From positions 56,634,421-56,698,420 of the forward strand of contig CM060978.1 of NCBI GenBank assembly GCA_030765065.1: DNA of 64,000 bases. Reading direction: 5' to 3'. The notes below the pieces were generated by a model that saw nothing but the letters and a program-made list of their open reading frames with translations, had not been told where the DNA came from and searched no databases. The DNA comes from Deroplatys truncata (Eukaryota > Arthropoda > Insecta > Mantodea > Mantidae). Shown here one piece after another: positions 1-64,000 of this stretch (positions are counted from its first letter, which is position 1; every line of letters starts with the position of its first letter). The position numbers and the translations under genes were made by a program.

Positions 1-181
1 TCATATCTCGTATTGTTACGGTCAACGCCACCTAGGAAGCGTTGGTACGATTCATGGCGTAGGATTCAGGCGACTGTGAGAGTATGTCCACAAATGACAA
101 TGCATTTTATGTTTATAAAGTAATTATATTACTTTATTTATTATATGTAATGTAATTTAAAGAGAAAGAGCGTTTTATAAT

Positions 182-578
182 TTGGACAGAGTGATTAGCG
201 GCTATAACTTAACAGTATCTACAGAGAAAACTAATTTAATTCCATTCCGTGGAAAACTCACAAGAAGAGGAAAAATAATAAGCAATAGCATTAATAATTT
301 TAATTACAATATATACACTATTATAAGAACACTGAACGGAAAAGTAGGGAAGAACACAATTCTAAAGTTTAGCAGAGTTATGGCGGTTTCTGTTATACTC
401 TATGTATCCGAAACCTGGATCCTAACAAAACGTGACGTGAGGGTATCCAAGCAGCGGAAATGACATTTTTTACATCAGTGGCAGACTATAAGTTAAATGA
501 TAAGCAGAGATGTGAAGACATCAGAACGAGCTGGGTATTTTCTCAATAAATGAAAGGATAGTTAATTACAGGATAAAA
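182..578 (+). pseudogene. LINE reverse-transcriptase fragment
   Basis: The plus strand reads YNLTVSTEKTNLIPFRGKL, then an FNY segment, RVMAVSVILYVSETWILTKR, then in a shifted frame AEMTFFTSVADYKLNDKQR and IRTSWVFSQ. This follows the order of the thumb and C-terminal end of insect non-LTR reverse transcriptases (LTISTEKTK...F.GK, FNYLG, KVMAVP.LLYGSETW, AEM.FLRSV.GY, IR.EL.IFSINE). The piece is internally shortened, carries a frameshift and stops, and is butted by a family A repeat at 585. It is dead. Confidence 0.75.
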
Positions 579-584
579 TGAAAA

Positions 585-1402
585 ATCTAATGTGTTACAC
601 ACACATGACTTTCTCTACACTTGTACAAACTATTTTTACAAACGCTTATTCTCCATATGCTTCATGTCAATTGAGATGTTAATCTTATTGCTAATTTTCT
701 TGGTAGGCTTTATGGGATAATCAAATATTTTAAGAGCTGGTTGCTATGTGGAGTATTCCATTCTCGTTGCATTACCAGGACAAAAAAATGAATAACGAAT
801 TTCCATTTGAGAACAAGTATTAGTATTGGAAAATTTAAGGGTATAACAAGCAATATCTCGAAAATGATTCACTCACCAAAAAGAAAATATATGACATAAA
901 TTGTTTATTTTAATGCGATCTACATTTTTTGTGTAGTAAGATTTTGTCTATCTCTTATGGTTAACCAGTTATGGAAAAGTCGTTCACAATGAAGAATACT
1001 TTTGGAGACATTTCAGAAAATTCAAGATATACATTTCATTTGTCATGAAAATATCTAAAGCATATGATATTTTAATAAAAATGGTTAGAGCCATTTTTGA
1101 GAAAATTAAAATTTTGGAAAAATGTTCCATGTAAACGGTAATCTGGGGTGGGGGGATTTTCTTGAAAACCTTCGTGTCGCATCTCTGGAAGATACTGAAC
1201 CTAAATACTAAGTTTGGTGTTTATCCGACTGTTCGTTTCTGAGTTATGCTCTACACAGACACACACATGGACATGTTTCCAAAAATTCTCTTTTTTGGAT
1301 TCAGGAGGCCTCAAAAAATGTATTTCGGGTGAAATCTCGGTATCAAATTTTTGGGTGGAATACAATACTTCCCCTACTCACTATACGTAGTAGAGAAAGT
1401 AA
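585..1402 (+). mobile_element. Family A repeat (Helentron-like), full-length
   Basis: Begins TCTAATGTGTTACAC then the subterminal ACTTTCTCTAC, and ends TACTATACGTAGTAGAGAAA. It has a short ACACAC tract at 1258-1266. It has no coding capacity. It faces an inverted copy at 1643-2450. Confidence 0.75.
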
Positions 1403-1642
1403 AAAATCACTGAGAGAAACGACTTGAAAACAACATAGCCAGACAAGTCATATGTTATACAGCGATAGTCCAATGAAGTGCTGGGCGTCCCAAAACGAGC
1501 TGGTTGCAGCAATTTTTGAGGCTGGAACAAGCATTGATACCTAATCCCTAACAACAGGCGACGACGGTAATTTAAACCCATTTTACTAAAAACTATTGCA
1601 TACACCTGGTATGTAAAATCTTTAGTAGACTCTCCCATATAA

Positions 1643-2450
1643 TTAATTTCTCTACTACGTATAGTAAGTAGGGGAAGTATTTCATTCCACCCAAAAATTC
1701 GATACCGAGATTTCACCGGAAATACATGTTTTGAGGCCTCCTGAATCCAGAAAGGAAACATGTCCGTGTGTGTGTGTCTGTGTGTCTTTGTTTGTGTCTG
1801 TGAACAGCATAACTCAGAAACGAACAGTCGGATAAAATCCAAACTTGGTATTTAGTTTTATTATCTTTTAAACATGCGACACAAGGATTTTCAAGTAAAT
1901 CCCTCCACCCCAGACTATCCGTTACTTGGAACAATTTTCGAAAAAGTTGATTTTCTGAAAAATGACTAACGATTTTGATTAAAATATCATATGTTTAAGG
2001 TATCTTCATGGCAAATAAAATGTATATCTTGAATTTTCTGGGAATGTCTCCGAAATTATTCTTCATTGTGAACGACTTTGGCATGACTGGTTAACCATAA
2101 GAGATAGACAAAATTTTACTACACAAAAAATGTAGATCGCGTTAAAATACACAATTTATGTCATATACATTTTGTGTTGTTGAGTGAACCATTTTCGAGA
2201 TATTGCTTGTTATGCACTTAAATTTTCCAATACCTAATCTGTGGCAAAGAGAATGGAATGCGCCACATAGCAACCAGCTCTTAAAAGATTTGACTATCGC
2301 TTAAAGTCTACCATATTCCCCTTGCACCTACAAGAAAATTAGCAATAAGATTAACATCTCGATTAATTTTAAGCATATGGAGAATAACCCTTTGTAAAAA
2401 TAGTTTGTACAAGAGTAGAGAAAGTCACGTGAGTGCAACACAACATATTT
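1643..2450 (-). mobile_element. Family A repeat, full-length, inverted
   Basis: Mirror image of the 585-1402 copy: it starts TTTCTCTACTACGTATAGTA and ends AGTAGAGAAAGTCACGTGAG. The microsatellite slot holds an interrupted GT run (1767-1801). With the previous copy it forms an inverted pair around a 240 bp spacer. Confidence 0.75.
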
Positions 2451-3307
2451 TTTTTAATTCGTCCGCTTATTATGCGCACTTGGAACATAAATAGCTATTT
2501 TTTTGGGACATCAAAACATTTATTTTTTGTGAAATGTTCGTTTTGAAATTTGTATTAGAATGAAACATCTTTAAGGGGTTTTAAAATTGTAAAAGGCGAA
2601 ATTTATTTAATTGGTCCAAGGGCATAAAACTATAGAATATAATTCGCCATTGTTCCCTAAGAAGGTGGGTGTTGTAAAAATTAAGGGCTGAATAAAAGGA
2701 AGCACTAGATTCTCCTTCCATATTCTGTTTCCAGACTATGACATGTCTAACCTCTGCAAACAAGCGAATAGTGAAATACAATTTCTGCAAATGACACCCC
2801 CCCTGCTCCTAGGCAGGAGAAAGCTTCTGACGTTCGTTTCCAATTTTGTGTATTCGCTTTAGAGGTATATGGCATTAGCCGCCACTGCTTGCCAAACCGC
2901 GCTTATCTCGCAGTGCAGCCAACTTCTCGAGTATTTTGATGTTTTGAATGAAAGGGAAATTCATGTAGTATTTCTTGCGTATATGTTGCAGTGCATGAAG
3001 CCATGTTAACCCTCGCCGCCTTGTCTTCAACTTTCTCTTTCCGACTTTCACGCTCCCTGCACTTTCTCCAAAGTACGGGCTAATTACGTGATTTGCTCTC
3101 CCTGTGTTGACTCGACTGGAATGAGGTTGTTACACCTGGGAAGATATATCCCGATAGTCGGGCTCTACATTACAATTGAGTGTCTTATGAAATTGGAGTT
3201 ATTTAAACCATAAGTAAGTTTAGAGATCTTCTTTTAGCAAAATTAATATCTTTGCTTAAAACAAACTGGAATCACAATCCGATAATTATAATTTCACCGG
3301 CTCCTCT
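2451..3307. other. No recognised feature
   Basis: Single-copy looking sequence within the window. It contains a C8 run near 2795 and a small CCTAGG-centred inverted repeat (CTGCTCCTAGGCAG, 2804-2817). No open frame with recognisable homology was seen. Confidence 0.4.
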
Positions 3308-4345
3308 TGAGGCAGTATTTTTAACACTTAAATAATTTCAGTCTAATTATATAATATATAATTCAATAACCGCCCGCCTTAAAGCAATATGTGTATGTAA
3401 CCATGTATGAAAAGTGTATATTACAGTCATTATATATGTTTATATTACTGTATGCTATTGTATACATATTCAATAATGTTATATGAATGTATTACGTCAT
3501 TTAATAATGTAGGAGCTGTGAGAATAATAGGTTAAACGTTGCTAACAATGAGGTAACAATGAGATAACCTTGAGGCAATGATGAGTTTGAGAGTTTAAAT
3601 ATTACTTGTGATTCTTGGAAGCAATAATGTAATTTTAATGACAGTTTATAAAATAGCCAATCAACAACAAGAAAAAGCCTTAGTTAAATGAAGGTATTCT
3701 ATTGGAGTAGGATTAGCCAATCAGAAACTGAAATATAGCAAAGTTTTCAAATGCAAAGTTCAGTTGCCTGCAGACAGCGATACTAACCAGACGCAAAAAG
3801 TTTCCTAAAGAGATATAATATGTATTCGTGTGAAACGAAAAGTAATTTTACGTGTTAAAAAGTGTAATTAATTAATAAAAAGTATCGCACAGCTCTCTAT
3901 ATCAGTGAAGTGTTATTTAAATCATATCAAGCATTAATAAAAAGAGTGAAGAAAAATTATGATCTGTGTAAGCCTACATTCCTAGTCACACCACAACCCG
4001 GCTAAGAGAAACGTGTCTCTAACGGTAATACTGACGCAGCCGAGGCAAACATAAAATATAATATTCAAAGAAACAGTTAAATTACAAAGTTAATATTTTT
4101 TTTTTAAACTTGGGGCACAGGCCACCTGAAAGTACATTTGGGGCGAAGGCTACCGGAAACTGTTTACTATACGTACGGTTGCAACTACTACCAGATCGGC
4201 TCCCCAACAGTTGAAATATAATACAACTCCTTAAATACAAACTACTTTAAATTAACGCCCAAAGCGTAGTGCAAACAACGTAAAGACAATATCTACTTCA
4301 AATTGGATTTTCATACGTGGGGCTGAAACTATCTACTTCACTCTC
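3308..4345 (+). repeat. Family B LTR-like repeat, copy 1
   Basis: Starts TGAGGCAGTATTTTTAACAC. It has a CCAAT cluster (CCAAT at 3657 and 3717, ATTGG at 3701), AATAAAAAG-type polyadenylation-like signals near 3935, then a leader with CTTGGGGC, GGCTCCCCAACAGTTG and ACGCCCAAAGCG modules. The TG start, promoter-like boxes, poly(A)-like signal and a following primer-site-like region fit a solo LTR plus leader of an LTR retrotransposon. No gag or pol sequence is attached, so the assignment is inferred. Confidence 0.55.
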
Positions 4346-4498
4346 CACCACTTTAAGTATAATCAGCAGGAATATTATATTCCATCCAGAACTTTGGTAC
4401 TGAAATTTATCGGGAAATACGTATTTTGAGATCCTCTGAATCTATAAGAAGTTAGTAAAATGCCCCCGTATGGGTCTTTCTGCATGAAGAGCATAAAT
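4346..4498 (-). repeat. Family A 3'-end fragment, decayed
   Basis: Matches the 3' part of family A in inverse: TTCCATCC, a TCGGGAAATACGTATTTTGAG segment and a GAGCATAA block are recognisable, but with many substitutions. Confidence 0.45.
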
Positions 4499-4503
4499 GG
4501 AAA

Positions 4504-4650
4504 GTCTGATGTGATACATTCACATAGCCTTTCTCTACTCACTATCGTTTCTTAGGGGTATAAAGCTATTCTTAGCAAAGCTTATATGTCTGTCTACTAC
4601 ATTTTAATGCAAATAAAATTCAGAAATAGATGCTTTAGACATTAATTTCA
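4504..4650 (+). repeat. Family A 5'-end fragment, second subfamily
   Basis: TCTGATGTGATACATTCACA followed by CTTTCTCTACTCACTATCG. It carries the second subfamily's ATCGTTTCTTAGG variant and stops after about 145 bp where another 5' end begins. Confidence 0.55.
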
Positions 4651-4656
4651 AGAAAC

Positions 4657-5503
4657 TTTGATGTATTCAATCACATGACTTTCTCTACTCTTGTACAAAC
4701 TGTTTTTACTACTGCATATTCTCTATCGACTACATGTTAACTGAGATAAACATTTGCAGAAACCATCTTATTGCTAATTTTCTTGTAGGTGCAAGGGGAA
4801 TATGGTAGGCTTTAAGCGATAGTCAAATCTTTTAAGAGCTGGTTGCTATGTGGAGCATTCCACTCTCTTTATATATCCAGGACATTAAAAAAAACGAATA
4901 ATGAACATTTGAGAACAAGTATAAGTATTTGAAAATTCAAACAAATAGCCAGGAATATCTCAGAAATGGTTCACTCGAAAAAAAATGTATATGACATAAA
5001 TTCTGTGCTTCAACGAGATATAATTTTTTTTTGTGCAGTGAAATATTGTCTACCTTTATGGGTTACCAGTTGTACGAAAGTGATTCACAATTAAGGGAAC
5101 TTTTGGAGACAGAAAATTCAAGATATACGTTTCATTACCATGAAAATATCTTAAACATATTAGATTTTAATTAAAATCCTTAGAGCCATTTTTTAAAAAA
5201 AATGTAAGTTTTCAAAAAATGTTCCATGTAAAGGGTAGTTTGGTGAGAGAGGATTTTCCTTAAAATCTGTGTGTCACACCCTTGTAAGATACTAAACTCA
5301 AGTACCGACTTTGGTATTTATCCAACTGTTCGTTTCTGAGTTATGCTGTTCACAAACAGACTCACACACGGACATGTTTCCAAAAATGCTTTATTTGGAT
5401 TCACGGCAGCTCAAAACATGTATTTCCTGTGAAATCTCGGTATCAAATTTTTGGATGGAATGTAATACTTCCCCTACTTACTATACGTAGTAGAGTAGGT
5501 AAT
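4657..5503 (+). mobile_element. Family A repeat, near full-length
   Basis: Begins CTTTGATGTATTCAATCACA and ends TACTATACGTAGTAGAGTAG. All internal landmarks are present (GCTGGTTGCTATGTGGAGCA, CCATGTAAAGGGTA, CGGACATGTTTCC). Confidence 0.7.
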
Positions 5504-5506
5504 AAA

Positions 5507-5800
5507 ATGGGAACAACGATAGCCAAATGTTATAGAACTGGACACTATACGCTGATCTTAAAATTCCATACTGTTTCCATAACACCGCGAGAAACAAGTG
5601 AATGTTGACAGGACTTCAAGAGAGAATGGCCAAGTATTGAACAATTTGAGCCATTAATAATGGATATCTCAGAAATGGCTTATGCTACAAAAAAGTTATT
5701 TGAAATAAATTGTGTGTTTTGAAGAGTTCTAATATTTTGTTAGGCACATATTCTTCTACCGTTTAACATCTATTAGTAATATAACATTATTTAAAATTTG
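5507..5800 (+). repeat. Family A fragment, second subfamily internal part
   Basis: Contains the ACTGGACACTATACGCTG, CGCGAGAAACAAG and GGATATCTCAGAAATGGCT blocks typical of the second subfamily. It lacks both termini. It lies 166 bp beyond the donor of the exon at 5967. Confidence 0.55.
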
Positions 5801-5966
5801 AATAGGATTTCTTTTTAAATTTGTTTTTTCTCACAAGGCTATAAATGCAAATTCTAACAAATATATTAGCCTTAATTGCTCAAGATTCAACCAATTACGC
5901 GTGTATGATAGACGTTTTTAGCTAGTCAAGCATCGATCCTACAAAAGACATGAAAGGCGGTCTTAC

Positions 5967-6198
5967 CTGTTTGCCATCCCAGCGACTGTACTGTCGCCAG
6001 TCAGTGAGTCCAGGTCGCCAGTACTCGAGGGTGTACTCCTCGGCGTACTCCTGTCCTCTGCCTCGGTCATATCGTCCTTGGGTCTCCACTCCCGTAAGGA
6101 CATACACATCACCCAAATCCACCTCCAGGAACTCGCGCACACCCCTCTCTATCTGTTGCTTGGGGCACCATGCTCCTCCTGTCTTGTCCACCCTGAGC
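5967..6198 (-). CDS. Discoidin domain receptor, second discoidin-domain exon
   Basis: A TTTGTTGCAG acceptor and GTAAGA donor bound a 232 bp minus-strand exon. It completes the Arg codon begun in the exon at 55491 and continues LRVDKTGGAWCPK, EFLEVDLGDVYVLTGVETQG, RYDRGRGQEYAEEYTLEYWR and ends at GKQ in phase 0. GGAWCP, the LEVDL strand, the V-TQGR motif and the EY...YWRPG strand are hallmarks of the DDR discoidin domain and distinguish it from other F5/8C proteins. The exon covers roughly the middle half of that domain, so the remaining third (strands leading to the second Cys) must lie downstream of the window start. No stop or frameshift is seen. A transposon remnant begins only about 45 bp upstream of the acceptor. 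Whether the full protein carries an active kinase cannot be judged here. Confidence 0.93.
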
Positions 6199-6242
6199 CT
6201 GCAACAAAGAAAAACCCATTGCTGAATAATCCTCTTGAAGAC

Positions 6243-7005
6243 ATACAATGCCTTCGTTTTATACCAAGGCCACAACCGCCTTACATGCGTATCGGTCGAG
6301 ACGGCAGTAATCTCGGTATTATGTCACTGCACAGCAGCGGCGCAGGACGTGTCAAGGGTACGTTTATCAGCTGTGAGATGTCTCAGTCGTTGATTTGTCG
6401 TCACGTTCTGAGGTGTTTCGACAATACGTGTGTTATGTGTGATTTGCTTAGGAATGTTATTCTCTTATTAGTCCACGGAAATACCTACCAAGAAATTCAC
6501 GCTTGAACAGCGTATTTTTATGTACGATACATACGTGAAAACTGAATCATGTAAACAGGTGTGTAGACAGTTTCAGGAGCAATTTCTTGGTTACGCAGTT
6601 CCGGGTAGAGACACTGTGAGATGTTTGGTTAATAAATTAGAACAACGGGATCCCTAAACGCTAAAAAATAAAGTTTGTAGGAACAATCCCCGCACCACAG
6701 ACGAGCTTAAGGACAATATAAAAGCAGCAATTATGAACATTTCGCAAGAAGAACTTATGCGTGTGAATGGTAATTTCATCGGGCGATGTCAAGAATGTGT
6801 TGGCGCAGATAGACACCACTTTTAACAACACTTATAACAAGGTTAGCACTCATTACATATATGTTACTAAGGCTCGTGAGTAAGTAACGCGGGAGTTACG
6901 GAACGGAAAACCCCGCAGCGTAGTGGAATGTGTGCGGAGCACACATTCGCGCGGTCTGCGGCCTTGGCATAAAACGAAGGCCATTTGTCACACACCTAAA
7001 GTAAA
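6243..7005. mobile_element. Internally deleted mariner-superfamily transposon next to the splice acceptor
   Basis: Imperfect terminal inverted repeats: TGCCTTCGTTTTATACCAAG at 6250-6269 on the left and its near complement (CTTGGCATAAAACGAAGGCC) at 6963-6982. Between them lie only the two ends of a transposase frame, so the catalytic middle is missing. The left end is about 45 bp from the acceptor AG of the 5967-6198 exon, so this sequence may supply that intron's branch-point region. Confidence 0.6.
6481..6822 (+). pseudogene. Transposase remnant: N-terminal helix-turn-helix fused to C-terminal tail
   Basis: The frame reads PTKKFTLEQRIFMYDTYVKT, CKQVCRQFQEQF, DTVRCLVNKLEQ (the N-terminal helix-turn-helix of DUF4817-type insect transposases), then a stop, and soon LKDNIKAAIMNISQEELMRV, CQECVGADRHHF-stop, which matches the C-terminal end of the same family (I...I..E.L.RV..NF..R...C....G.HF). 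The acidic catalytic residues are deleted. The expected start codon is ATA (6481) instead of ATG. Confidence 0.65.
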
Positions 7006-7138
7006 AAATACAGGGCGTGTATTAAATCTGGAAACAGGTTGTGTAATACTTTTAATATTCTGACACCAATAGAGATTCATCCATCCATCTATTTTAGTTT
7101 AATTTTTGGGCGTTTATTATTTACGAAAATAGGCTGCT

Positions 7139-7774
7139 GATTGCTTTCTCTAACACGTACGTAGGAGGTCGACGGAATATTCCTTTCCACACAAAATTTC
7201 GATATAGAAATTTATCCGAAAATGCACTCTCTCTCTCTCTCTCTCTCTGAACAGGCAAACAGAGGCAAAAATAAAGTGCCGAATATCTTGGTATTTAACA
7301 TCAGTAATTTACAAAGTTGCGGCATGTAGATTTTTAACAAAATCCCTCAACTCGAAACTATCTTTTAGGCAGGTGAATATATTGAATGTTCTGGGAATAG
7401 CGCCGAATTCGGAAGGAATTTCGTATAATGTTGTATGAGTGGCAAAGCTTAAGAGCTAGACATAAGCGTACTCTAAGAGAAAACAGGGTAAACCCCTTTA
7501 AAATTCACAATTTATTTCAATAAATTTTTTGTGGTACCCGCCTTTTCGGATATATCTACTGTTGTTGGTTTGAATTTTGTAATACTTTATTTTTTTAAAG
7601 TGCTATTAGATTCAGTTGTTTCTCCCAAAGTCATGGAAGATATATGGAATTTAAAAGCCAGTATATAGGGACCTTGTTTAAACACTTGACTGTCGGTTCT
7701 GCTTTCTACATTCCTGTTGTATCTACAACGGAAAGTTAATAAAACTGTTTTTACAAACGTTTATATCGATTAAC
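7139..7774 (-). mobile_element. Family A repeat, second subfamily, 5'-truncated, with CT microsatellite
   Basis: Inverse orientation starting TGCTTTCTCTAACACGTACG. The microsatellite slot, usually (CA)n/(GT)n, holds (CT)n at 7229-7248. The 5' part stops where a transposase fragment begins at about 7775. Confidence 0.6.
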
Positions 7775-8178
7775 TTCACCACGGAGGACGACCAGGAAAC
7801 ATCCAGAGAGGTCGCTTTCACAGAGTGTATTTGAAAGTCTGAGGGTATTCAGAGTTGTTTGCGCACGATGGAGCTTCACCTCATTATGAAACTTTGATTC
7901 GTCAATGGCTGAATCCTGGTTTGGGTAAGGGGACACTGTGGAATGTTCAGCATCATCACCCGACTTGAACCCCATGGATTTCACTGTATGGGAGATTTTG
8001 AAACCCACGTGAGGGCGTAAACATTGGAAATTTGGATTATCTTCGGGAAAACTGTAACCTTGCATCAGGTGGTCTGAATGTTTCTGTGCCGAAGGCCATT
8101 CAAAGCAATCTTGTAAAAGTTTTGAGGAATTATGCAGAGAATGGTGGCAGAACTGTCGAGACTGGTCTGTACACCCTG
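7775..8178 (+). pseudogene. C-terminal half of a mariner-superfamily transposase, with right terminus
   Basis: Pieced across frames: LFAHDGASPHYETLIRQWLN (second catalytic D), SPDLNPMDFTVWEILK (third acidic position is D, the LDFFLWG-type motif), then VSVPKAIQSNLVKVLRNYAE and a tail. Frameshifts separate the segments and the N-terminal half is absent. The segment ends ACACCCTG next to TA at 8179, the usual inverted end (CAGGGTGT) of such elements, so this is probably a 5'-truncated copy with its right end preserved. Confidence 0.6.
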
Positions 8179-8180
8179 TA

Positions 8181-8738
8181 TCTTTTAACCTTGCACTGTT
8201 GACACGTATTATTCTGTGCTCCCTTTCCTTTTCCTTTCCTCTAATTGGCTAATGTACACTTTTGAATGGCGATGTATGAACAAAAAGAAAAGCTCTGTGG
8301 AATGCAAGTTCAGACATAAAAACACTGTCATGATATGTAGATGCATGTACTTTCATCACTCTGAGAGGTAGGTTTAAACCGAAGGATCCTACTATCTATT
8401 TAGTAATAAGAGTTTACACACATTCAAGATGTATTAACTTTGATACGTATATATTAAATTAAATGCTATATAAGGAACCGTATGTATCACACAACAACCT
8501 ATTCCAGACAGTAGTCAATAAGTGGTGACAAGTACACGTGACAGTTAAAAGATACGGGGCAAAGTTATATGGAACACAGTTTAGCACTCTGTATGTTAAT
8601 GTGTTAAATGAACTTCTAGCCAGCAACATTTCTATTTTTTCATTCAGTCCTTGATTCGGATACATTTCAACTGTGAGTGACGTCTGGCAATACACCAAAT
8701 ATGCAAACTTGAAGGTTTATCTACTATCAATATAAAAA
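8181..8738. other. No recognised feature
   Basis: AT-rich sequence without recognisable repeat landmarks. A minus-strand 79-codon open frame (8459-8698) shows no family resemblance. Confidence 0.4.
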
Positions 8739-8945
8739 TCTGATGCGTTGCAATCACGTAACTTTCTGCACACACTCGTTTATTTTTACAATACTTCTTT
8801 ACGTATTCTCTCAAAAGCTTATTTTTATAACTGCTTAGCTTTAAATGAGGTAAGGGATTAAGAAATTAATTTAGCTGTAGATAAAATAAAAAATAAACAA
8901 TATCTGCAAGACTGTAATCCAGCTTCTTGCATCTAAGCCAGAAAT
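8739..8945 (+). repeat. Family A 5'-end fragment
   Basis: TCTGATGCGTTGCAATCACG followed by ACTTTCTGC. The internal part decays within 200 bp. Confidence 0.5.
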
Positions 8946-8967
8946 CGTTTGCTCATTTTTTATTTTT

Positions 8968-9051
8968 ACTTTCTCTATTAAGTATTAATGCACGTTTTGA
9001 GGCACCCTGAATGCAAATACAGCATTTTTGGAAACGTGTCCGTGTGAGTGT
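8968..9051 (-). repeat. Family A 3'-end fragment
   Basis: TACTTTCTCTATTAAGTATT, then TTTTGAGGCACCCTGAATGC and GGAAACGTGTCCGTG. It is cut off by a family B copy starting at 9052, which appears to have inserted at the microsatellite. Confidence 0.6.
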
Positions 9052-10040
9052 TGAGGCAGTATTTTTAATACTTAAATGATTTCAGTCAAATTATATAATA
9101 TGTAAATTCAATAAAAGCCCGCCTTGAAGCAATATGTGTGTATAATAATTTGTAAAATTTATGTAACAGTCATTGTATATGTTTGTATTATTGTACCCGT
9201 GTGTATTAGTGTTATGTGAATGTATTACGTGATTTAATAAGGTAGGAGCTGTGAGAATAATAAGTTAAAAGTTGCTAACAATTAGGTAACTTTGAGGCAA
9301 TAATTAATTTGAGAGTTTAAATGTTACTTGTGATTCTTGGAAGCAATAATGTAATTTTAGTGGCAGTTTATAAAAATAGCCTATCAACAGCAGAAAAAGC
9401 TTTAGTTAAATGAAGGTAGTCTATTGGATTAGGATTAACCAATCAGTGACTTGAAATGCAGGAATTTACAAGTTTAAACGGTTGAAATCAATTCAGTTGC
9501 CTGCAGACAGTGTTTGTAACCGGATGCGAGATGCGTCCTCGAGAGATTTAATACGTATTCGTGTGAGACGAAAGATAAGTTTACGTATTAAAAAGTACAA
9601 GTAATTAATTAAAGAATTTCACAGCTCTCCATATCAGTGAAGTGTTATTTAAATCGTATCAAGCATTAATAAAAGAAGTGAAGTAAAATTATAATCTGTG
9701 TAAGCCTACATTCTTAGTCATACCACAATCCTGCTAAGAGAAACATGTCTCTAAAAATAAATACTGACGCAGCCGAGGCAAACATAAACATAAAGATTTA
9801 AAGAAACAGTTTAATTACAAAATTAACATTTTTTTTTAAACTTGGGGCAAAGGCTACCTGAAAGTACATTTGGGACGAAGGCTACCGGAAACTGTTTACC
9901 ATACGTGCGGTTGCAACTACTACAAGTTCGGCTCTCCAACAGTTGAAATATAATACAACTCCTTGAATACGACCTACTTTAAATTGACGCCCAAAGCGTG
10001 TTTCAAACAATGAAACATAACTACTTCAGTGCTATATCTG
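9052..10040 (+). repeat. Family B LTR-like repeat, copy 2
   Basis: Starts TGAGGCAGTATTTTTAATAC. The same landmarks as copy 1 follow in order: GTAGGAGCTGTGAGAATAAT, CCAAT/ATTGG boxes near 9420-9450, GCAGCCGAGGCAAACATAAA, CTTGGGGC and the leader modules through ACGCCCAAAGCGTG. The flanks are family A sequence on both sides. Confidence 0.6.
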
Positions 10041-10408
10041 CTTGTGAACAGCATAACTCAAAAACCAAATGCCGGGTGAAAACCAAACTTGGTATTTGAG
10101 TTTAGTATCTTCCAAGGATGCAACACAGAGATTTTCATGATAACCCTCCACTGCAGACTACTCTTTACATAGAACATTTTTCGAAAACTTTGATTTTCTT
10201 ATAAATGGTTCTAACGATTATGACTAAATATAGCATATTTGGTATATTTTAAAGTCAAATTAAATAGGTATATATTTTGAATTTTCTGGGAATTTCCCCA
10301 AAAAGCCTCTACATTCTGAATGACTTTCACGTAACTGGTAAACCGTAAGAGATAGACCAATTTTACAAAAGATCTCATTAAAACACACAATTTATCTCAT
10401 ATGAATTT
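10041..10408 (-). mobile_element. Family A tandem array, unit 1 (starts at the microsatellite side)
   Basis: GTGAACAGCATAACTC to CACAATTTATCTCATATG, ending abruptly at GAATTTTT where the next unit's 3' end begins. It is probably the continuation of the 8968-9051 fragment, split by family B copy 2. Confidence 0.6.
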
Positions 10409-10906
10409 TTACTTTTTCTACTACGTATAGTAAGTAGGCGAAGTATTGCATTCCACCCAATTTCATTCGATACCAAGATTTCACCGGAAATATATGTTTT
10501 GAGGCCCCTGAATCCAAAATAAGCATTTTTAGAAAAAGCTCCGTGTGTGTGCGTATGTTTGGATGTGTGACTATGAACAGAATAACTCAAAAACTAAAAG
10601 CAGGATGAATACCAAACTTTTCAAGAAAATCCCTCCACCCCAGACTAACCTTTAGTTGGAACATTTTTCAAACTTTTCATTTTTTCAAACATGGCTCTAA
10701 CGATTTTTATTAAAATACAACAGGTTTAAGATATTTTGATGGAAAATGAAATGTATATCTTGAGTTTTCTGGGAGTGTCTGCAAAAGTCCTCCCCTTTCT
10801 GAATGGTTTTTCATAAATGGTAAACCATAAGAGAGAGACAAAATTTTACTACACAAAAAATGTATATCTCGTTAAAACACACAATTTTTGTCCTAAATAT
10901 TTTTAC
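10409..10906 (-). mobile_element. Family A tandem array, unit 2
   Basis: Starts ACTTTTTCTACTACGTATAG and ends at CACAATTTTTGTCCTAAATA. The break point within the element is the same as in unit 1. Confidence 0.65.
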
Positions 10907-11672
10907 TTTATCTACTCGTATAGTAAGTAGGGGAAGTATTGTATTCCACTCAAAAATTCGATACCGACATTTCACCGGAAATATATGTTTTGAGCCTCCT
11001 GAATCCAAAAACAGCATTTTTAGAAACATGTCTGTGTGTATGTCTGTGTGTTGTGAACAGCATAACTCAGAAACGAACAGTCGGACAAACACCAAACTTG
11101 GTATTTAGGTTCAGTAAATTTCATAAATTGCGAAACGAAGGTTTTCAAGAAATTCTCCCACCCCTGATTACGCTTTACATGGAACATTTTTCGAAAATTT
11201 TAATTTTCTTAAAAATGACTCTAACGATTTTGATTAGAATATCATACTTTTTTTTGTTGAGTGAACCATTTTCGAGATATTGCTTGTTATTGCATTAAAT
11301 TTTGTCTGAAATGGGAATTCGTTATTCATTTTTCTCTCTTGGATATACAAAGAGTATTAATCTGTGGCAAAAAGAATGGTGCTGCACCTAGCAACCAGCT
11401 ATTAAGAGTTATGTGAATGCTTAAAGACTACTTTATTTCTATATTGCCCTTGCAAATACAAAACAAGGGGATCATAGTACACCTTAAGCGATAGTCAAAT
11501 ATATTTTAGAACTGGTCGCTATGTGTAAAATGCAATTCTTTTGCATGTCAAAAGGTCGTTTTTGCAAACGTTTATCTCGATTAATATGAAATAGATGGAG
11601 AGTAAGAGTTTGTAAAAATAGTTTGTACAGGAGTAGAGAAAGTCATGTGAGTGTAACACATCAGAATTTTTT
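10907..11672 (-). mobile_element. Family A tandem array, unit 3, runs to the 5' end
   Basis: Starts ACTTTATCTACTCGTATAG and reaches AGTAGAGAAAGTCATGTGAG and ACACATCAGA. The middle contains the third-subfamily variant (CAAAGAGTATTAATCTGTGG, TGCTGCACCTAGCAACCAG). Confidence 0.65.
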
Positions 11673-11975
11673 TGTCGAGTGAACCATTTCCGAGTTATTC
11701 TTTGTTATTTGTTTGAATTTGCCAATAGTTATACTTTTTCTCAAATGGGAATTCATTATTCGTTTTTTTATGCACTGGACATGCAAAGAGAATGGAATGC
11801 TCCACATAGCAACCGGCTCTTAAAAGATTTGACTATCGCTTAAAGCTTACCGTATTCCCCTTGCATCTACAAGAAAATTAGTCGTAACATGGTTACTGCA
11901 AAAGTTTATCTCGATTAACATGAAGTAAGTTTGTAAAAATAGTTAGTATAAGAGTAGAAAAAGTAATGTAGGTTT
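11673..11975 (-). repeat. Family A tandem array, unit 4, 5' part only
   Basis: Picks up at GTGAACCATTTCCGAGTTAT and runs to AGAGTAGAAAAAGTAATGTA. It lacks the 3' half. Confidence 0.6.
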
Positions 11976-12695
11976 AAGACAGATATTTATTTTAGCGTTA
12001 TTCCTCAAAATTTAATACCTTTGATACGTTATATTTGTGTAAATAGTATTTAAAAAACTACGTATCTACTGACTAAACTACATTTACTAGCCTCAATTAA
12101 CTTTTCATCCTCAGATGGCTTACATTTACACCTACAATAATCGTTTTACAAAATGTTCAAACCTACAAAAAAACAACAAAAGAAACAAAAACAGAAAACA
12201 AAACAGAAATTCCTGTGCATATACTCCTCATCTTTAATCGTCCTTGCTCTTCTCTCAACCTCTTTCGTTATACTTAGATACAGGACGAATGGAGGAAATC
12301 GAATCAATAGTCAGATGCTTACAAATAATAGGGAATTTCTCGTAAACATTAATCACCAAAATAAAAGACATAAGAACACAGTCTTTCGCCTGGCGTACGA
12401 AAAGCAACACTCCTCCAGGGTTAACCACGCCAAAGGACTAAGTAACTAGGGGACATCCATCTTTTTTCGGACTTGGTTAAATTTTCTTTATCATTTTTTC
12501 AAAATTCAAAATTTTAAACTTAGACTGGACGTCTCGGTACGGTGCGCCCTTATTAAGTTATACTCGTATAAAGGAGTGGGTTATTACATTATCACATCAT
12601 ATGTAAAATCATTTACTAACGAATTAACTATTTGAATCCATACGTATCAGTTATTTAAGGAACAAGGAACATTTGAATTCTTAACTTTTCTTATA
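11976..12695. other. No recognised feature
   Basis: AT-rich, with a low-complexity A-rich run (12164-12210). A 98-codon open frame at 12153-12449 begins with a Lys/Gln run caused by this tract and has no other support. Confidence 0.4.
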
Positions 12696-13914
12696 CACTA
12701 CGTGATCAAAAGTATCCGGACACCGGGCTGAAAATGACGTACAAGTTCGGTAATGCTGGAAGTCAATATGGTGTTGGCCCGCCCTTAGCCTTAACGACAG
12801 CGTTCACTCTCGCAGGCATAATTTCAATCAGGTGCTGGAAGGTTTCTTGGGGAATGGCAGCCCATTCTTCAAGGAGTGCGGAACTGAGGAGAGGTATCGA
12901 TGTAGGTCGGCGAGTCGGCACGAAGTCGGCGTTCCAAAACATCCCAAAGGTGTTCTATAGGATTCAGATCAGGACTGTGCAGGCCAGTCCATTACAGGGA
13001 TGTTATTGTCATGTAACCACTCCGCCACAGCCCGTGCAGTATGAACAGATGCTCGATCGTGTTGAAAGATGCAATCGCCATCCCCAAATTGCCCTTCAAC
13101 AGTGGGAAGCAAGAAGATGCTTAAAATATCAATGTAGGTCTGCGCTGTGATCGTGGCACGCAAAACAAGGGGTGCAAGCCCCCTCCAGGAAAAACTCGAC
13201 CACACCATAACACCACCACCTCCGAATTTCACTGTTGGCACTACACACGCTGGCAGATGACGTTCACCAGGCATTCGCCATACCCACGCCCTGCCATCGG
13301 ATCGCCACGTTGTGTACCGTGATTCGTCACTCCACACAACGTTTTGCCACTGTTCAATCGTGTAATGTTGACGCTCCTTACACCAAGCGAGGCGACGTTA
13401 GGCATTTTCCTGCGTGATATATGGCTTATGATTAGCCCCTCGACCATGGAATCCAAGGTTTCTCACCACACGCCTAACTGTCATAGTACTTGGAGTGGTT
13501 CCTGATGCAGTTTGGAATTCCTGTGTGATGGTCTGGATAGATGTCTGCCTATTACCCTTTACGACCCTCTTCAAATGTCGGCAGTCTCTGTCAGTCAACA
13601 GACGAGGACGGTTTGTGCGCTTTTGTGCTGCACATGCCCCTTCACGTTTCCACTTCACTGTCACTTCAAGAAACATTGGACCTAGGGGTGTTTAGGAGTG
13701 TGGAAATCTCGCGTACAGACTTCTGACACAAGTGACATCCAATCACCTGACCACGTTCGAAGTCCGTTAGTTCTACGGAGCGTCCCATTCTGCTGATTCA
13801 CGATGTCTAATGACTACTGAGGTCGCGGTACCAGGCAGTAGATGACATCACAATGCACCTAAGATGAAAAACGTATGTTTGTGGGGGTGTCCGGATACTT
13901 TTGATCACATACTG
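12696..13914. mobile_element. Tc1 transposon, copy 1
   Basis: Left end CACTACGTGATCAAAAGTAT and right end ATACTTTTGATCACATACTG are inverted repeats of about 30 bp sharing TCCGGACACC, flanked by TA on both sides (12694-12695, 13915-13916). At 1219 bp it has the size of an autonomous Tc1. Confidence 0.92.
12763..13788 (-). pseudogene. Tc1 transposase, broken
   Basis: The minus-strand span of about 1026 bp fits a 340-residue Tc1 transposase. It is recognisable in pieces: ATG at 13788; helix-turn-helix with [41 protein letters not shown] (first catalytic D); [18 protein letters not shown] (second D); MDWPAQS before the third acidic motif, which lies in another frame. Frameshifts separate the blocks. 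It would have cut and pasted its own element; it is now inactive. Confidence 0.88.
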
Positions 13915-13916
13915 TA

Positions 13917-14192
13917 TCTGCAGAACACTTGCTACTCAAATACTATTTATGCGTCAAAGGAAAATTAAATGACCTAATGGAGTTAACAAGTAAATATGAA
14001 GTATGGGCATTTAGTACAATTTTTAAATTTTGGAACAGTTATCTATAATGTGTCCCGAATGTTCGGGACTTAAAGTAGTAACAACATTACAAGTCGCTTT
14101 GGGGTATGTCGTCTTAATACAATTGAGATCTCCTGGTAGTTTACAAGGAAAATGCGAATTAGTTGGAGAATTTAATGTCGTACCGGTATGCT
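13917..14192. other. No recognised feature
   Basis: AT-rich. It contains an unremarkable GTTCGGGACTT block near 14060. Confidence 0.35.
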
Positions 14193-14264
14193 GCCATGGT
14201 AGCTAAGTGGTTAGAGCAACCGAACGGAAACCGGGAGATTCGTGGTTCAAATCCCGCCGATGGC
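14193..14264 (+). repeat. tRNA-like sequence, probably a SINE head or tRNA pseudogene
   Basis: Box A-like TAGCTAAGTGG and box B GGTTCAAATCC are spaced as in a tRNA gene, and the 5' GCCATGG pairs with the 3' CGATGGC at six of seven positions. The T stem is broken (CGTGG against CCCGC) and the anticodon arm pairs poorly, so a functional tRNA is unlikely. The following 80 bp (CTGAATTTTTCAGTCGTCTG...) could be a SINE body. Confidence 0.6.
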
Positions 14265-14496
14265 ACTGAATTTTTCAGTCGTCTGATTCTACCTTTCCAA
14301 CCTTGTCCTTGTGTGGAAGGACAATTAATTACTTATCTATAATACTAGTAAATTGCAATTTAAACCACAGTCTCATACTCATTTTTCCAATTCACCAGTT
14401 AAGGAAACTGGGTAAATAAGATTTCACTCCTCTGGGTAGTAAACAACATGGCAATAATTCGCTACAATACGGTAACACATCGTCGAAAGATGCTTT

Positions 14497-14695
14497 AAGA
14501 TACAGCCTTTTAACGAGGTTTTAGGTGTAGCAAGTTTTTGTCAATTTCTTATGGGTATCAGAAATACAAAATTCACTAAAAAAGAAGAGAACTTCACAGG
14601 ATATTCACAGAAAATTCAAGATATACGTTTTATTAGTCATGTAAATATCTTGAAGGTATTACATTAATTAAAATCGTTAAAGCCATTGCTGAGTA
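14497..14695 (+). repeat. Family A fragment, second subfamily
   Basis: CTTATGGG, a GAGAACTTCACAGGATATTC block and AAAATTCAAGATATACG are recognisable. It has no termini. Confidence 0.5.
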
Positions 14696-14702
14696 AATGA
14701 AA

Positions 14703-15549
14703 AAAATGTGTTACACTCACATGACTTTCTCTACTCTCGTACAAACTATTTTTACAAACGCTTATTCTCCATATGCTTCATGTTAATCGAGATGTTAATC
14801 TTATTGCTAATTTTTCTTGTAGATGCAAGGGGAATGTGGAAGACTTTAAGCTAAAGTCAAATATTTTAAGAGTTGGTTGTTATGTGGCGCATTCGATTCT
14901 CTTTGTATGTTCAGTTCGTAAAAAAAAATGAATAACGAATTCCCATTTGAGAAAAAGTCTTGGAACGTTTAAGGGAATAACAAGCAATATCTCGAAAATG
15001 GTTCACTCAACAAAAAAATGTATATGACATACATTGTGTATTTTAACGCGATCTACATTTTTTGTGTAGAAAAAATTTGTCTATCTCTTATGGTTTACCA
15101 GTTATGCAAAAGTAGTTTACAATGAAGAATACTTTTGGAGACATTCCCAGAAAATTCGAGATATACATTTTATTTGTCATGAGAATATCTTAAACATATA
15201 ATATTTTAATCAAAATCGTTAGAGCCATTTTTGAGAAAATTAAAAATTTTGAAAAATGTTTCATGTAAAGGGTAATCTGTGGTGAGGGATTTTCTTGAAA
15301 ACCTTCGTGGCGCATCTTTGAAAAATACTGAACCTAAATACGAAGTTTGGTGTTTATCCGACTATTCATTTCTGAGTGTTCACAGACACACACACGCACA
15401 CACACAGACACACACACGGACATGTTTCCAAAAATGATTTTTTTTACTCAGGGGGTCTCAAAACATATATTTCCGGTGAAATCTCGGTATCGAATTTTTT
15501 GGTGGAATACAATACTTCCCCTACTTACTATACGTAATAGAGAAAGTAA
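14703..15549 (+). mobile_element. Family A repeat, full-length
   Basis: ATGTGTTACACTCACATGAC to TACTATACGTAATAGAGAAA, with a compound (CA)n/(GACA) tract at 15383-15419. Confidence 0.75.
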
Positions 15550-15559
15550 TAACGAAATG

Positions 15560-15985
15560 ATGGTTTGAGTGGGAGGAGTTTCTAGGGAATCTTCTAGTCT
15601 CGTCCTTGGAAGACGCTAAACATTTTGATTTTGAGTTTTGCGCTTTACAAACAGGGAGTCACTAAATCCTGGTCTTGAAGTTCCGTACTTTTTATGATAT
15701 CACAAGAAACAAAACACAATACTTAATATATTAAAACTATTGTAAAACTGAAACAAAGAACAACGAACATCTCTGAAACGGTAAATTCCACAAAAATTAC
15801 ATAAATTATGCTCATTATTGAGTTATGTACTTTAGTTTAGTGGGCTCTTTTGTATCTTTAGATTTTTCAATTATACAAAACTACGAGTATATAAAATGAA
15901 ATCAGAATGAAGAGTACTTCATAGGTTTGCAGAAAAATCAACATATTCTTAGGTATAATAGGCCATGCCAATATCTAAATATGAA
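15560..15985 (+). repeat. Family A, heavily decayed stretch
   Basis: Scattered second-subfamily blocks (TTGGAAGACGCTAAAC, AGTTCCGTACTTTTTATG, CACAAGAAACAAAA). The orientation is inferred from their order. Confidence 0.35.
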
Positions 15986-17076
15986 GAAGTTATTGTCTTT
16001 ACGTTATTTGCCCCACGTTTTGGGCGTCAATTTGAAGTAGGTTCGAGAGTAGTATTGTTGTTGTTTGGTTATTTGCAACACGTATGGAAGCCGATTTGAT
16101 GTAGAAGATTCTTTACGTTATTTGCACCACGCTTTGGGCGTCAATTTGAGAATGTTTGTTGTTTTGCGTATGGAAAAGCCGATTTGAAGTAGTTTGTATT
16201 GAAGGATTTGTATCGTATTTCAACTGTTGGATAGTCGAACTTAAAATTCGTTACAACCGCACGCATACTAAACAGTTTTCGATAGCCTTCGCCCCAAGTT
16301 TAAAAATATTAGCTTTGTAATTAAACTGTTTCTTTAAGTATTAAATAATTATGTTTGCCTCGGCTGCGTCAGTATTATTGTTAGAGACATGGAAGTCTTG
16401 GCAGGGCGTGATGCAAAAAGAATGTAGGCTTTCACAGATTTTAAGTTTTTAATTCACTCCTTTTTATTAATCCTTGACTCAAATTAAATAGAACTTCACT
16501 GATATGTGAAATTCTTTTTATTTAATACTTGCACTTTTTAATACCTAAACTTATTTTTTTGTCTTACACGAATAGGTACATAATTTCTCGAGGACCTTGC
16601 ATTCGATTACTATCACTGTCTGCAGGCAACTGAAATGATTTCAACCGCCCAAACTTTGTAGATTGCTATATTTCAAGTCTCTGATTGACTAATCCTAGTC
16701 CAATAGAATACCTTCATTTAATTAAAGATTTTTCTGGTTGTTGATTGGCTATTTTTAAACTGTCTGAAAATTTACATTATTGCTGCTCTAATAATGACTA
16801 GTAGTATTTAAACTTCCTTACTCATTATTGCCTCATTGTTACCTCATTGTTAGCAGATTTTAACTTATTATTCTCACAGCTCCTATATTATTAAATTACG
16901 TAATGCATTCACATAACATTATTGAACATGTATACAATAATATAAGCATATGCAATGACTGTTATATACATTTTACAAATTATTACACACACATATTGCT
17001 TCAAGGCGGGCTGTTATTGTATTTACTAATTATATAATTTGACTAAAATCTTTTAAGGGTTAACAATATTGCCTCA
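15986..17076 (-). repeat. Family B LTR-like repeat, copy 3
   Basis: Inverse orientation. The leader modules come first on the plus strand (GCCCCACGTTTTGGGCGTCA at 16010, ACGTATGGAAGCCGATTTGA, GCACCACGCTTTGGGCGTCA, CAACTGTTGG). Then come TTTGCCTCGGCTGCGTCAGT, the CCAAT cluster and CAGCTCCTATATTATT, ending ATTGCCTCA. The best-preserved leader of the window is here. Confidence 0.6.
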
Positions 17077-18030
17077 GGTTGTATTGAAAGAGTTGTATTA
17101 TATTTCAACTGTTGGGAGCCGAAATTGAAGTTCGTTGCAACCGCACGTATGGTAAAAAGTTTCCGGTAGCCTTCGCCCCAAATGTACTTTTCGATGGCCT
17201 TTCCCTCAAATGTACTTATATTACCTTAATAATTTGATTGTTTCTTTAAATATTATATACTTATGTTTGCTTCGGCTGGGTCAGTTTTTATTTTTTTGTA
17301 GATTAATGTCTTAACAAGGCGTGGTGCGGCTGAAGAATATAGGCTTACACAGATTATATGTACTTCACTCCATTTATTAATTCTTTAAACGATTAAAATA
17401 ACACTTCACTGATATAGAGAGCTGTGAGATTCTTTTATTAAATTCTTGCACTTTTTAACACGTAAACTATTTTCGTCTCACACGAATACGTATTAAATTT
17501 CTCGAGGACGCATCTCGCGTCTGATTAGTAACACTGTCTACAACCAACGCGTCCAGTTATGAGTGCTGTCTACAAGCAACTGACTTGAATTCTACCGCCT
17601 AAACTTGTAAATTTCTATATTTCAAGTCTCTGATTGGCTAATCCTAGTTCAATAGAATACCTTCACTTAACTTAAGCTTCTTTCTGATTGTTGATTGGCT
17701 ATTTTATAAACTGTCACAAAAATTACATTACTGTTGCTCCAAGAATGACTAGTAGCATTATTACACTTTCTTACTCATTATTGCCTCAAGGTTACCTCAT
17801 TGTTAGTAACCTTTAACCTATTATTCTTACAAGTCCTACATTATTAAATTACGTAATACATTCACATAACATTATTACACATGTATACAATAATATAAAC
17901 ATATACAATGACTGTAATATTAACTTTTGTATATTGTTACATACACATATTGCCTTAAGGCGGGCTGTTATTTAATTTATATATTATATAATTAGACTGA
18001 AATCATTTAAGGGTTAAAAATACTGCCTCA
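17077..18030 (-). repeat. Family B LTR-like repeat, copy 4, joined head-to-tail to copy 3
   Basis: Starts directly after the terminal TGCCTCA of copy 3 with leader sequence (TTGTATTATATTTCAACTGT) and ends AATACTGCCTCA. Read in its own direction the pair is LTR-like unit, short leader, LTR-like unit, long leader. Confidence 0.6.
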
Positions 18031-18034
18031 AACA

Positions 18035-18875
18035 GACGCATTTTAATCAAAATTGTTATATCCGTGTTAAGAAAATAAAAACAAGAAATAATTGGAAACC
18101 TTCTATCTAAGGGACAGTTGGGGTGGAAGCATTTTCTTGGATATCCTGTGTCGCATCTGAGCTCAAATATACCAAGTTACACATTTCGCTATAGATATAA
18201 AGGGAACAGTGATAGACAAATGTTTAAGAACTGGACGCGATATGCTGGCCTTAAAATTCCATACAGTTTCCAAGCAACCGCAAGAAACAACTGAAAATCG
18301 TCAGGACTTGAAAAGAATGACAAAGTGTTCAACAAATCGAAGCATTAATAACGGATATCTCCGAAATGGCTGATGTCATAAAAACGTTATCTGAAATAAA
18401 TTGTATGTCTTAAAGAGCTCTACTCCTTTGTGTGCATTACATTTTCGTTTACTGCTTAACGTTTACGAGCTGAACAAGGTTATACAAAATTCTTTCCAAA
18501 GGAAGAAGACTTCAAAGACTATTCCAAGAAAATTCAAGATATACATTTTATTTGTCATATGAATATCTTTTAATTAATACAATTTTAATCAAAATCGTAG
18601 AGCCAATTTTAGGAAATAAAAAATTTAAAAAAAAATGTTCAATGTAAGCTGGTTTGGGGTGGGGAGATTTTATTGAAGTTTTTGTCTTGTATTGGAGCTA
18701 AATACTAAGTTTTATATTTATCCGACTTTTTGTTTTTGAATTATACTGTTCACAGACGTACTCGGAGTTTTTTCTTAAAATATTTTTCTTGGGGGATAGG
18801 ACCTCAAAACATGTATTTACGGTGAAATTTTTAGGTGTAATAGAATACATTCTCTACCTACTACGTATATGGTGA
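18035..18875 (+). mobile_element. Family A repeat, second subfamily, mosaic
   Basis: An 18042-18170 fragment of the 3' half is followed by a longer second-subfamily copy from GGGAACAGTGATAGACAAAT to CCTACTACGTATATGGTGAA. The 3' hairpin sequence is disturbed. Confidence 0.55.
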
Positions 18876-18995
18876 AGAAAAAAATGCGTTTTTTTGGATT
18901 CCGGGGATCTCAAAATATATATTTCTGGTGCAATGTTAATGTTAATTTTTTGGCTAATACAATACTTCCTTTACTATAAGTAGGTGCTAGATAAA
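18876..18995 (+). repeat. Family A 3'-end fragment
   Basis: A second 3' end directly follows the previous copy: TTTTGGATTCCGGGGATCTC, TATATTTCTGGTGCAAT, CAATACTTCC, ending TAGGTGCTAGATAAAG. Confidence 0.5.
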
Positions 18996-19572
18996 GCAAA
19001 CAGCTAGCACATCTATAAAACCATGGTGTCTTTGATTAAAAGTTTCACTTTCACCCCGTGAACTTATCTTCCTAGAATTCGCTGGCAATTTCTTTATTGT
19101 GCTTAAATTCAAAAGAAAATGAGATTTCTATATTATGCCTGCAGGATTTCCACCTCGATGGAATATGCATTTCATAAGAGAAAAATTAACTTCACCCCAC
19201 CCCGTTGTGAATTTGTCAAAGTCATGTTTTAAAATTAAATTTCATATTACAAAAGAATTTTTTTCTGTCGTTCGACACGCTATAGGCGAACAACCTCACC
19301 TTTATATAATATTATTAGCTATCTGCCGTCCCTTTATGCGAATAACTTTATTGGTTTTCGAAGCAATATCGGCTCCATTCGCTGAAAACCTCTGCTGCAT
19401 ACAGGAGAAACGATATTGGCGTATTCCAGCTTTTTAAAGAAGCGCAAAAAAGAAAATATACACACCTAACCACAAACACTGCGATGCTTGTCTAATTTTC
19501 TAATTCTCATGCGTAATATGTCATAAGAGATTCTAAAATAAAATATTATATAATCTTATTTTTCGACTATAG
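18996..19572. other. No recognised feature
   Basis: A 100-codon open frame at 19135-19437 shows no domain, and its flanks give no splice or promoter context. I do not call it a gene. Confidence 0.4.
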
Positions 19573-20532
19573 TTTTTTAGTTTCTCTATTACGTGTTTAT
19601 TAGGTACAGACGGCATTGCGTTCCACCCAAAAATTTCGATATCGATATTTCACCGGAAATGCATTTTTTGAGACTCCCTTAAAAAAACATTTTTACAAAA
19701 ACGTCCCGGTATGTAAGAGTCTATATGAGTGTGTGTGTGTGTGTATAAACAGTATAACTCAAAAATGAAAGTCCAATAGTTACCAAACTTGGTATATTTT
19801 TGGAATATTTTTCGACATTTTTTATTTTCTAAAAGATGGCTCTAACCATTTTAATTGAAACCATATATTAAAGATACTTACTTATATGAAAAATAAAACG
19901 TATATCTCGAATTTTCTGGGAACAGCCCGTAAAATTCTCTTCATTCGGAAGAAATTTTGTATAATCTTGTATAACTTGTAAACGTTAAGTGATAGACGAA
20001 AACGTACTACACAAAAAGTGTAGATCTCTTTAAAACACACATTATTTCAAATTAAATTGAGTTTTATTTATGGACGCTCTTTAACTGGTGTGATTCTTAG
20101 CATCCCATTCTGTATTGGGCGTGAAACACCGGAAATTTTTCTCCACAACATGGGACCACCGGCTTTACTTCCCTTACGAAGGAAGCCATGCTAACAGTTT
20201 TTACGCCCGAAAAAAATCCTTCGCCCTTCGCCGGGTTTGAACCCGCGACCTCGGGAACTAGAGGCTAGCATGGTAAGACAATTTATTTAAAATAACTTTT
20301 TTGTGGCATTAGCCACTTCCGAGACATGTTATTAATGGTTCGAATCGTTTAATTCTCGTCGATTTTTGGTTGATTCTCACGATTGCTTGGAAAAGGTATG
20401 GACTTTTAAGGCCAGCGTATAGCGTCCAGTTCTAAAACATTTGACCATCGCTACTCCCTTTGTATTTATAACGAAGTGGAGAGGTTTATCACGATTAAAA
20501 TGTAGTAGATAAAAAACTTTCGTAAGAATAAT
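19573..20532 (-). mobile_element. Family A repeat, second subfamily, interrupted by a SINE
   Basis: Starts AGTTTCTCTATTACGTGTTT, with a short (GT)n at 19731-19743. Family A sequence resumes after the SINE at 20280 with TTTATTTAAAATAACTTTTT and runs to CGTAAGAATAATTTGTGG, where another SINE-like unit begins. Confidence 0.65.
20061..20279 (-). mobile_element. tRNA-derived SINE, same family as 50341-50614
   Basis: In inverse: CTCTAGTTCCCGAGGTCGCG then GGTTCAAACCC (box B) and CGGCGAAGGGCGAAGG, a body with ATGGCTTCCTTCG and CCGGTGGTCCCATG, ending TTAAAGAGCGTCCATAAA. The flanks show an imperfect repeat (ATTATTTCAAATTAA / ATTTATTTAAAATAA), a likely old target-site duplication. Confidence 0.75.
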
Positions 20533-20880
20533 TTGTGGTCAGACCGCTCGCCTGTCACCAAGGCGATCCAAGGGACCCGCATGTGGGATTTGTAGTGCAC
20601 AAAGCGGCGTATGGCCGGGTTTTCTCCGGGTTCTCCGGTTACCTCCGCCATTCATTTTACCAACTGCTCCACCATAATATTTCCTTTCATCCATTTCACC
20701 CTCATTCCATATCATTTACTTTCTCGCTCCCATAACAGACATGGGGTTGATCACCCATCCTGGATGGTCTATCTGATACAAGGTATCTGCTCTTCGACAG
20801 CCTCTGACGCCAGGCACCCGCTTGTAAGTCCTGCACACGAGGAAAGTAAACAGAGAAAGAAGACGAAGAGGAAGAATTTG
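20533..20880 (+). mobile_element. SINE-like unit with tRNA-like head
   Basis: GGTCAGACCGCTCGCCTGTC then GGCGATCCAAGGGACC resembles a decayed tRNA head. GGGTTTTCTCCGGGTTCTCC and a pyrimidine-rich CCATTTCACCCTCATTCC stretch follow, a body type often seen in insect SINEs. The start is sharply GC-rich against family A sequence. Confidence 0.5.
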
Positions 20881-21451
20881 CACACCCCTAATAAAATTCA
20901 AAATGACTTATGCAGCAACAACTTAAAAATACATTTAAAATGAAAGTATTTCACCTACAATGATAAAATATGCACAGATCCTTCGTTTCGACGTGTGGTC
21001 ATATTACGAGAATTGTTGTCCTGTAAGGTGCTATTTCTAACCGTATCTTTATCCCCTCAATTTTCCCTCTTCTCCGTGTGCCGGCTATCAGTTGATGCAC
21101 ATTCTTTCTGCAGATGTTGATACGTTGTGGGAACACGCATTGTAATGCCATAGTGTGTTAGTGCTGTTAGAATGCCAAAATCAGTGTAGTTTAACACACG
21201 GAATCTTCACTTATCTAGGATTCCTATGTGACAACAAACTCTCGTAGAGAAGTGGAACGGCGATTTATAGACATATTTCCTGCTGTTCGTGCGCCCCAAA
21301 GACTAAAGGTTCATAATCATATGAAAAGATTTATTCTCTTCTGGGGATCTATTCTTGTAAGAAACCGAAAATTAACCAGCGTGTTCTTTATCTATATAAT
21401 TCATTTTCAGTTTTAAAAGCATTTTACGAGTCACTGGTTGCATATTCCTTC
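20881..21451. other. No recognised feature
   Basis: No repeat landmarks and no supported open frame. The 62-codon frame at 21228 is unsupported. Confidence 0.35.
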
Positions 21452-22182
21452 CACTTTCTCTACTACGTACAGTAAGTAAGGGAAGAATTGTACTCAACCC
21501 AAAAATTTGATTCCGGGATTTCACGGAGATACATTATTTGAGGGTCCCCGAATCCAAATAAAGCATCTTTGTGTCTGTATGTCTTTGTGAACAGTATAAC
21601 TCGAAAACGAAAAGTCATATAAATATGAAACTTGGTAATTAGGTTCAATATCTTCCAAAGGTGTGGCACCAACATTTTCAACAAAATCCACCGCTCCCAA
21701 AATACCGTTTACATGGAAAATTTTTCGAAATCTTTTATTTTCTAAAAAATGGTTCCAACGATTTATACCTTAAATTTTCAGGAAATAGCCTATGAAGTCG
21801 TCTTCATTCGGAAAGAATTTTGTATAATCTTGCATAACCCGTAAACGTTAAGCGATTGACGAAAACGTACTGCACAAAAAATGTAGAGCTCAATAACACA
21901 TACAGTTTATTTCAAATAAGCTTTTTTTTGCTGAATAAGCCGTTTCTGAGATATTCGTAACTAAAGGTTCGAATTGTTCATTTCTTGGTCATTCTCTTAA
22001 AATGCTTTCAACTTTCAATTGTTTCTTGTGATTGCATGGAAAAAGTATGGAATTTTAAGGCCAACATATAGCATCCTGTTGTTAAACATTTGACTGTCGT
22101 TGTTCTCTTTGTATCTATAACGAAATGTGTAATGTAGCTATTTCTTCAAAGGTTTATTTGGATTAAAACGTAGTAGATAGAA
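21452..22182 (-). mobile_element. Family A repeat, second subfamily
   Basis: Starts ACTTTCTCTACTACGTACAG and extends through GGCCAACATATAGCATCCTG to GTAGATAGAAAAATAATC. The microsatellite slot is nearly empty (TGTGTCTGTATGTC). Confidence 0.65.
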
Positions 22183-22298
22183 AAATAATCTGTGTTGCAC
22201 TCACATTATTTTCTCTACTCTTGTACAAACTATGTTTACAATCGCTTATTTTCCATCTACTTCATGTTACATTTGAAGAAAACATTTTATTGTTAATT
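22183..22298 (+). repeat. Family A 5'-end fragment abutting an inverted copy
   Basis: TCTGTGTTGCACTCACATTA, CTCTACTCTTGTACAAAC, ending TTGTTAATTTT exactly where the next copy's TACTTTCTCTACTACG starts. Confidence 0.6.
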
Positions 22299-23147
22299 TT
22301 TACTTTCTCTACTACGTGTAGTAAGTGGGGGAAGTGTTGTATTCCACCCAAAAATTCGATACCGAGATTTCACCGGAAATACATGTTTTGAGACCCCCCG
22401 AATCCAAAAAAAGCACTTTTGGAAACATGTCCGTGTGTGTGACTGTGTGTCTGTGAACAGCATAACTCAGAAACGAACAGTCGGATAAACACCAAACTTG
22501 GCTTTAGGTTTAGTATCCTCCAGAGATGCGACACGAAGGTTTTCAAGAAAATCTTTCACCCCAAATTACCCTTTATATGGAACATTTTTCGAAAATTTTA
22601 ATTTTCTCAAAAATGGCTCTAACGATTTTGATTATAATATCATATGTTTAAGATATTTCATAACAAATGAAATATATAACTCGAATTTTATGGGAATGTC
22701 TCCAAAAGTATTCTTCATTGTGAACGACTTTTGCATAACTGGTAAACCATAAGAGATAGACAAAATTGTACTACACTAAGAATGTAGATCGAGTTAAAAT
22801 ACACAATTTATGTCATATACATGTTTTGTTGTTGAGTGAATTATTTTCGAGATATTGCTGGTTATTCCCTTAAATTTTCCAATACTTATACTTTTTCTCA
22901 AATTCGTTATTCATTTTTTGTCCTGGTAATGCAAAGAGAATGGAATACTCCACATAGCAACCAGCTTTTAAAATATTTGACTATCGCTTAAAGCCTACCA
23001 ATTCCCCTAGCATCTACAAGAAAATTAGCAATAAGATTATCATCTCGATATCTCGATTAACATGAAGCACTTGGAGCATAAGCGTTTGTAAAAATAGTTT
23101 GTACAAGAGTAGAGAAAGTCATGTGAGGGTAAGACATAAGATTTTTT
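22299..23147 (-). mobile_element. Family A repeat, full-length
   Basis: TACTTTCTCTACTACGTGTA to AGAGAAAGTCATGTGAGGGT and GACATAAGATTTTTTT. A short GTGTGTGTGAC tract occupies the microsatellite slot. Confidence 0.75.
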
Positions 23148-23803
23148 TGAAGGTGCGAGGGGAATATGGTAGCGATAGTCAAATCTTTTAAGAGTTCGTT
23201 GCTATGTGGAGCATTTCATTCTCTTTGCATGTGCAGAACATAACAAAACGAATAACGAATTCCCATTTGAGAAAAAGTACAAGTATAGGAAAATTCAAAC
23301 AAATAACAAAACACATCTCCGAAATGGTTCACTCCACAAAAAGAATGCGTATGACATAAATTATGTGCTTTAACGAGATCTACATTTTTTGTGCAGTAAA
23401 ATTTTTGTCTTATCTCTTACGGTTTACCAGTTATGCGAAAACCATTAAGACTTTTGGAGATATTCCCATAACATTGAAGACATACGTTTCTTTTGCCATA
23501 AAAATATCTTAAACATATGATACTTTATTTAAAATGGTTAGAACCATGTTTGAGAAAATCAAAATGTTCGAAAAATGTTTCATGAAAAGGGTAGTTTGCG
23601 ATGGGAGATTTTCTTGAAAATCTTCGTGTCTCATCCTTAGAAGATAGTAAACTCAAGTACAAAGTTTGGTTTGACTTTTGGATTTTGAGTTATCCTGTTC
23701 ACAACAGACAAACGGAAATGTTTCCAAAATGCTTTAATTGAATTCAGGGCACCTCAAAACATGTATTTTCGGTGAAATCTCGGCATCGATTACGTAGTAG
23801 TAA
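23148..23803 (+). mobile_element. Family A repeat lacking both extreme ends
   Basis: Enters at GGTGCGAGGGGAATATGGTA and leaves at GGCATCGATTACGTAGTAG. It carries CAATATT-less variants and AAAACCATTAAGACTTTTGG. A short inverted second-subfamily scrap (23804-23860, AATAAGAATAATTTATATAC) follows. Confidence 0.6.
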
Positions 23804-24037
23804 CAAGCCTTAATAAGAATAATTTATATACCCACTAATAAACGATAAAGGGTGTGTTTTCTAATGTTGAAGGTGTTAGGACATCAATCATGCTATTTTG
23901 TAACGGTACTGGTACTACACATATAAAATATTTAACGAATATTCACAACTAAATTTAACAGATAAAACTCACAAACGAGACAGACTGTGGTCTCTCACCG
24001 CAAATTAAATATTCTATGGAAGGACTGGAAGAAAATG

Positions 24038-24955
24038 TGAGGCAGTATTTTTAACACTTACATGATTTCAGGCAAATTATATATATTCAATAACAGCCCG
24101 CCTTAAAGCAATATGTGTATGTAACAATATACAAAGGTGTATATTACAGTCATTGTGAATGTTTACATTATTATATACATGTTCAATAACGTTATGTGAA
24201 TGTATTACGTAATTTAATAATGTAGGAGCTGTGAGAATAATAGGTTAAAAGTTACTAACAATTAGGTTACCATGAGAAAACCTTGAGGCAATAATGAATT
24301 TGAAAGTTTAATAATGCTACTAGTCATTATTGGAGCAACAATAATGTAAATTTTAAGTCAGTTTATAAAATAGCCAATCAACAACCAGAAAAAAACTTAA
24401 GTTAAATAAAAGTATTCTATTGGGTTAGGAATAGCCAATCAGAGACTAGAAATACAGAAATTTACAAATTTAGACGGTAGAGATCAAGTCAGTTGCTTGT
24501 AGACAGTGCTCATAACAGGACGTGTTGGTTGTAGACGCGAGATGCGTCCTCGAGGAATTTAATACATGTTCGTGTAAGACGAAAATAGTTTACGTGTTAA
24601 AAAGTGCAAGTAATTAATTAAAAAATATCACAGCTCTCTCTATATCAGTGAAGTGTTATTTAAATCGTGTCAAGCATTAATAAAAGAAGTGAAGTAAAAT
24701 TATAATCTTTGTAATCCTACATTCTTCAGTCGCACCACAACCCTGCAAAGAGAAACATGTCTCTAAGAATAATACTGACGCAGCCGAGGCAAACATAATA
24801 TATAATATTTAAAGATACAGTTAAATTACAAAGTTAATATTTTTAAATTTTGAGGCGAAGCCTACCAGGTACCCTACGTGGTTACAACTACTTCAAGATT
24901 GGCTCCCCAACAGTTGGAATATAATACAACAATACAAACATCTTCAAATGCCTAA
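24038..24955 (+). repeat. Family B LTR-like repeat, copy 5
   Basis: TGAGGCAGTATTTTTAACAC through GACGCAGCCGAGGCAAACAT and a shortened leader (TTTTGAGGCGAAGCCTACC, GGCTCCCCAACAGTTGG). It includes the duplicated block AGTGCTCATAACAGGACGTG not present in copies 1 and 2. Confidence 0.6.
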
Positions 24956-25497
24956 TATGGTTTGTAATAATAAGCATTTGTTTGTATTTTAAATCCTGAA
25001 GTGATTCAGAAGCATAACCCTGGGTAACTTATAACAGCTACGAATCGCCATGACAGCCCCTCTGCTTTCACACTCCAGGGGGATGTTGCTGCGTTACGTT
25101 ATGATGAGGAGGTTTCCGGCAGAGAAAATATATTTTTCTTATAAATATATTTGAAAGAATGCATCTTGAAACTTTGCGCATTTATACACTACTAAATATG
25201 TATCGCACTTTTAACTATAACACAAAATCAAATTATAAAAGTCCAAATTTCCGTAATAAATAACTAAGAGTAAAATCTCAATGACGTTGAAGAAAAGAAA
25301 GAACGAGGCCGAAATAAATGTCTGAAAAATCTTGCACAGGAATCAGGAATTTCGCTAGGATTGCCACTGAACTTTAAAAATTAAAACCGCATAAGGTAAC
25401 TGTATTTCAAAAACTACGTGATAATGTGAGTGGAGTTAATTTCTGCTATGTAGTGTTGGATAATGTTACTGATCGCTCTAATGACCCCGTTTAGCTT
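24956..25497. other. No recognised feature
   Basis: Mixed composition, including a GC-richer block (25040-25130) without identifiable homology. Confidence 0.35.
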
Positions 25498-26328
25498 ATT
25501 ACTTTCTCTACTACGTATAGTAAGTAGGGGAAGTATTGTATTCCACCCAAAATTCGATACCGAGATTTAACCGGAAATACATGTTTTGAGACCCCCTGGA
25601 TCCAAAAAAAAACATTTTTGGAAACATGTCCGTGTGTGTTTCTGTGTACAGCATACCTCAGAAACGAACAGTAGGATAAACACCAAACTTGGTATTTAGA
25701 TTCAGTATCTTCCAGAGATGCGACATGAAGGTTTTCAAGAAAATCCCCCATCCCAGATTACCTTTTACATGGAACATTTTTCTACAATTTTAAGTTTCTC
25801 AAAAATGGCTCTAACGATTTTGATTAAAATATCATATGTTTAAGATATTTTCATGACAAATGAAATGTATATCTAGAATTTTCTGGGAATGTATCCAAAA
25901 GTATTCTTCATTGTGAACGAATTTTGCATAACTGGTAAACCATAAGAGATAGATAAAACTTTACTACCCAAAAATATAGATCGCGTTAAAATACACAATT
26001 TATGTTATATACATTTTTGTTGTTGATTGAACCATTTTCGAGATATTGCTAGTTATTCCATTAAATTTTCCAATACATATACTTTTTCTCATATTTGTTA
26101 TTCATTTTTAGTTGTCCTGGTAATGCAAAGAGAATGGAATTCTCCACATAGCAGCCAGCTCTTAAAACATTTAACTATAGCTTAAAGCCTAACAATTTCC
26201 CTTGCATCTACAAGAAAATAAACAATAAGATTAACACTCCGATATCTCGATTAACATGAATAAGCGTTTGTAAAGATAGTTTGTACAAGAGTAGAGAAAG
26301 ACATGTGAGTGTAACAGATCAGATTTTT
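25498..26328 (-). mobile_element. Family A repeat, full-length
   Basis: TACTTTCTCTACTACGTATA to AGTAGAGAAAGACATGTGAG and AACAGATCAGATTTTTTT. The microsatellite slot contains only GTGTGTGTTTCTGTG. Confidence 0.78.
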
Positions 26329-29064
26329 TTATACGGATGGTTTTATTTACATGAAGAATTAATTAGTATTAAAGCAAAATTTCTTAAAATGTATGAGGGA
26401 TGTATGGCGGACCAAGGACAACATTTCCAAAATCTTCTATGCTATTATAATTTGCGTGAAAGGTCTAGGATCTTGAATTTAAGGGGCTATGAATAACGAC
26501 TCCGACGGCAAATAGAGTGCTTCCCGATGCCAAGAAAATTCCCATTAGGCCTGCCATACATCCAAACGAAGGCTCTGTATATCAAATGAAAACAGGAAAT
26601 TACAGTTTATAAGACTGTACAATAAACAATAAATATGATATGACTGTTGAATAGAGATTTATTATTTATGTATATCACTCGTTGCTGGAATTTGATTAGT
26701 TTATTCCAGAAACCCGGTAACCCAAAGTTTTAGTCAAAATTGGTGTTTTGTGGAATGGTATCTTGACTGTAAATCTAGCTTTTGGAACAGATAACCATAA
26801 ACTGCAACTTATTGTGGGTTAAAAATAGTTCTCAATATCCGATTTAGAGCAGAGAGCGACGAGTGATTAGCAACAATATAAAATAAAATTGTAGGCTTTC
26901 ACAGCAGTTGTCAATAATAACTTGACTGTCTTCCGGCGACCGTGTCACGTTTGATAAAATTGCTGACGTTTCGCCTTCATGTTGAGGGCTTCTTCTGGAC
27001 ACTGCCTGCGTTCATAAGAATCAGTACTGGCTGAATATGTTTATAAAACAGGTCACCATATTGACTTTGACAACAACATTGAGACTTTAACTCTCAAGAG
27101 ATATTAGTATGAAGAAAACTATAGACATAATATCCCACATAAAGCACGAGTGAAATTGAAGACTTCAGAAACTATAATGGTGGAACGCTTCTACCAAAAT
27201 CTGTTTGTGAAGGGTTTATGTCCGGGTAAATGCGGTTTGAAAATCTATGATGAATATTGTGACGGTTATAGTTCTACTGTACAAGATGGTAATACATTTA
27301 GTTTTTATAAAGATAGGGTGTTCAGAATAAAATTTGTTTAAAAGGAAAAAAGAAACTGACTTTAGAATTCTTGCGAATGATTTCCGGATGCTTATTTAAT
27401 CAGGCGTTCTGTCGCACGATTTTTAGGAGTATGGTCATCTCAAGATCACGGGAGTTCGTCACGTGGGGAGATTATGCAAATCATGCTGACACCGCTTACG
27501 TCAGTTCTGGTTGAAGCACGCGGTCAGCATACTCTTCGGGTAGTTAAACTTAGAATTTTTTAACTACTCGCTCTCTATCACTTATCTAGCACGACTCTGC
27601 GACGGTAGGCTATTTAAATTTATTTTGTGCTAGTTTTCAACATCGACATAGACCCTAGGTAACACGATGATGGAACGCCGAAATGTCTCCCCCTACCAGA
27701 TAAAGAAAGGTGTTTGTCTCTTTCTTTCTTGTAATATAGTCTATTTTATTTATTAGAAATATTAAAGGTTCTCATGAACAAGAATTACAGGTCTAATAGA
27801 CTCACCCTTCACCACCTCCCTAGCTCTCCGCAACCTATAACTCTCTCAATGTACTCCCTGAGCTACCGTTTCACCCGTTCCTTCCTTCCTTATTTAGAGA
27901 AGACACCACAACATCAAAACAACAATAAAATTGCTTAATGTACGTCTCGGGCAAACATTGATTGAGGTTAGCGAAATAAAACGAAGATAATTAAATCAAA
28001 TATAGATCGGGTTTGTTTTCTTTTGTTATAAAACCTATTACTATCATAACATATCGACATTGACTAAACGGTATACATTTAAATGCACATTTAGTTTAAG
28101 TGTACATCTATTTTCATTGCAGGAAACAAATCATGTTAGTATTTTTAAAATATAATTTTAAAACAAATAATAATCTTTTTGTGATACTAAAGGCAATATT
28201 TAATTCAGATAAGTGTTCAGTAATATTCGTGCTTTTTCCAACTAAAATCTTCCTTCGTTTCAAAGATAAAATATTTTTCTTGGTTTTCTCAAAGGTTGAA
28301 AATGTGCACATAGAGGGTTTTTGAAATAAACGATTCAATAACTTCATGTATTTCGCTCTTCATTTACGTTATCCTGTGGTGAGATTTATTTGTACAGAGA
28401 AAGAGAATGTGGCCTTTCAAATCTCCATGTTACCATTTAAAGGTATTAACTTTTGCTGAACAGTGTACACCATTTGCCTTGTGCAGATCAGATATTCTAT
28501 ACACTAATTATCGGAAAATATTGGAGAGGAGTAAAGTACAACAAAGGACTGATAAGTAATCCTCTCAGAGAACCTGGGACGAGTAAAATCGAAATAATGG
28601 TAAATTAGGTACATAATGAGGCACGTTGAATTCGCAAGAGGATTAACTCCCCATTACCCGGACATGGTTTAAGTTACTGCAGCATACCACCTGTCCAAAC
28701 ACACACAAGATGCTTACGTACTTCCAGTTGCGTGTAGAAATGTGTTTTGATTTGCAAAACTTAAAACAAGGGAAATAAAGTCAAAAGGATTATTTGAAAC
28801 ACATTCAATAAAGCTTTAAAGAGCGTTTTAGGCATTTTCACTACTGCAAAACACCTATTACCGTCGCTTCATCAGTTAGTCAGGCCGTGCGTATGCATGA
28901 AACAATAGCCAACCACTGCAAGTAAGGAGTGAGATTTTATATATAAGGGTTTGAGGTTCTATCGACATATTTCAAATTAGGTTAAGAGTCACTATTTAGT
29001 TCTTCCTTGAGCGTAACATTGCAATAAATCATATGCGAAGCATCCTCAGGAGCCATCGAAGAAT
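26329..29064. other. No recognised gene
   Basis: Longest stretch without dominant repeats. 26840-27660 is compositionally distinct: GCTGACGTTTCGCCTTCATG near 26960, and an imperfect inverted pair AGAGAGCGACGAGTGATTAG (26850) and TTAACTACTCGCTCTCTATC (27560) that could mark an unclassified transposon. Open frames at 27150-27341 and 28100-28347 are short, AT-driven and unsupported. Confidence 0.35.
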
Positions 29065-30335
29065 GCCTAACACAGGACTCCTCTTCTCTCTTTCGGTCGC
29101 TCACTACTGCTGAACACAGTACTCCTCTTCTCTCTTTCGGTCGCTCACTGGGGTTTCGAACACAGGATTCCTCTTCCCTTTTCCTGTCGCTTACTGGAAT
29201 GTCGAGCACAGCAGTCCTCTTCTTTCTTTCGGTCGGTCACTGGAGTCTGGAACACAGGACTCCTGTTCTCTCTTTCGTTCATTCACTAATGCCGAACACA
29301 GTACTTCTATTTGCTCTTCACTCGCTCACTGAAGCCTCGAACACAGGACCCTCTCCTCTCTTTCGGTCGCTCACTGGAGTATCGAACACAGGCCTCCTCT
29401 TCTCTCTTCCAATCGCTCACTGGAGTCCCGAACACATGACTCTTCTTCTTTCTTACAGTCTCGAACACGGGACTCATTTCTCTTTCGGCCGCTCACCGAA
29501 GTCTCGAACACAGGATTTCCCTTCTCTTTCCAGTCATCCACTGGAATGTTGAACACAGGACTCTTCTTCTCACTTCAAATCGCTCACTGGAGTTCCCGAA
29601 CTCAGGACTCTTCTTCTTTCTTACAGTCTCGAACGCGGTTCTCATCTCTCTTTCGCCGCTCACTGAAATCTCGAACACAGGATTTCCCTTCTCTCTTCCA
29701 GTCATCCACTGGAATGTTGAACACAGGACTCTTCTTCTCACTGCCAGTCGCTCACTGGAGTCTCGAACACAGGACTCCTCTTCTCTCTTCATTCCCTCAC
29801 TGAAGTCTTGAACACAGGAATCATCTTCTTTCGGTCGGTAACTGGAGTCTGGAACACAGGACTCCTGTTCTATCTTTCGTTCATTCACTAATGCCGAACA
29901 CAGTACTCCTACCTATTCGCTCTTCACTCGCTCACTGAAGTCTCGAACAGAGGCCTCCTCTTCTCTCTTCCAATCGCTCACTGGAGCCCCGAACACAGGA
30001 CTCTTCTTCTTTCTTCCAGTCTCGAACACGGGACTCATCTATTCTCTTTCGGTCACTCACTGGAGTCTCGAACACAGGATTTCCCTTCTCTCTTCCAGTC
30101 ATTCACTGGAATTTGAACACAGGACTCTTCTTCTCACTTCCAGTCGCTCACTGGAGTCTCGAACACAGGACTCCTCTTCTCTCTTCATTCCCTCTGAAGT
30201 CGTAAACATAGGAGTCCCCTTCTTTCTTTCGGTCGCTCACTGGAGTCTCGAACACAAAACTCATCTTCTCTCTTTCGGTCGCTCACTGGTGTGGAAAACT
30301 CCCCTTCTCTCCCTCTATCGTACGCTCATAGAAAT
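29065..30335. repeat. Minisatellite array, about 46 bp units
   Basis: About 27 diverged units of the type GGTCGCTCACTGGAGTCTCG followed by AACACAGGACTCCTCTTCTC and TCTTTC. The strand shown is pyrimidine-rich. Each unit carries GAGTC and GACTC flanking a 10-base loop, so single units can fold. A higher-order pattern is visible: the variant with TCTTCTTCTTTCTTACAG recurs at 29438, 29606 and (as TTCCAG) 29999. Since 46 is not a multiple of three, the open frames crossing it (29199-29552 plus, 29493-29888 minus) shift phase from unit to unit and are chance. Confidence 0.92.
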
Positions 30336-30618
30336 CGCTGAGTATCAGCACTTACAGTACGTCACAACAAACGTAACTCTGATTCACGAGTATCCTCGCT
30401 TATATATAGCTACAAAGTGCTTTCTGAAAAGACCTCAGTAGAAAGGGAGGAAACATCCAAAAATATCTCCTTGCGTCTCGATTGCATTTCTAGAATTTAT
30501 ATCGGCTGGTATTTCCTTCCTCTCTCCAACCAATCACCGGCTAGCGCTACAGGACGAAATCCGCTCCGCGGTGCCTCTATCAGAATATTGCATACACCTA
30601 TTAATTAGGATTTCCTCT

Positions 30619-30663
<45 letters not shown>

Positions 30664-31003
30664 CATTGTAGACATAACATGCACTTTTTAATATATTTTT
30701 AAAAATGACACTGTCTTTGCTATTTTGTAACTCGTACACACGTCGGAATACGCTGCTAAACTTCACCCCATATTTTAGGAAAAATTTTGCTCTATAAATT
30801 GTTACTTCTATAGAGTATATCAGCTTCTGTGCGCTCAAGTGATACTCCTTCATTCGAAGTATATGCCTGTTTGTTTTATCCATTATTTCTTTGAACTACT
30901 TTCGCTGTGAATTTCATTTTCGCAAAAATGACCTGTTTTCTCAAAATGTGTTACTGTGGATCTATTTCAGTGTTAATAATATGGTATATTAATTAAATAA
31001 AGA
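30336..31003. other. No recognised gene; contains a TA microsatellite
   Basis: (TA)n at 30626-30662. The remainder is AT-rich without landmarks. Confidence 0.45.
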
Positions 31004-31255
31004 ATCTGGTGTGTTACAGTCACATGACGTTCTCCATCTTCTATCGCTTAGTAGCAGATATTTAAATTTTTCTTACGGAAGTTTATCTTCCTTCTATTCC
31101 ATTTGAAGCCAGACAAACCTTGCGCTACAATAAACAGTTCGTTATGGACACAAAAGGAACAGCAATAGACAAAAGCTTTAGAACTGGACGCTATACACAT
31201 GTCTTGAAATTCCATACCCTTTACATGTAATCGCGTAACATAACCTATAAAAGCT
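31004..31255 (+). repeat. Family A fragment, second subfamily 5' end
   Basis: TCTGGTGTGTTACAGTCACA, CTATCGCTTAGTAG and ACTGGACGCTATACACATGT. It stops shortly before the Tc1 copy at 31289. A matching downstream block (GAACAATTCGAACCATTGAT, 32556-32625) lies beyond that Tc1, so the Tc1 and some flanking DNA interrupt it. Confidence 0.5.
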
Positions 31256-31288
31256 GTTGCTCAGCTGCAATAATAAATGAAAGAACTA

Positions 31289-32475
31289 CACTATGTGGTC
31301 AAAATTATCCGGACACACCCACAAACATACGTTTTTCATCTTAGGTGCATTGTGCTGCCACCTACAGCCTGGTACTCATTATCCGCGACCTCGGTAGTCA
31401 TTAGACATCGTGAAACAGCAGAACTCCGTGGAACTCACGGACTTCGAACGTGGTCAGATGATTGGGTGTCACGTGTCAAAAGTCTGTACGCGAGATTTCC
31501 ACACTCTTAAAACATCCCTAGGTCTGCTGATTCTGATGGGATAGTGAAGTGGTACAGGCCGACCTCGTCTGTTGACTGACAGAGACCGCCGACATTTGAA
31601 GAGGGTCGTAAAGAGAAATAGGCAGACAGCTATCCAGACCATCACACAGGAATTCAAAGCTGCACCAGGATCCACTACAAGTACTATGAAAGTTAGACGT
31701 GACGTGAGAACCCTTGGATTCCATGGTCGAGCGGCTGCTCATAAGTCACTCATCACGCAGGAAAATGCCAAACGACGCCTCGCTTGGTGTAAGGAGCGTC
31801 AACGTTACACGATTATACAGTGGAAAAACGTTGTGTGGAGTGACGAACCACGGTATATAATGTGAGGATGCAACGGTAGATTGTGGGTATGGCGAATGCC
31901 CGGTGAACGTCATCTGCCAGCGTGTGTAGTGCCAACAGTGAAATTCGGTAGTGGTGGTGTTATGGTGTGGTCGTGTTTTTCCTGGAGGGGCTTTCACCCC
32001 TTGTTGTTTTGCGTGGCACGATCACAGGGCAGATGTACATTGATGTTTTAAGCACCTTGGCAATTCGGAGATGGCGATTGCAACTTTCAACACGATCGAG
32101 CACCTGTTCATACTGCACGGGCTGTGGCGGAGTGGTTACACAACAATAACATCCCTGTTATGGACTGGCCTGCACAGAGTCCTGACTTGAATCCTATAGA
32201 ACACCTTTGGAAGGTTTTGTAACGCCTACTTCGTGCCAGGCCTCACCAACCTACATCGATACCTCTCCTCAGTTCCGCACTCCGTGAAGAATGGGCTGCC
32301 ATTCCCCAAGAAACCTTCCAGCACCTGATTGAAAGTATGCCTGCGAGAGTAAACGCTGTCATCAAGTCTAAGGGTGGGCCAACACCATATTGACTCCCAT
32401 CATTACCGATGGAGGACGCCACGAACTTCTACGTCATTTTCAGCCAGGTGACCGGATACTTTTGATCACCTAGTG
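31289..32475. mobile_element. Tc1 transposon, copy 2
   Basis: CACTATGTGGTCAAAATTAT to ATACTTTTGATCACCTAGTG, inverted ends with TA on both sides (31287-31288, 32476-32477). Same family as the copies at 12696 and 52385. Confidence 0.92.
31421..32393 (+). pseudogene. Tc1 transposase, broken, start codon lost
   Basis: A short deletion removes the ATG region seen in the 52385 copy: GCAGAACTCCGTGG here against GCAGAATGGGACGCTCCGTGG there. MTDRDRRHLKRVVKRNRQTA, LGFHGRAAAHKS, VVWSDEPRY (first D) followed by a stop, [18 protein letters not shown] (second D) and [14 protein letters not shown]-stop (third position E) are present over three frames, and the end TPY-stop matches the other copies. Confidence 0.88.
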
Positions 32476-32621
32476 TAAGTGCAATCTGAGAAATCGATTT
32501 AAGGTTACATTATCTTTAAGCTATGGTTTTTGTTAGTGTTTTAACATTATGGCGAAACATTGAACAATTCGAACCATTGATAACCGATATCTCGGAAATG
32601 GCTGATACCACAAAGAAATTT

Positions 32622-33205
32622 GATGTGTTACACTCACATGGCTTTCTCTACTCTTGTAAATAAGCTATTTTTACAAACGCTTATTCTGCATATGCTTCAT
32701 GTTAATCGAGATGTTAATCTTATTGCTAATTTTCTTGTAGATGCAAGGGATATATGGTAGTATTTAAGCGACAGTCAAATCTTTTAAGAGCTGGTTGCTA
32801 TGTGCCGTATTCCATTGTCTTTGCATGTGCAGTATGTAAAAAAATGAATAACGAATTCCCATTTGAGAAAATAAGTATTGAAAAATTTAAGGGAATAACA
32901 AGCAATATCTCGAACATGGTTTACTCAAAAACAAAAATATGTATGACATAAATTGTATATTTTATCGCGATCTACATTTTTTGTGTAGTAAAATTTTGTC
33001 TATCTCTTATGGTTGACCAATTATGCAAAAGTCGTTCATAATGAAGAATACTTTTGGAGACATTCCCAGAAAATTCGAGATATACATTTCATTTGTCATG
33101 AAAATATCTTAAACAAATGATATATTAATCAAAATCGTTAGAGCCATTTTTGAGAAAATTAAAATGTTGGAAAAATGTTCCATGTAAAGGGTAATCTGGG
33201 GTAAG
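32622..33205 (+). mobile_element. Family A repeat, 3'-truncated
   Basis: GATGTGTTACACTCACATGG to CATGTAAAGGGTAATCTGGG. The whole 3' third, including the microsatellite and terminal hairpin, is absent. Confidence 0.7.
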
Positions 33206-33485
33206 AAAACATGATAACGAGAAAATCATGTTTTAATATTTCACGTCTCCTCACGTCTATTGAAATGTCATATTTTGGGCATTTAAATTCCAGAAAGGCA
33301 CAACTTTAATTGGATCATTTTTTTAGGATTTGAGTATTTTTTTGAATTAAAAATTTAAAAATTGTTATTTTCGATGTTTTCCCTAAAAACCCACTATCGA
33401 GCATCCACCAAAACGCTTCATACATCTAGAAGTGGAATGGAATCAAGGGCATTGACCAAAACGTTGTAAAAGTAATTACAGACTC

Positions 33486-34265
33486 TGAGGCAGTATTTTT
33501 AACACTTAAATAATTTCAGTCTAATTATATAATATATAAATTCAATAACAGCCCACCTTAAAGCAATATGTGTATGTAACAAGATATAAAATGTATGTAA
33601 CAGTCATTGTATTAATGTTTATATTAATATGTACATGTGTAATAATGTTATGTGAATGTATTTCGTAATTTAATAAAGTAGGAGCTGTGAGAATAATAGG
33701 TTAAAAGTTGATAACAATGAGGTAACAATGAGGTAACCTTGAGGCATTAATCAATTAGAAAGTTTAATAATGCTACTGGTAATTCTTGGAGCAACAATAA
33801 TGTAATTTCTGAGACAGTTTGTATAGTAGCCAATCAACAAGCAGAAAAAGCTTTAGTTAAATGAAGGTATTCTATTGGACTACGATTAGCCAGTCAGAAA
33901 CTAAAATGGAGCAACGTTTACAAATTCAGTTGCTTGCAGACAGCGTTTCTTACCGGATGCATGATGCGTCCTCGAGAAATTTAATACGTATTTTGTGTGA
34001 GACAAAAATAGTTTACGTGTTAAAAAGTGCAAGTAATTAATAAAAAAATCTCACAGCTCTCTCTCTATATTTAATATTTAAAGAAGCCTTCAAAATTGCA
34101 AAGCTAATAATATTTTTAAACATTTGGGGCGAAGGCTACCGGAAACCTTTTACCATACGTGTGGTTGCAAATACTTCACGTTCGGCTCCTCAACAGTCGA
34201 AATATAATACATCATCTTCAAACTGGTTTCCCATACGTAGCAGCAACAAACCTTCTTCTACTCAT
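33486..34265 (+). repeat. Family B LTR-like repeat, copy 6, internally deleted
   Basis: TGAGGCAGTATTTTTAACAC onward. About 150 bp between the CTCTCTATA block and the leader (the part holding GACGCAGCCGAGGC) is missing, so AATATTTAAAGAAGCC follows immediately. The leader ends CCCATACGTAGCAGCAAC. Confidence 0.55.
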
Positions 34266-34269
34266 ATTC

Positions 34270-34348
34270 CAAACAGTTGTGTGGTGTAATGGTTTATGCT
34301 CTTGTTTGTCACGCTGTGCAGACGTGGTTCTATTCCACATATGTTATT
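34270..34348 (+). repeat. tRNA-like SINE head or tRNA pseudogene
   Basis: Box A-like TGGTGTAATGG and box B-like GGTTCTATTCC, 36 bp apart. The acceptor arm is not convincing. It immediately follows family B copy 6. Confidence 0.4.
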
Positions 34349-34782
34349 AGATTTTTAAGTTACCTTATTTCGCCTTAAATGGATTATACGTAATTAATTT
34401 AAATTATCTGCAACTTGGCTGAGTGAAATAGCTACACCGTTTATTTTAGGTGAAACAATCTATGAACTCTGAAAATTTTGTATTTCTTAAGCAATTTTTT
34501 TATTCTTTTTACCAGGTATCTGTATCTTTCCTATAACAAAGTTTGAAATTTTCAGATAAATTTCTTGGATAATTACTGAAAAAAAAATTAATCCGGAGAA
34601 AAATCTTGTGGCATAGTTCTTAAAATTCTGGAACTAAATTTCAATTTTGTGATCCGACATACCTTTTGATTTAAAAATAAAACTTGAATTACTTTATAAA
34701 ACAAATTTAAACGAATATACTTCAAAAGGATATGCTTCCTTATTTTCAGTTTACTTAATATTTCTAGCGATAAATTATATTC

Positions 34783-34823
<41 letters not shown>

Positions 34824-35557
34824 AATCTATTTGGTGAAGTTTTCAAGTGAAGTGTCCAGATTTAAACCTCAAAGAGCAATTTTGGTGACAATAGCCCCGA
34901 AACGTAAACTGAAGAAGAGAAATTGCTTTTAACTAATAATTTAGCTGCTACTTTATCTTATTGTTTAAACTGTGTATGTAACCTTTATTAAAGGATAACA
35001 TTTATTAGTGAATATAATGTCTATCTTTTCAGAATTTTCAATAGTGTTCACAGGTTTGTCTCTTTAAGTTTGTCATCAACTGCGGTATTTTTAAAAACAG
35101 TTTTTAGGACCCTCAGTACACGCCCTTCCTTGGCATCTCTTACAGTAAAACCTCACTAAGGTAGGTAGACTTGGAAAATACAAACTGCTCAATTATGTAC
35201 TTAATGAAACAACACTATATCGTTTAAATTGACATAATTTAAATAAAGAGAGAACAATGAAAGTTGTTATATCAATATGTTCACAAATGATAAGCAAATA
35301 TTCATGCATTTAATTTGTTTGAAATCAATAGAAATTCAAGAGTAGGTTATTTATAATCCATTAGAGACGTAGATCCGTATTGCTGGATGAAAGGAAAAAT
35401 GACGATCTGATGAAAGAATCTGGGTAACACTGGACTGAACATTACTTTTCTTTAGGTCATGCCTAAAAAGTAAGTGTATACCTGAACATGCTAGTTATTT
35501 TAGAACGGTTATTTACAATTTAGTATTTCTTGTAATCGGAAAGGTCTGAAATGTTAC
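34349..35557. other. No recognised gene; contains an ATT microsatellite
   Basis: (TTA)n at 34784-34822. The rest is AT-rich with no repeat landmark or supported frame. Confidence 0.4.
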
Positions 35558-36259
35558 TAAAATTCTGATGTGTTACATTCCCATGTCTTTCAATACCCCA
35601 TATCGCTTATTGGTGGTATACAAATTATTCTAATAGTTTATTTTTATATCTAATTCATTTTAATCTGGATAAACCTTTGCGTAAATATCTAAATTACACA
35701 ATTCGTAGTAGAATAGAAATAGCGATAGTCAAATGTTTTAGGACTGGACGCTGTGTGCTGGACTTAAGATTTCATACTGTTTCAATGACATTGCGAGAAA
35801 CAACTGAAAATTGAGATTATTAAAGAATGGCTAAGTATTGAACAGTGTGAACAACCACTAATAAGAATGTCTTGGAAATGGCTGATGCCACGAAATTATT
35901 TCAAATAAATTGTGTGTTATAAAGAGATTTACATGTTTTGTGTAGTATGTTTCATTTATGCTTAACGTTTACCAGTTATACAAGGTTATACAAAACGTCT
36001 TCTGAATGAAGAGCACCGCACAAGCTATTCAAGATATACATTTTAATTGTAATATAAATATCTTAAGTATATGGTATTTTAATCAAATCGTTCGAGCCAT
36101 ATTTTAGAAAATAAAAAATTATCGAAAAATGTTCCGCGTAAAGGTAGTTTGTATTGGGAGATTTTACTGAAAATCTTCATGTCACATCTTTGGAAGGTAC
36201 TAAACTTAAATACAAGTTTGGTATATATCCGAATTTTCATTTTGGAGTTTCGCTGCTCA

Positions 36260-36306
<47 letters not shown>

Positions 36307-36436
36307 GGACCTTTTTTATAAACATGGATGCAGGGTGCCTCAAAACATGTATTTCCGGTGAAATCTCCGTATCAAAAATTTGAGTTGAATGCATTGCCTT
36401 CTCTACTTACTATGTACGTGGTAGAGAAAGTAAAAA
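35558..36436 (+). mobile_element. Family A repeat, second subfamily, full-length
   Basis: TCTGATGTGTTACATTCCCA to TACTATGTACGTGGTAGAGA. A pure (CA)n of about 46 bp lies at 36260-36305. It is the best complete example of the second subfamily (ACTGGACGCTGTGTGCTGG, GAACAGTGTGAACAACC). Confidence 0.78.
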
Positions 36437-36715
36437 AAAAATCTGATGTGTTACACTCACATGACTTTCTCTACTCTTGTACAAAATACTTTTACAAACG
36501 CTTATTCTCCATCTACTTCATGTTAATCCAGATAAACATTTGCAGACTCTATCTTATTGCTAATTTTCTTGTAGATGTAAGGAGAAAATAGATTTACAAG
36601 GGCACTATAGAAAAACAGTAGCCTTTAAGCAGATACATATCTCTTAATAGCTGGTTGCTAGGTGCAGCACCATTCCCTTTGCCACAGATTATAACTCTTT
36701 GCGTATCCAAGACAA
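36437..36715 (+). repeat. Family A 5' fragment, third subfamily
   Basis: TCTGATGTGTTACACTCACA, then AGGGCACTATAGAAAAACAG and GGTGCAGCACCATTCCCTTT. The same variant appears inverted near 11340-11480 and 49230-49380. Confidence 0.6.
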
Positions 36716-37601
36716 AAAATCTGATGTGTTACACTCACATGACTTTCTCTACTCTTGTACAAACTATTTTTACAAACGTTTATTCTCCATATGCTTCATG
36801 TTAATCGAGATGTCAATCTTATTGCAAATTTTCTTGTAGATGCAAGGGGAACATGGTAGGTTATAAGCGATAGTCAAATCTTTTAAGCGCTGGTTGCTAT
36901 GTGGCGCATTCTATTCTGTTTGCATATCCAGGACATAAAAATTGAATAACGAATTTGAGAAAAAGTATAAGTATTGGAAAATTTAAGGGAATAACAAGCA
37001 ATATCTCGAAAACGGTTCACTCAACAAAAGAAATGTATATGACATAAGTAGTGTATTTTAACGCGATCTACATTTTGTGTGTAGTAAAATTTTGTCTATC
37101 TCTTATGGTTTACCAGTTATGCAAAAGTCGTTCACAATGAAGAATACTTTTGGAGACATTCCCAGAACATTCGAGATATACATTTCATTTCTCATGACAT
37201 TATCTTAAACATATGATATTTTCATCAAAATCGTTAGAGCCATTTTTGAGAAAATTAAAATTTTCGAAAAATTTTCCATGTAAAGGGTAGTCTGGGGTGG
37301 GGGGATTTTCTTGAAAACCTTCGTGTCGCATCTCTGGAAGATACTGAACCTAAATACCAAGTTTGGTGCTTATCCGACTGTTCGTTGTTGAGTTATGCTG
37401 TTCACAGACACACACACAGACACACACACACACACAGACACACACACACACACAGACACACACACGGACATGTTTCCAAAAATGCTTTTTTTGGATTCAG
37501 GAGGTCTCAAAACATGTATTTCCGGTGAAATCTCGGTATCGAATTTTTGGGTGGAATGCAATACTTCCCCTACTTACTATACGTAGTAGAGAAAGTAAAA
37601 A
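36716..37601 (+). mobile_element. Family A reference copy and first unit of a tandem array
   Basis: Complete: 5' TCTGATGTGTTACACTC with hairpin arms ATGTG/CACAT; subterminal ACTTTCTCTACT; 3' TACTATACGTAGTAGAGAAA with hairpin arms TACTA/TAGTA and terminal AGTAGAGAAAGT, the inverse of the subterminal motif. A compound CA microsatellite lies at 37403-37464, just before CGGACATGTTTCC. There is no open frame of its own. The structure resembles Helentron-derived DINE-1-type elements; that class is inferred. Confidence 0.75.
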
Positions 37602-38069
37602 TTTAAGGGAATAACAAGCAATATCTCGAAAACGGTTCACTCAACAAAAGAAATGTATATGACATAAGTTGTGTATTTTAATGCGATCTACATTTTGTGT
37701 GTAGTAAAATTTTGTCTATCTCTTATGGTTTACCAGTTATGCAAAAGTCGTTCACAATGAAGAATACTTTTGGAGACATTCCCAGAAAATTTGAGATATA
37801 CATTTCATTTCTCATGACATTATCTTAAACATATGATATTTTCATCAAAATCGTTAGAGCCATTTTTGAGAAAATTAAAATTTTCGAAAAATCTTCCATG
37901 TAAAGGGTAGTCTGGGGTGGGGGGATTTTCTTGAAAACCTTCGTGTCGCATCTCTGGAAGATACTGAACCTAAATACCAAGTTTGGTGCTTATCCGACTG
38001 TTCGTTTTTGAGTTATGCTGTTCACAGACACACACACAGACACACACACACAGACACACACACACACAG

Positions 38070-38101
<32 letters not shown>

Positions 38102-38240
38102 ACACACGGACATGTTTCCAAAAATGCTTTTTTTGGATTCAGGAGGTCTCAAAACATGTATTTCCGGTGAAATTTCGGTATCGAATTTTTGGGTGGAATG
38201 CAATACTTCCCCTACTTACTATACGTAGTAGAGAAAGTAA
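37602..38240 (+). mobile_element. Family A tandem array, second unit, 5'-truncated
   Basis: Begins AATTTAAGGGAATAACAAGC immediately after the first unit's AGAGAAAGTAAA and runs to the 3' end. Nearly identical to 36960-37601. The CA tract is longer (38022-38107). Confidence 0.85.
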
Positions 38241-38668
38241 AAATTTAAGGGAATAACAAGCAATATCTCGAAAATGGTTCACTCAACAAAAAAAATGTAT
38301 ATGACATAAATTGTGTATTTTAACGCGATCTACCTTTTTTGTGCAGTAAAATATTGTCTCTCTCTTATGGTTTACCAGTTATGCAAAAGTCGTTCACAAT
38401 AAAGAATACTTTTGGAGACATTCCCAGGAAATTCAAGATATACATTTTATTTGTCATAAAAATACCTTAAACATATGGTATTTTATTCAAAATCGTTAGA
38501 GCGATTTTTGAGAAAATTAAAATTTTCGAAAAATCTTCCATGTAAAGGGTACTCTGGGGTGGGGGGATTTTCTTGAAAACCTTCGTGTCGCATCCTTGGA
38601 AGATACTGAACCTAAATACCAAGTTTGGTGTTTATCCGACTGTTCGTTTCTGAGTTATGATGTTCACA

Positions 38669-38718
<50 letters not shown>

Positions 38719-38873
38719 GACAGACACACACACACGGACATGTTTCCAAAAATGCCTTTTTTGGATTCAGGGGGAATCAAAACATATATTTCCGTTGAAA
38801 TCTGGGTATTGAATTTTTGGGTGGAATACAATGCTTCCCCTGCTTACTATACGTAGTAGAGAAAGTAAAAATC
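38241..38873 (+). mobile_element. Family A tandem array, third unit, 5'-truncated
   Basis: Same entry point as unit 2, with more substitutions relative to units 1 and 2. CA/GACA tract at 38664-38734. Confidence 0.85.
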
Positions 38874-39053
38874 AAGGCTCTATATGATTATACCAAAGGG
38901 TATTCAAGATTGGAGAAATTGAAGACCCTACGGACTCTTCATTTATATCCATGTATAGCAAACTTGAAATGTTTACCTCAAGTTAATTACGCACAGGGTG
39001 TTCATTTGCGAGAGTCTACTGCATGAAATTCTGAGAGCAATACAGGGCGGAAA

Positions 39054-39874
39054 AAATCTGCTGTGTTACACTCACATGAGTTTCTCTATTCTTGCACAAA
39101 CTATTTTTACAAACGCTTATTCTCCGTATACTTCATGTTAATCGAGATGTTTATCTTGTTGCTAATTTTCTTGTAGATGCAAGGGTAAATGGTAGGCTTT
39201 AAGCTATAGTCAAATATTTTAAGAGCTGGTTGCTATGTGGAGTATTCCATTCTCTTTGTATTACCAGGACAAAAAAAATAAATAAGGAATGAATTTGAGA
39301 AAAAGTATAAGTATTGGAAGATTTAAGGGAATAACAAGCAATATCTCGAAAATGGTTCACCCCCCAAAAAACATATTTGTGTATTTTAACGCGATCTATA
39401 TTTTTTGTGTAGTAAAACTTTGTCTATCTCTTATGGTTTACCAGTTATGCAAAAGTCGTTCACAATGAAGAATACTTTTGGAGATATTCCCAGAAAATTC
39501 GAGATATACATTTTATTTGTCATGAAAATATCTTAAACATATGATATTTTAATCAAAATCGTTAGAGCCATTTTTGAGAAAATTAAAATTTTCGAAAAAT
39601 GTTCCATGTAAAGGATAATCTGGGGGGAGGATTTTCTTGAAAACCTTCCTGTCGCATCTCTGGAAGATACTGAACCTAAATACCAAATTTGGTGTTTATG
39701 CGACTGTTCGTTTCTGAGTTATGCTGTTCACAGACACACACGCACGTGTATCCTAAAATGCTTTTTTTGGATTCAGAGGGCCTCAAAACATGTATTTCCG
39801 GTGAAATCTAGGTATAAAATTTTGGGTGGAACACAATACTTCTCCTACTTACTATACGTAGTAGAGAAAGTAAA
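39054..39874 (+). mobile_element. Family A repeat, full-length
   Basis: TCTGCTGTGTTACACTCACA to TACTATACGTAGTAGAGAAA. The microsatellite is short (CACACACGCACG). Confidence 0.75.
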
Positions 39875-40442
39875 AATCAAACAGTTATTCCTATTTAAGA
39901 AAATGCATAGGTATATGGAAAATTCAAACAAATAAATAGCAATATATCGGAAATTGTTTATTGGGCAAAAATCGTATGTAATAAATTGTGGGTTTCAACG
40001 AGATCTACATTTTTTGTGTAGTAAAATTTTGTCTATCTCTTACGATTTAGCCAAACTATTTAGAATGAAGAGAATTTTTGGGGACATTTCTATCTTAAAT
40101 ATATATTCTAATGAATATCGTTAGAGCCATTTCTGAGAAAATCGACATTTTCGAAAAGTGTTTCATGTATAGTTTAATCTGGGGTAGAGGAATTTTCTTG
40201 AAAATCTTCGTGTCGGATCTTTGAAGGATACTGAACCTAAATGCCAGGTTTGGTATTTATCCGACTTTTGGTTTTGAGTTATGCTGTTCACAAACACATA
40301 TACACGGACCTTTTTCTAAAAATGCTTTTTTTAGGATGCAGGGAGCCTCAAAACGTGTATTTCCGGTGAAATCTCAGTATTGAATTTTTGGGTGGAATGC
40401 AGTACTTCCGCAATTTAATATACAGTAGAGAAAGTAAAAAGG
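39875..40442 (+). mobile_element. Family A repeat, 5'-truncated, joined to the previous copy
   Basis: Starts after GTAAAAATCAAACAG with TAAGAAAATGCATAGGTATA and ends TATACAGTAGAGAAAGTAAA. It belongs to a diverged subfamily. Confidence 0.6.
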
Positions 40443-41114
40443 CTGTGATAAGATCTGAAGTAATTGGAAAAATCTTCTGTTCGTAACTGTACAAACACCC
40501 TGTGATGCATTAAGAAGTGCTTAAAAAGTTATAGCATGCCCCCTTCTATTTGAAAACGATGTACTTACTGAACTGCATCGCTTTGTCTCGGCACCGCATC
40601 ATAAATACATAAAACATGAGCACACAAAATTACTTACATCGTTATGTTTGCAAGCTTAGTCTGAATAACGATGCAAATGCAAAGTCATAACAGGGAGGAG
40701 AGTACAACGTATTCAATTCCTTATTTGTTTTCGAAATTGACTTTTTAATTTGTTTCTGCTGTTTTCTGACTAAGTTGTTTTCAAACGAGGGATTCTTCAA
40801 TAAAAAATTTACAGTCCACAAAGAAGTCTATAATTCCAATAGTTTTAGAATTTCATTACAAAAAATTAACTACTGTCCTCTGATGTAGGATTTAGCATAT
40901 CTGTTTAACATACCAGGTGGCCCACACAAGCCGTCCTTCGTTAAGTTAGTTTATATCGGTTAGCGCGGATGCCAAAAGTTTTGCCTAAACAGAACTGTAA
41001 AGGGTACCAGAGTTTGAAAACGAACACTATAACTATTACCGATCTCAGAGCTCATTCGATAGAGAAACGACTGCTATATGAGGTATTCTGCATTCCAGAA
41101 ACTTATCTTTAAAC
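40443..41114. other. No recognised feature
   Basis: No open frame or repeat landmark of note. Confidence 0.4.
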
Positions 41115-41897
41115 AAACAAATCTCATGTGTTACACTCACATGAATTTCTCTACTCTTTTACAAACTATTTTTACAAACGCTTATCGCCATATGCTTCAT
41201 TTTAATCGAGATGTTAATCTTATCGCTAATTTTCTTGTAGATGCAAGGGGAATTGGTAGGCTTTAAGGTGTAGTCAAATATTTTAAGAGCTTAATAACGA
41301 ATTCCCATTTGAGAAAATGTATAAGTATTGGAACATTTAAGGGAATAACAAGCAATATCTCGAAAATGGTTCACTTAACAAAAAAAATGTATATGACATA
41401 AATTGTGTATTCTAACGCGATCTATATTTTTTTCTGTAGTAGAATTTTGTCTATCTCTTATGGTTTACCAGCTATGCAAAAGTCGTTCACAATGAAGAAT
41501 ACTTTTGGAGACATTCCTAGAAAATTCGAGATAAACATTTCATTTATCATGAAAATATCTAAAACATATGATATTTTAATCAAAATGGTTACAGTAATTT
41601 TTGAGAAAATTAAAATTTTTGAAAAATGTTCCATGTAAAGGGTAATCTGAGGTGGGGGGATTTCCTTGAAAACCTTCGTGTTGCATCTCTGGAAGATACT
41701 GAACCTAAGTACCAAGTTTGGTGTTTATCCGACTGTTCGTTTCTGAGTTATGCTGCTCACAGACACACACGGACATGTTTCCAAAAATGCTTTTTTTTGG
41801 GTTCAGGGAGCCTCAAAACATATGTTTTCGGTGAAATCTCGGTATCGAATTTTTGGGTGGAATCCAATACTTCTCTACGTAGTAGAGAAAGTAAAAA
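41115..41897 (+). mobile_element. Family A repeat, near full-length
   Basis: TCTCATGTGTTACACTCACA to CTACGTAGTAGAGAAAGTAA. It lacks about 60 bp around the CTATGTGGAGC block and part of the 3' hairpin (TACTTCTCTACGTAG). Confidence 0.72.
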
Positions 41898-42291
41898 TTT
41901 CACGATGTGCCCAGAGCTTGGTGTTTGAATGTGAGAGTACATATACGTATGTGTAACACCATATGAGGTGTTCATCGGCTATTTAATAAGTAATTTGCTC
42001 ATTAATAAGAATTCAGGATTGCCGCTTGACGCAAACCTGAGCACACGTGTTAAGTCATTTAGTTCAATGAAGTTTTGTCTACAATCGGTACTATATGATA
42101 CCAATTGGCGCTGCAAGATTAAACAAAATTTTATTTTCATTTTATTTATGCACTTTAAAGATACGTTAGAATTAAATTATATTATATTGTTGCATTATTC
42201 ATAATAAGCATGTGTATAAATATGCCCACCTTGATAGACGATTGATTTAAGGTTCTCTTAGGCCGGTATTCTACATGGAATGATCCATCAT
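41898..42291. other. No recognised feature
   Basis: A 78-codon frame at 41968-42204 is unsupported. Confidence 0.35.
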
Positions 42292-43108
42292 TTTTACTTT
42301 CTCTACTACGTATAGTAAGTAGCGGGAGTATTGTATTCCACCCAAAAAATTTATACCGAGATTTCACCGTAAATATATGTTTTGAGACCATTTGAATCCA
42401 AAAAAGAAGCATTGTGTGTCTGTGAACAGCATAACTCAGAAACGAACAGTCGGATAAACACCAAACTTGATATTTAGGTTCAGTATCTTCCAGAGATGCG
42501 ACACGAAGGTTTTCAATAAAATCCCCCAACGCAGATTACCATTTACATGAAACATTTTTCGAAAATTTTAATTTTCTCAAAACTGGCTCAACAGATATTG
42601 ATTAAAATATCATTCGTTTAAGATTTTTTATGACAGATGAAATGTATATCTCGAATTTTGTGGGAATGACTCCACAAGTGTTCTTCATTGTGAACGACTT
42701 TTGCATAACTGGTAAACCATAAGAGATAGACAAAATTTTACTACAGAAAATGTACATCTCGTAAAAATACGCAACTTGAGTGAATCATTTTCGAGATATT
42801 GCTTGTTATTCCCTTAAATTTTTCAATACTTATACTTTTTCTCAAATGGTAATTCGTTATTCATTTTTTTGGTCCTGATATTGCAAAGAGAATGGAATAC
42901 TGCACATAGCAACCAGTCTTAAAATACTTAACTATCGCTTAAAGCCTACAAATTTCGCTTGCATCTACATGCAAATTAGCAATAAGATTAACATCTCGAT
43001 ATCTTGTTTAACATGAAGAATATGGAGAATAAGCGTTTTTAAAAACGGTTTGTACAAGAGTAGAGAAGGTCATGTGAGTGTAACACATCAGATTTTTTAA
43101 TATTATTT
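42292..43108 (-). mobile_element. Family A repeat, full-length, without microsatellite
   Basis: TACTTTCTCTACTACGTATA to AGAGAAGGTCATGTGAGTGT and ACACATCAGATTTTTT. The slot has collapsed to GAAGCATTGTGTGTCTG. Confidence 0.75.
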
Positions 43109-43527
43109 TTGTACTCAAAAGAAAAAAGTGACGCGTTTGAAAATGTTAGGAACACATCCTTCGAGCCTCAGCTGCATTTTGGTACTTCTCCGCACAGATC
43201 GTAACCATATCTGTGTGTTCATTATTGATGAACGTTACCTTTTTATCTGAATGACTTAGCTCGAGCTGCAAGCCTACCGGCGCTTATCAGCACAAAACTA
43301 CCGCGTAAACACCTGCTGACAGCATCAGTACCTCGGTGACGTTTGTACCTGTACTGCCCCTTTGAACAGCAGTGTCGCGGCATCTTCTTTTGCACACGTG
43401 TATCGGGTAAACAAAACTGTGAAGGTCGACTTGTTTGGGCTACCTGGTATAAACCAGCGCACCGCTCAACTGAGTATCAAATAGAGCGTTGTTCGGTTCA
43501 TATTTGAAGTATTGAATTGAGACAAAA
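43109..43527. other. No recognised feature
   Basis: GC-richer than its surroundings (43140-43500), with no identifiable frame. Confidence 0.35.
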
Positions 43528-43660
43528 AATGTCATGTGCTACATTCACATGACTTTCTATACCCACTGTTCTACAAACTATTCTTAATGCAGCTTATTCT
43601 TCTACCTGCTTAATTTTCATCGAAATAAATATTCGCAGAAATGTTTTTTTTACATATTTA
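43528..43660 (+). repeat. Family A 5'-end fragment
   Basis: ATGTCATGTGCTACATTCAC and GACTTTCTATACCCACTG. It ends near the microsatellite of the following inverted copy. Confidence 0.5.
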
Positions 43661-43674
43661 GTTTATTTGGTGGA

Positions 43675-43676
<2 letters not shown>

Positions 43677-43736
<60 letters not shown>

Positions 43737-44417
43737 CTGTGCCTGTGAACAGCAAAACTATAAAATGTAAAAGTTTTTATTTAAGTTCAGTACCTTCCAA
43801 ATATGACACAAAAGGTTTTTAACAAAATTCCCCACCCTAGACTACCCTTTATATGAAAGACTTTTCGAAAGTTTTGATTTTCTAAACAAATGGCTGTAAG
43901 GACATGGTAAAAATACTATACCTTAAAGATATTCACATGTCTTGAATTTTCTGGGCATAGGCTGTGATGTCCATTTCATTTGGAAGAAGTTTTGTATAAT
44001 GTAGTATAACTGGTAAACCATAAGCGATAGACGAAAATGTACTGCACCAAAATGTAGATCTGTTAAAACACACAGTTTATTCCAAACAAGTTTTTGTGTG
44101 GCATAAGCCATTTCTGAAATATCTGTTTATGAAGTTTTGCTCATTCTCTTAATTTCTATCAAAATTCAGTTATTTCTCGCGATTGCATGGAAACATTATG
44201 GAATTTTAAGGCCAGCGTATAACGCCCAGTTCTTAAACAGTTGCCTATCGCTGTTCTCTTTGTATCTGTAACCAAATGTGTAATTTAGCTAGTTTTGCAA
44301 AGGCTTGTATTAAAATGTATTAGACAAAAAAATTAAGCTTTAGTAGGAATAGTTTGTACACCCACTAATAAACAATAGAAGCTAGAGAAAGTCATGTAAA
44401 TAAATCACACCTGAATT
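43677..44417 (-). mobile_element. Family A repeat, second subfamily, starting at a long GT tract
   Basis: (GT)n of about 58 bp at 43677-43734 opens the copy; the 3' end beyond it is missing. It continues through GGCCAGCGTATAACGCCCAG to AGAGAAAGTCATGTAAATAA. Confidence 0.65.
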
Positions 44418-44640
44418 TTTATGTAAAATCCCTTTTCCTCATCCTTGCGGTTTATAAGTTATATAAAATTAATTCATAATTAACAGCACTTCACAGGCGA
44501 TTCCTAAATTAAAATATGCATTTTATTTACTATGCAAATATCTTAAATATACTGGACCTTAATCAATATCGTTAGTCATTTTTGAGGAAATAAAAAGCAA
44601 CGAATACCTTTCCATATAAAGGGTATTTTTTCTTGAAATT
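44418..44640 (+). repeat. Family A fragment, second subfamily
   Basis: TTCATAATTAACAGCACTTC, AATATCTTAAATATACTGG and CATATAAAGGGTA in order. It is the likely target into which the LINE at 44641 inserted. Confidence 0.5.
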
Positions 44641-44900
44641 CTAGACACTCTCTTTCTATATCGTTTTCTTCTAGGTGTAGTATTCTGTACCAATATTTCA
44701 ATGCTCTCTCCATAACCTTACCCTTGCTTGATTCTCGGCCCACCTGTTTGACACTTGATATTGGTAAAACTATTGCTTCTTTACAAAATAACCTATGGAA
44801 TTCATCAACTATTTCCCACCCCTCATCAAATTCCTATGTGTCTGCTTCGTATAGGATTTTCGGCCTCACTACTGTGTTATATAAAATAGCTGGTGGACAA
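44641..44900 (-). pseudogene. LINE, inverted 5' segment (reverse-transcriptase C-terminal region)
   Basis: The minus strand reads NTVVRPKILYEADT, stop, EFDEGWEIVDEFHRLFCKEA, VGRESSKGKVMERALKYWYR and ILHLEENDIERECL. This matches the region after the thumb of insect LINE polyproteins (LLYG.E.W, FCKWVLG, GRE.L..K...RALKYWLRI). The in-frame stop shows it is dead. It lies head-to-head with the next segment of the same element. Confidence 0.75.
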
Positions 44901-45645
44901 GAGTAGAAAACATTATGGAGAAGATAGGAATGGGAGATATTTAGAGAACAGGAGAAATAAATAGCAATGGCTTCTGGATAACAGCAAGAAACAGAGTGCA
45001 GGACATAGAAAGACAGAGATTTGGGGAAGCTTAGAGAATAAAAAGTCACTAGGGTTCTATAGATTATTATAAAGGAAATGGGGAAGAGAAGGGTATGTGG
45101 GCTATTATAATAGAGCAGAAAAAGAAGCGTTTGCATGGATGAGAAAAGGATCAATGTACCTGAGAGGGCTAAGAACCCCCAAAAAAAACAAAAAAAAACG
45201 GAATTTATGAATTATGCGGAGGTAGTGAAAGCACAGAGCATTATTTGACAGAATGTAAAGAATTAGCAGAATGGAGACAAGAAGTATGGGAGGAAAAATA
45301 GGGAAAAATGGATGGAAAAATAGTAGCAATTAAAATGTTAACAAGAAAAGGAGAAAAGCAAAATAAGAATATGGGGGAGTTCTTAAAGAAAGTAAAAGAG
45401 AAATTGATTAGAAAAAAGTAAGAGAAATAAGAAAGGTAGAAAGGCAAACGGAGGTAGGAGAGGATGGGCAATAGGGATTAAGGGTAGCAAGGGATGCTCA
45501 GATGAGCCAGAAGGCCAGGGTGCCAGGCAAAAAGAGCAGCATAGCTGGCAAGGAAATTTGTACATAGGTTAAGTTAGTTTATAAGTGGAATATTGTAAAA
45601 AGAATTGAGTTTAAAAATGTACAAATAAAGTTATCTATCTCTAGC
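44901..45645 (+). pseudogene. LINE, 3' segment with zinc-knuckle end and 3' UTR
   Basis: Plus-strand segments EKIGMGDIWRTGE, NRVQDIERQRFGEA and, after frameshifts, NGIYELCGGSESTEHYLTEC then KELAEWRQEVWEEK: the CxxC...H...C knuckle near the LINE C terminus. It continues the protein from where the inverted 44641-44900 piece stops. AATAAAGTTATCTATCT closes it at about 45640. Confidence 0.75.
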
Positions 45646-45649
45646 CGTA

Positions 45650-45750
45650 TGTAACCGGGAGATTTAGAACGAAAACCCCCAGTGTAATTTACAGTTCGCG
45701 GAGCACGCATACACGTGTTTCACGGCCCCACAATATAGCGAACGCTCTGT
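45650..45750 (+). repeat. Fragment resembling the right end of the 6243-7005 transposon
   Basis: GTAACCGGGAGATTTAGAAC, AAAACCCCCAGTG and TTCGCGGAGCACGCATACAC parallel 6885-6965 (ACGCGGGAGTTACGGAACGG, AAAACCCCGCAGCG, TGTGCGGAGCACACATTCGC). Confidence 0.4.
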
Positions 45751-46387
45751 ATACAGACAACGTTCTGCATAACTTGAATTTGCAATGAGGCGAGACGACT
45801 ATGCAAGATATTGTTTAACACGGGTTTTTATCACCCCGCTGAATCCTACCAGTATTTTGGATGTTCTGTTTTCATATTATTTAACTAATTAAGAATGTCC
45901 ATTGGCTGCAAGGTTATTTGCCATCTGGAACCATTCGTAGACGGTACCTAATTACATTTTTTGTTACAAAAGACAGCATCTTCCTAGTATCTTGTATCTT
46001 CTGAAACTCCATACTTTCAAAAGCAATATAATATATCAAACGCCGTTCCCTTTTCCACTGCAACGCACAGTCAACGATGAAGCATAATATTTCCTCCGGG
46101 TCGCCTTATCGATCTCGGGACCTCGTCTGGAAGAAGAGCCAGCCGACTCTAATTACCAGCAAGGTCTGTCGCACGTAACGAACAGAACTTATGGGCAAAT
46201 TGATTAGCTCTCTTTAACGGCCGGCGGACATGTGAAAAACCGCTAAATGAAGCGGCGGTTGCCGTCCTGAATTGGAAACGATAGACTGCTCCTATGGCGA
46301 CGTAGACGACAACTGCAGTGGCGGATTTCCGTTAGAAGTTCCGCTGCATTAATATTGCTTATTTATAACTGTTCTCCGTGTGTACTA
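45751..46387. other. No recognised feature
   Basis: GC-richer block at 46080-46340 (including GGCCGGCGGAC and AGCGGCGGTTGCCG) without an open frame of note. Confidence 0.35.
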
Positions 46388-46745
46388 TTTTCTCTGCTAC
46401 GTATAGTAAGTAGGGAATGTGTCGCTCTCCACCCAAAATTCCATACCGAGCAGCACAACTCAAAAACAAAAGGTAGGATAAATACCAAACTTGGTATTTG
46501 AGTTTAGTGGGACACGAAGGTTTTCAAGAAAATTCCCCACTCCAGACTACCCTTTACATGGAAACTTTTTCGAAATTTTTGATTTTCTCAAAAATGGCTC
46601 AAACCTTTTGATAAAAATGTCATATGTTTTCATGATAAATGAAATGTATATCTTAAATTTTCTGGGAATGTCCCCAAAAGTCCTCTTCAGCCTAAATGAC
46701 TTTCGCATAACTGATAAACCGTAAGACACAGACAAAAGTTTACTA
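46388..46745 (-). repeat. Family A repeat, 3' half with internal deletion
   Basis: TTTCTCTGCTACGTATAGTA, a jump from CCATACCGAG to CAGCACAACTC (microsatellite region deleted), then on to GATAAACCGTAAGACACAG. Confidence 0.6.
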
Positions 46746-47083
46746 AAAAATCTAATGTGTTACACTCACACGACTTTCTCTACTCTTGTACAAACTATTT
46801 TTACAAACGCTTATTCCCCATATGCTTCATGTTAACTGGGATGTACAAAAAATGTATCTGACATAAATTGTGTATTTTAACGCGATCCACATTTCTTGTG
46901 TAGTAAAATGTTGTCTATCGCTTATGGTTTACCAGTTATTCAAAAGTGGTTCACAATGAAGAATGCTTTTTTTGGATTCAGGGGGTCTCAAAACATATAT
47001 TTCCGGTGAAATCTCGGTATCGAATTTTTGGGTGGAATACAATACTTCCCCTACTTACTATACGTAGTAGAGAAAGTAATAAG
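46746..47083 (+). mobile_element. Family A miniature: two internal deletions
   Basis: Both ends are intact (TCTAATGTGTTACACTCACA and TACTATACGTAGTAGAGAAA) but only about 338 bp remain. Deletions lie near 46845 and at 46966, where AATGAAGAATG runs straight into CTTTTTTTGGATTC. A 57 bp inverted scrap follows (47084-47140). Confidence 0.7.
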
Positions 47084-47144
47084 CTTTAGTAAGAACGGTT
47101 CGTATACCCATTAATAAACGAGAGAGAGTAGAGCAATGCATGTA

Positions 47145-47400
47145 GGGTTTAACGCCTTTCTTACTGCATACATCACTACAGGCAGTGATACTGGTGATAC
47201 ATGAAATGAAATTGTATTTGAGAAGGAAACGTCCCAGGCCTAAGCTTTGTTACCTCCCTGGCATATGCTGGTTATGAGGACTGAGGAAAACCTGGGGTAA
47301 GGCTCGGTCAGAGAGGTCCTTAAGAGATTTGAACCGCAGATCTCCTGTTTACGAGCGCGTGGCTTAACGACCCCAACTACCCATGCGGGTATCTTACTTA
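47145..47400 (-). mobile_element. SINE-like unit with tRNA-like head
   Basis: In inverse: GGGTAGTTGGGGTCGTTAAG, GCGCTCGTAAACAGGAGATC, TGCGGTTCAAATCTC (box B), then a body with CCCCAGGTTTTCCTCAGTCC. The boundaries are approximate. Confidence 0.55.
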
Positions 47401-47440
47401 AGAACTTTGGTATTTAATTTATCGAACACACATATAGCCC

Positions 47441-48184
47441 TTATTTTTATTTTCGCTACTATGTATGGTAAGTAGGGGAAGAATTGTATTCAACCCAAAA
47501 ATTTGATACCGAGATTTCACCGGAAATACATGTTTAAGGCGCCCTGAATAAAAGAAATCATTTTTTAGAAAAAGATCCAACTTGGTATATAGGTTCGGCA
47601 TCTTACAAAGATGTGACACAAAAATTTTCAAGAAAATCCCTCCACCCCAGACTACCCTTTACATGGAACATTTTTCGAAAATATTGATTTTCTCAAAAAT
47701 GGCTATAACAATTTTTATTAAAATTTCACATGTTTAAGATACTTTCATGGCAAATGAAATGTATACTTTCAATTTTCAGGGAATGTCCCCAAAAGTGGTC
47801 TTCATTCTGAATGAATTTTGCATAACTGGTAAACCGTAAGAGATATACAAAATTTTGCTCTTCAATTGTAGATCTCGTTGAAGCACACAATTTATGTGAT
47901 ATCATTTTTTTATCCAGTGAGCCATTTCCGAGATATTTCTTGTATTTGTTTGAATTTTCCAGTGTTTATACTTTTTCTCAAATGGGAATTCGTTATTCGT
48001 TTTTTTTTATGTCCTGGACATATAAAGAGAATGTAATGCGCCACATAGCAACCAGCGCTTAAAACATTTGACTATCGCTTAAAGCCTACCATATTCCCCT
48101 TGCATCTACAAGAAAATTAGCAAGTGTTTATACCAATTAACATGAAGTAGATGGAGAACAAATAGTTTGTGATACATCAGACCT
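47441..48184 (-). mobile_element. Family A repeat, near full-length
   Basis: TTTCGCTACTATGTATGGTA to ATAGTTTGTGATACATCAGA. The microsatellite region is deleted (AAAAAGATCCAACTTGG), as is part of the 5' subterminal region. Confidence 0.68.
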
Positions 48185-48819
48185 CATTTGACCTCTTACA
48201 GCAACTCGCTGTTTCCGTATCCAGTCTGTTAGGAGCTTGGTTGTTCTGTTATCAATAACCCCTTTGAATACAGCATCCGCCACTGGTTTCAAGCGATCGT
48301 ACGCAGTTTATAATTTTAAAATTCAATGAGTATCTCAAACAAACAGAGTAAACACTAAAAATGTTCCTAAATAAGCAGATTTATAACGGGAGCCGCTCAT
48401 TAAATATTGTTGACGTGTACTGAAATTTATTTAGCACGAAAACTGCACGTACAAATTTAACTAGGGCACATAATAACTGAATGAAGGCTTGCTTTAATAT
48501 TCCAGGCATTTCCCTGACCGACTGCTAATTTGCCACACAAAAATAAAGCGTGATGTAAACGGAAACGCATGTAAACAAATGAAGTTTTGGTGGTACAGTG
48601 GGACCAACACTCTAGGCAGGAACTTCCCTGGGGCACATTAGCATACAAGACAGCCCATTACGGGTCGGCGAGGGAAATAACACGTGCAGATAATTTTCCT
48701 GGGAAAACAGCGCTCCAACATTGCAACCAAAATCTCTTTCGCTACGGAATTTTGTTTAAAAACTCGGAAGGTTCAACTGTTTTATCTTAATCCCATGAAA
48801 AATTTACCAGCAGACTTTG
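48185..48819. other. No recognised feature
   Basis: Opposed short frames at 48457-48648 and 48587-48790 have no support. Confidence 0.4.
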
Positions 48820-48905
48820 TACTTTCTCTACCACTGGTATATAGTAGGTAGGGAAAGAATTATAATCCACCCAAAATTTTAATAACAAGATTTATTCTAC
48901 AATAT
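48820..48905 (-). repeat. Family A 3'-end fragment
   Basis: TACTTTCTCTACCACTGGTA and ATCCACCCAAAATTTTAATA. The rest of the copy resumes at 49163 after an insertion. Confidence 0.55.
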
Positions 48906-49162
48906 TTTTGTTACTGCTCTCGCGATTTTGAGCATATGCGATCAATTCCTCCATTCATTCGAAAGCCACATGCCAGGATCGTCACTCTGTGTTTTTCTGT
49001 TGTTAGAGCGTTTCGAAATGTTCAAACGATCGAACCACCTGCCAACTGTGCAGTTAGTTCAATCACTAATTCGTTATTTGAATGCTAGAAATGTTACGCC
49101 AGCAAACAACCATCGCCAATTGTGTGAGGTTTTTGGGGAAACAACAATGAGTGGCACATTGG
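48906..49162 (+). pseudogene. Mariner transposase N-terminal helix-turn-helix fragment
   Basis: The open frame at 48928-49162 contains LPTVQLVQSLIRYLNARNVT, then PANNHRQLCEVFGETTMSG, the first helix-turn-helix of SETMAR-type mariner transposases (usual pattern VIRFLNA...PAEIHRQL.EVYGE..MS). No catalytic domain or terminal repeats remain, and it sits inside a family A copy. Confidence 0.7.
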
Positions 49163-49400
49163 AACCATTTTCGAGATATTGCTTGTAATTACCTTAAATG
49201 TTTCAACACTTATTTTCGTTATTCATTTTTTGTCTTGGATATGCAAAGAGTATTAATCTGTGGGAAAGGGAATGGTGCTGCACCTAGCAACCAGCTATTA
49301 AGAGATATGTATGTGCTTAAAGGCTACTGTTTTTCTATATTGCCCTTGTAAATACAAAACAAGGGGAACATAGTACGCCTTAAGCGATAGTCAAACATTT
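49163..49400 (-). repeat. Family A internal fragment, third subfamily
   Basis: GAACCATTTTCGAGATATTG, CAAAGAGTATTAATCTGTGG and TGCTGCACCTAGCAACCAGC, ending ACGCCTTAAGCGATAGTC. Confidence 0.6.
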
Positions 49401-49485
49401 TTCAAAAAATATCGATACTTACTTTAAACACACGCCTCGTAAATACACTTTATCAATTTCACAATACCTTAAAAAAGTTTAGAAA

Positions 49486-49984
49486 ATCTGATGTGTTACA
49501 CTCGCATGGGTTTGTCTATCCACTATAGTTTATTTATATATATTCTTACTAAAGTTTAATTTTCTATGTGCTTCATGTTAATCGAGATAAACATTTGCAG
49601 AAATAGATTCATTACGCATTTCATTCTAGGTACAAGACGAACATGAAGTCGAATCGAAAGTCGTTTAAAGACGGATCGCTCTATGTTGATCTTGAAATTC
49701 CATACTCTTTCCTGACATTTCGAGAAACTACTGAAGAGCGACAGCACTTAAAAATATGTTGTGTTACATTCCATGAATTTATCTATCCATTCTTTGATAG
49801 ACTATTTTACAAAGGCTCATTTTCCCCCTACTTCAAGTTAATCGAAATAAATATTTGCAGAAATGGTTTTATTACATACGTCTTGTAGGTACAAGGGGAT
49901 TAGAGGAATACAGTAGGATACCCATATCTTTTAAGAGTGGGTCGCAATGTCCATTTTATTTTCATGGCCACGAGGAAAAACAAA
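49486..49984 (+). repeat. Two successive family A 5'-end fragments
   Basis: 5' ends at 49487 (TCTGATGTGTTACACTCGCA) and about 49755 (TTGTGTTACATTCCATGAAT). Each runs about 240-260 bp before the next 5' end starts. Confidence 0.6.
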
Positions 49985-50855
49985 TCTGATATGATGCATT
50001 CGCATGACTTTCTCTACCCTCTATCGTTTATTCGTGAGTATACAAACTATTCTTACTAAACCTTATGTTTATATCTACTACATTTTAACCCAGCTACATT
50101 ACACATTTTGATATAGATACAAAGGGAACAGCAATTGTCAAGTGTTTCAGAACCGAACATTAAACCTTGGGCTTAAAATTACATACTGTTTCCATGACAT
50201 CGCGAGAAACAACTAAATGTGGACAGGACTTAAAAGAGTGACCCAGAATTGAACGATTTGAACCTTAATAACTGATACCTCAAAAGTGAATTATGTCACC
50301 AAAACACTTGTTTGTTTTAAAGAGATCTACATTTCTTGTGATTTTTTTTATGGATGCTCTTTAACTAATATGGTCGTTAGCGTCCCATTCTATATTGGGC
50401 GTGATAGACCGATAATTTTTCTCAGAGGCCTCTTTATCAGGCTTGAGGTTCTTTTACGTGCCGTAAATCTACAACACGGGACCACCGGCTTTACTTTCCT
50501 TCCGAAGGAAGCCATGCTAAGGATTTTTACGCCCGAAAAAATCCATCGCCCTCCGCCGGGTTTGACCCGCGACCTTGGGAACTAGTGTACCACTAGTCCA
50601 CGGAGGACGACATTACATTTCTTGTGTAGTAAGTTTTCGTTTATCATTTAATTTGCCAGTTATACAAGATTATACAAAATTCCTTTTAAATGAGAAGACT
50701 ATTCACAGAAAATGCAAGTTATACATTTTATTTGTCATATATATATATATTAATATATGGTATTTTAATCAAAATCGTTTGAGTCCGTTTTTTGAAAATT
50801 TCTCTTTGTAAGCCTTAGTTGGAGATGGGGGGATTTTCTTGAAAATCTTCGTACC
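49985..50855 (+). mobile_element. Family A repeat, second subfamily, 3'-truncated, hosting a SINE
   Basis: TCTGATATGATGCATTCGCA to TTGAAAATCTTCGTACCGCA. The 3' third is replaced by GC-rich sequence from about 50860. A SINE occupies 50341-50614. Confidence 0.7.
50341..50614 (-). mobile_element. tRNA-derived SINE with target-site duplication
   Basis: In inverse: head TCCTCCGTGGACTAGTGGTA (box A region), AAGGTCGCGGGTCAAACCCG (box B region), CGGAGG pairing back to CCTCCG; body with ATGGCTTCCTTCGG, CCGGTGGTCCCGTG and AATGGGACGCTAACGACC; A-rich tail (TCCATAAAAAAAAT). Flanked by a perfect 12 bp duplication, ACATTTCTTGTG (50329-50340 and 50615-50626), within family A. Confidence 0.88.
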
Positions 50856-50869
50856 GCATCCTAGGCCAC

Positions 50870-51540
50870 CAGCTCAGCCACAAAACGTTCCAGCACCATC
50901 AGCGTCAAACCACACCAAGCAGTCAACAGCTTCAAGTACTTCTTGCCACTCCATCAGCACGTGCCTTCCTGCGCTTCCACAGCATCAAACTTCCTGAACG
51001 CCGTGGAAAGCATTCAACACAGCCTGCGGGAAATCGTCCTCCGCCTCGAGGCGTTGCAGCGGACTTCGAGTGCACGCCTGCAGCAATGGAGGCCAAACAT
51101 CGCACAACCATCCCACACCTCTCAACGATTGCCTCCCAGTTCCTGCGACTTCGACAGAATGTCTAGGACAAGCAGAGCCCGTTGCGCTGGCACGCATCGA
51201 AACTCACCTCATGGAACCAGATGACGCCACAGACAGCAGCTGCAACGTCCGGCCCACGCGACGGGAGCCCTAGAGGCCGTCAGAGAGCAGCACCAGCAAT
51301 CCGAAGCCACTGTTCTTCAGAAGCTCCAGCTACTGGAGGAGAATTACCACAAATTAGACGAAAGCAACGCACTAATAGGCACGTTTATGGAAACACATTT
51401 ACTTCGACAACCGCTCTCACAACGACGCTACAACCGCTGAAAACTCATAAACAATGCAGATCACACACACTTAAACCAAATGCTCACCCGAGAATTCCCA
51501 GGTGACAGTCAGATTAGTGCCATGGCTGTCCACCTGAACG
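50870..51540 (+). pseudogene. GC-rich fragment of a coiled-coil protein, possibly retroelement ORF1/gag
   Basis: Clearly GC-richer than its surroundings. One frame (50943-51224) reads FLNAVESIQHSLREIVLRLE and ALQRTSSARLQQW; the next, open to 51440, reads GALEAVREQHQQSEATVLQK, LQLLEENYHKLDESNALIG and FMETHLLRQ, a plausible coiled coil. Stops and a frame change separate them. No RNA-binding knuckle is seen, so the family is unknown. Confidence 0.4.
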
Positions 51541-51756
51541 TATTTAATGCGCCTGACCGGCACCGCCGGCAGCAACCACATTACGTATAATGACGGAGGT
51601 GCTTATGCGGGATTCCACCATCCTTTCCTTCACTTATAAACATTCCCACCTACCACTTGGGCTTCCTTACCATACCAGGGGAAATAAGTCAACTCTTTCT
51701 TCCCTTCCAACTCTATAACTGTCTCCCCTTTCAAAAAAAATCCTAGGAAGATCTGC

Positions 51757-52343
51757 ACTTACATAGCAAGTTTAGTATTCACCCGACTTTTAATTTTTGA
51801 GCCTTTTTTTAGATCCAGGGGTCTCAAAACATGCATTTTCAGTGAAATGTCGGTATCGAATTTTTAGATGAAATGCAATACCTTTTTTATACACTGTTTA
51901 GATGGTACAAAAAGTAGTAGAAAATATAGCGATTATTTACCATTAGAGAAAAGATTATCTCGGAAATGTTGAACGCTATTAACAATTTATTTTGGCAGAA
52001 ATTGTGCGCTTTAACGAGATATACAATTTTTTTGCACAAAAATTTTGTCTTTATCTCTTACAGTTTACCATTTATACAAAGGACGTCCAGTATGAAGAGA
52101 GCTTAACAAGTAAGTTTAAGATATACATTTTGTTTGTCATGAATATATCTTAAATATATGGTATTTTAATCAAACCGTTAGAGCAATTTTTAAGACATTA
52201 ACAACTTTGGAAAACATTTTCAGGTAAAGGGTAGTTTGGAGTGGTGCACGCTAAATATCAAGTAGTATCAAGTTTGGTGTTAAACCGAGTTTTTGAGTTG
52301 GGCACACACACACACAGGAAAATATTAGAGAAAGTAAAAATAC
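51757..52343 (+). repeat. Family A, two partial copies
   Basis: 51757-51915: ATTCACCCGACTTTTAATTT to ATGAAATGCAATACC. 51935-52343: CGATTATTTACCATTAGAG to ATATTAGAGAAAGTAAAAAT, with a short CACACACACACAGG in the microsatellite slot. Confidence 0.55.
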
Positions 52344-52384
52344 GGTTATATTTAATCGCCTTAGCTACTTACTAGATGCACATA

Positions 52385-53621
52385 CACTATATGATCAAAA
52401 GTATCCGGACACCCCACAAACATACGTTTTTCAACTTAGGTGCATTGTGTTGCCACCTGCTGCCTGATACTCATTATCCGCGACCTCAGTAGTCATTAAA
52501 CATCGTGTAACAGCAGAATGGGACGCTCCGTGGAACTCACGGACTTCGAACGTGGTCATGTGATTGGGTGTCACTTGTGTCAGAAGTCTGTACGCGAGAT
52601 TTCCGCACTCCTAAACATCCTAGGTCCACTGTTTCTGATGTGATAGTGAAGTGGACACGTGAAGGGACATGTACAACACAAAAGCATACAGGCCGACATC
52701 GTCTGTTGACTGACAGAGACCGCCAACATTTGAAGAGGGTCGTAAAGAGTAGTAGGCAGACATCTATCAGACCATCATACAAGAATTCCAAACTGCATCA
52801 GGATCCACTCCAAGTACTATGACAGTTAGGCGTGAGATGAGAAACATTTGATTGCATGGTCGAGCGGCTGCTCATAAGCCACACATCACGCAGGAAAATG
52901 CCTAACGACGCCTCGCTTGGTGTAAGGAGCGTCAACATTACACGATTGAACAGTGGCAAAACGTTGTATGGAGTGAAAAATCACGATACAGAATGTGGCA
53001 ATCCGATGGCAGGGTGTGGGTATAGCGAATGCCCGGTGAACGTCATCTGCCAGCGTGTGTAGTGACAACAGTGAAATTCGGAGGTGGTGGTGTTATAGTG
53101 TGATCGTGTTTTTCCTGGAGGGGGCTTGCACCCCTTGTTGTTTTGCGTGGCACGATCACAGCGCGACCTACATTGATATTTTAAGCACCTTCTTGCTTCC
53201 CACTGTTTAAGAGCAATTCGGAGATGGCGATTGCATCTTTCAACACGATCGAGCACCTGTTCATACTGCACAGCTGTGGCGGAGTGGTTACACGACAATA
53301 ACATCCCTGTAATGGACTGGCCTGCACAGAGTCCTAACTTGAATCCTATAGAACACCTTTGGGATGTTTTGGAACGCCGACTTCGTGCCAGGCCTCACCG
53401 ACCCACATAGATACCTCAGCTCCGCACTCAGTGAAAAATGGGCTGCCATTCCCCAAGAAACCTTCCAGCACTTGATTGAAAGTATGCCTGCGAGAGTGAA
53501 CGCTGTCATCAAGGCTAAGGGAGGGCCAACACCATATTGACTTCCAGCATTACCGATGGAGGGCGCCACGAACTTGTAGGTCATTTTCAGCCAGGTGTCC
53601 GGATACTTATGATCAGTAGTG
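52385..53621. mobile_element. Tc1 transposon, copy 3
   Basis: CACTATATGATCAAAAGTAT to CGGATACTTATGATCAGTAG plus TG, inverted ends flanked by TA (52383-52384, 53622-53623). 1237 bp. Confidence 0.92.
52518..53540 (+). pseudogene. Tc1 transposase, broken
   Basis: The only one of the three copies with the plus-strand start preserved in sense (ATG GGA CGC TCC at 52518). Blocks RHRLLTDRDRQHLKRVVKSS, RQTSIRPS, the VVWSE-type region (WSD changed to WSE near 52970), [20 protein letters not shown] (frameshifted) and [20 protein letters not shown] are spread over three frames. The end TPY-stop lies at 53538. Confidence 0.88.
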
Positions 53622-53623
53622 TA

Positions 53624-54151
53624 TTTGGTGTCTTTACCCCGTTTAATAGCTCCGAAAATACTATGTTTACTATGACGTCACAAATTGTGTTCAATACTAG
53701 TTAGCTTTATACACCAGTAGATTTAATTTCGAAATATGTAATATCTACGTAAAAGCTTCACGTAACTTGTATGGGAATGCACAGATGAAATTTGGGTAAA
53801 ATACTAAAAAATCATTTTTTATTCTCAAAGAACAACCTGAACCGTCTAGATTTATAATCTTGCTTCTTAGACTGAAGTGAAATTAAATGTGAGTATATAT
53901 CTGGGACATTTTTTACTTTTTCTACTACGTATTTAGAATATAGTGTGGCTTGGATAACCTGTTATATTCAATTCATCTAAAGAAAACCAGGAAAAGTTGC
54001 TTCTGCTTGTAAACACAAACTTTAATGTGCTGTAGGAGCGCTTTAGGGATTATAACTGCGTGCTCTTTTGGCGTTTCATCGTTTTACATATTATTTTTCA
54101 TATTCTTATGGCTTTATGCAAATTTTGTGCCGCAGCTATGGACACATTCTT
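53624..54151. other. No recognised feature
   Basis: A 40 bp family A 3'-end scrap (TACTTTTTCTACTACGTATT, 53916-53935) is the only landmark. Confidence 0.4.
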
Positions 54152-54904
54152 ATTACTTTCTCTACTACGTATAGTAAGTAGAAGTATGGCATTCCAACCA
54201 AAATTTCGATACCGAGATTTCTCCAGAAACACATATTTTGAGGTAATCTGAATCCAAACAAAGCATTTTTGGAAATGTCCGTGTGAACAGCATAGCCCAA
54301 AAACAAAAATCGGATAAACACCAAACTTGGTATTTGAGTTTAGTGTCTTCTAAGGTTGCGAGACGAAGATTTTCAAGGAAATCCCCTACCTAGATTACCC
54401 TTTTCATGAAACATTTTTCGAAAAATTTGGTTTTCTAAGAAATGGCTCTAACGATTTTGATTAAAATATCACATGCTTAAGATATTTTCATGGGGAAGAA
54501 ATGTATATCTTGAATTTTCTGGGAATGTCCTCAAAAGTTCTGTTCATTCTGAATGCCTTTGCATAACTGCTAAACCGTAAGAGATAGACAAATTCGTACT
54601 ACATAAGAAATATGGATCTCGTTAAAACACAATTTATGTCATATAAGTGTTTTTTAGTCAAGTGAATCATTTTTTTAATGTCCTGGACATGCAAAGAGAA
54701 TGGAATGCTCCACATAGCAACCAGCTCTTATAAGATTTGACTATTGCTTAAAACCTACCATATTCCCCTTGCAGCAGCAATAAGATAGTTTCTGCAAACG
54801 TTTATCTGGATTAACATGAAGTAGATGGAGAATAATCGTTTGTAAAAATAGTTTGTACAAGACTAGAGAAAGTAACGTGAGTGCAACACATCAGGTTTTT
54901 TTTG
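54152..54904 (-). mobile_element. Family A repeat, near full-length
   Basis: TACTTTCTCTACTACGTATA to AGAGAAAGTAACGTGAGTGC and ACACATCAGG. The microsatellite is lost (GGAAATGTCCGTGTGAACAGC). Confidence 0.72.
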
Positions 54905-55218
54905 TGTGTGTGTGAAGCTAACCATTTCCGAGCTGTTATTGGTGTGAATGTTTAAATACTCAAATGCGAAATAATTATTCATTATTGTTTTCTAGTGATC
55001 ATGTAAAAGCATGGAATTTCAAAGCGACTATATAGCAAATACCTGTTTAAAATCTGACTATTGCTTTACCTTCTGTATCTTCCAAGGAAATATGTAAATG
55101 TGAATTGAAGGTTTATATGGATTAACAGACGTAGCCAGAAAATAAGTTTAATAAGAATAGTTTCTGGAAGAGTGAGTAGAGAAAGTCAGGTGTAGGCAAC
55201 ATATCAGATTTTTTATTT
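54905..55218 (-). repeat. Family A 5' part, second subfamily
   Basis: AAGCTAACCATTTCCGAGCT to AGAGAAAGTCAGGTGTAGGC and ACATATCAGATTTTTT, directly behind the previous copy. Confidence 0.6.
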
Positions 55219-55490
55219 CAGTGTTATCAACACCACTTCGTGTTAACCATTTAGTTATTTCGTATAAAAGCTTATTATTGAATTAAACTTAATCGTCAAA
55301 TAAACTGCTACTCCGTAAAAAATATAAGTATTAAATTCCAAATATGTACATTTCAATGGAAAAGGGTTTTGCGATTAAAATGTTATTTAATTTACTAGAA
55401 AATGTAGATGTTAGAAATTTCACCTATGCATTTCCTTAACCTAGCGCAGTTTAAACACAAAGGCAGGTTGACCTGGTGTTTTGTACTTAC
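55219..55490. other. Intron sequence beside the first exon
   Basis: About 270 bp without repeat landmarks on the donor side of the 55491-55593 exon. Confidence 0.4.
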
Positions 55491-55593
55491 CGTGCTCGGT
55501 GAGGGCCCACATTTGGCACGTATGATGAGCTGGCTGTAATGGCAGAGTCAGGAATATCCCCCGACTCCATTCCCAGGGGATAATCACATGATT
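55491..55593 (-). CDS. Discoidin domain receptor, internal exon encoding the start of the discoidin domain
   Basis: On the minus strand a TTTACAG acceptor precedes the exon and a GTAAGT donor follows it. The 103 bp exon reads SCDYPLGMESGDIPDSAITA, then ASSSYV-P-NVGPHRA and a split Arg codon (CG|G). This is the opening of the F5/8 type C domain of collagen-binding discoidin domain receptors: the first Cys (disulfide partner in the family), the LGMESG.IPD loop and the ITASSS strand are all present. The exon enters with two bases of a split codon (AA) and leaves with two (CG). The first base of the exon at 6198 restores Arg, giving the family-typical A-R-L junction. The product would be a membrane receptor whose discoidin domain binds collagen outside the cell. 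Drosophila has related genes Ddr and smal, and these two exons cannot decide between them. The frame open through this exon's flanks (55441-55674) is a different, non-homologous frame. Confidence 0.9.
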
Positions 55594-56007
55594 CTGTAAA
55601 CAAGGAAAACCACTTGTGAATAATTTTGTGATGGTAAACACAGTGGTTTTAAAACACACAATATGTTCGTTCATACTTAAGGCAAAGCATATACGAATGC
55701 GAGTTTAGTTTCCGCATGGAGTTAAAAGCGCTAATTATTCAATCCTAAACGAAAGGCGTCATTTGATCATGGGCTTTACTTTCCACTATATTGAATTTTA
55801 TACTTCTGCTTATAAATTTTTAAAAATTAAAAATCTGATGCGATACATTTACAAGTATCTGTCGACCTGTTGTACAGGTGAGGAAAAACATGTGCACACA
55901 ATTGTGGAGGTGAAAGGCAGTACTAAACTAAACATTTTGAGGTTAGAAGTATGGGGTCGCAGATGTAGTATAACAACAGGAGCGTTGTATGAATATAATT
56001 TCAGAAT
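55594..56007. other. Intron sequence upstream of the first exon
   Basis: No landmark repeat. The 124-codon plus-strand frame beginning at 55763 runs into family B leader sequence and is not a gene. Confidence 0.4.
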
Positions 56008-56883
56008 GTTATTGTGTTTACGTTATTTGCCCCAAGTTTTGGGCGCTAATTTGAAGAAGGTTTGTTGCTGCTACGTATGGAGAGTCCGTTTGAAGTTGTA
56101 TTATATTTCGAATGTTGGGGAGCCGAACTTGAAGTAGTTACAACCGCACGTATGGTACCCGGTAGCCTTCGTCTCAAAATTTAAAAATATTAACTTTGTA
56201 ATTTGACTGTTTCTTTTAAACATTATATATTTTGTTTGCCTCGGCTGCGTCAGTATTATTGTTAGAGAGATGGATTTCTTTGCAAGGCGTGGAGCGGCTG
56301 AAGAATGTAGGCTTACACAGATTATAATTTTTAATTCACTCCTTTTTATTATTCTTAACACGATTTAAATAACACTTCACTGATATAGAGAACTGTAAGA
56401 TTCTTTAATTACATACTTGCACTTTTTAAACACGTAAACTATTTTCGTCTCACACTGAATACGTATTAAATTTCTCGAGGACGCATCTCGCGTCCGGTTA
56501 GGAACACTGTCTACAACCAACGCGTCCAGTTATGAGCGCTGTCTACAAGCAACTGAACTGATTTCTACCGCCTAAATTTGTAAACTCTCTTATTGGCTAT
56601 CCCTAGTCCAATAGAATACCTTCATTTAACTAAGGTTTTTCTGGTTGTTGATTGGATATTTTATAAACTGTCACAAAAATTACATTATTGCTTCCAAGAA
56701 TTACCAGTAGTATTATTGCTTTCTAATTCATTATTGCCCCAAGGTTACCTCAAAGTTACCTCATTGTTAGCAACTTTAACCTATTATTCTCACAGCTCCT
56801 ACATTATTAAATTACGTAATACATTCACACAACATTATTACACGTGTACAATAATATAAACATATACAATGACTGTAATATTT
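56008..56883 (-). repeat. Family B LTR-like repeat, copy 7, lacking its TGAGG end
   Basis: Leader modules (GCCCCAAGTTTTGGGCGCTA, GTTGGGGAGCCGAACTTGAA), GCCTCGGCTGCGTCAGTATT, the CCAAT cluster and CAGCTCCTACATTATTAAAT. It is cut at ACTGTAATATTTCGGG, about 130 bp short of the terminus. Confidence 0.58.
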
Positions 56884-57882
56884 CGGGACTTATGATGATG
56901 GTAGTTGTATTTGTTGCCAACTTTGAAGAAGTTATTTAACTGGACGCTGGATGTGGGATTTTGAGAAACCCTACAGTTGTACGCCAATTTGAAGAAGTAT
57001 TTAGGTTATGTATATTTGAAAAAGTGTGTTGTTATGTAACAACGTTTGGGACGCCACTTTGTGAAAAGTAGTTTTCTCAATCTGAAGTTTGTAGTATTGA
57101 AGATGATGCTTGTTTTACGTAATACTATTTTAATCTGCCGCAGCTGCTTCAGTCAAACTATAGAATCAAAAGTTCTTGTTCAGGTTGTGATATGACAAAA
57201 AATTAAAGACGTCGCAGAATTTACTTTTAAATTTCACTTCTTTTTATTTATTTATACTTGCACATTTATAAAACACAACACTTTATAAAAGAAAACTGTG
57301 AGCACTTTACATATTCTTAATGTATTTACTAGCGGAGAACACAATTTTTGCCATCTACACGCTATCACATCATGTCCGCGACTTTTACATCTGCACTCTT
57401 TAACATCATGCCCGCGACTGACTAATCTTAACGGTAAAAACCTTAAAGCTCTGGTAATGCCAGTCTCTCATTGGCTAACTCTAATCCAATAGAATTTAAC
57501 TATTCAAAGTAAAACTTTTCTTTACTGTTGATTGGCTAATTCGAAACTGTAAGCGAAACTTACGTCACTACCGATCTTTCCATGACCAGTATTTTTTAAA
57601 ATTCCAGATACATTATTGTCACAAAATTTACATTACTACCTCATTATTAACAACCTAAAACATATTATTCTCACAGTTTTTGCACTATTAGAATATATAA
57701 ACATTTACATAACATTAATAAATACGTTTACAATAAAAATAAGTATTTACAATGACTTACATACAATTTAAATAATAACTACATATATATATTGTTTTCA
57801 ATGTTGGCTGTTATTGAATTTAATTAATACAATGAATGTTATTTAGGCATTAAATTACTTAAGTGTTAAAAATACTGCCTCA
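56884..57882 (-). repeat. Family B LTR-like repeat, copy 8, diverged subfamily
   Basis: CTGCCGCAGCTGCTTCAGTC replaces the usual CTCGGCTGCGTCAGT. Two CCAAT-type boxes are kept (CTCATTGGCTA, AATCCAATAG), and it ends AATACTGCCTCA. It abuts copy 7. Confidence 0.5.
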
Positions 57883-58089
57883 AATTGAAATCTGACTCCA
57901 GGAAACATCAAAATTAAATTACTGTCTCGAATAATGAGTACTGGTACACAATCAGTAACGTGTACTGTACTGAACAAGACGGTTTTACCGTACCATCCAG
58001 TAGACTTCACATTAGACACAACTAGAGACAGTGACTAGTACTACACAAGAATACGTTTTGTTAACATCTAATACGACACAAACAGGAGA

Positions 58090-58440
58090 CTCTAACATGA
58101 CGGATTTAATGTTGACACATGTAGCTGAGTAAAAGCCTTCTGTGACTCCATGTTCCTAACCTCAAAATCCTTATTTTGGTAGTGCCCCCCGTAAAGAGAG
58201 CTGCCAACCCCTTCAGCTGCCGTGGTGGGGGCTCTGCGGACCCTAAGTACTCGTGGTAACAACCATCCGAGCCCCACCCGTGACGGGTTGTTTGGACTGG
58301 GTTGGACTCGGTGGCGCAGTGGTTTCCGATACCCGTGAGAGATTCGGTACGTCTGGGCGGTCTCCGTCCAGGCGGGGTTGTGAGACACCTCAACGTCCTC
58401 CGGTTCATCAATGGAGAGCCGGTATACGGTCGGCTATGAG
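58090..58440 (-). pseudogene. LINE 5' fragment: leader and start of the endonuclease domain
   Basis: The minus strand reads LKGLAALFTGGTTKIRILRL then GTW, matching the opening of LINE endonucleases (KTRIRILR.GTWNVRSL), after which homology stops (SHRRLLL...). The preceding 250 bp is GC-rich. Only this 5' piece is present. Confidence 0.5.
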
Positions 58441-58454
58441 ACTGTCTCCAAGTT

Positions 58455-59509
58455 GATTTTTCGGTAGTCTTCCCTTTGAAGTTGTTATTTTTCTGCTCCA
58501 CATTTGGGAAGTCAAACTTGAAGTTGTTATTGTTTACGTAATTTTTGTTGTTAGCCACGCGCTTGGGAAGCCAATTTGAAGTAGATATTGTCTTTTGGAG
58601 TTTGTTTATTTATTTCCACACTTGGGAAACCCAAATTGAGAAGGTGTTTCTTACGTAATATACTGCTACGTATGAGAAGCCGATTTGAAGATGATGTATT
58701 TTTGATGTTACGCTCCAAGTTTAAATCAAATATTAGTTTTGTTATTAAACTGGTTGTATAGATATTATTTATGTTTGTTTTTGCCTCGGCTGCGTCAGTA
58801 TTGTTTTTAGAGTCACGTATCTCTTAATCAGGGCGTGGTGCGATAAGAATGTAGGCTTACACAGATTTAAAGTTTAAATTCACTTCTTTTTATTAATCCT
58901 TGACACACATTAAATAGCACTACACTGATATTAAGAGCTGTAAGATTCCCTAATTTAATACTTGCACTTTGTTATTGTATATACATATTTTACGATTCCA
59001 CGAATACGTAATATTTCTTTAGAGAACACATCTTCCAAGGTCTGCAGGCAACTGAACATATTTCAACCGTCAAAACCACTAAGCTTCTGTATTTCAAGTC
59101 TCTGATTGGCCGATCCTAGTCTAATAGAATACCTGTATTTAATTAAAGCTTTTTCTGGCTGTTGATTGGTTATTTTTAAAAACTATCACAAAGCTTACAT
59201 TATCGTTGCTCTAATCTTGACTAGCAACATTTAAACTCTCAAACTCATTATTTCCTCAAGGTTACTGCATTGTTACCTCATTGTTAGCAACGTTAAACTT
59301 ATTATTCTCACAGCTCTTACACTATTAAATTACATAATGCATTCACATAGCATTATTAAACATGTTTACAATAATATAAGCATTTGCAATGACTGTTACA
59401 TACATTTTTATAAATTATTACATATATATTGCATCAAGGCGGGCCGTTATTGAATTTACATATCATATAATTTAATTGAAATTATTCAAATATTAAAAAT
59501 ACTGCCTCA
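58455..59509 (-). repeat. Family B LTR-like repeat, copy 9, with expanded leader
   Basis: 58455-58740 holds five successive units of about 55-65 bp (TTTGGGAAGTCAAACTTGAA, GCTTGGGAAGCCAATTTGAA, CTTGGGAAACCCAAATTGAG, TATGAGAAGCCGATTTGAAG). TTGCCTCGGCTGCGTCAGTA and the LTR-like body follow, ending AATACTGCCTCA. Confidence 0.6.
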
Positions 59510-60071
59510 CCTTTTGGAAATTGACGCGCCTAAGAGCCATATCCACTTTTGCCTTTTAATGGGGAGCCGGATTAAAATTTTCAGCCACTAGGTTGTCACC
59601 CAATCTGGGTACAGTGGGGACAGCGGCCCTGGTATTGTACTGCCTTTCTACTCTACAGCTTTTTGCACATTGCTTTTCGGCATCCAGTATATAACACTAT
59701 TCATATAAAAGTTGATTCTACTGTCATTAGGAAGGAATCAAATTAATAAAGAAGTGTTTATTTAAAGACTGCGAAAATAACGTTGAAATGCAATTTGATG
59801 TAACAAGATCTTGCAATGAAAAGAAGAAAAATGTAAAATCGCCAACTTTCAAACCTGTCCGTTATATGACACACTCATATTTTCGTACTTTAATGAATTT
59901 CATTAACAATGGAGCTGAATAGGTTTTATTTTATCGATTTCTTATGATTTCCTGGATATATAATACTAAATAGGAGATTTCACTACCCACTCACCGTTTT
60001 TTATGTGATTATGTAACATTCCATTTTAGTCAAAATCATTAGATCCGCCTTCAAGAAAATGAAAGATGGCA
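59510..60071. other. No recognised feature
   Basis: No repeat landmark or supported frame. Confidence 0.35.
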
Positions 60072-60714
60072 ATTTTTACTTTTTCTACTTTGTACCTACA
60101 TAGCAACCAGAGAAGGGATTTTATTCTATTGAAAAAATTCGATACTGGAATTTCACGGGAAAAACATGCTTTGAGGAGTCCTGAATAAAAAAAAACATTT
60201 TTAGAAAAACGTCGGTGTCTGTATGTAACGAAAAGTCGGATAAGTACCAAACTTGGTGTTTAGGTTCAATATCTTACATGGATGCGACACGAAGATTTTT
60301 AAGAAGATCCATCCTCCCCAAACTAGCTTAACATGGAACATTTTTTCGATTTTTTTTTATTTTCTAAAAATGCGCTGACGGTTTAGATTAAAATACCATA
60401 ATATTAAAGATATTTACACGAGAAATAAAACGTGCATCCTGAATTTTTTGATAGTAGCCCATGAAGGAAGGAATTTTATATAATCTTGTATATAATCTTG
60501 AGCAATATACGAAAGCGTATTATACCAAAATGTAGATATCTTTAAAGCACACAATTCATTTCAAATATTTTTTGTGGCATAAGCCATTTCCGACATATCC
60601 GTTCTTATTGACTCGATTGTTCAATATTTTGTCATTTTTTCATGTCCTGTCGACATTAAGTTGCTTTTCACGGTGGCATTGAAAGATAACTTTAAGAATT
60701 TTAAGGCCAGCATA
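60072..60714 (-). mobile_element. Family A repeat, second subfamily, left part of an interrupted copy
   Basis: TACTTTTTCTACTTTGTACC through TTTTAAGGCCAGCATA. It resumes at 62291 with TATAGCGTCCAGTTCTTACA and ends AGAGAAAGTCATGTGAATGT at about 62485. The transposon at 60715-62290 sits at the TA of CAGCATATAGCG. Confidence 0.75.
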
Positions 60715-62290
60715 CAGGGTGAATCACCTAAAACTTGCACCTCAAATATTTCGGAAATGGAAAGTGCTATTGCTGCGAAGTTTTCACACTATGGATCGGT
60801 AGTCAGGGCCTCGTACATTTAGCCTATAAACAGATTTTAATAATACTGATAAAGTGCATTTTTTGGGAAAGAAAACAATTTTTTTAAATAGAACGATGCT
60901 TAGTTACATCAACAGAATAAAGGTAGGGTAAATTGCAATGTCAATTGTTTTTTGTTGCAGGATTCTAGTGCAAGTGGTTTACGAGAAATCGTATTTTGAA
61001 AGGTTTCCACTCCGACAATTGTTTATCCCATTCAACCTGCTTAGTTGCTAGGTACGATGTCGTTATGTTTGTTTCGGTTGTGTTTTCTGTTCATTGATTG
61101 CATTGTGACTTTCTGGTCCGTTAGTTTGTGACAGTTCAAGCAGTAAGTCGTGAGTGGAAGATGGGGTTTACTAATGCAGAAAAAGCCGACATGCTCGTGG
61201 TGTATGGAGAGTGTAGGAAGAATGCAGTTCGTTCCTGTACGGTGTATGCGGAAACGTATCCCAATAGACGTTAACCATCTCGGTAATTATTTATCAACCT
61301 CTTCAACCAATTACGTGAAAATGGCACCGTAACACCTAAAGAACGTAACAGAAACAAACAAGTGACTGGAGAAGAAGGCAGAAATTAATGTTTTGGCTGC
61401 CTTTGGAGTAGATCCGCAAATTAATTCCCGCATAATCGCAGGTGGAAGTGGCATAAGTCAAGTAAGTGTACTGCGCATTCTCCATCGACATAGGTTACAC
61501 CCCTATCACACTCCATCAAGAGCTGCATGGAAAGGATTTTGAGAATAGTTTTAACTTTTGTACTGGGCATTGATACATGATACTCCAGTTTCATCATATA
61601 ACTCGCACAAGTATCGCAGCCTCCTGACAGACCATCTGCCACAGTTGCAGACTAGGAAGAACCTGTGGTACCAACATGATGGCTGTCCAGCCCATAGTGT
61701 ACGAAGTACTACAGCTTGTCTTAACGGATTGTTTTCAAAGCGTTGGATAGGACGAAGAGGACCTGTACCTTGGCCGCCCGTTCACCGGATCTGACTCCTT
61801 TAGACTTTTTTCTGCGGGGAAGGCTGAAAGACACTGTCTACAACGTGTGCAGCAGTCTTTCCATAGCAGACTGGAAGCGTGTATTGAAGCTGCCGGTGGC
61901 CATTTTGAACACAACCTTTGAAGGGCTATGTTCTCTTTACTTGTAAGAATCCACAGAAGTATTGTAATTCCCTTTTGTTTTTCTTTAGATTGTGCCACCA
62001 CAGGTTGTACAAGTGTCGGTGCGTAAAAGTTTCAAAATATGATTTCTCGTAAACCACTTGCACTAGAATCTTGCAACAAACGCCACTGACATTTTAATTT
62101 ACGCTATATTTATTCTGTTGATGTAACTAGGCATTGTTCCATTTAAAAAGCTGTGTGTTTGCTCAAAAATACACATTCTCAGTATTATTAAAATCTGTTT
62201 ATAGGCCAAATGTGCGAGCTTCTGAGTGCCAATCAATGCTGTGAAAACTGCACATCAATAGCACTGTCCATTTTCGAAATATTTGCGGCG
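60715..62290. mobile_element. Mariner-superfamily transposon with inverted repeats of about 260 bp
   Basis: Left arm 60715-61000 starts CAGGGTGAATCACC and contains AAACAGATTTTAATAATACT and GGTTTACGAGAAATCGTATT. Right arm 62029-62290 contains their complements (AATATGATTTCTCGTAAACC, AGTATTATTAAAATCTGTTT). The right arm lacks the outermost 30 or so bases. TA flanks both sides, and family A sequence is continuous across the insertion. Confidence 0.82.
61161..61921 (+). pseudogene. Transposase of the 60715-62290 element, broken
   Basis: ATG at 61161: MGFTNAEKADMLVVYGECRK, then CTVYAETYPNRR and a stop where CAA is expected. Further blocks in other frames: LRENGTVTPKERNRNKQVTG, INVLAAFGVDPQINSRIIAG (helix-turn-helix region), SVLRILHRHRLHPYHTP, WYQHDGCPAHSVRSTTACLN (second catalytic D), PDLTPLDFFLRGRLKDTVYN (third acidic residue D), ending GGHFEHN-L-stop. 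The segment with the first catalytic D is missing between about 61540 and 61560, so the enzyme is dead twice over. Confidence 0.78.
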
Positions 62291-62505
62291 TATAGCGTCC
62301 AGTTCTTACATATTTGACTATCGCTGTCCCCTTTGCATCTATAACGAAATGTGTAATGTAGCTATTTCTGCAGAATTTTATCTGAATTAAAATGAAGCAG
62401 ATGGAAAAATAAATTTCGTAAGAATAATTTGTACATTCACTAATAACTGTTATCAATAGAGGGTAGAGAAAGTCATGTGAATGTAACACATCAGATTTGC
62501 TTCCG

Positions 62506-63098
62506 TGTGAAGGGTAGTTTGGGTGTGGAATCCTTGGAAATTGCTGAAGTTGAATACGAAGTTTGCGCCTTTAGAAGCTCCGGGAGGAAGGGATAAGGCA
62601 AGAGAGTACGAAGATTGGCCATATCTGACGGCGACAGGTGCAGCTTCGATGCCTCACCCCCCCCCCCCCCCCCGCTATCCACATGGACAGGTTTGGGCAG
62701 AAGGTTTGATGCGAGGAAAGAAAATAGTTCTCTCCGTGAAGCACATCCATCGACCATCATGCCAGGACATGCAAGTTGAAAGGAAATGAGAGAGAGAACA
62801 ATTTTATATCTGGTAGTACATTACTCACCTCAGCAACTGCCTACAACACGGAAAAACCACGAAAAACCAAAGGTCAGATCCAATTGGAATAGAACCCTGA
62901 ACTTCCAGAATGCGAGCCGTATACCACGTGATAATATTGTTTCTAAACCCATGAGCAGAAGCTGTTTGTTTTAACATGCTAGAGACCCTGAAACGGGAAG
63001 CAGTAGATGTCGCACTCTTTAGATAAAGAGTTGTTTACCAACAACTGTTACGTCACGCACACCATACCTACAGCAAATGGTAGTGTTTATGGCATTAT
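62506..63098. other. No recognised gene; contains a C17 run
   Basis: A C17 homopolymer lies at 62657-62673. Frames on both strands across it are chance. The start (GAAGGGTAGTTTGGGTGTGG) may be a family A scrap. Confidence 0.4.
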
Positions 63099-63875
63099 TA
63101 CTTTCTCTACTACGTATAGTAAGTAGGGGAAGTATTGTATTCCACCCAAAAATTCGATACCGAGATTTCACCGGAAATACATGTTTTCAGACCCCCTAAA
63201 CCCCAAAAAAGCTTTTATGGAAACATTTCCGCGTGTGCCTGTGTGTGTTGTGAACAGCATAACTCAGAAACAAACAGTCGCATAAACAACACCCCAGATT
63301 ACCCTTTACATGGAACATTTTTAGAAAAGTTTAATTTTGTCAAAATTGGCTCCAACGATTTTGATTATAGTATTATATGTTTAAGATATTTTCATGACAA
63401 ATAAAATGTATATCTCGAATTTTATGGAAATGTCTCCAAAAGTATTTCATTGTGAACGACTTTTGCATAACTGGTAAACCATAAGAGATAGACAAAATTT
63501 TACTGTACAAAAAATGTAGATCGCGTTAAAATACACAATTTATGTCATATACATGTTTTTGTTGGGTGAACCATTTTCGAGATATTGCTTGTTATTCCCT
63601 TAAATGATCTAATACATTTTATCAAATGGGAGTTCTTATTCATTTTTTTATGTCCTGGAAATGCAAACAGAATGAAATACTCCACATAGCAACCACCTCT
63701 TAAAATATTTGACTATCGCTTAAATACTACCAATTCCCCTTGCATCTACACGAAAATTAGCAATAAGATTAACATCTCGATTAACATGAAGCATATGGAG
63801 AATAAGCGTTTGTAAAAATTGTTTGTACAAGAGTAGAGAATGTCATGTGAGTGTAACACATCAGATATTTTTAAT
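63099..63875 (-). mobile_element. Family A repeat, full-length
   Basis: TACTTTCTCTACTACGTATA to GAGAATGTCATGTGAGTGTA and ACACATCAGATATTTTT. The microsatellite slot holds GTGTGCCTGTGTGTG. Confidence 0.78.
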
Positions 63876-63898
63876 AGTATTTTGTACAGTATGGTAAC

Positions 63899-64000
63899 TA
63901 CGAGGAGTGTCTAATAACTAAGTTTCCCTATTTTTTTAAAAAAAAACATTGCACACAATTAATCATGTTGAATTAGTTTTACTTATATTGTACAATCCTT
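63899..64000. mobile_element. Possible left end of a mariner element, cut by the window edge
   Basis: TACGAGGAGTGTCTAATAAC then TAAGTTTCCCTA resembles terminal repeats of SETMAR-type mariners (TACGAGGG.TGTC.AATAAGT form). No coding part lies within the window. Confidence 0.45.

Follow-up and report, generated by a model that had tools for sequence, protein, structure and literature searches.

HINE-Mo and its partner Helentron-Mo, from a predatory mite, are among the closest described systems to the repeat reported here (Thomas, Vadnagara and Pritham 2014, PMC4067079). In the portions of that paper used for comparison, the mite HINEs have 12-15 bp subterminal inverted repeats, located 2-4 nt from the 5' end and 38-60 bp from the 3' end, a palindrome between the 3' repeat and the terminus, microsatellites in a subset of copies and a T-rich target without duplication. 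They are reported there as simple deletion derivatives of the partner, which has Rep, a PIF1 helicase and a fused endonuclease. The same portions describe Drosophila DINE-1/INE-1, with a 5' palindrome that has one arm nested in the subterminal repeat, a short microsatellite, a 3' stem-loop and a preference for TT.

Cg_HINE elements of the Pacific oyster are non-autonomous Helentrons that are described as having T-rich sites, no duplication and ties to satellites, and the part of the oyster paper used here regards tandem-repeat-carrying Helentrons as still poorly understood (PMC7492417). The FoHeli elements of Fusarium oxysporum include composites with several 5' termini and a single 3' terminus, which are attributed to self-insertion. 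On the basis of a number of such elements, whose duplicated 5' segments are typically <200 bp, transposition was proposed to initiate at the leftmost 5' terminus and to terminate at the first 3' terminus (PMC5148889, in the sections used here).

The window analyzed here, a stretch of 64,000 nt (C4:56634421-56698420) from the 4.29-Gb, 818-contig assembly of Deroplatys truncata, contains many copies of a repeat that we refer to as family A. Taken as a whole, family A is very probably best explained as a HINE of the DINE-1 group, that is, a non-autonomous passenger of a Helentron in the same genome. Like HINE-Mo it has subterminal inverted repeats in the 12-15 bp range, a 3' palindrome between repeat and end, microsatellites and T-rich targets without duplication, and like Helentron-Mo its partner has Rep, a PIF1 helicase and a fused endonuclease. 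Unlike the mite HINEs as described, the 3' repeat is nearer the end (22 nt vs. 38-60 bp), the central part is not collinear with the partner compared, and there is heavy self-insertion at one T-run. The likeness to DINE-1/INE-1, as drawn in PMC4067079, is one of architecture and not of core sequence. Cg_HINE, in the description used here, has tandem repeats inside the element, whereas in family A it is entire 5' or 3' modules that are repeated, and one satellite, of 3.41 kb, includes a whole copy. Compared with what is reported for FoHeli, the modules are longer (~625-690 bp), the junctions number in the tens of thousands and a composite with a coding Helentron is found at three sites. A literature search limited to listings of papers, with terms independent of the host species, found no paper on family A.

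Anatomy and Abundance of Family A

Family A is a real repeat family. Its subterminal repeat ACTTTCTCTACT, with at most one mismatch, occurs 45 times in the window compared to 0.35 expected, and this count was reached in 0 of 100 shuffles. A BLAST search with family A matches 69 pieces of the window that total 20,853 bp, or 32.6% of it, a figure that includes some microsatellite sequence. Nine window copies are covered by single alignments of at least 800 nt, with identities of 76.9-100% when the query itself is counted. In the genome, a DNA search gave 2,721 first-look candidates. The 40 that were scored, the window copy among them, are all near full length, and the 39 others have 95-97% identity; 19 of the 40 (a tabulated count) adjoin another family A segment at any position. 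An exact 34-base pattern of the family A 3' end had no copy in viral contigs.

The index copy (Table 1) is read on the minus strand because the published HINE anatomy fits in that orientation. It begins with TTTTT-ACTTTCTCTACT, which is followed by the palindrome TACTA CGTA TAGTA and then the TG microsatellite, and it ends with AGTAGAGAAAGT-C-ATGTG-AGTGTAA-CACAT-CAGA, followed by Ts. The subterminal repeat of the family is 12 bp, within the 12-15 bp looked for near both ends of such elements, and it is separated from the 5' end by 5 nt and from CAGA by 22 nt. A palindrome near the 3' terminus, another feature of the group, is also present: ATGTG-7-CACAT directly follows exact AGAGAAAGT in 23 of 99 places in the window and 10 joined loci, vs. 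six occurrences for each of the next commonest word pairs. Folding of the short single-strand hairpins gave z values of -0.95 and -2.25, which is weak evidence, and conservation is the better support for them.

Table 1. Features of the index copy and its surroundings, other family A copies in the window, and the loci of the Helentron partner. Strand is relative to the window; "true" positions count from the 5' end of the element.
Feature	Coordinates	Strand	Basis or remark
Index copy of family A, full length; very probably a HINE	36720..37601	-	true 5' end 37601; 3' end CAGA at 36720
5' terminal TTTTT (family: TTWTT)	37597..37601	-	conservation among 49 5' ends stops at -5
5' subterminal inverted repeat ACTTTCTCTACT	37585..37596	-	repeat count
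5' palindrome TACTACGTATAGTA, one arm within the subterminal repeat	37575..37588	-	as drawn for DINE-1
Internal CA/TG microsatellite	37403..37470	.	sequence
Internal T-run, self-insertion site, intact in index copy	36937..36941	-	true positions 661-665
3' subterminal inverted repeat AGTAGAGAAAGT	36742..36753	-	repeat search
3' hairpin ATGTG-AGTGTAA-CACAT	36724..36740	-	palindrome, conservation
Target T-run abutting the 3' end, then GTCTTGG	36714..36719	-	junction letters
Presumed remnant of older family A copy	36438..36713	-	36438-36589 aligns to 3' end
Extra 5' module, true positions 1-624	37598..38243	-	alignment, 95.4% identical
Second extra 5' module, positions 1-624	38240..38871	-	alignment, 91.8% identical
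Family A, full-length copy	582..1405	-	alignment
Family A, full-length copy	1643..2451	+	alignment
Family A, full-length copy	4653..5505	-	alignment, 76.9% identity
Family A, full-length copy	14706..15552	-	alignment
Family A, full-length copy, inverted nesting inside another copy	22297..23145	+	one divergent empty site
Family A, full-length copy, TTATT type	25496..26327	+	alignment
Family A, full-length copy	39053..39876	-	alignment
Family A, full-length copy	41119..41897	-	alignment
Family A copy split over two alignments	42291..43096	+	alignment
Family A copy split over three alignments, TTATT type	63095..63869	+	alignment
Six partner Helentron loci	L009/10, L011/12, L013/14, L015/16, L017/18, L027/28		Rep and family A-type ends

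An earlier, sequence-only reading of this DNA had recognized many copies of the family, which the above counts bear out, and had seen the subterminal repeat together with its inverse, both of which are indeed found. It had also noted both hairpins; these are present, but its 5' and 3' labels were swapped. The internal microsatellite that it called fixed is nearly so: in 11 of the 14 copies listed, the distance from the true 5' end to the start of the TG-rich run is 122-146 nt. The tandem arrangement that it reported was right in part. The index copy is itself part of a composite, with two more 5' modules ahead of it; these modules are tandem but they are not whole copies, as they cover only family A positions 263-886 in the plus-strand numbering of the query (true positions 1-624). 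The 80 nt outside the second module are without a family A match. On the other side, the T-run and GTCTTGG are interpreted as a degenerate right junction of the index copy with an older copy of the family, and the part of this presumed remnant beyond 36438-36589 is taken from the junction letters.

Element Ends and Target Sites

End statistics were obtained from 49 scored 5' ends and 47 3' ends, all from the window or the 10 joined loci. Among the 5' ends, T occupies positions -1, -2, -4 and -5 in 46, 45, 46 and 42 cases, respectively; position -3 is T in 34 and A in 13 (47 together), whereas T is present at -6 in only 13. Since conservation stops at -5 and drops at -6, the 5' terminus is read as TTWTTACTTTC and the body of the index copy as 36720-37601. 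The five terminal letters are TTTTT in 26 of the 49 ends, TTATT in 11 and something else in 12. On the 3' side, T is conserved from +1 to +6 (39-45 of 47 ends). Eight of the 11 TTATT ends have a 3' end in range, one of these with an altered CAGA, and the right flank starts with TTATT in none of the eight. Judging from the letters at the two edges, the simplest reading would be that TTWTT is the element's own and that the 3' Ts (the poly-A at 36714-36719 in the index copy) come from the T-run of the target. The opposite split, which assigns TTWTT to the target and the 3' Ts to the element, is less likely.

Eleven insertions were checked for empty sites, using paralogous counterparts from the sequence analyzed. 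A usable uninterrupted counterpart was found for five (one divergent), junctions only for one and nothing for five; no readable empty site was obtained for the TTATT copies among the insertions tried. For example, the filled site of the L015 Helentron composite reads CATTTT[...]TTTTTTTATGTCC and the uninterrupted copies read CATTTTTTTATGTCC. In the five comparisons the insertion is at a T-run, and no non-T letters are duplicated or lost, so that the T-rich insertion without target-site modification known from HINEs is seen here, with the Ts alone being ambiguous. As T-runs are present at both edges, the exact cut points are ambiguous and a duplication of Ts only may have occurred; the portions of the mite HINE paper used here report the same T-only ambiguity (PMC4067079). 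The sequence-only reading had predicted insertion between T and T without duplication and had named constant target-site duplications as evidence against its classification. No such duplications appeared at the five empty sites, and the insertion point is better placed at the 5' edge of the T-run.

Many of the ends have family A itself as their flank. Sixteen of the 49 5' ends adjoin family A, 13 in the same orientation and three inverted. The 13 stop at the T-runs at 661-667, 624-625 and 571-573 or at the 3' end (886); two of the three inverted ones are at the A-run at 110-116, which reads as a T-run on the opposite strand, and the remaining one has no clean mapping. Likewise, 18 of 58 3' ends adjoin family A, and 15 of these begin at or beside a T-run, an A-run or an element end. 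The other three (near 124, 483 and 520) have no clean mapping. Self-flanks away from a T- or A-run thus number one in 16 for the 5' ends and three in 18 for the 3' ends. Seven of the 16 self-flanked 5' ends in the sequence analyzed are at the 661 site, three of them representing one composite.

The Helentron Partner

A profile search of the genome contigs with PF14214 (Helitron_like_N) gave 152 matches, some within open frames of 2,100-2,543 aa. Ten of these Rep loci were picked by hand to span both score groups, and 20 kb was fetched around each. In six of the ten, 5' and 3' ends of the family A type, ~10 kb apart, enclose a Rep region, so termini common to an autonomous-type Helentron of the same genome are present by sequence, and the Rep/helicase Helentron that the earlier reading had predicted was found. 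Four of the six loci have a single open frame of >2,300 aa, and L017 and L027 have shorter broken frames. Over ~7 kb of coding sequence, pairwise identity among the six is 97.5-99.1%. The window itself has no Helentron coding sequence by tblastn with the L009 ORF (no match at 1e-3), and no relative of the Rep piece was confirmed in viral contigs.

A Pfam scan of one partner protein, the 2,324-aa L009 ORF, finds Helitron_like_N (97.8 bits) and PIF1 (100 bits), and hence Rep and a PIF1-like helicase in one ORF, as well as DUF6570 and Herpes_teg_N. Its C-terminal match to Exo_endo_phos_2 (PF14529) is just above cut-off (28.1 vs. 27.4 bits), and the endonuclease motifs GDFN and SDHKP occur near the C-terminus in all six loci; together these indicate the C-terminal AP-type endonuclease fusion of Helentrons. 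The Helentron-type Rep motif RGSPH (RVEFQMRGSPHEH), with S rather than L in ExQxRG-P-HxH, is present in five of the six loci; it was not found in L027, where the frame is broken.

Family A positions 1-689 are 87-92% identical to the 5' end of the six Helentrons, and the match to L009 extends to position 727 at 85%. The last 37 nt (850-886) are 94.6% identical to the Helentron 3' end. Positions 728-849 have no collinear match to L009, so that family A would not seem to have arisen from this partner by simple deletion.

The other four loci (L019-L026) have another Rep type, with family A copies merely nearby. GDFN and SDHKP were not found on the strand examined. RGLLH/RGLPH is present in L021 and L025, and no motif was found in the other two. 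This second type (L021L022, L025L026, L019L020 and L023L024) has a higher PF14214 score and shorter frames (≤734 aa).

Some features of the Helentron ORF are of separate interest. The Herpes_teg_N-like peptidase region is N-terminal in L009, and the ORF at L009L010 6130-13101 has a run of 21-residue charged repeats, e.g., EDEEYKKSERKRNKEYMEQAR. Many shifted self-alignments cover this stretch, which suggests that its length varies between Helentron copies.

Self-Insertion at an Internal T-Run

Heavy self-insertion at one internal T-run is a new point for family A. Exact genome-wide matches for the site at 661-665 number 75,009 intact sites, 17,522 left junctions (where the site meets a new 5' end) and 12,691 right junctions (where a 3' end meets the remainder of the site), and reversed-pattern controls gave 0 for each. 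These numbers count junctions and not insertion events, and their ratios are rough because the patterns have 20 (intact), 28 (left) and 25 (right) fixed bases.

On contig C1 the first 100 left junctions listed reach 31.1 Mb, and the same stretch has 69 right junctions. Fourteen of the 100 have a same-strand right junction 831-912 bp downstream, as expected for a single nested copy; another 21 have theirs at 1-16 kb, and 65 lack one within 16 kb. Opposite-strand left/right pairs at <1 kb number two in this sample. Ten of the 65 unpaired left junctions were fetched. Four are nested pairs with a mutated right junction. The other six have the end of a 5' module ahead and no family A match after the 3' end, from which we infer two 5' ends and one 3' end. 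Among ten right junctions fetched that lack an exact left partner, one is nested, two are complex and seven are without a family A junction ahead of the 5' end, which suggests a single 5' end with two 3' ends. The fetched stretches cover only ~35-50 nt of the extra module, and so the far end of the module is presumed. One-sided composites, with extra 5' modules only, had been expected at first; this expectation failed, given the seven sampled right junctions and the total of 12,691.

The tandem partial copies might instead result from one rolling-circle run with premature 3' ends and not from nested insertion. Tandem Helitrons with 3'-truncated inner copies are known from the literature consulted, and the modules ahead of the index copy have this appearance. 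However, 14 of the 100 left junctions pair around a whole copy, four of ten unpaired ones had a mutated partner, and several junctions have uninterrupted counterparts, which makes this origin possible but doubtful. Under the nested-insertion reading, the T-run would be a landing pad that the element carries itself, and insertion into existing copies would account for part of the family's spread. We suggest, quite tentatively, that self-insertion composites may feed back into transposition, with the Helentron repeatedly gaining passenger 5' ends and modular arrays growing, a self-feeding cycle as opposed to passive nesting.

A Composite at Three Sites

Three Helentron loci (L009, L015 and L017) have an extra 5' module (positions 1-663) directly ahead of the Helentron. 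The three outer modules are 99.5-99.7% identical to one another vs. 93.0-94.9% to seven other modules, the Helentron's own 5' end included. The alignments run through the junction, and that of L009 with L017 is bounded by the outer 5' end and the 3' end; the flanks of the three composites (60 nt on each side) are all different. In addition, the L015 composite sits within another family A copy, the empty site of which is known. At least one composite, present at three sites with different flanks, thus appears to have moved as a unit. Presumably, a Helentron inserted into a family A copy and produced the composite, which would then have been moved by means of the outer 5' end and the Helentron 3' end, leaving the 3' half of the host copy behind, and, in the case of L015, would have landed again in the internal site of family A.

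An alternative is that the composites arose in place, by recombination between the repeats of nested insertions or by segmental duplication, and never moved as units. A nested pair could give both types of composite in this manner, and junctions of both types are seen (six of ten and seven of ten sampled unpaired ones); furthermore, some junctions are in recurring blocks and there are intact sites within a satellite. The near identity of one outer module at three sites with different flanks on both sides, and the presence of the L015 composite inside a family A copy with a known empty site, argue against this origin, which we consider unlikely.

Movement as a unit also bears on how such composites start and stop. 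The shared outer module and the different flanks fit the "outermost 5' end, first 3' end" rule for Fusarium Helitrons, reportedly proposed by Chellapan et al. The junctions that point to extra 3' modules imply that this rule is not exclusive, as one 5' end with two 3' ends is not predicted by a stop at the first 3' end alone; either later 3' ends can be used or recombination can produce them. A genome in which a Helentron has open frames of >2,300 aa, a passenger is abundant, empty sites are known and nested junctions number in the tens of thousands would allow a statistical test of a proposal with an outermost-5' start and a stop at the first or a later 3' end. Family A composites also show how elements of this type can exchange their 5' regions and become part of satellite-like arrays.

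Class and Mechanism

Assignment to the Helentron/DINE-1-like class, first made in the sequence-only reading, held up. The ends shared with a Rep/PIF1/endonuclease partner, the empty sites without non-T duplication, the nested self-insertion and the one composite at three sites are all direct observations, and it is most likely, judging from these sequence features, that the Helentron partner moves family A. By analogy with the portions of the Helitron literature used here (PMC5876387, PMC5148889), the Helentron protein would nick at the 5' TTWTT/subterminal-repeat end. One strand would then be peeled off via rolling-circle replication, with a stop at the hairpin-CAGA end, and the copy would insert at the 5' edge of a T-run, on the strand carrying the Ts. 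Family A contains such a T-run (661-665), which could explain why the elements often land in older copies. In a nested pair, a start at the outer 5' end and a stop at the inner 3' end would give extra 5' modules; extra 3' modules would result from read-through past the inner 3' end or from recombination in place.

Two other classes were considered, and both are very improbable. The first places family A in Helitron2 (no endonuclease) or the canonical Helitrons. A second Rep type with RGLLH/RGLPH is present in two other fetched loci, and the base ahead of the TTTTT/TTATT 5' edge is A in 25 of 37 ends (G and C in six each), so that A|T, the canonical Helitron target, is common and recalls the canonical preference for A. 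However, the partner has the endonuclease motifs in six of six loci and a Pfam match above cut-off in L009, and its Rep motif has the Helentron S in five of six. The canonical 5' TC and 3' CTRR ends are replaced by TTWTT...CAGA, and insertion is not always between A and T, with G or C ahead in 12 of 37 ends in the preferred end reading. The second is that family A is a MITE mobilized by a cut-and-paste (DDE) transposon that makes short A/T duplications, e.g., TAA or TTATT. It could be set aside on flanks and ends alone: TAA-like letters flank some copies on both sides at first sight, but in the eight of 11 TTATT ends that could be paired the 3' edge lacks a second TTATT, and the ends are asymmetric and common to a Rep/helicase element.

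Other Observations

Several 3' ends in the window (62495, 49985, 49487, 43530, 31005 and 35564) have a hairpin-CAGA-like end with different upstream sequence. It is possible that one machinery is shared by several HINE families.

Near the start of contig C1 there is a satellite of ~3,408-bp units, with 31 intact-site matches in register (C1:20305-122587). In the one stretch read (L050, C1:23600-27200), each unit has one full-length family A copy and ~2.5 kb of other DNA. Left-junction doublets 443-451 bp apart also recur on C1 as inverted pairs ~4-9 kb apart, i.e., C1:13833732/13834175 with 13842615/13843058, C1:22028068/22028519 with 22032784/22033235 and C1:26123579/26124030 with 26132477/26132928. 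They look as if they belong to a larger element or palindrome with family A modules at both ends.

The window has a 46-bp tandem array at 29062-30287, with open frames that have repeated SLEHRTP-like residues; no family A match overlaps it among the window alignments. Finally, nuclear-looking copies of mitochondrial COX1 are numerous in the genome and form clusters on contig C16. The matches have many in-frame TGA codons, many of them contain further stops, and the best one is open under the invertebrate mitochondrial code.
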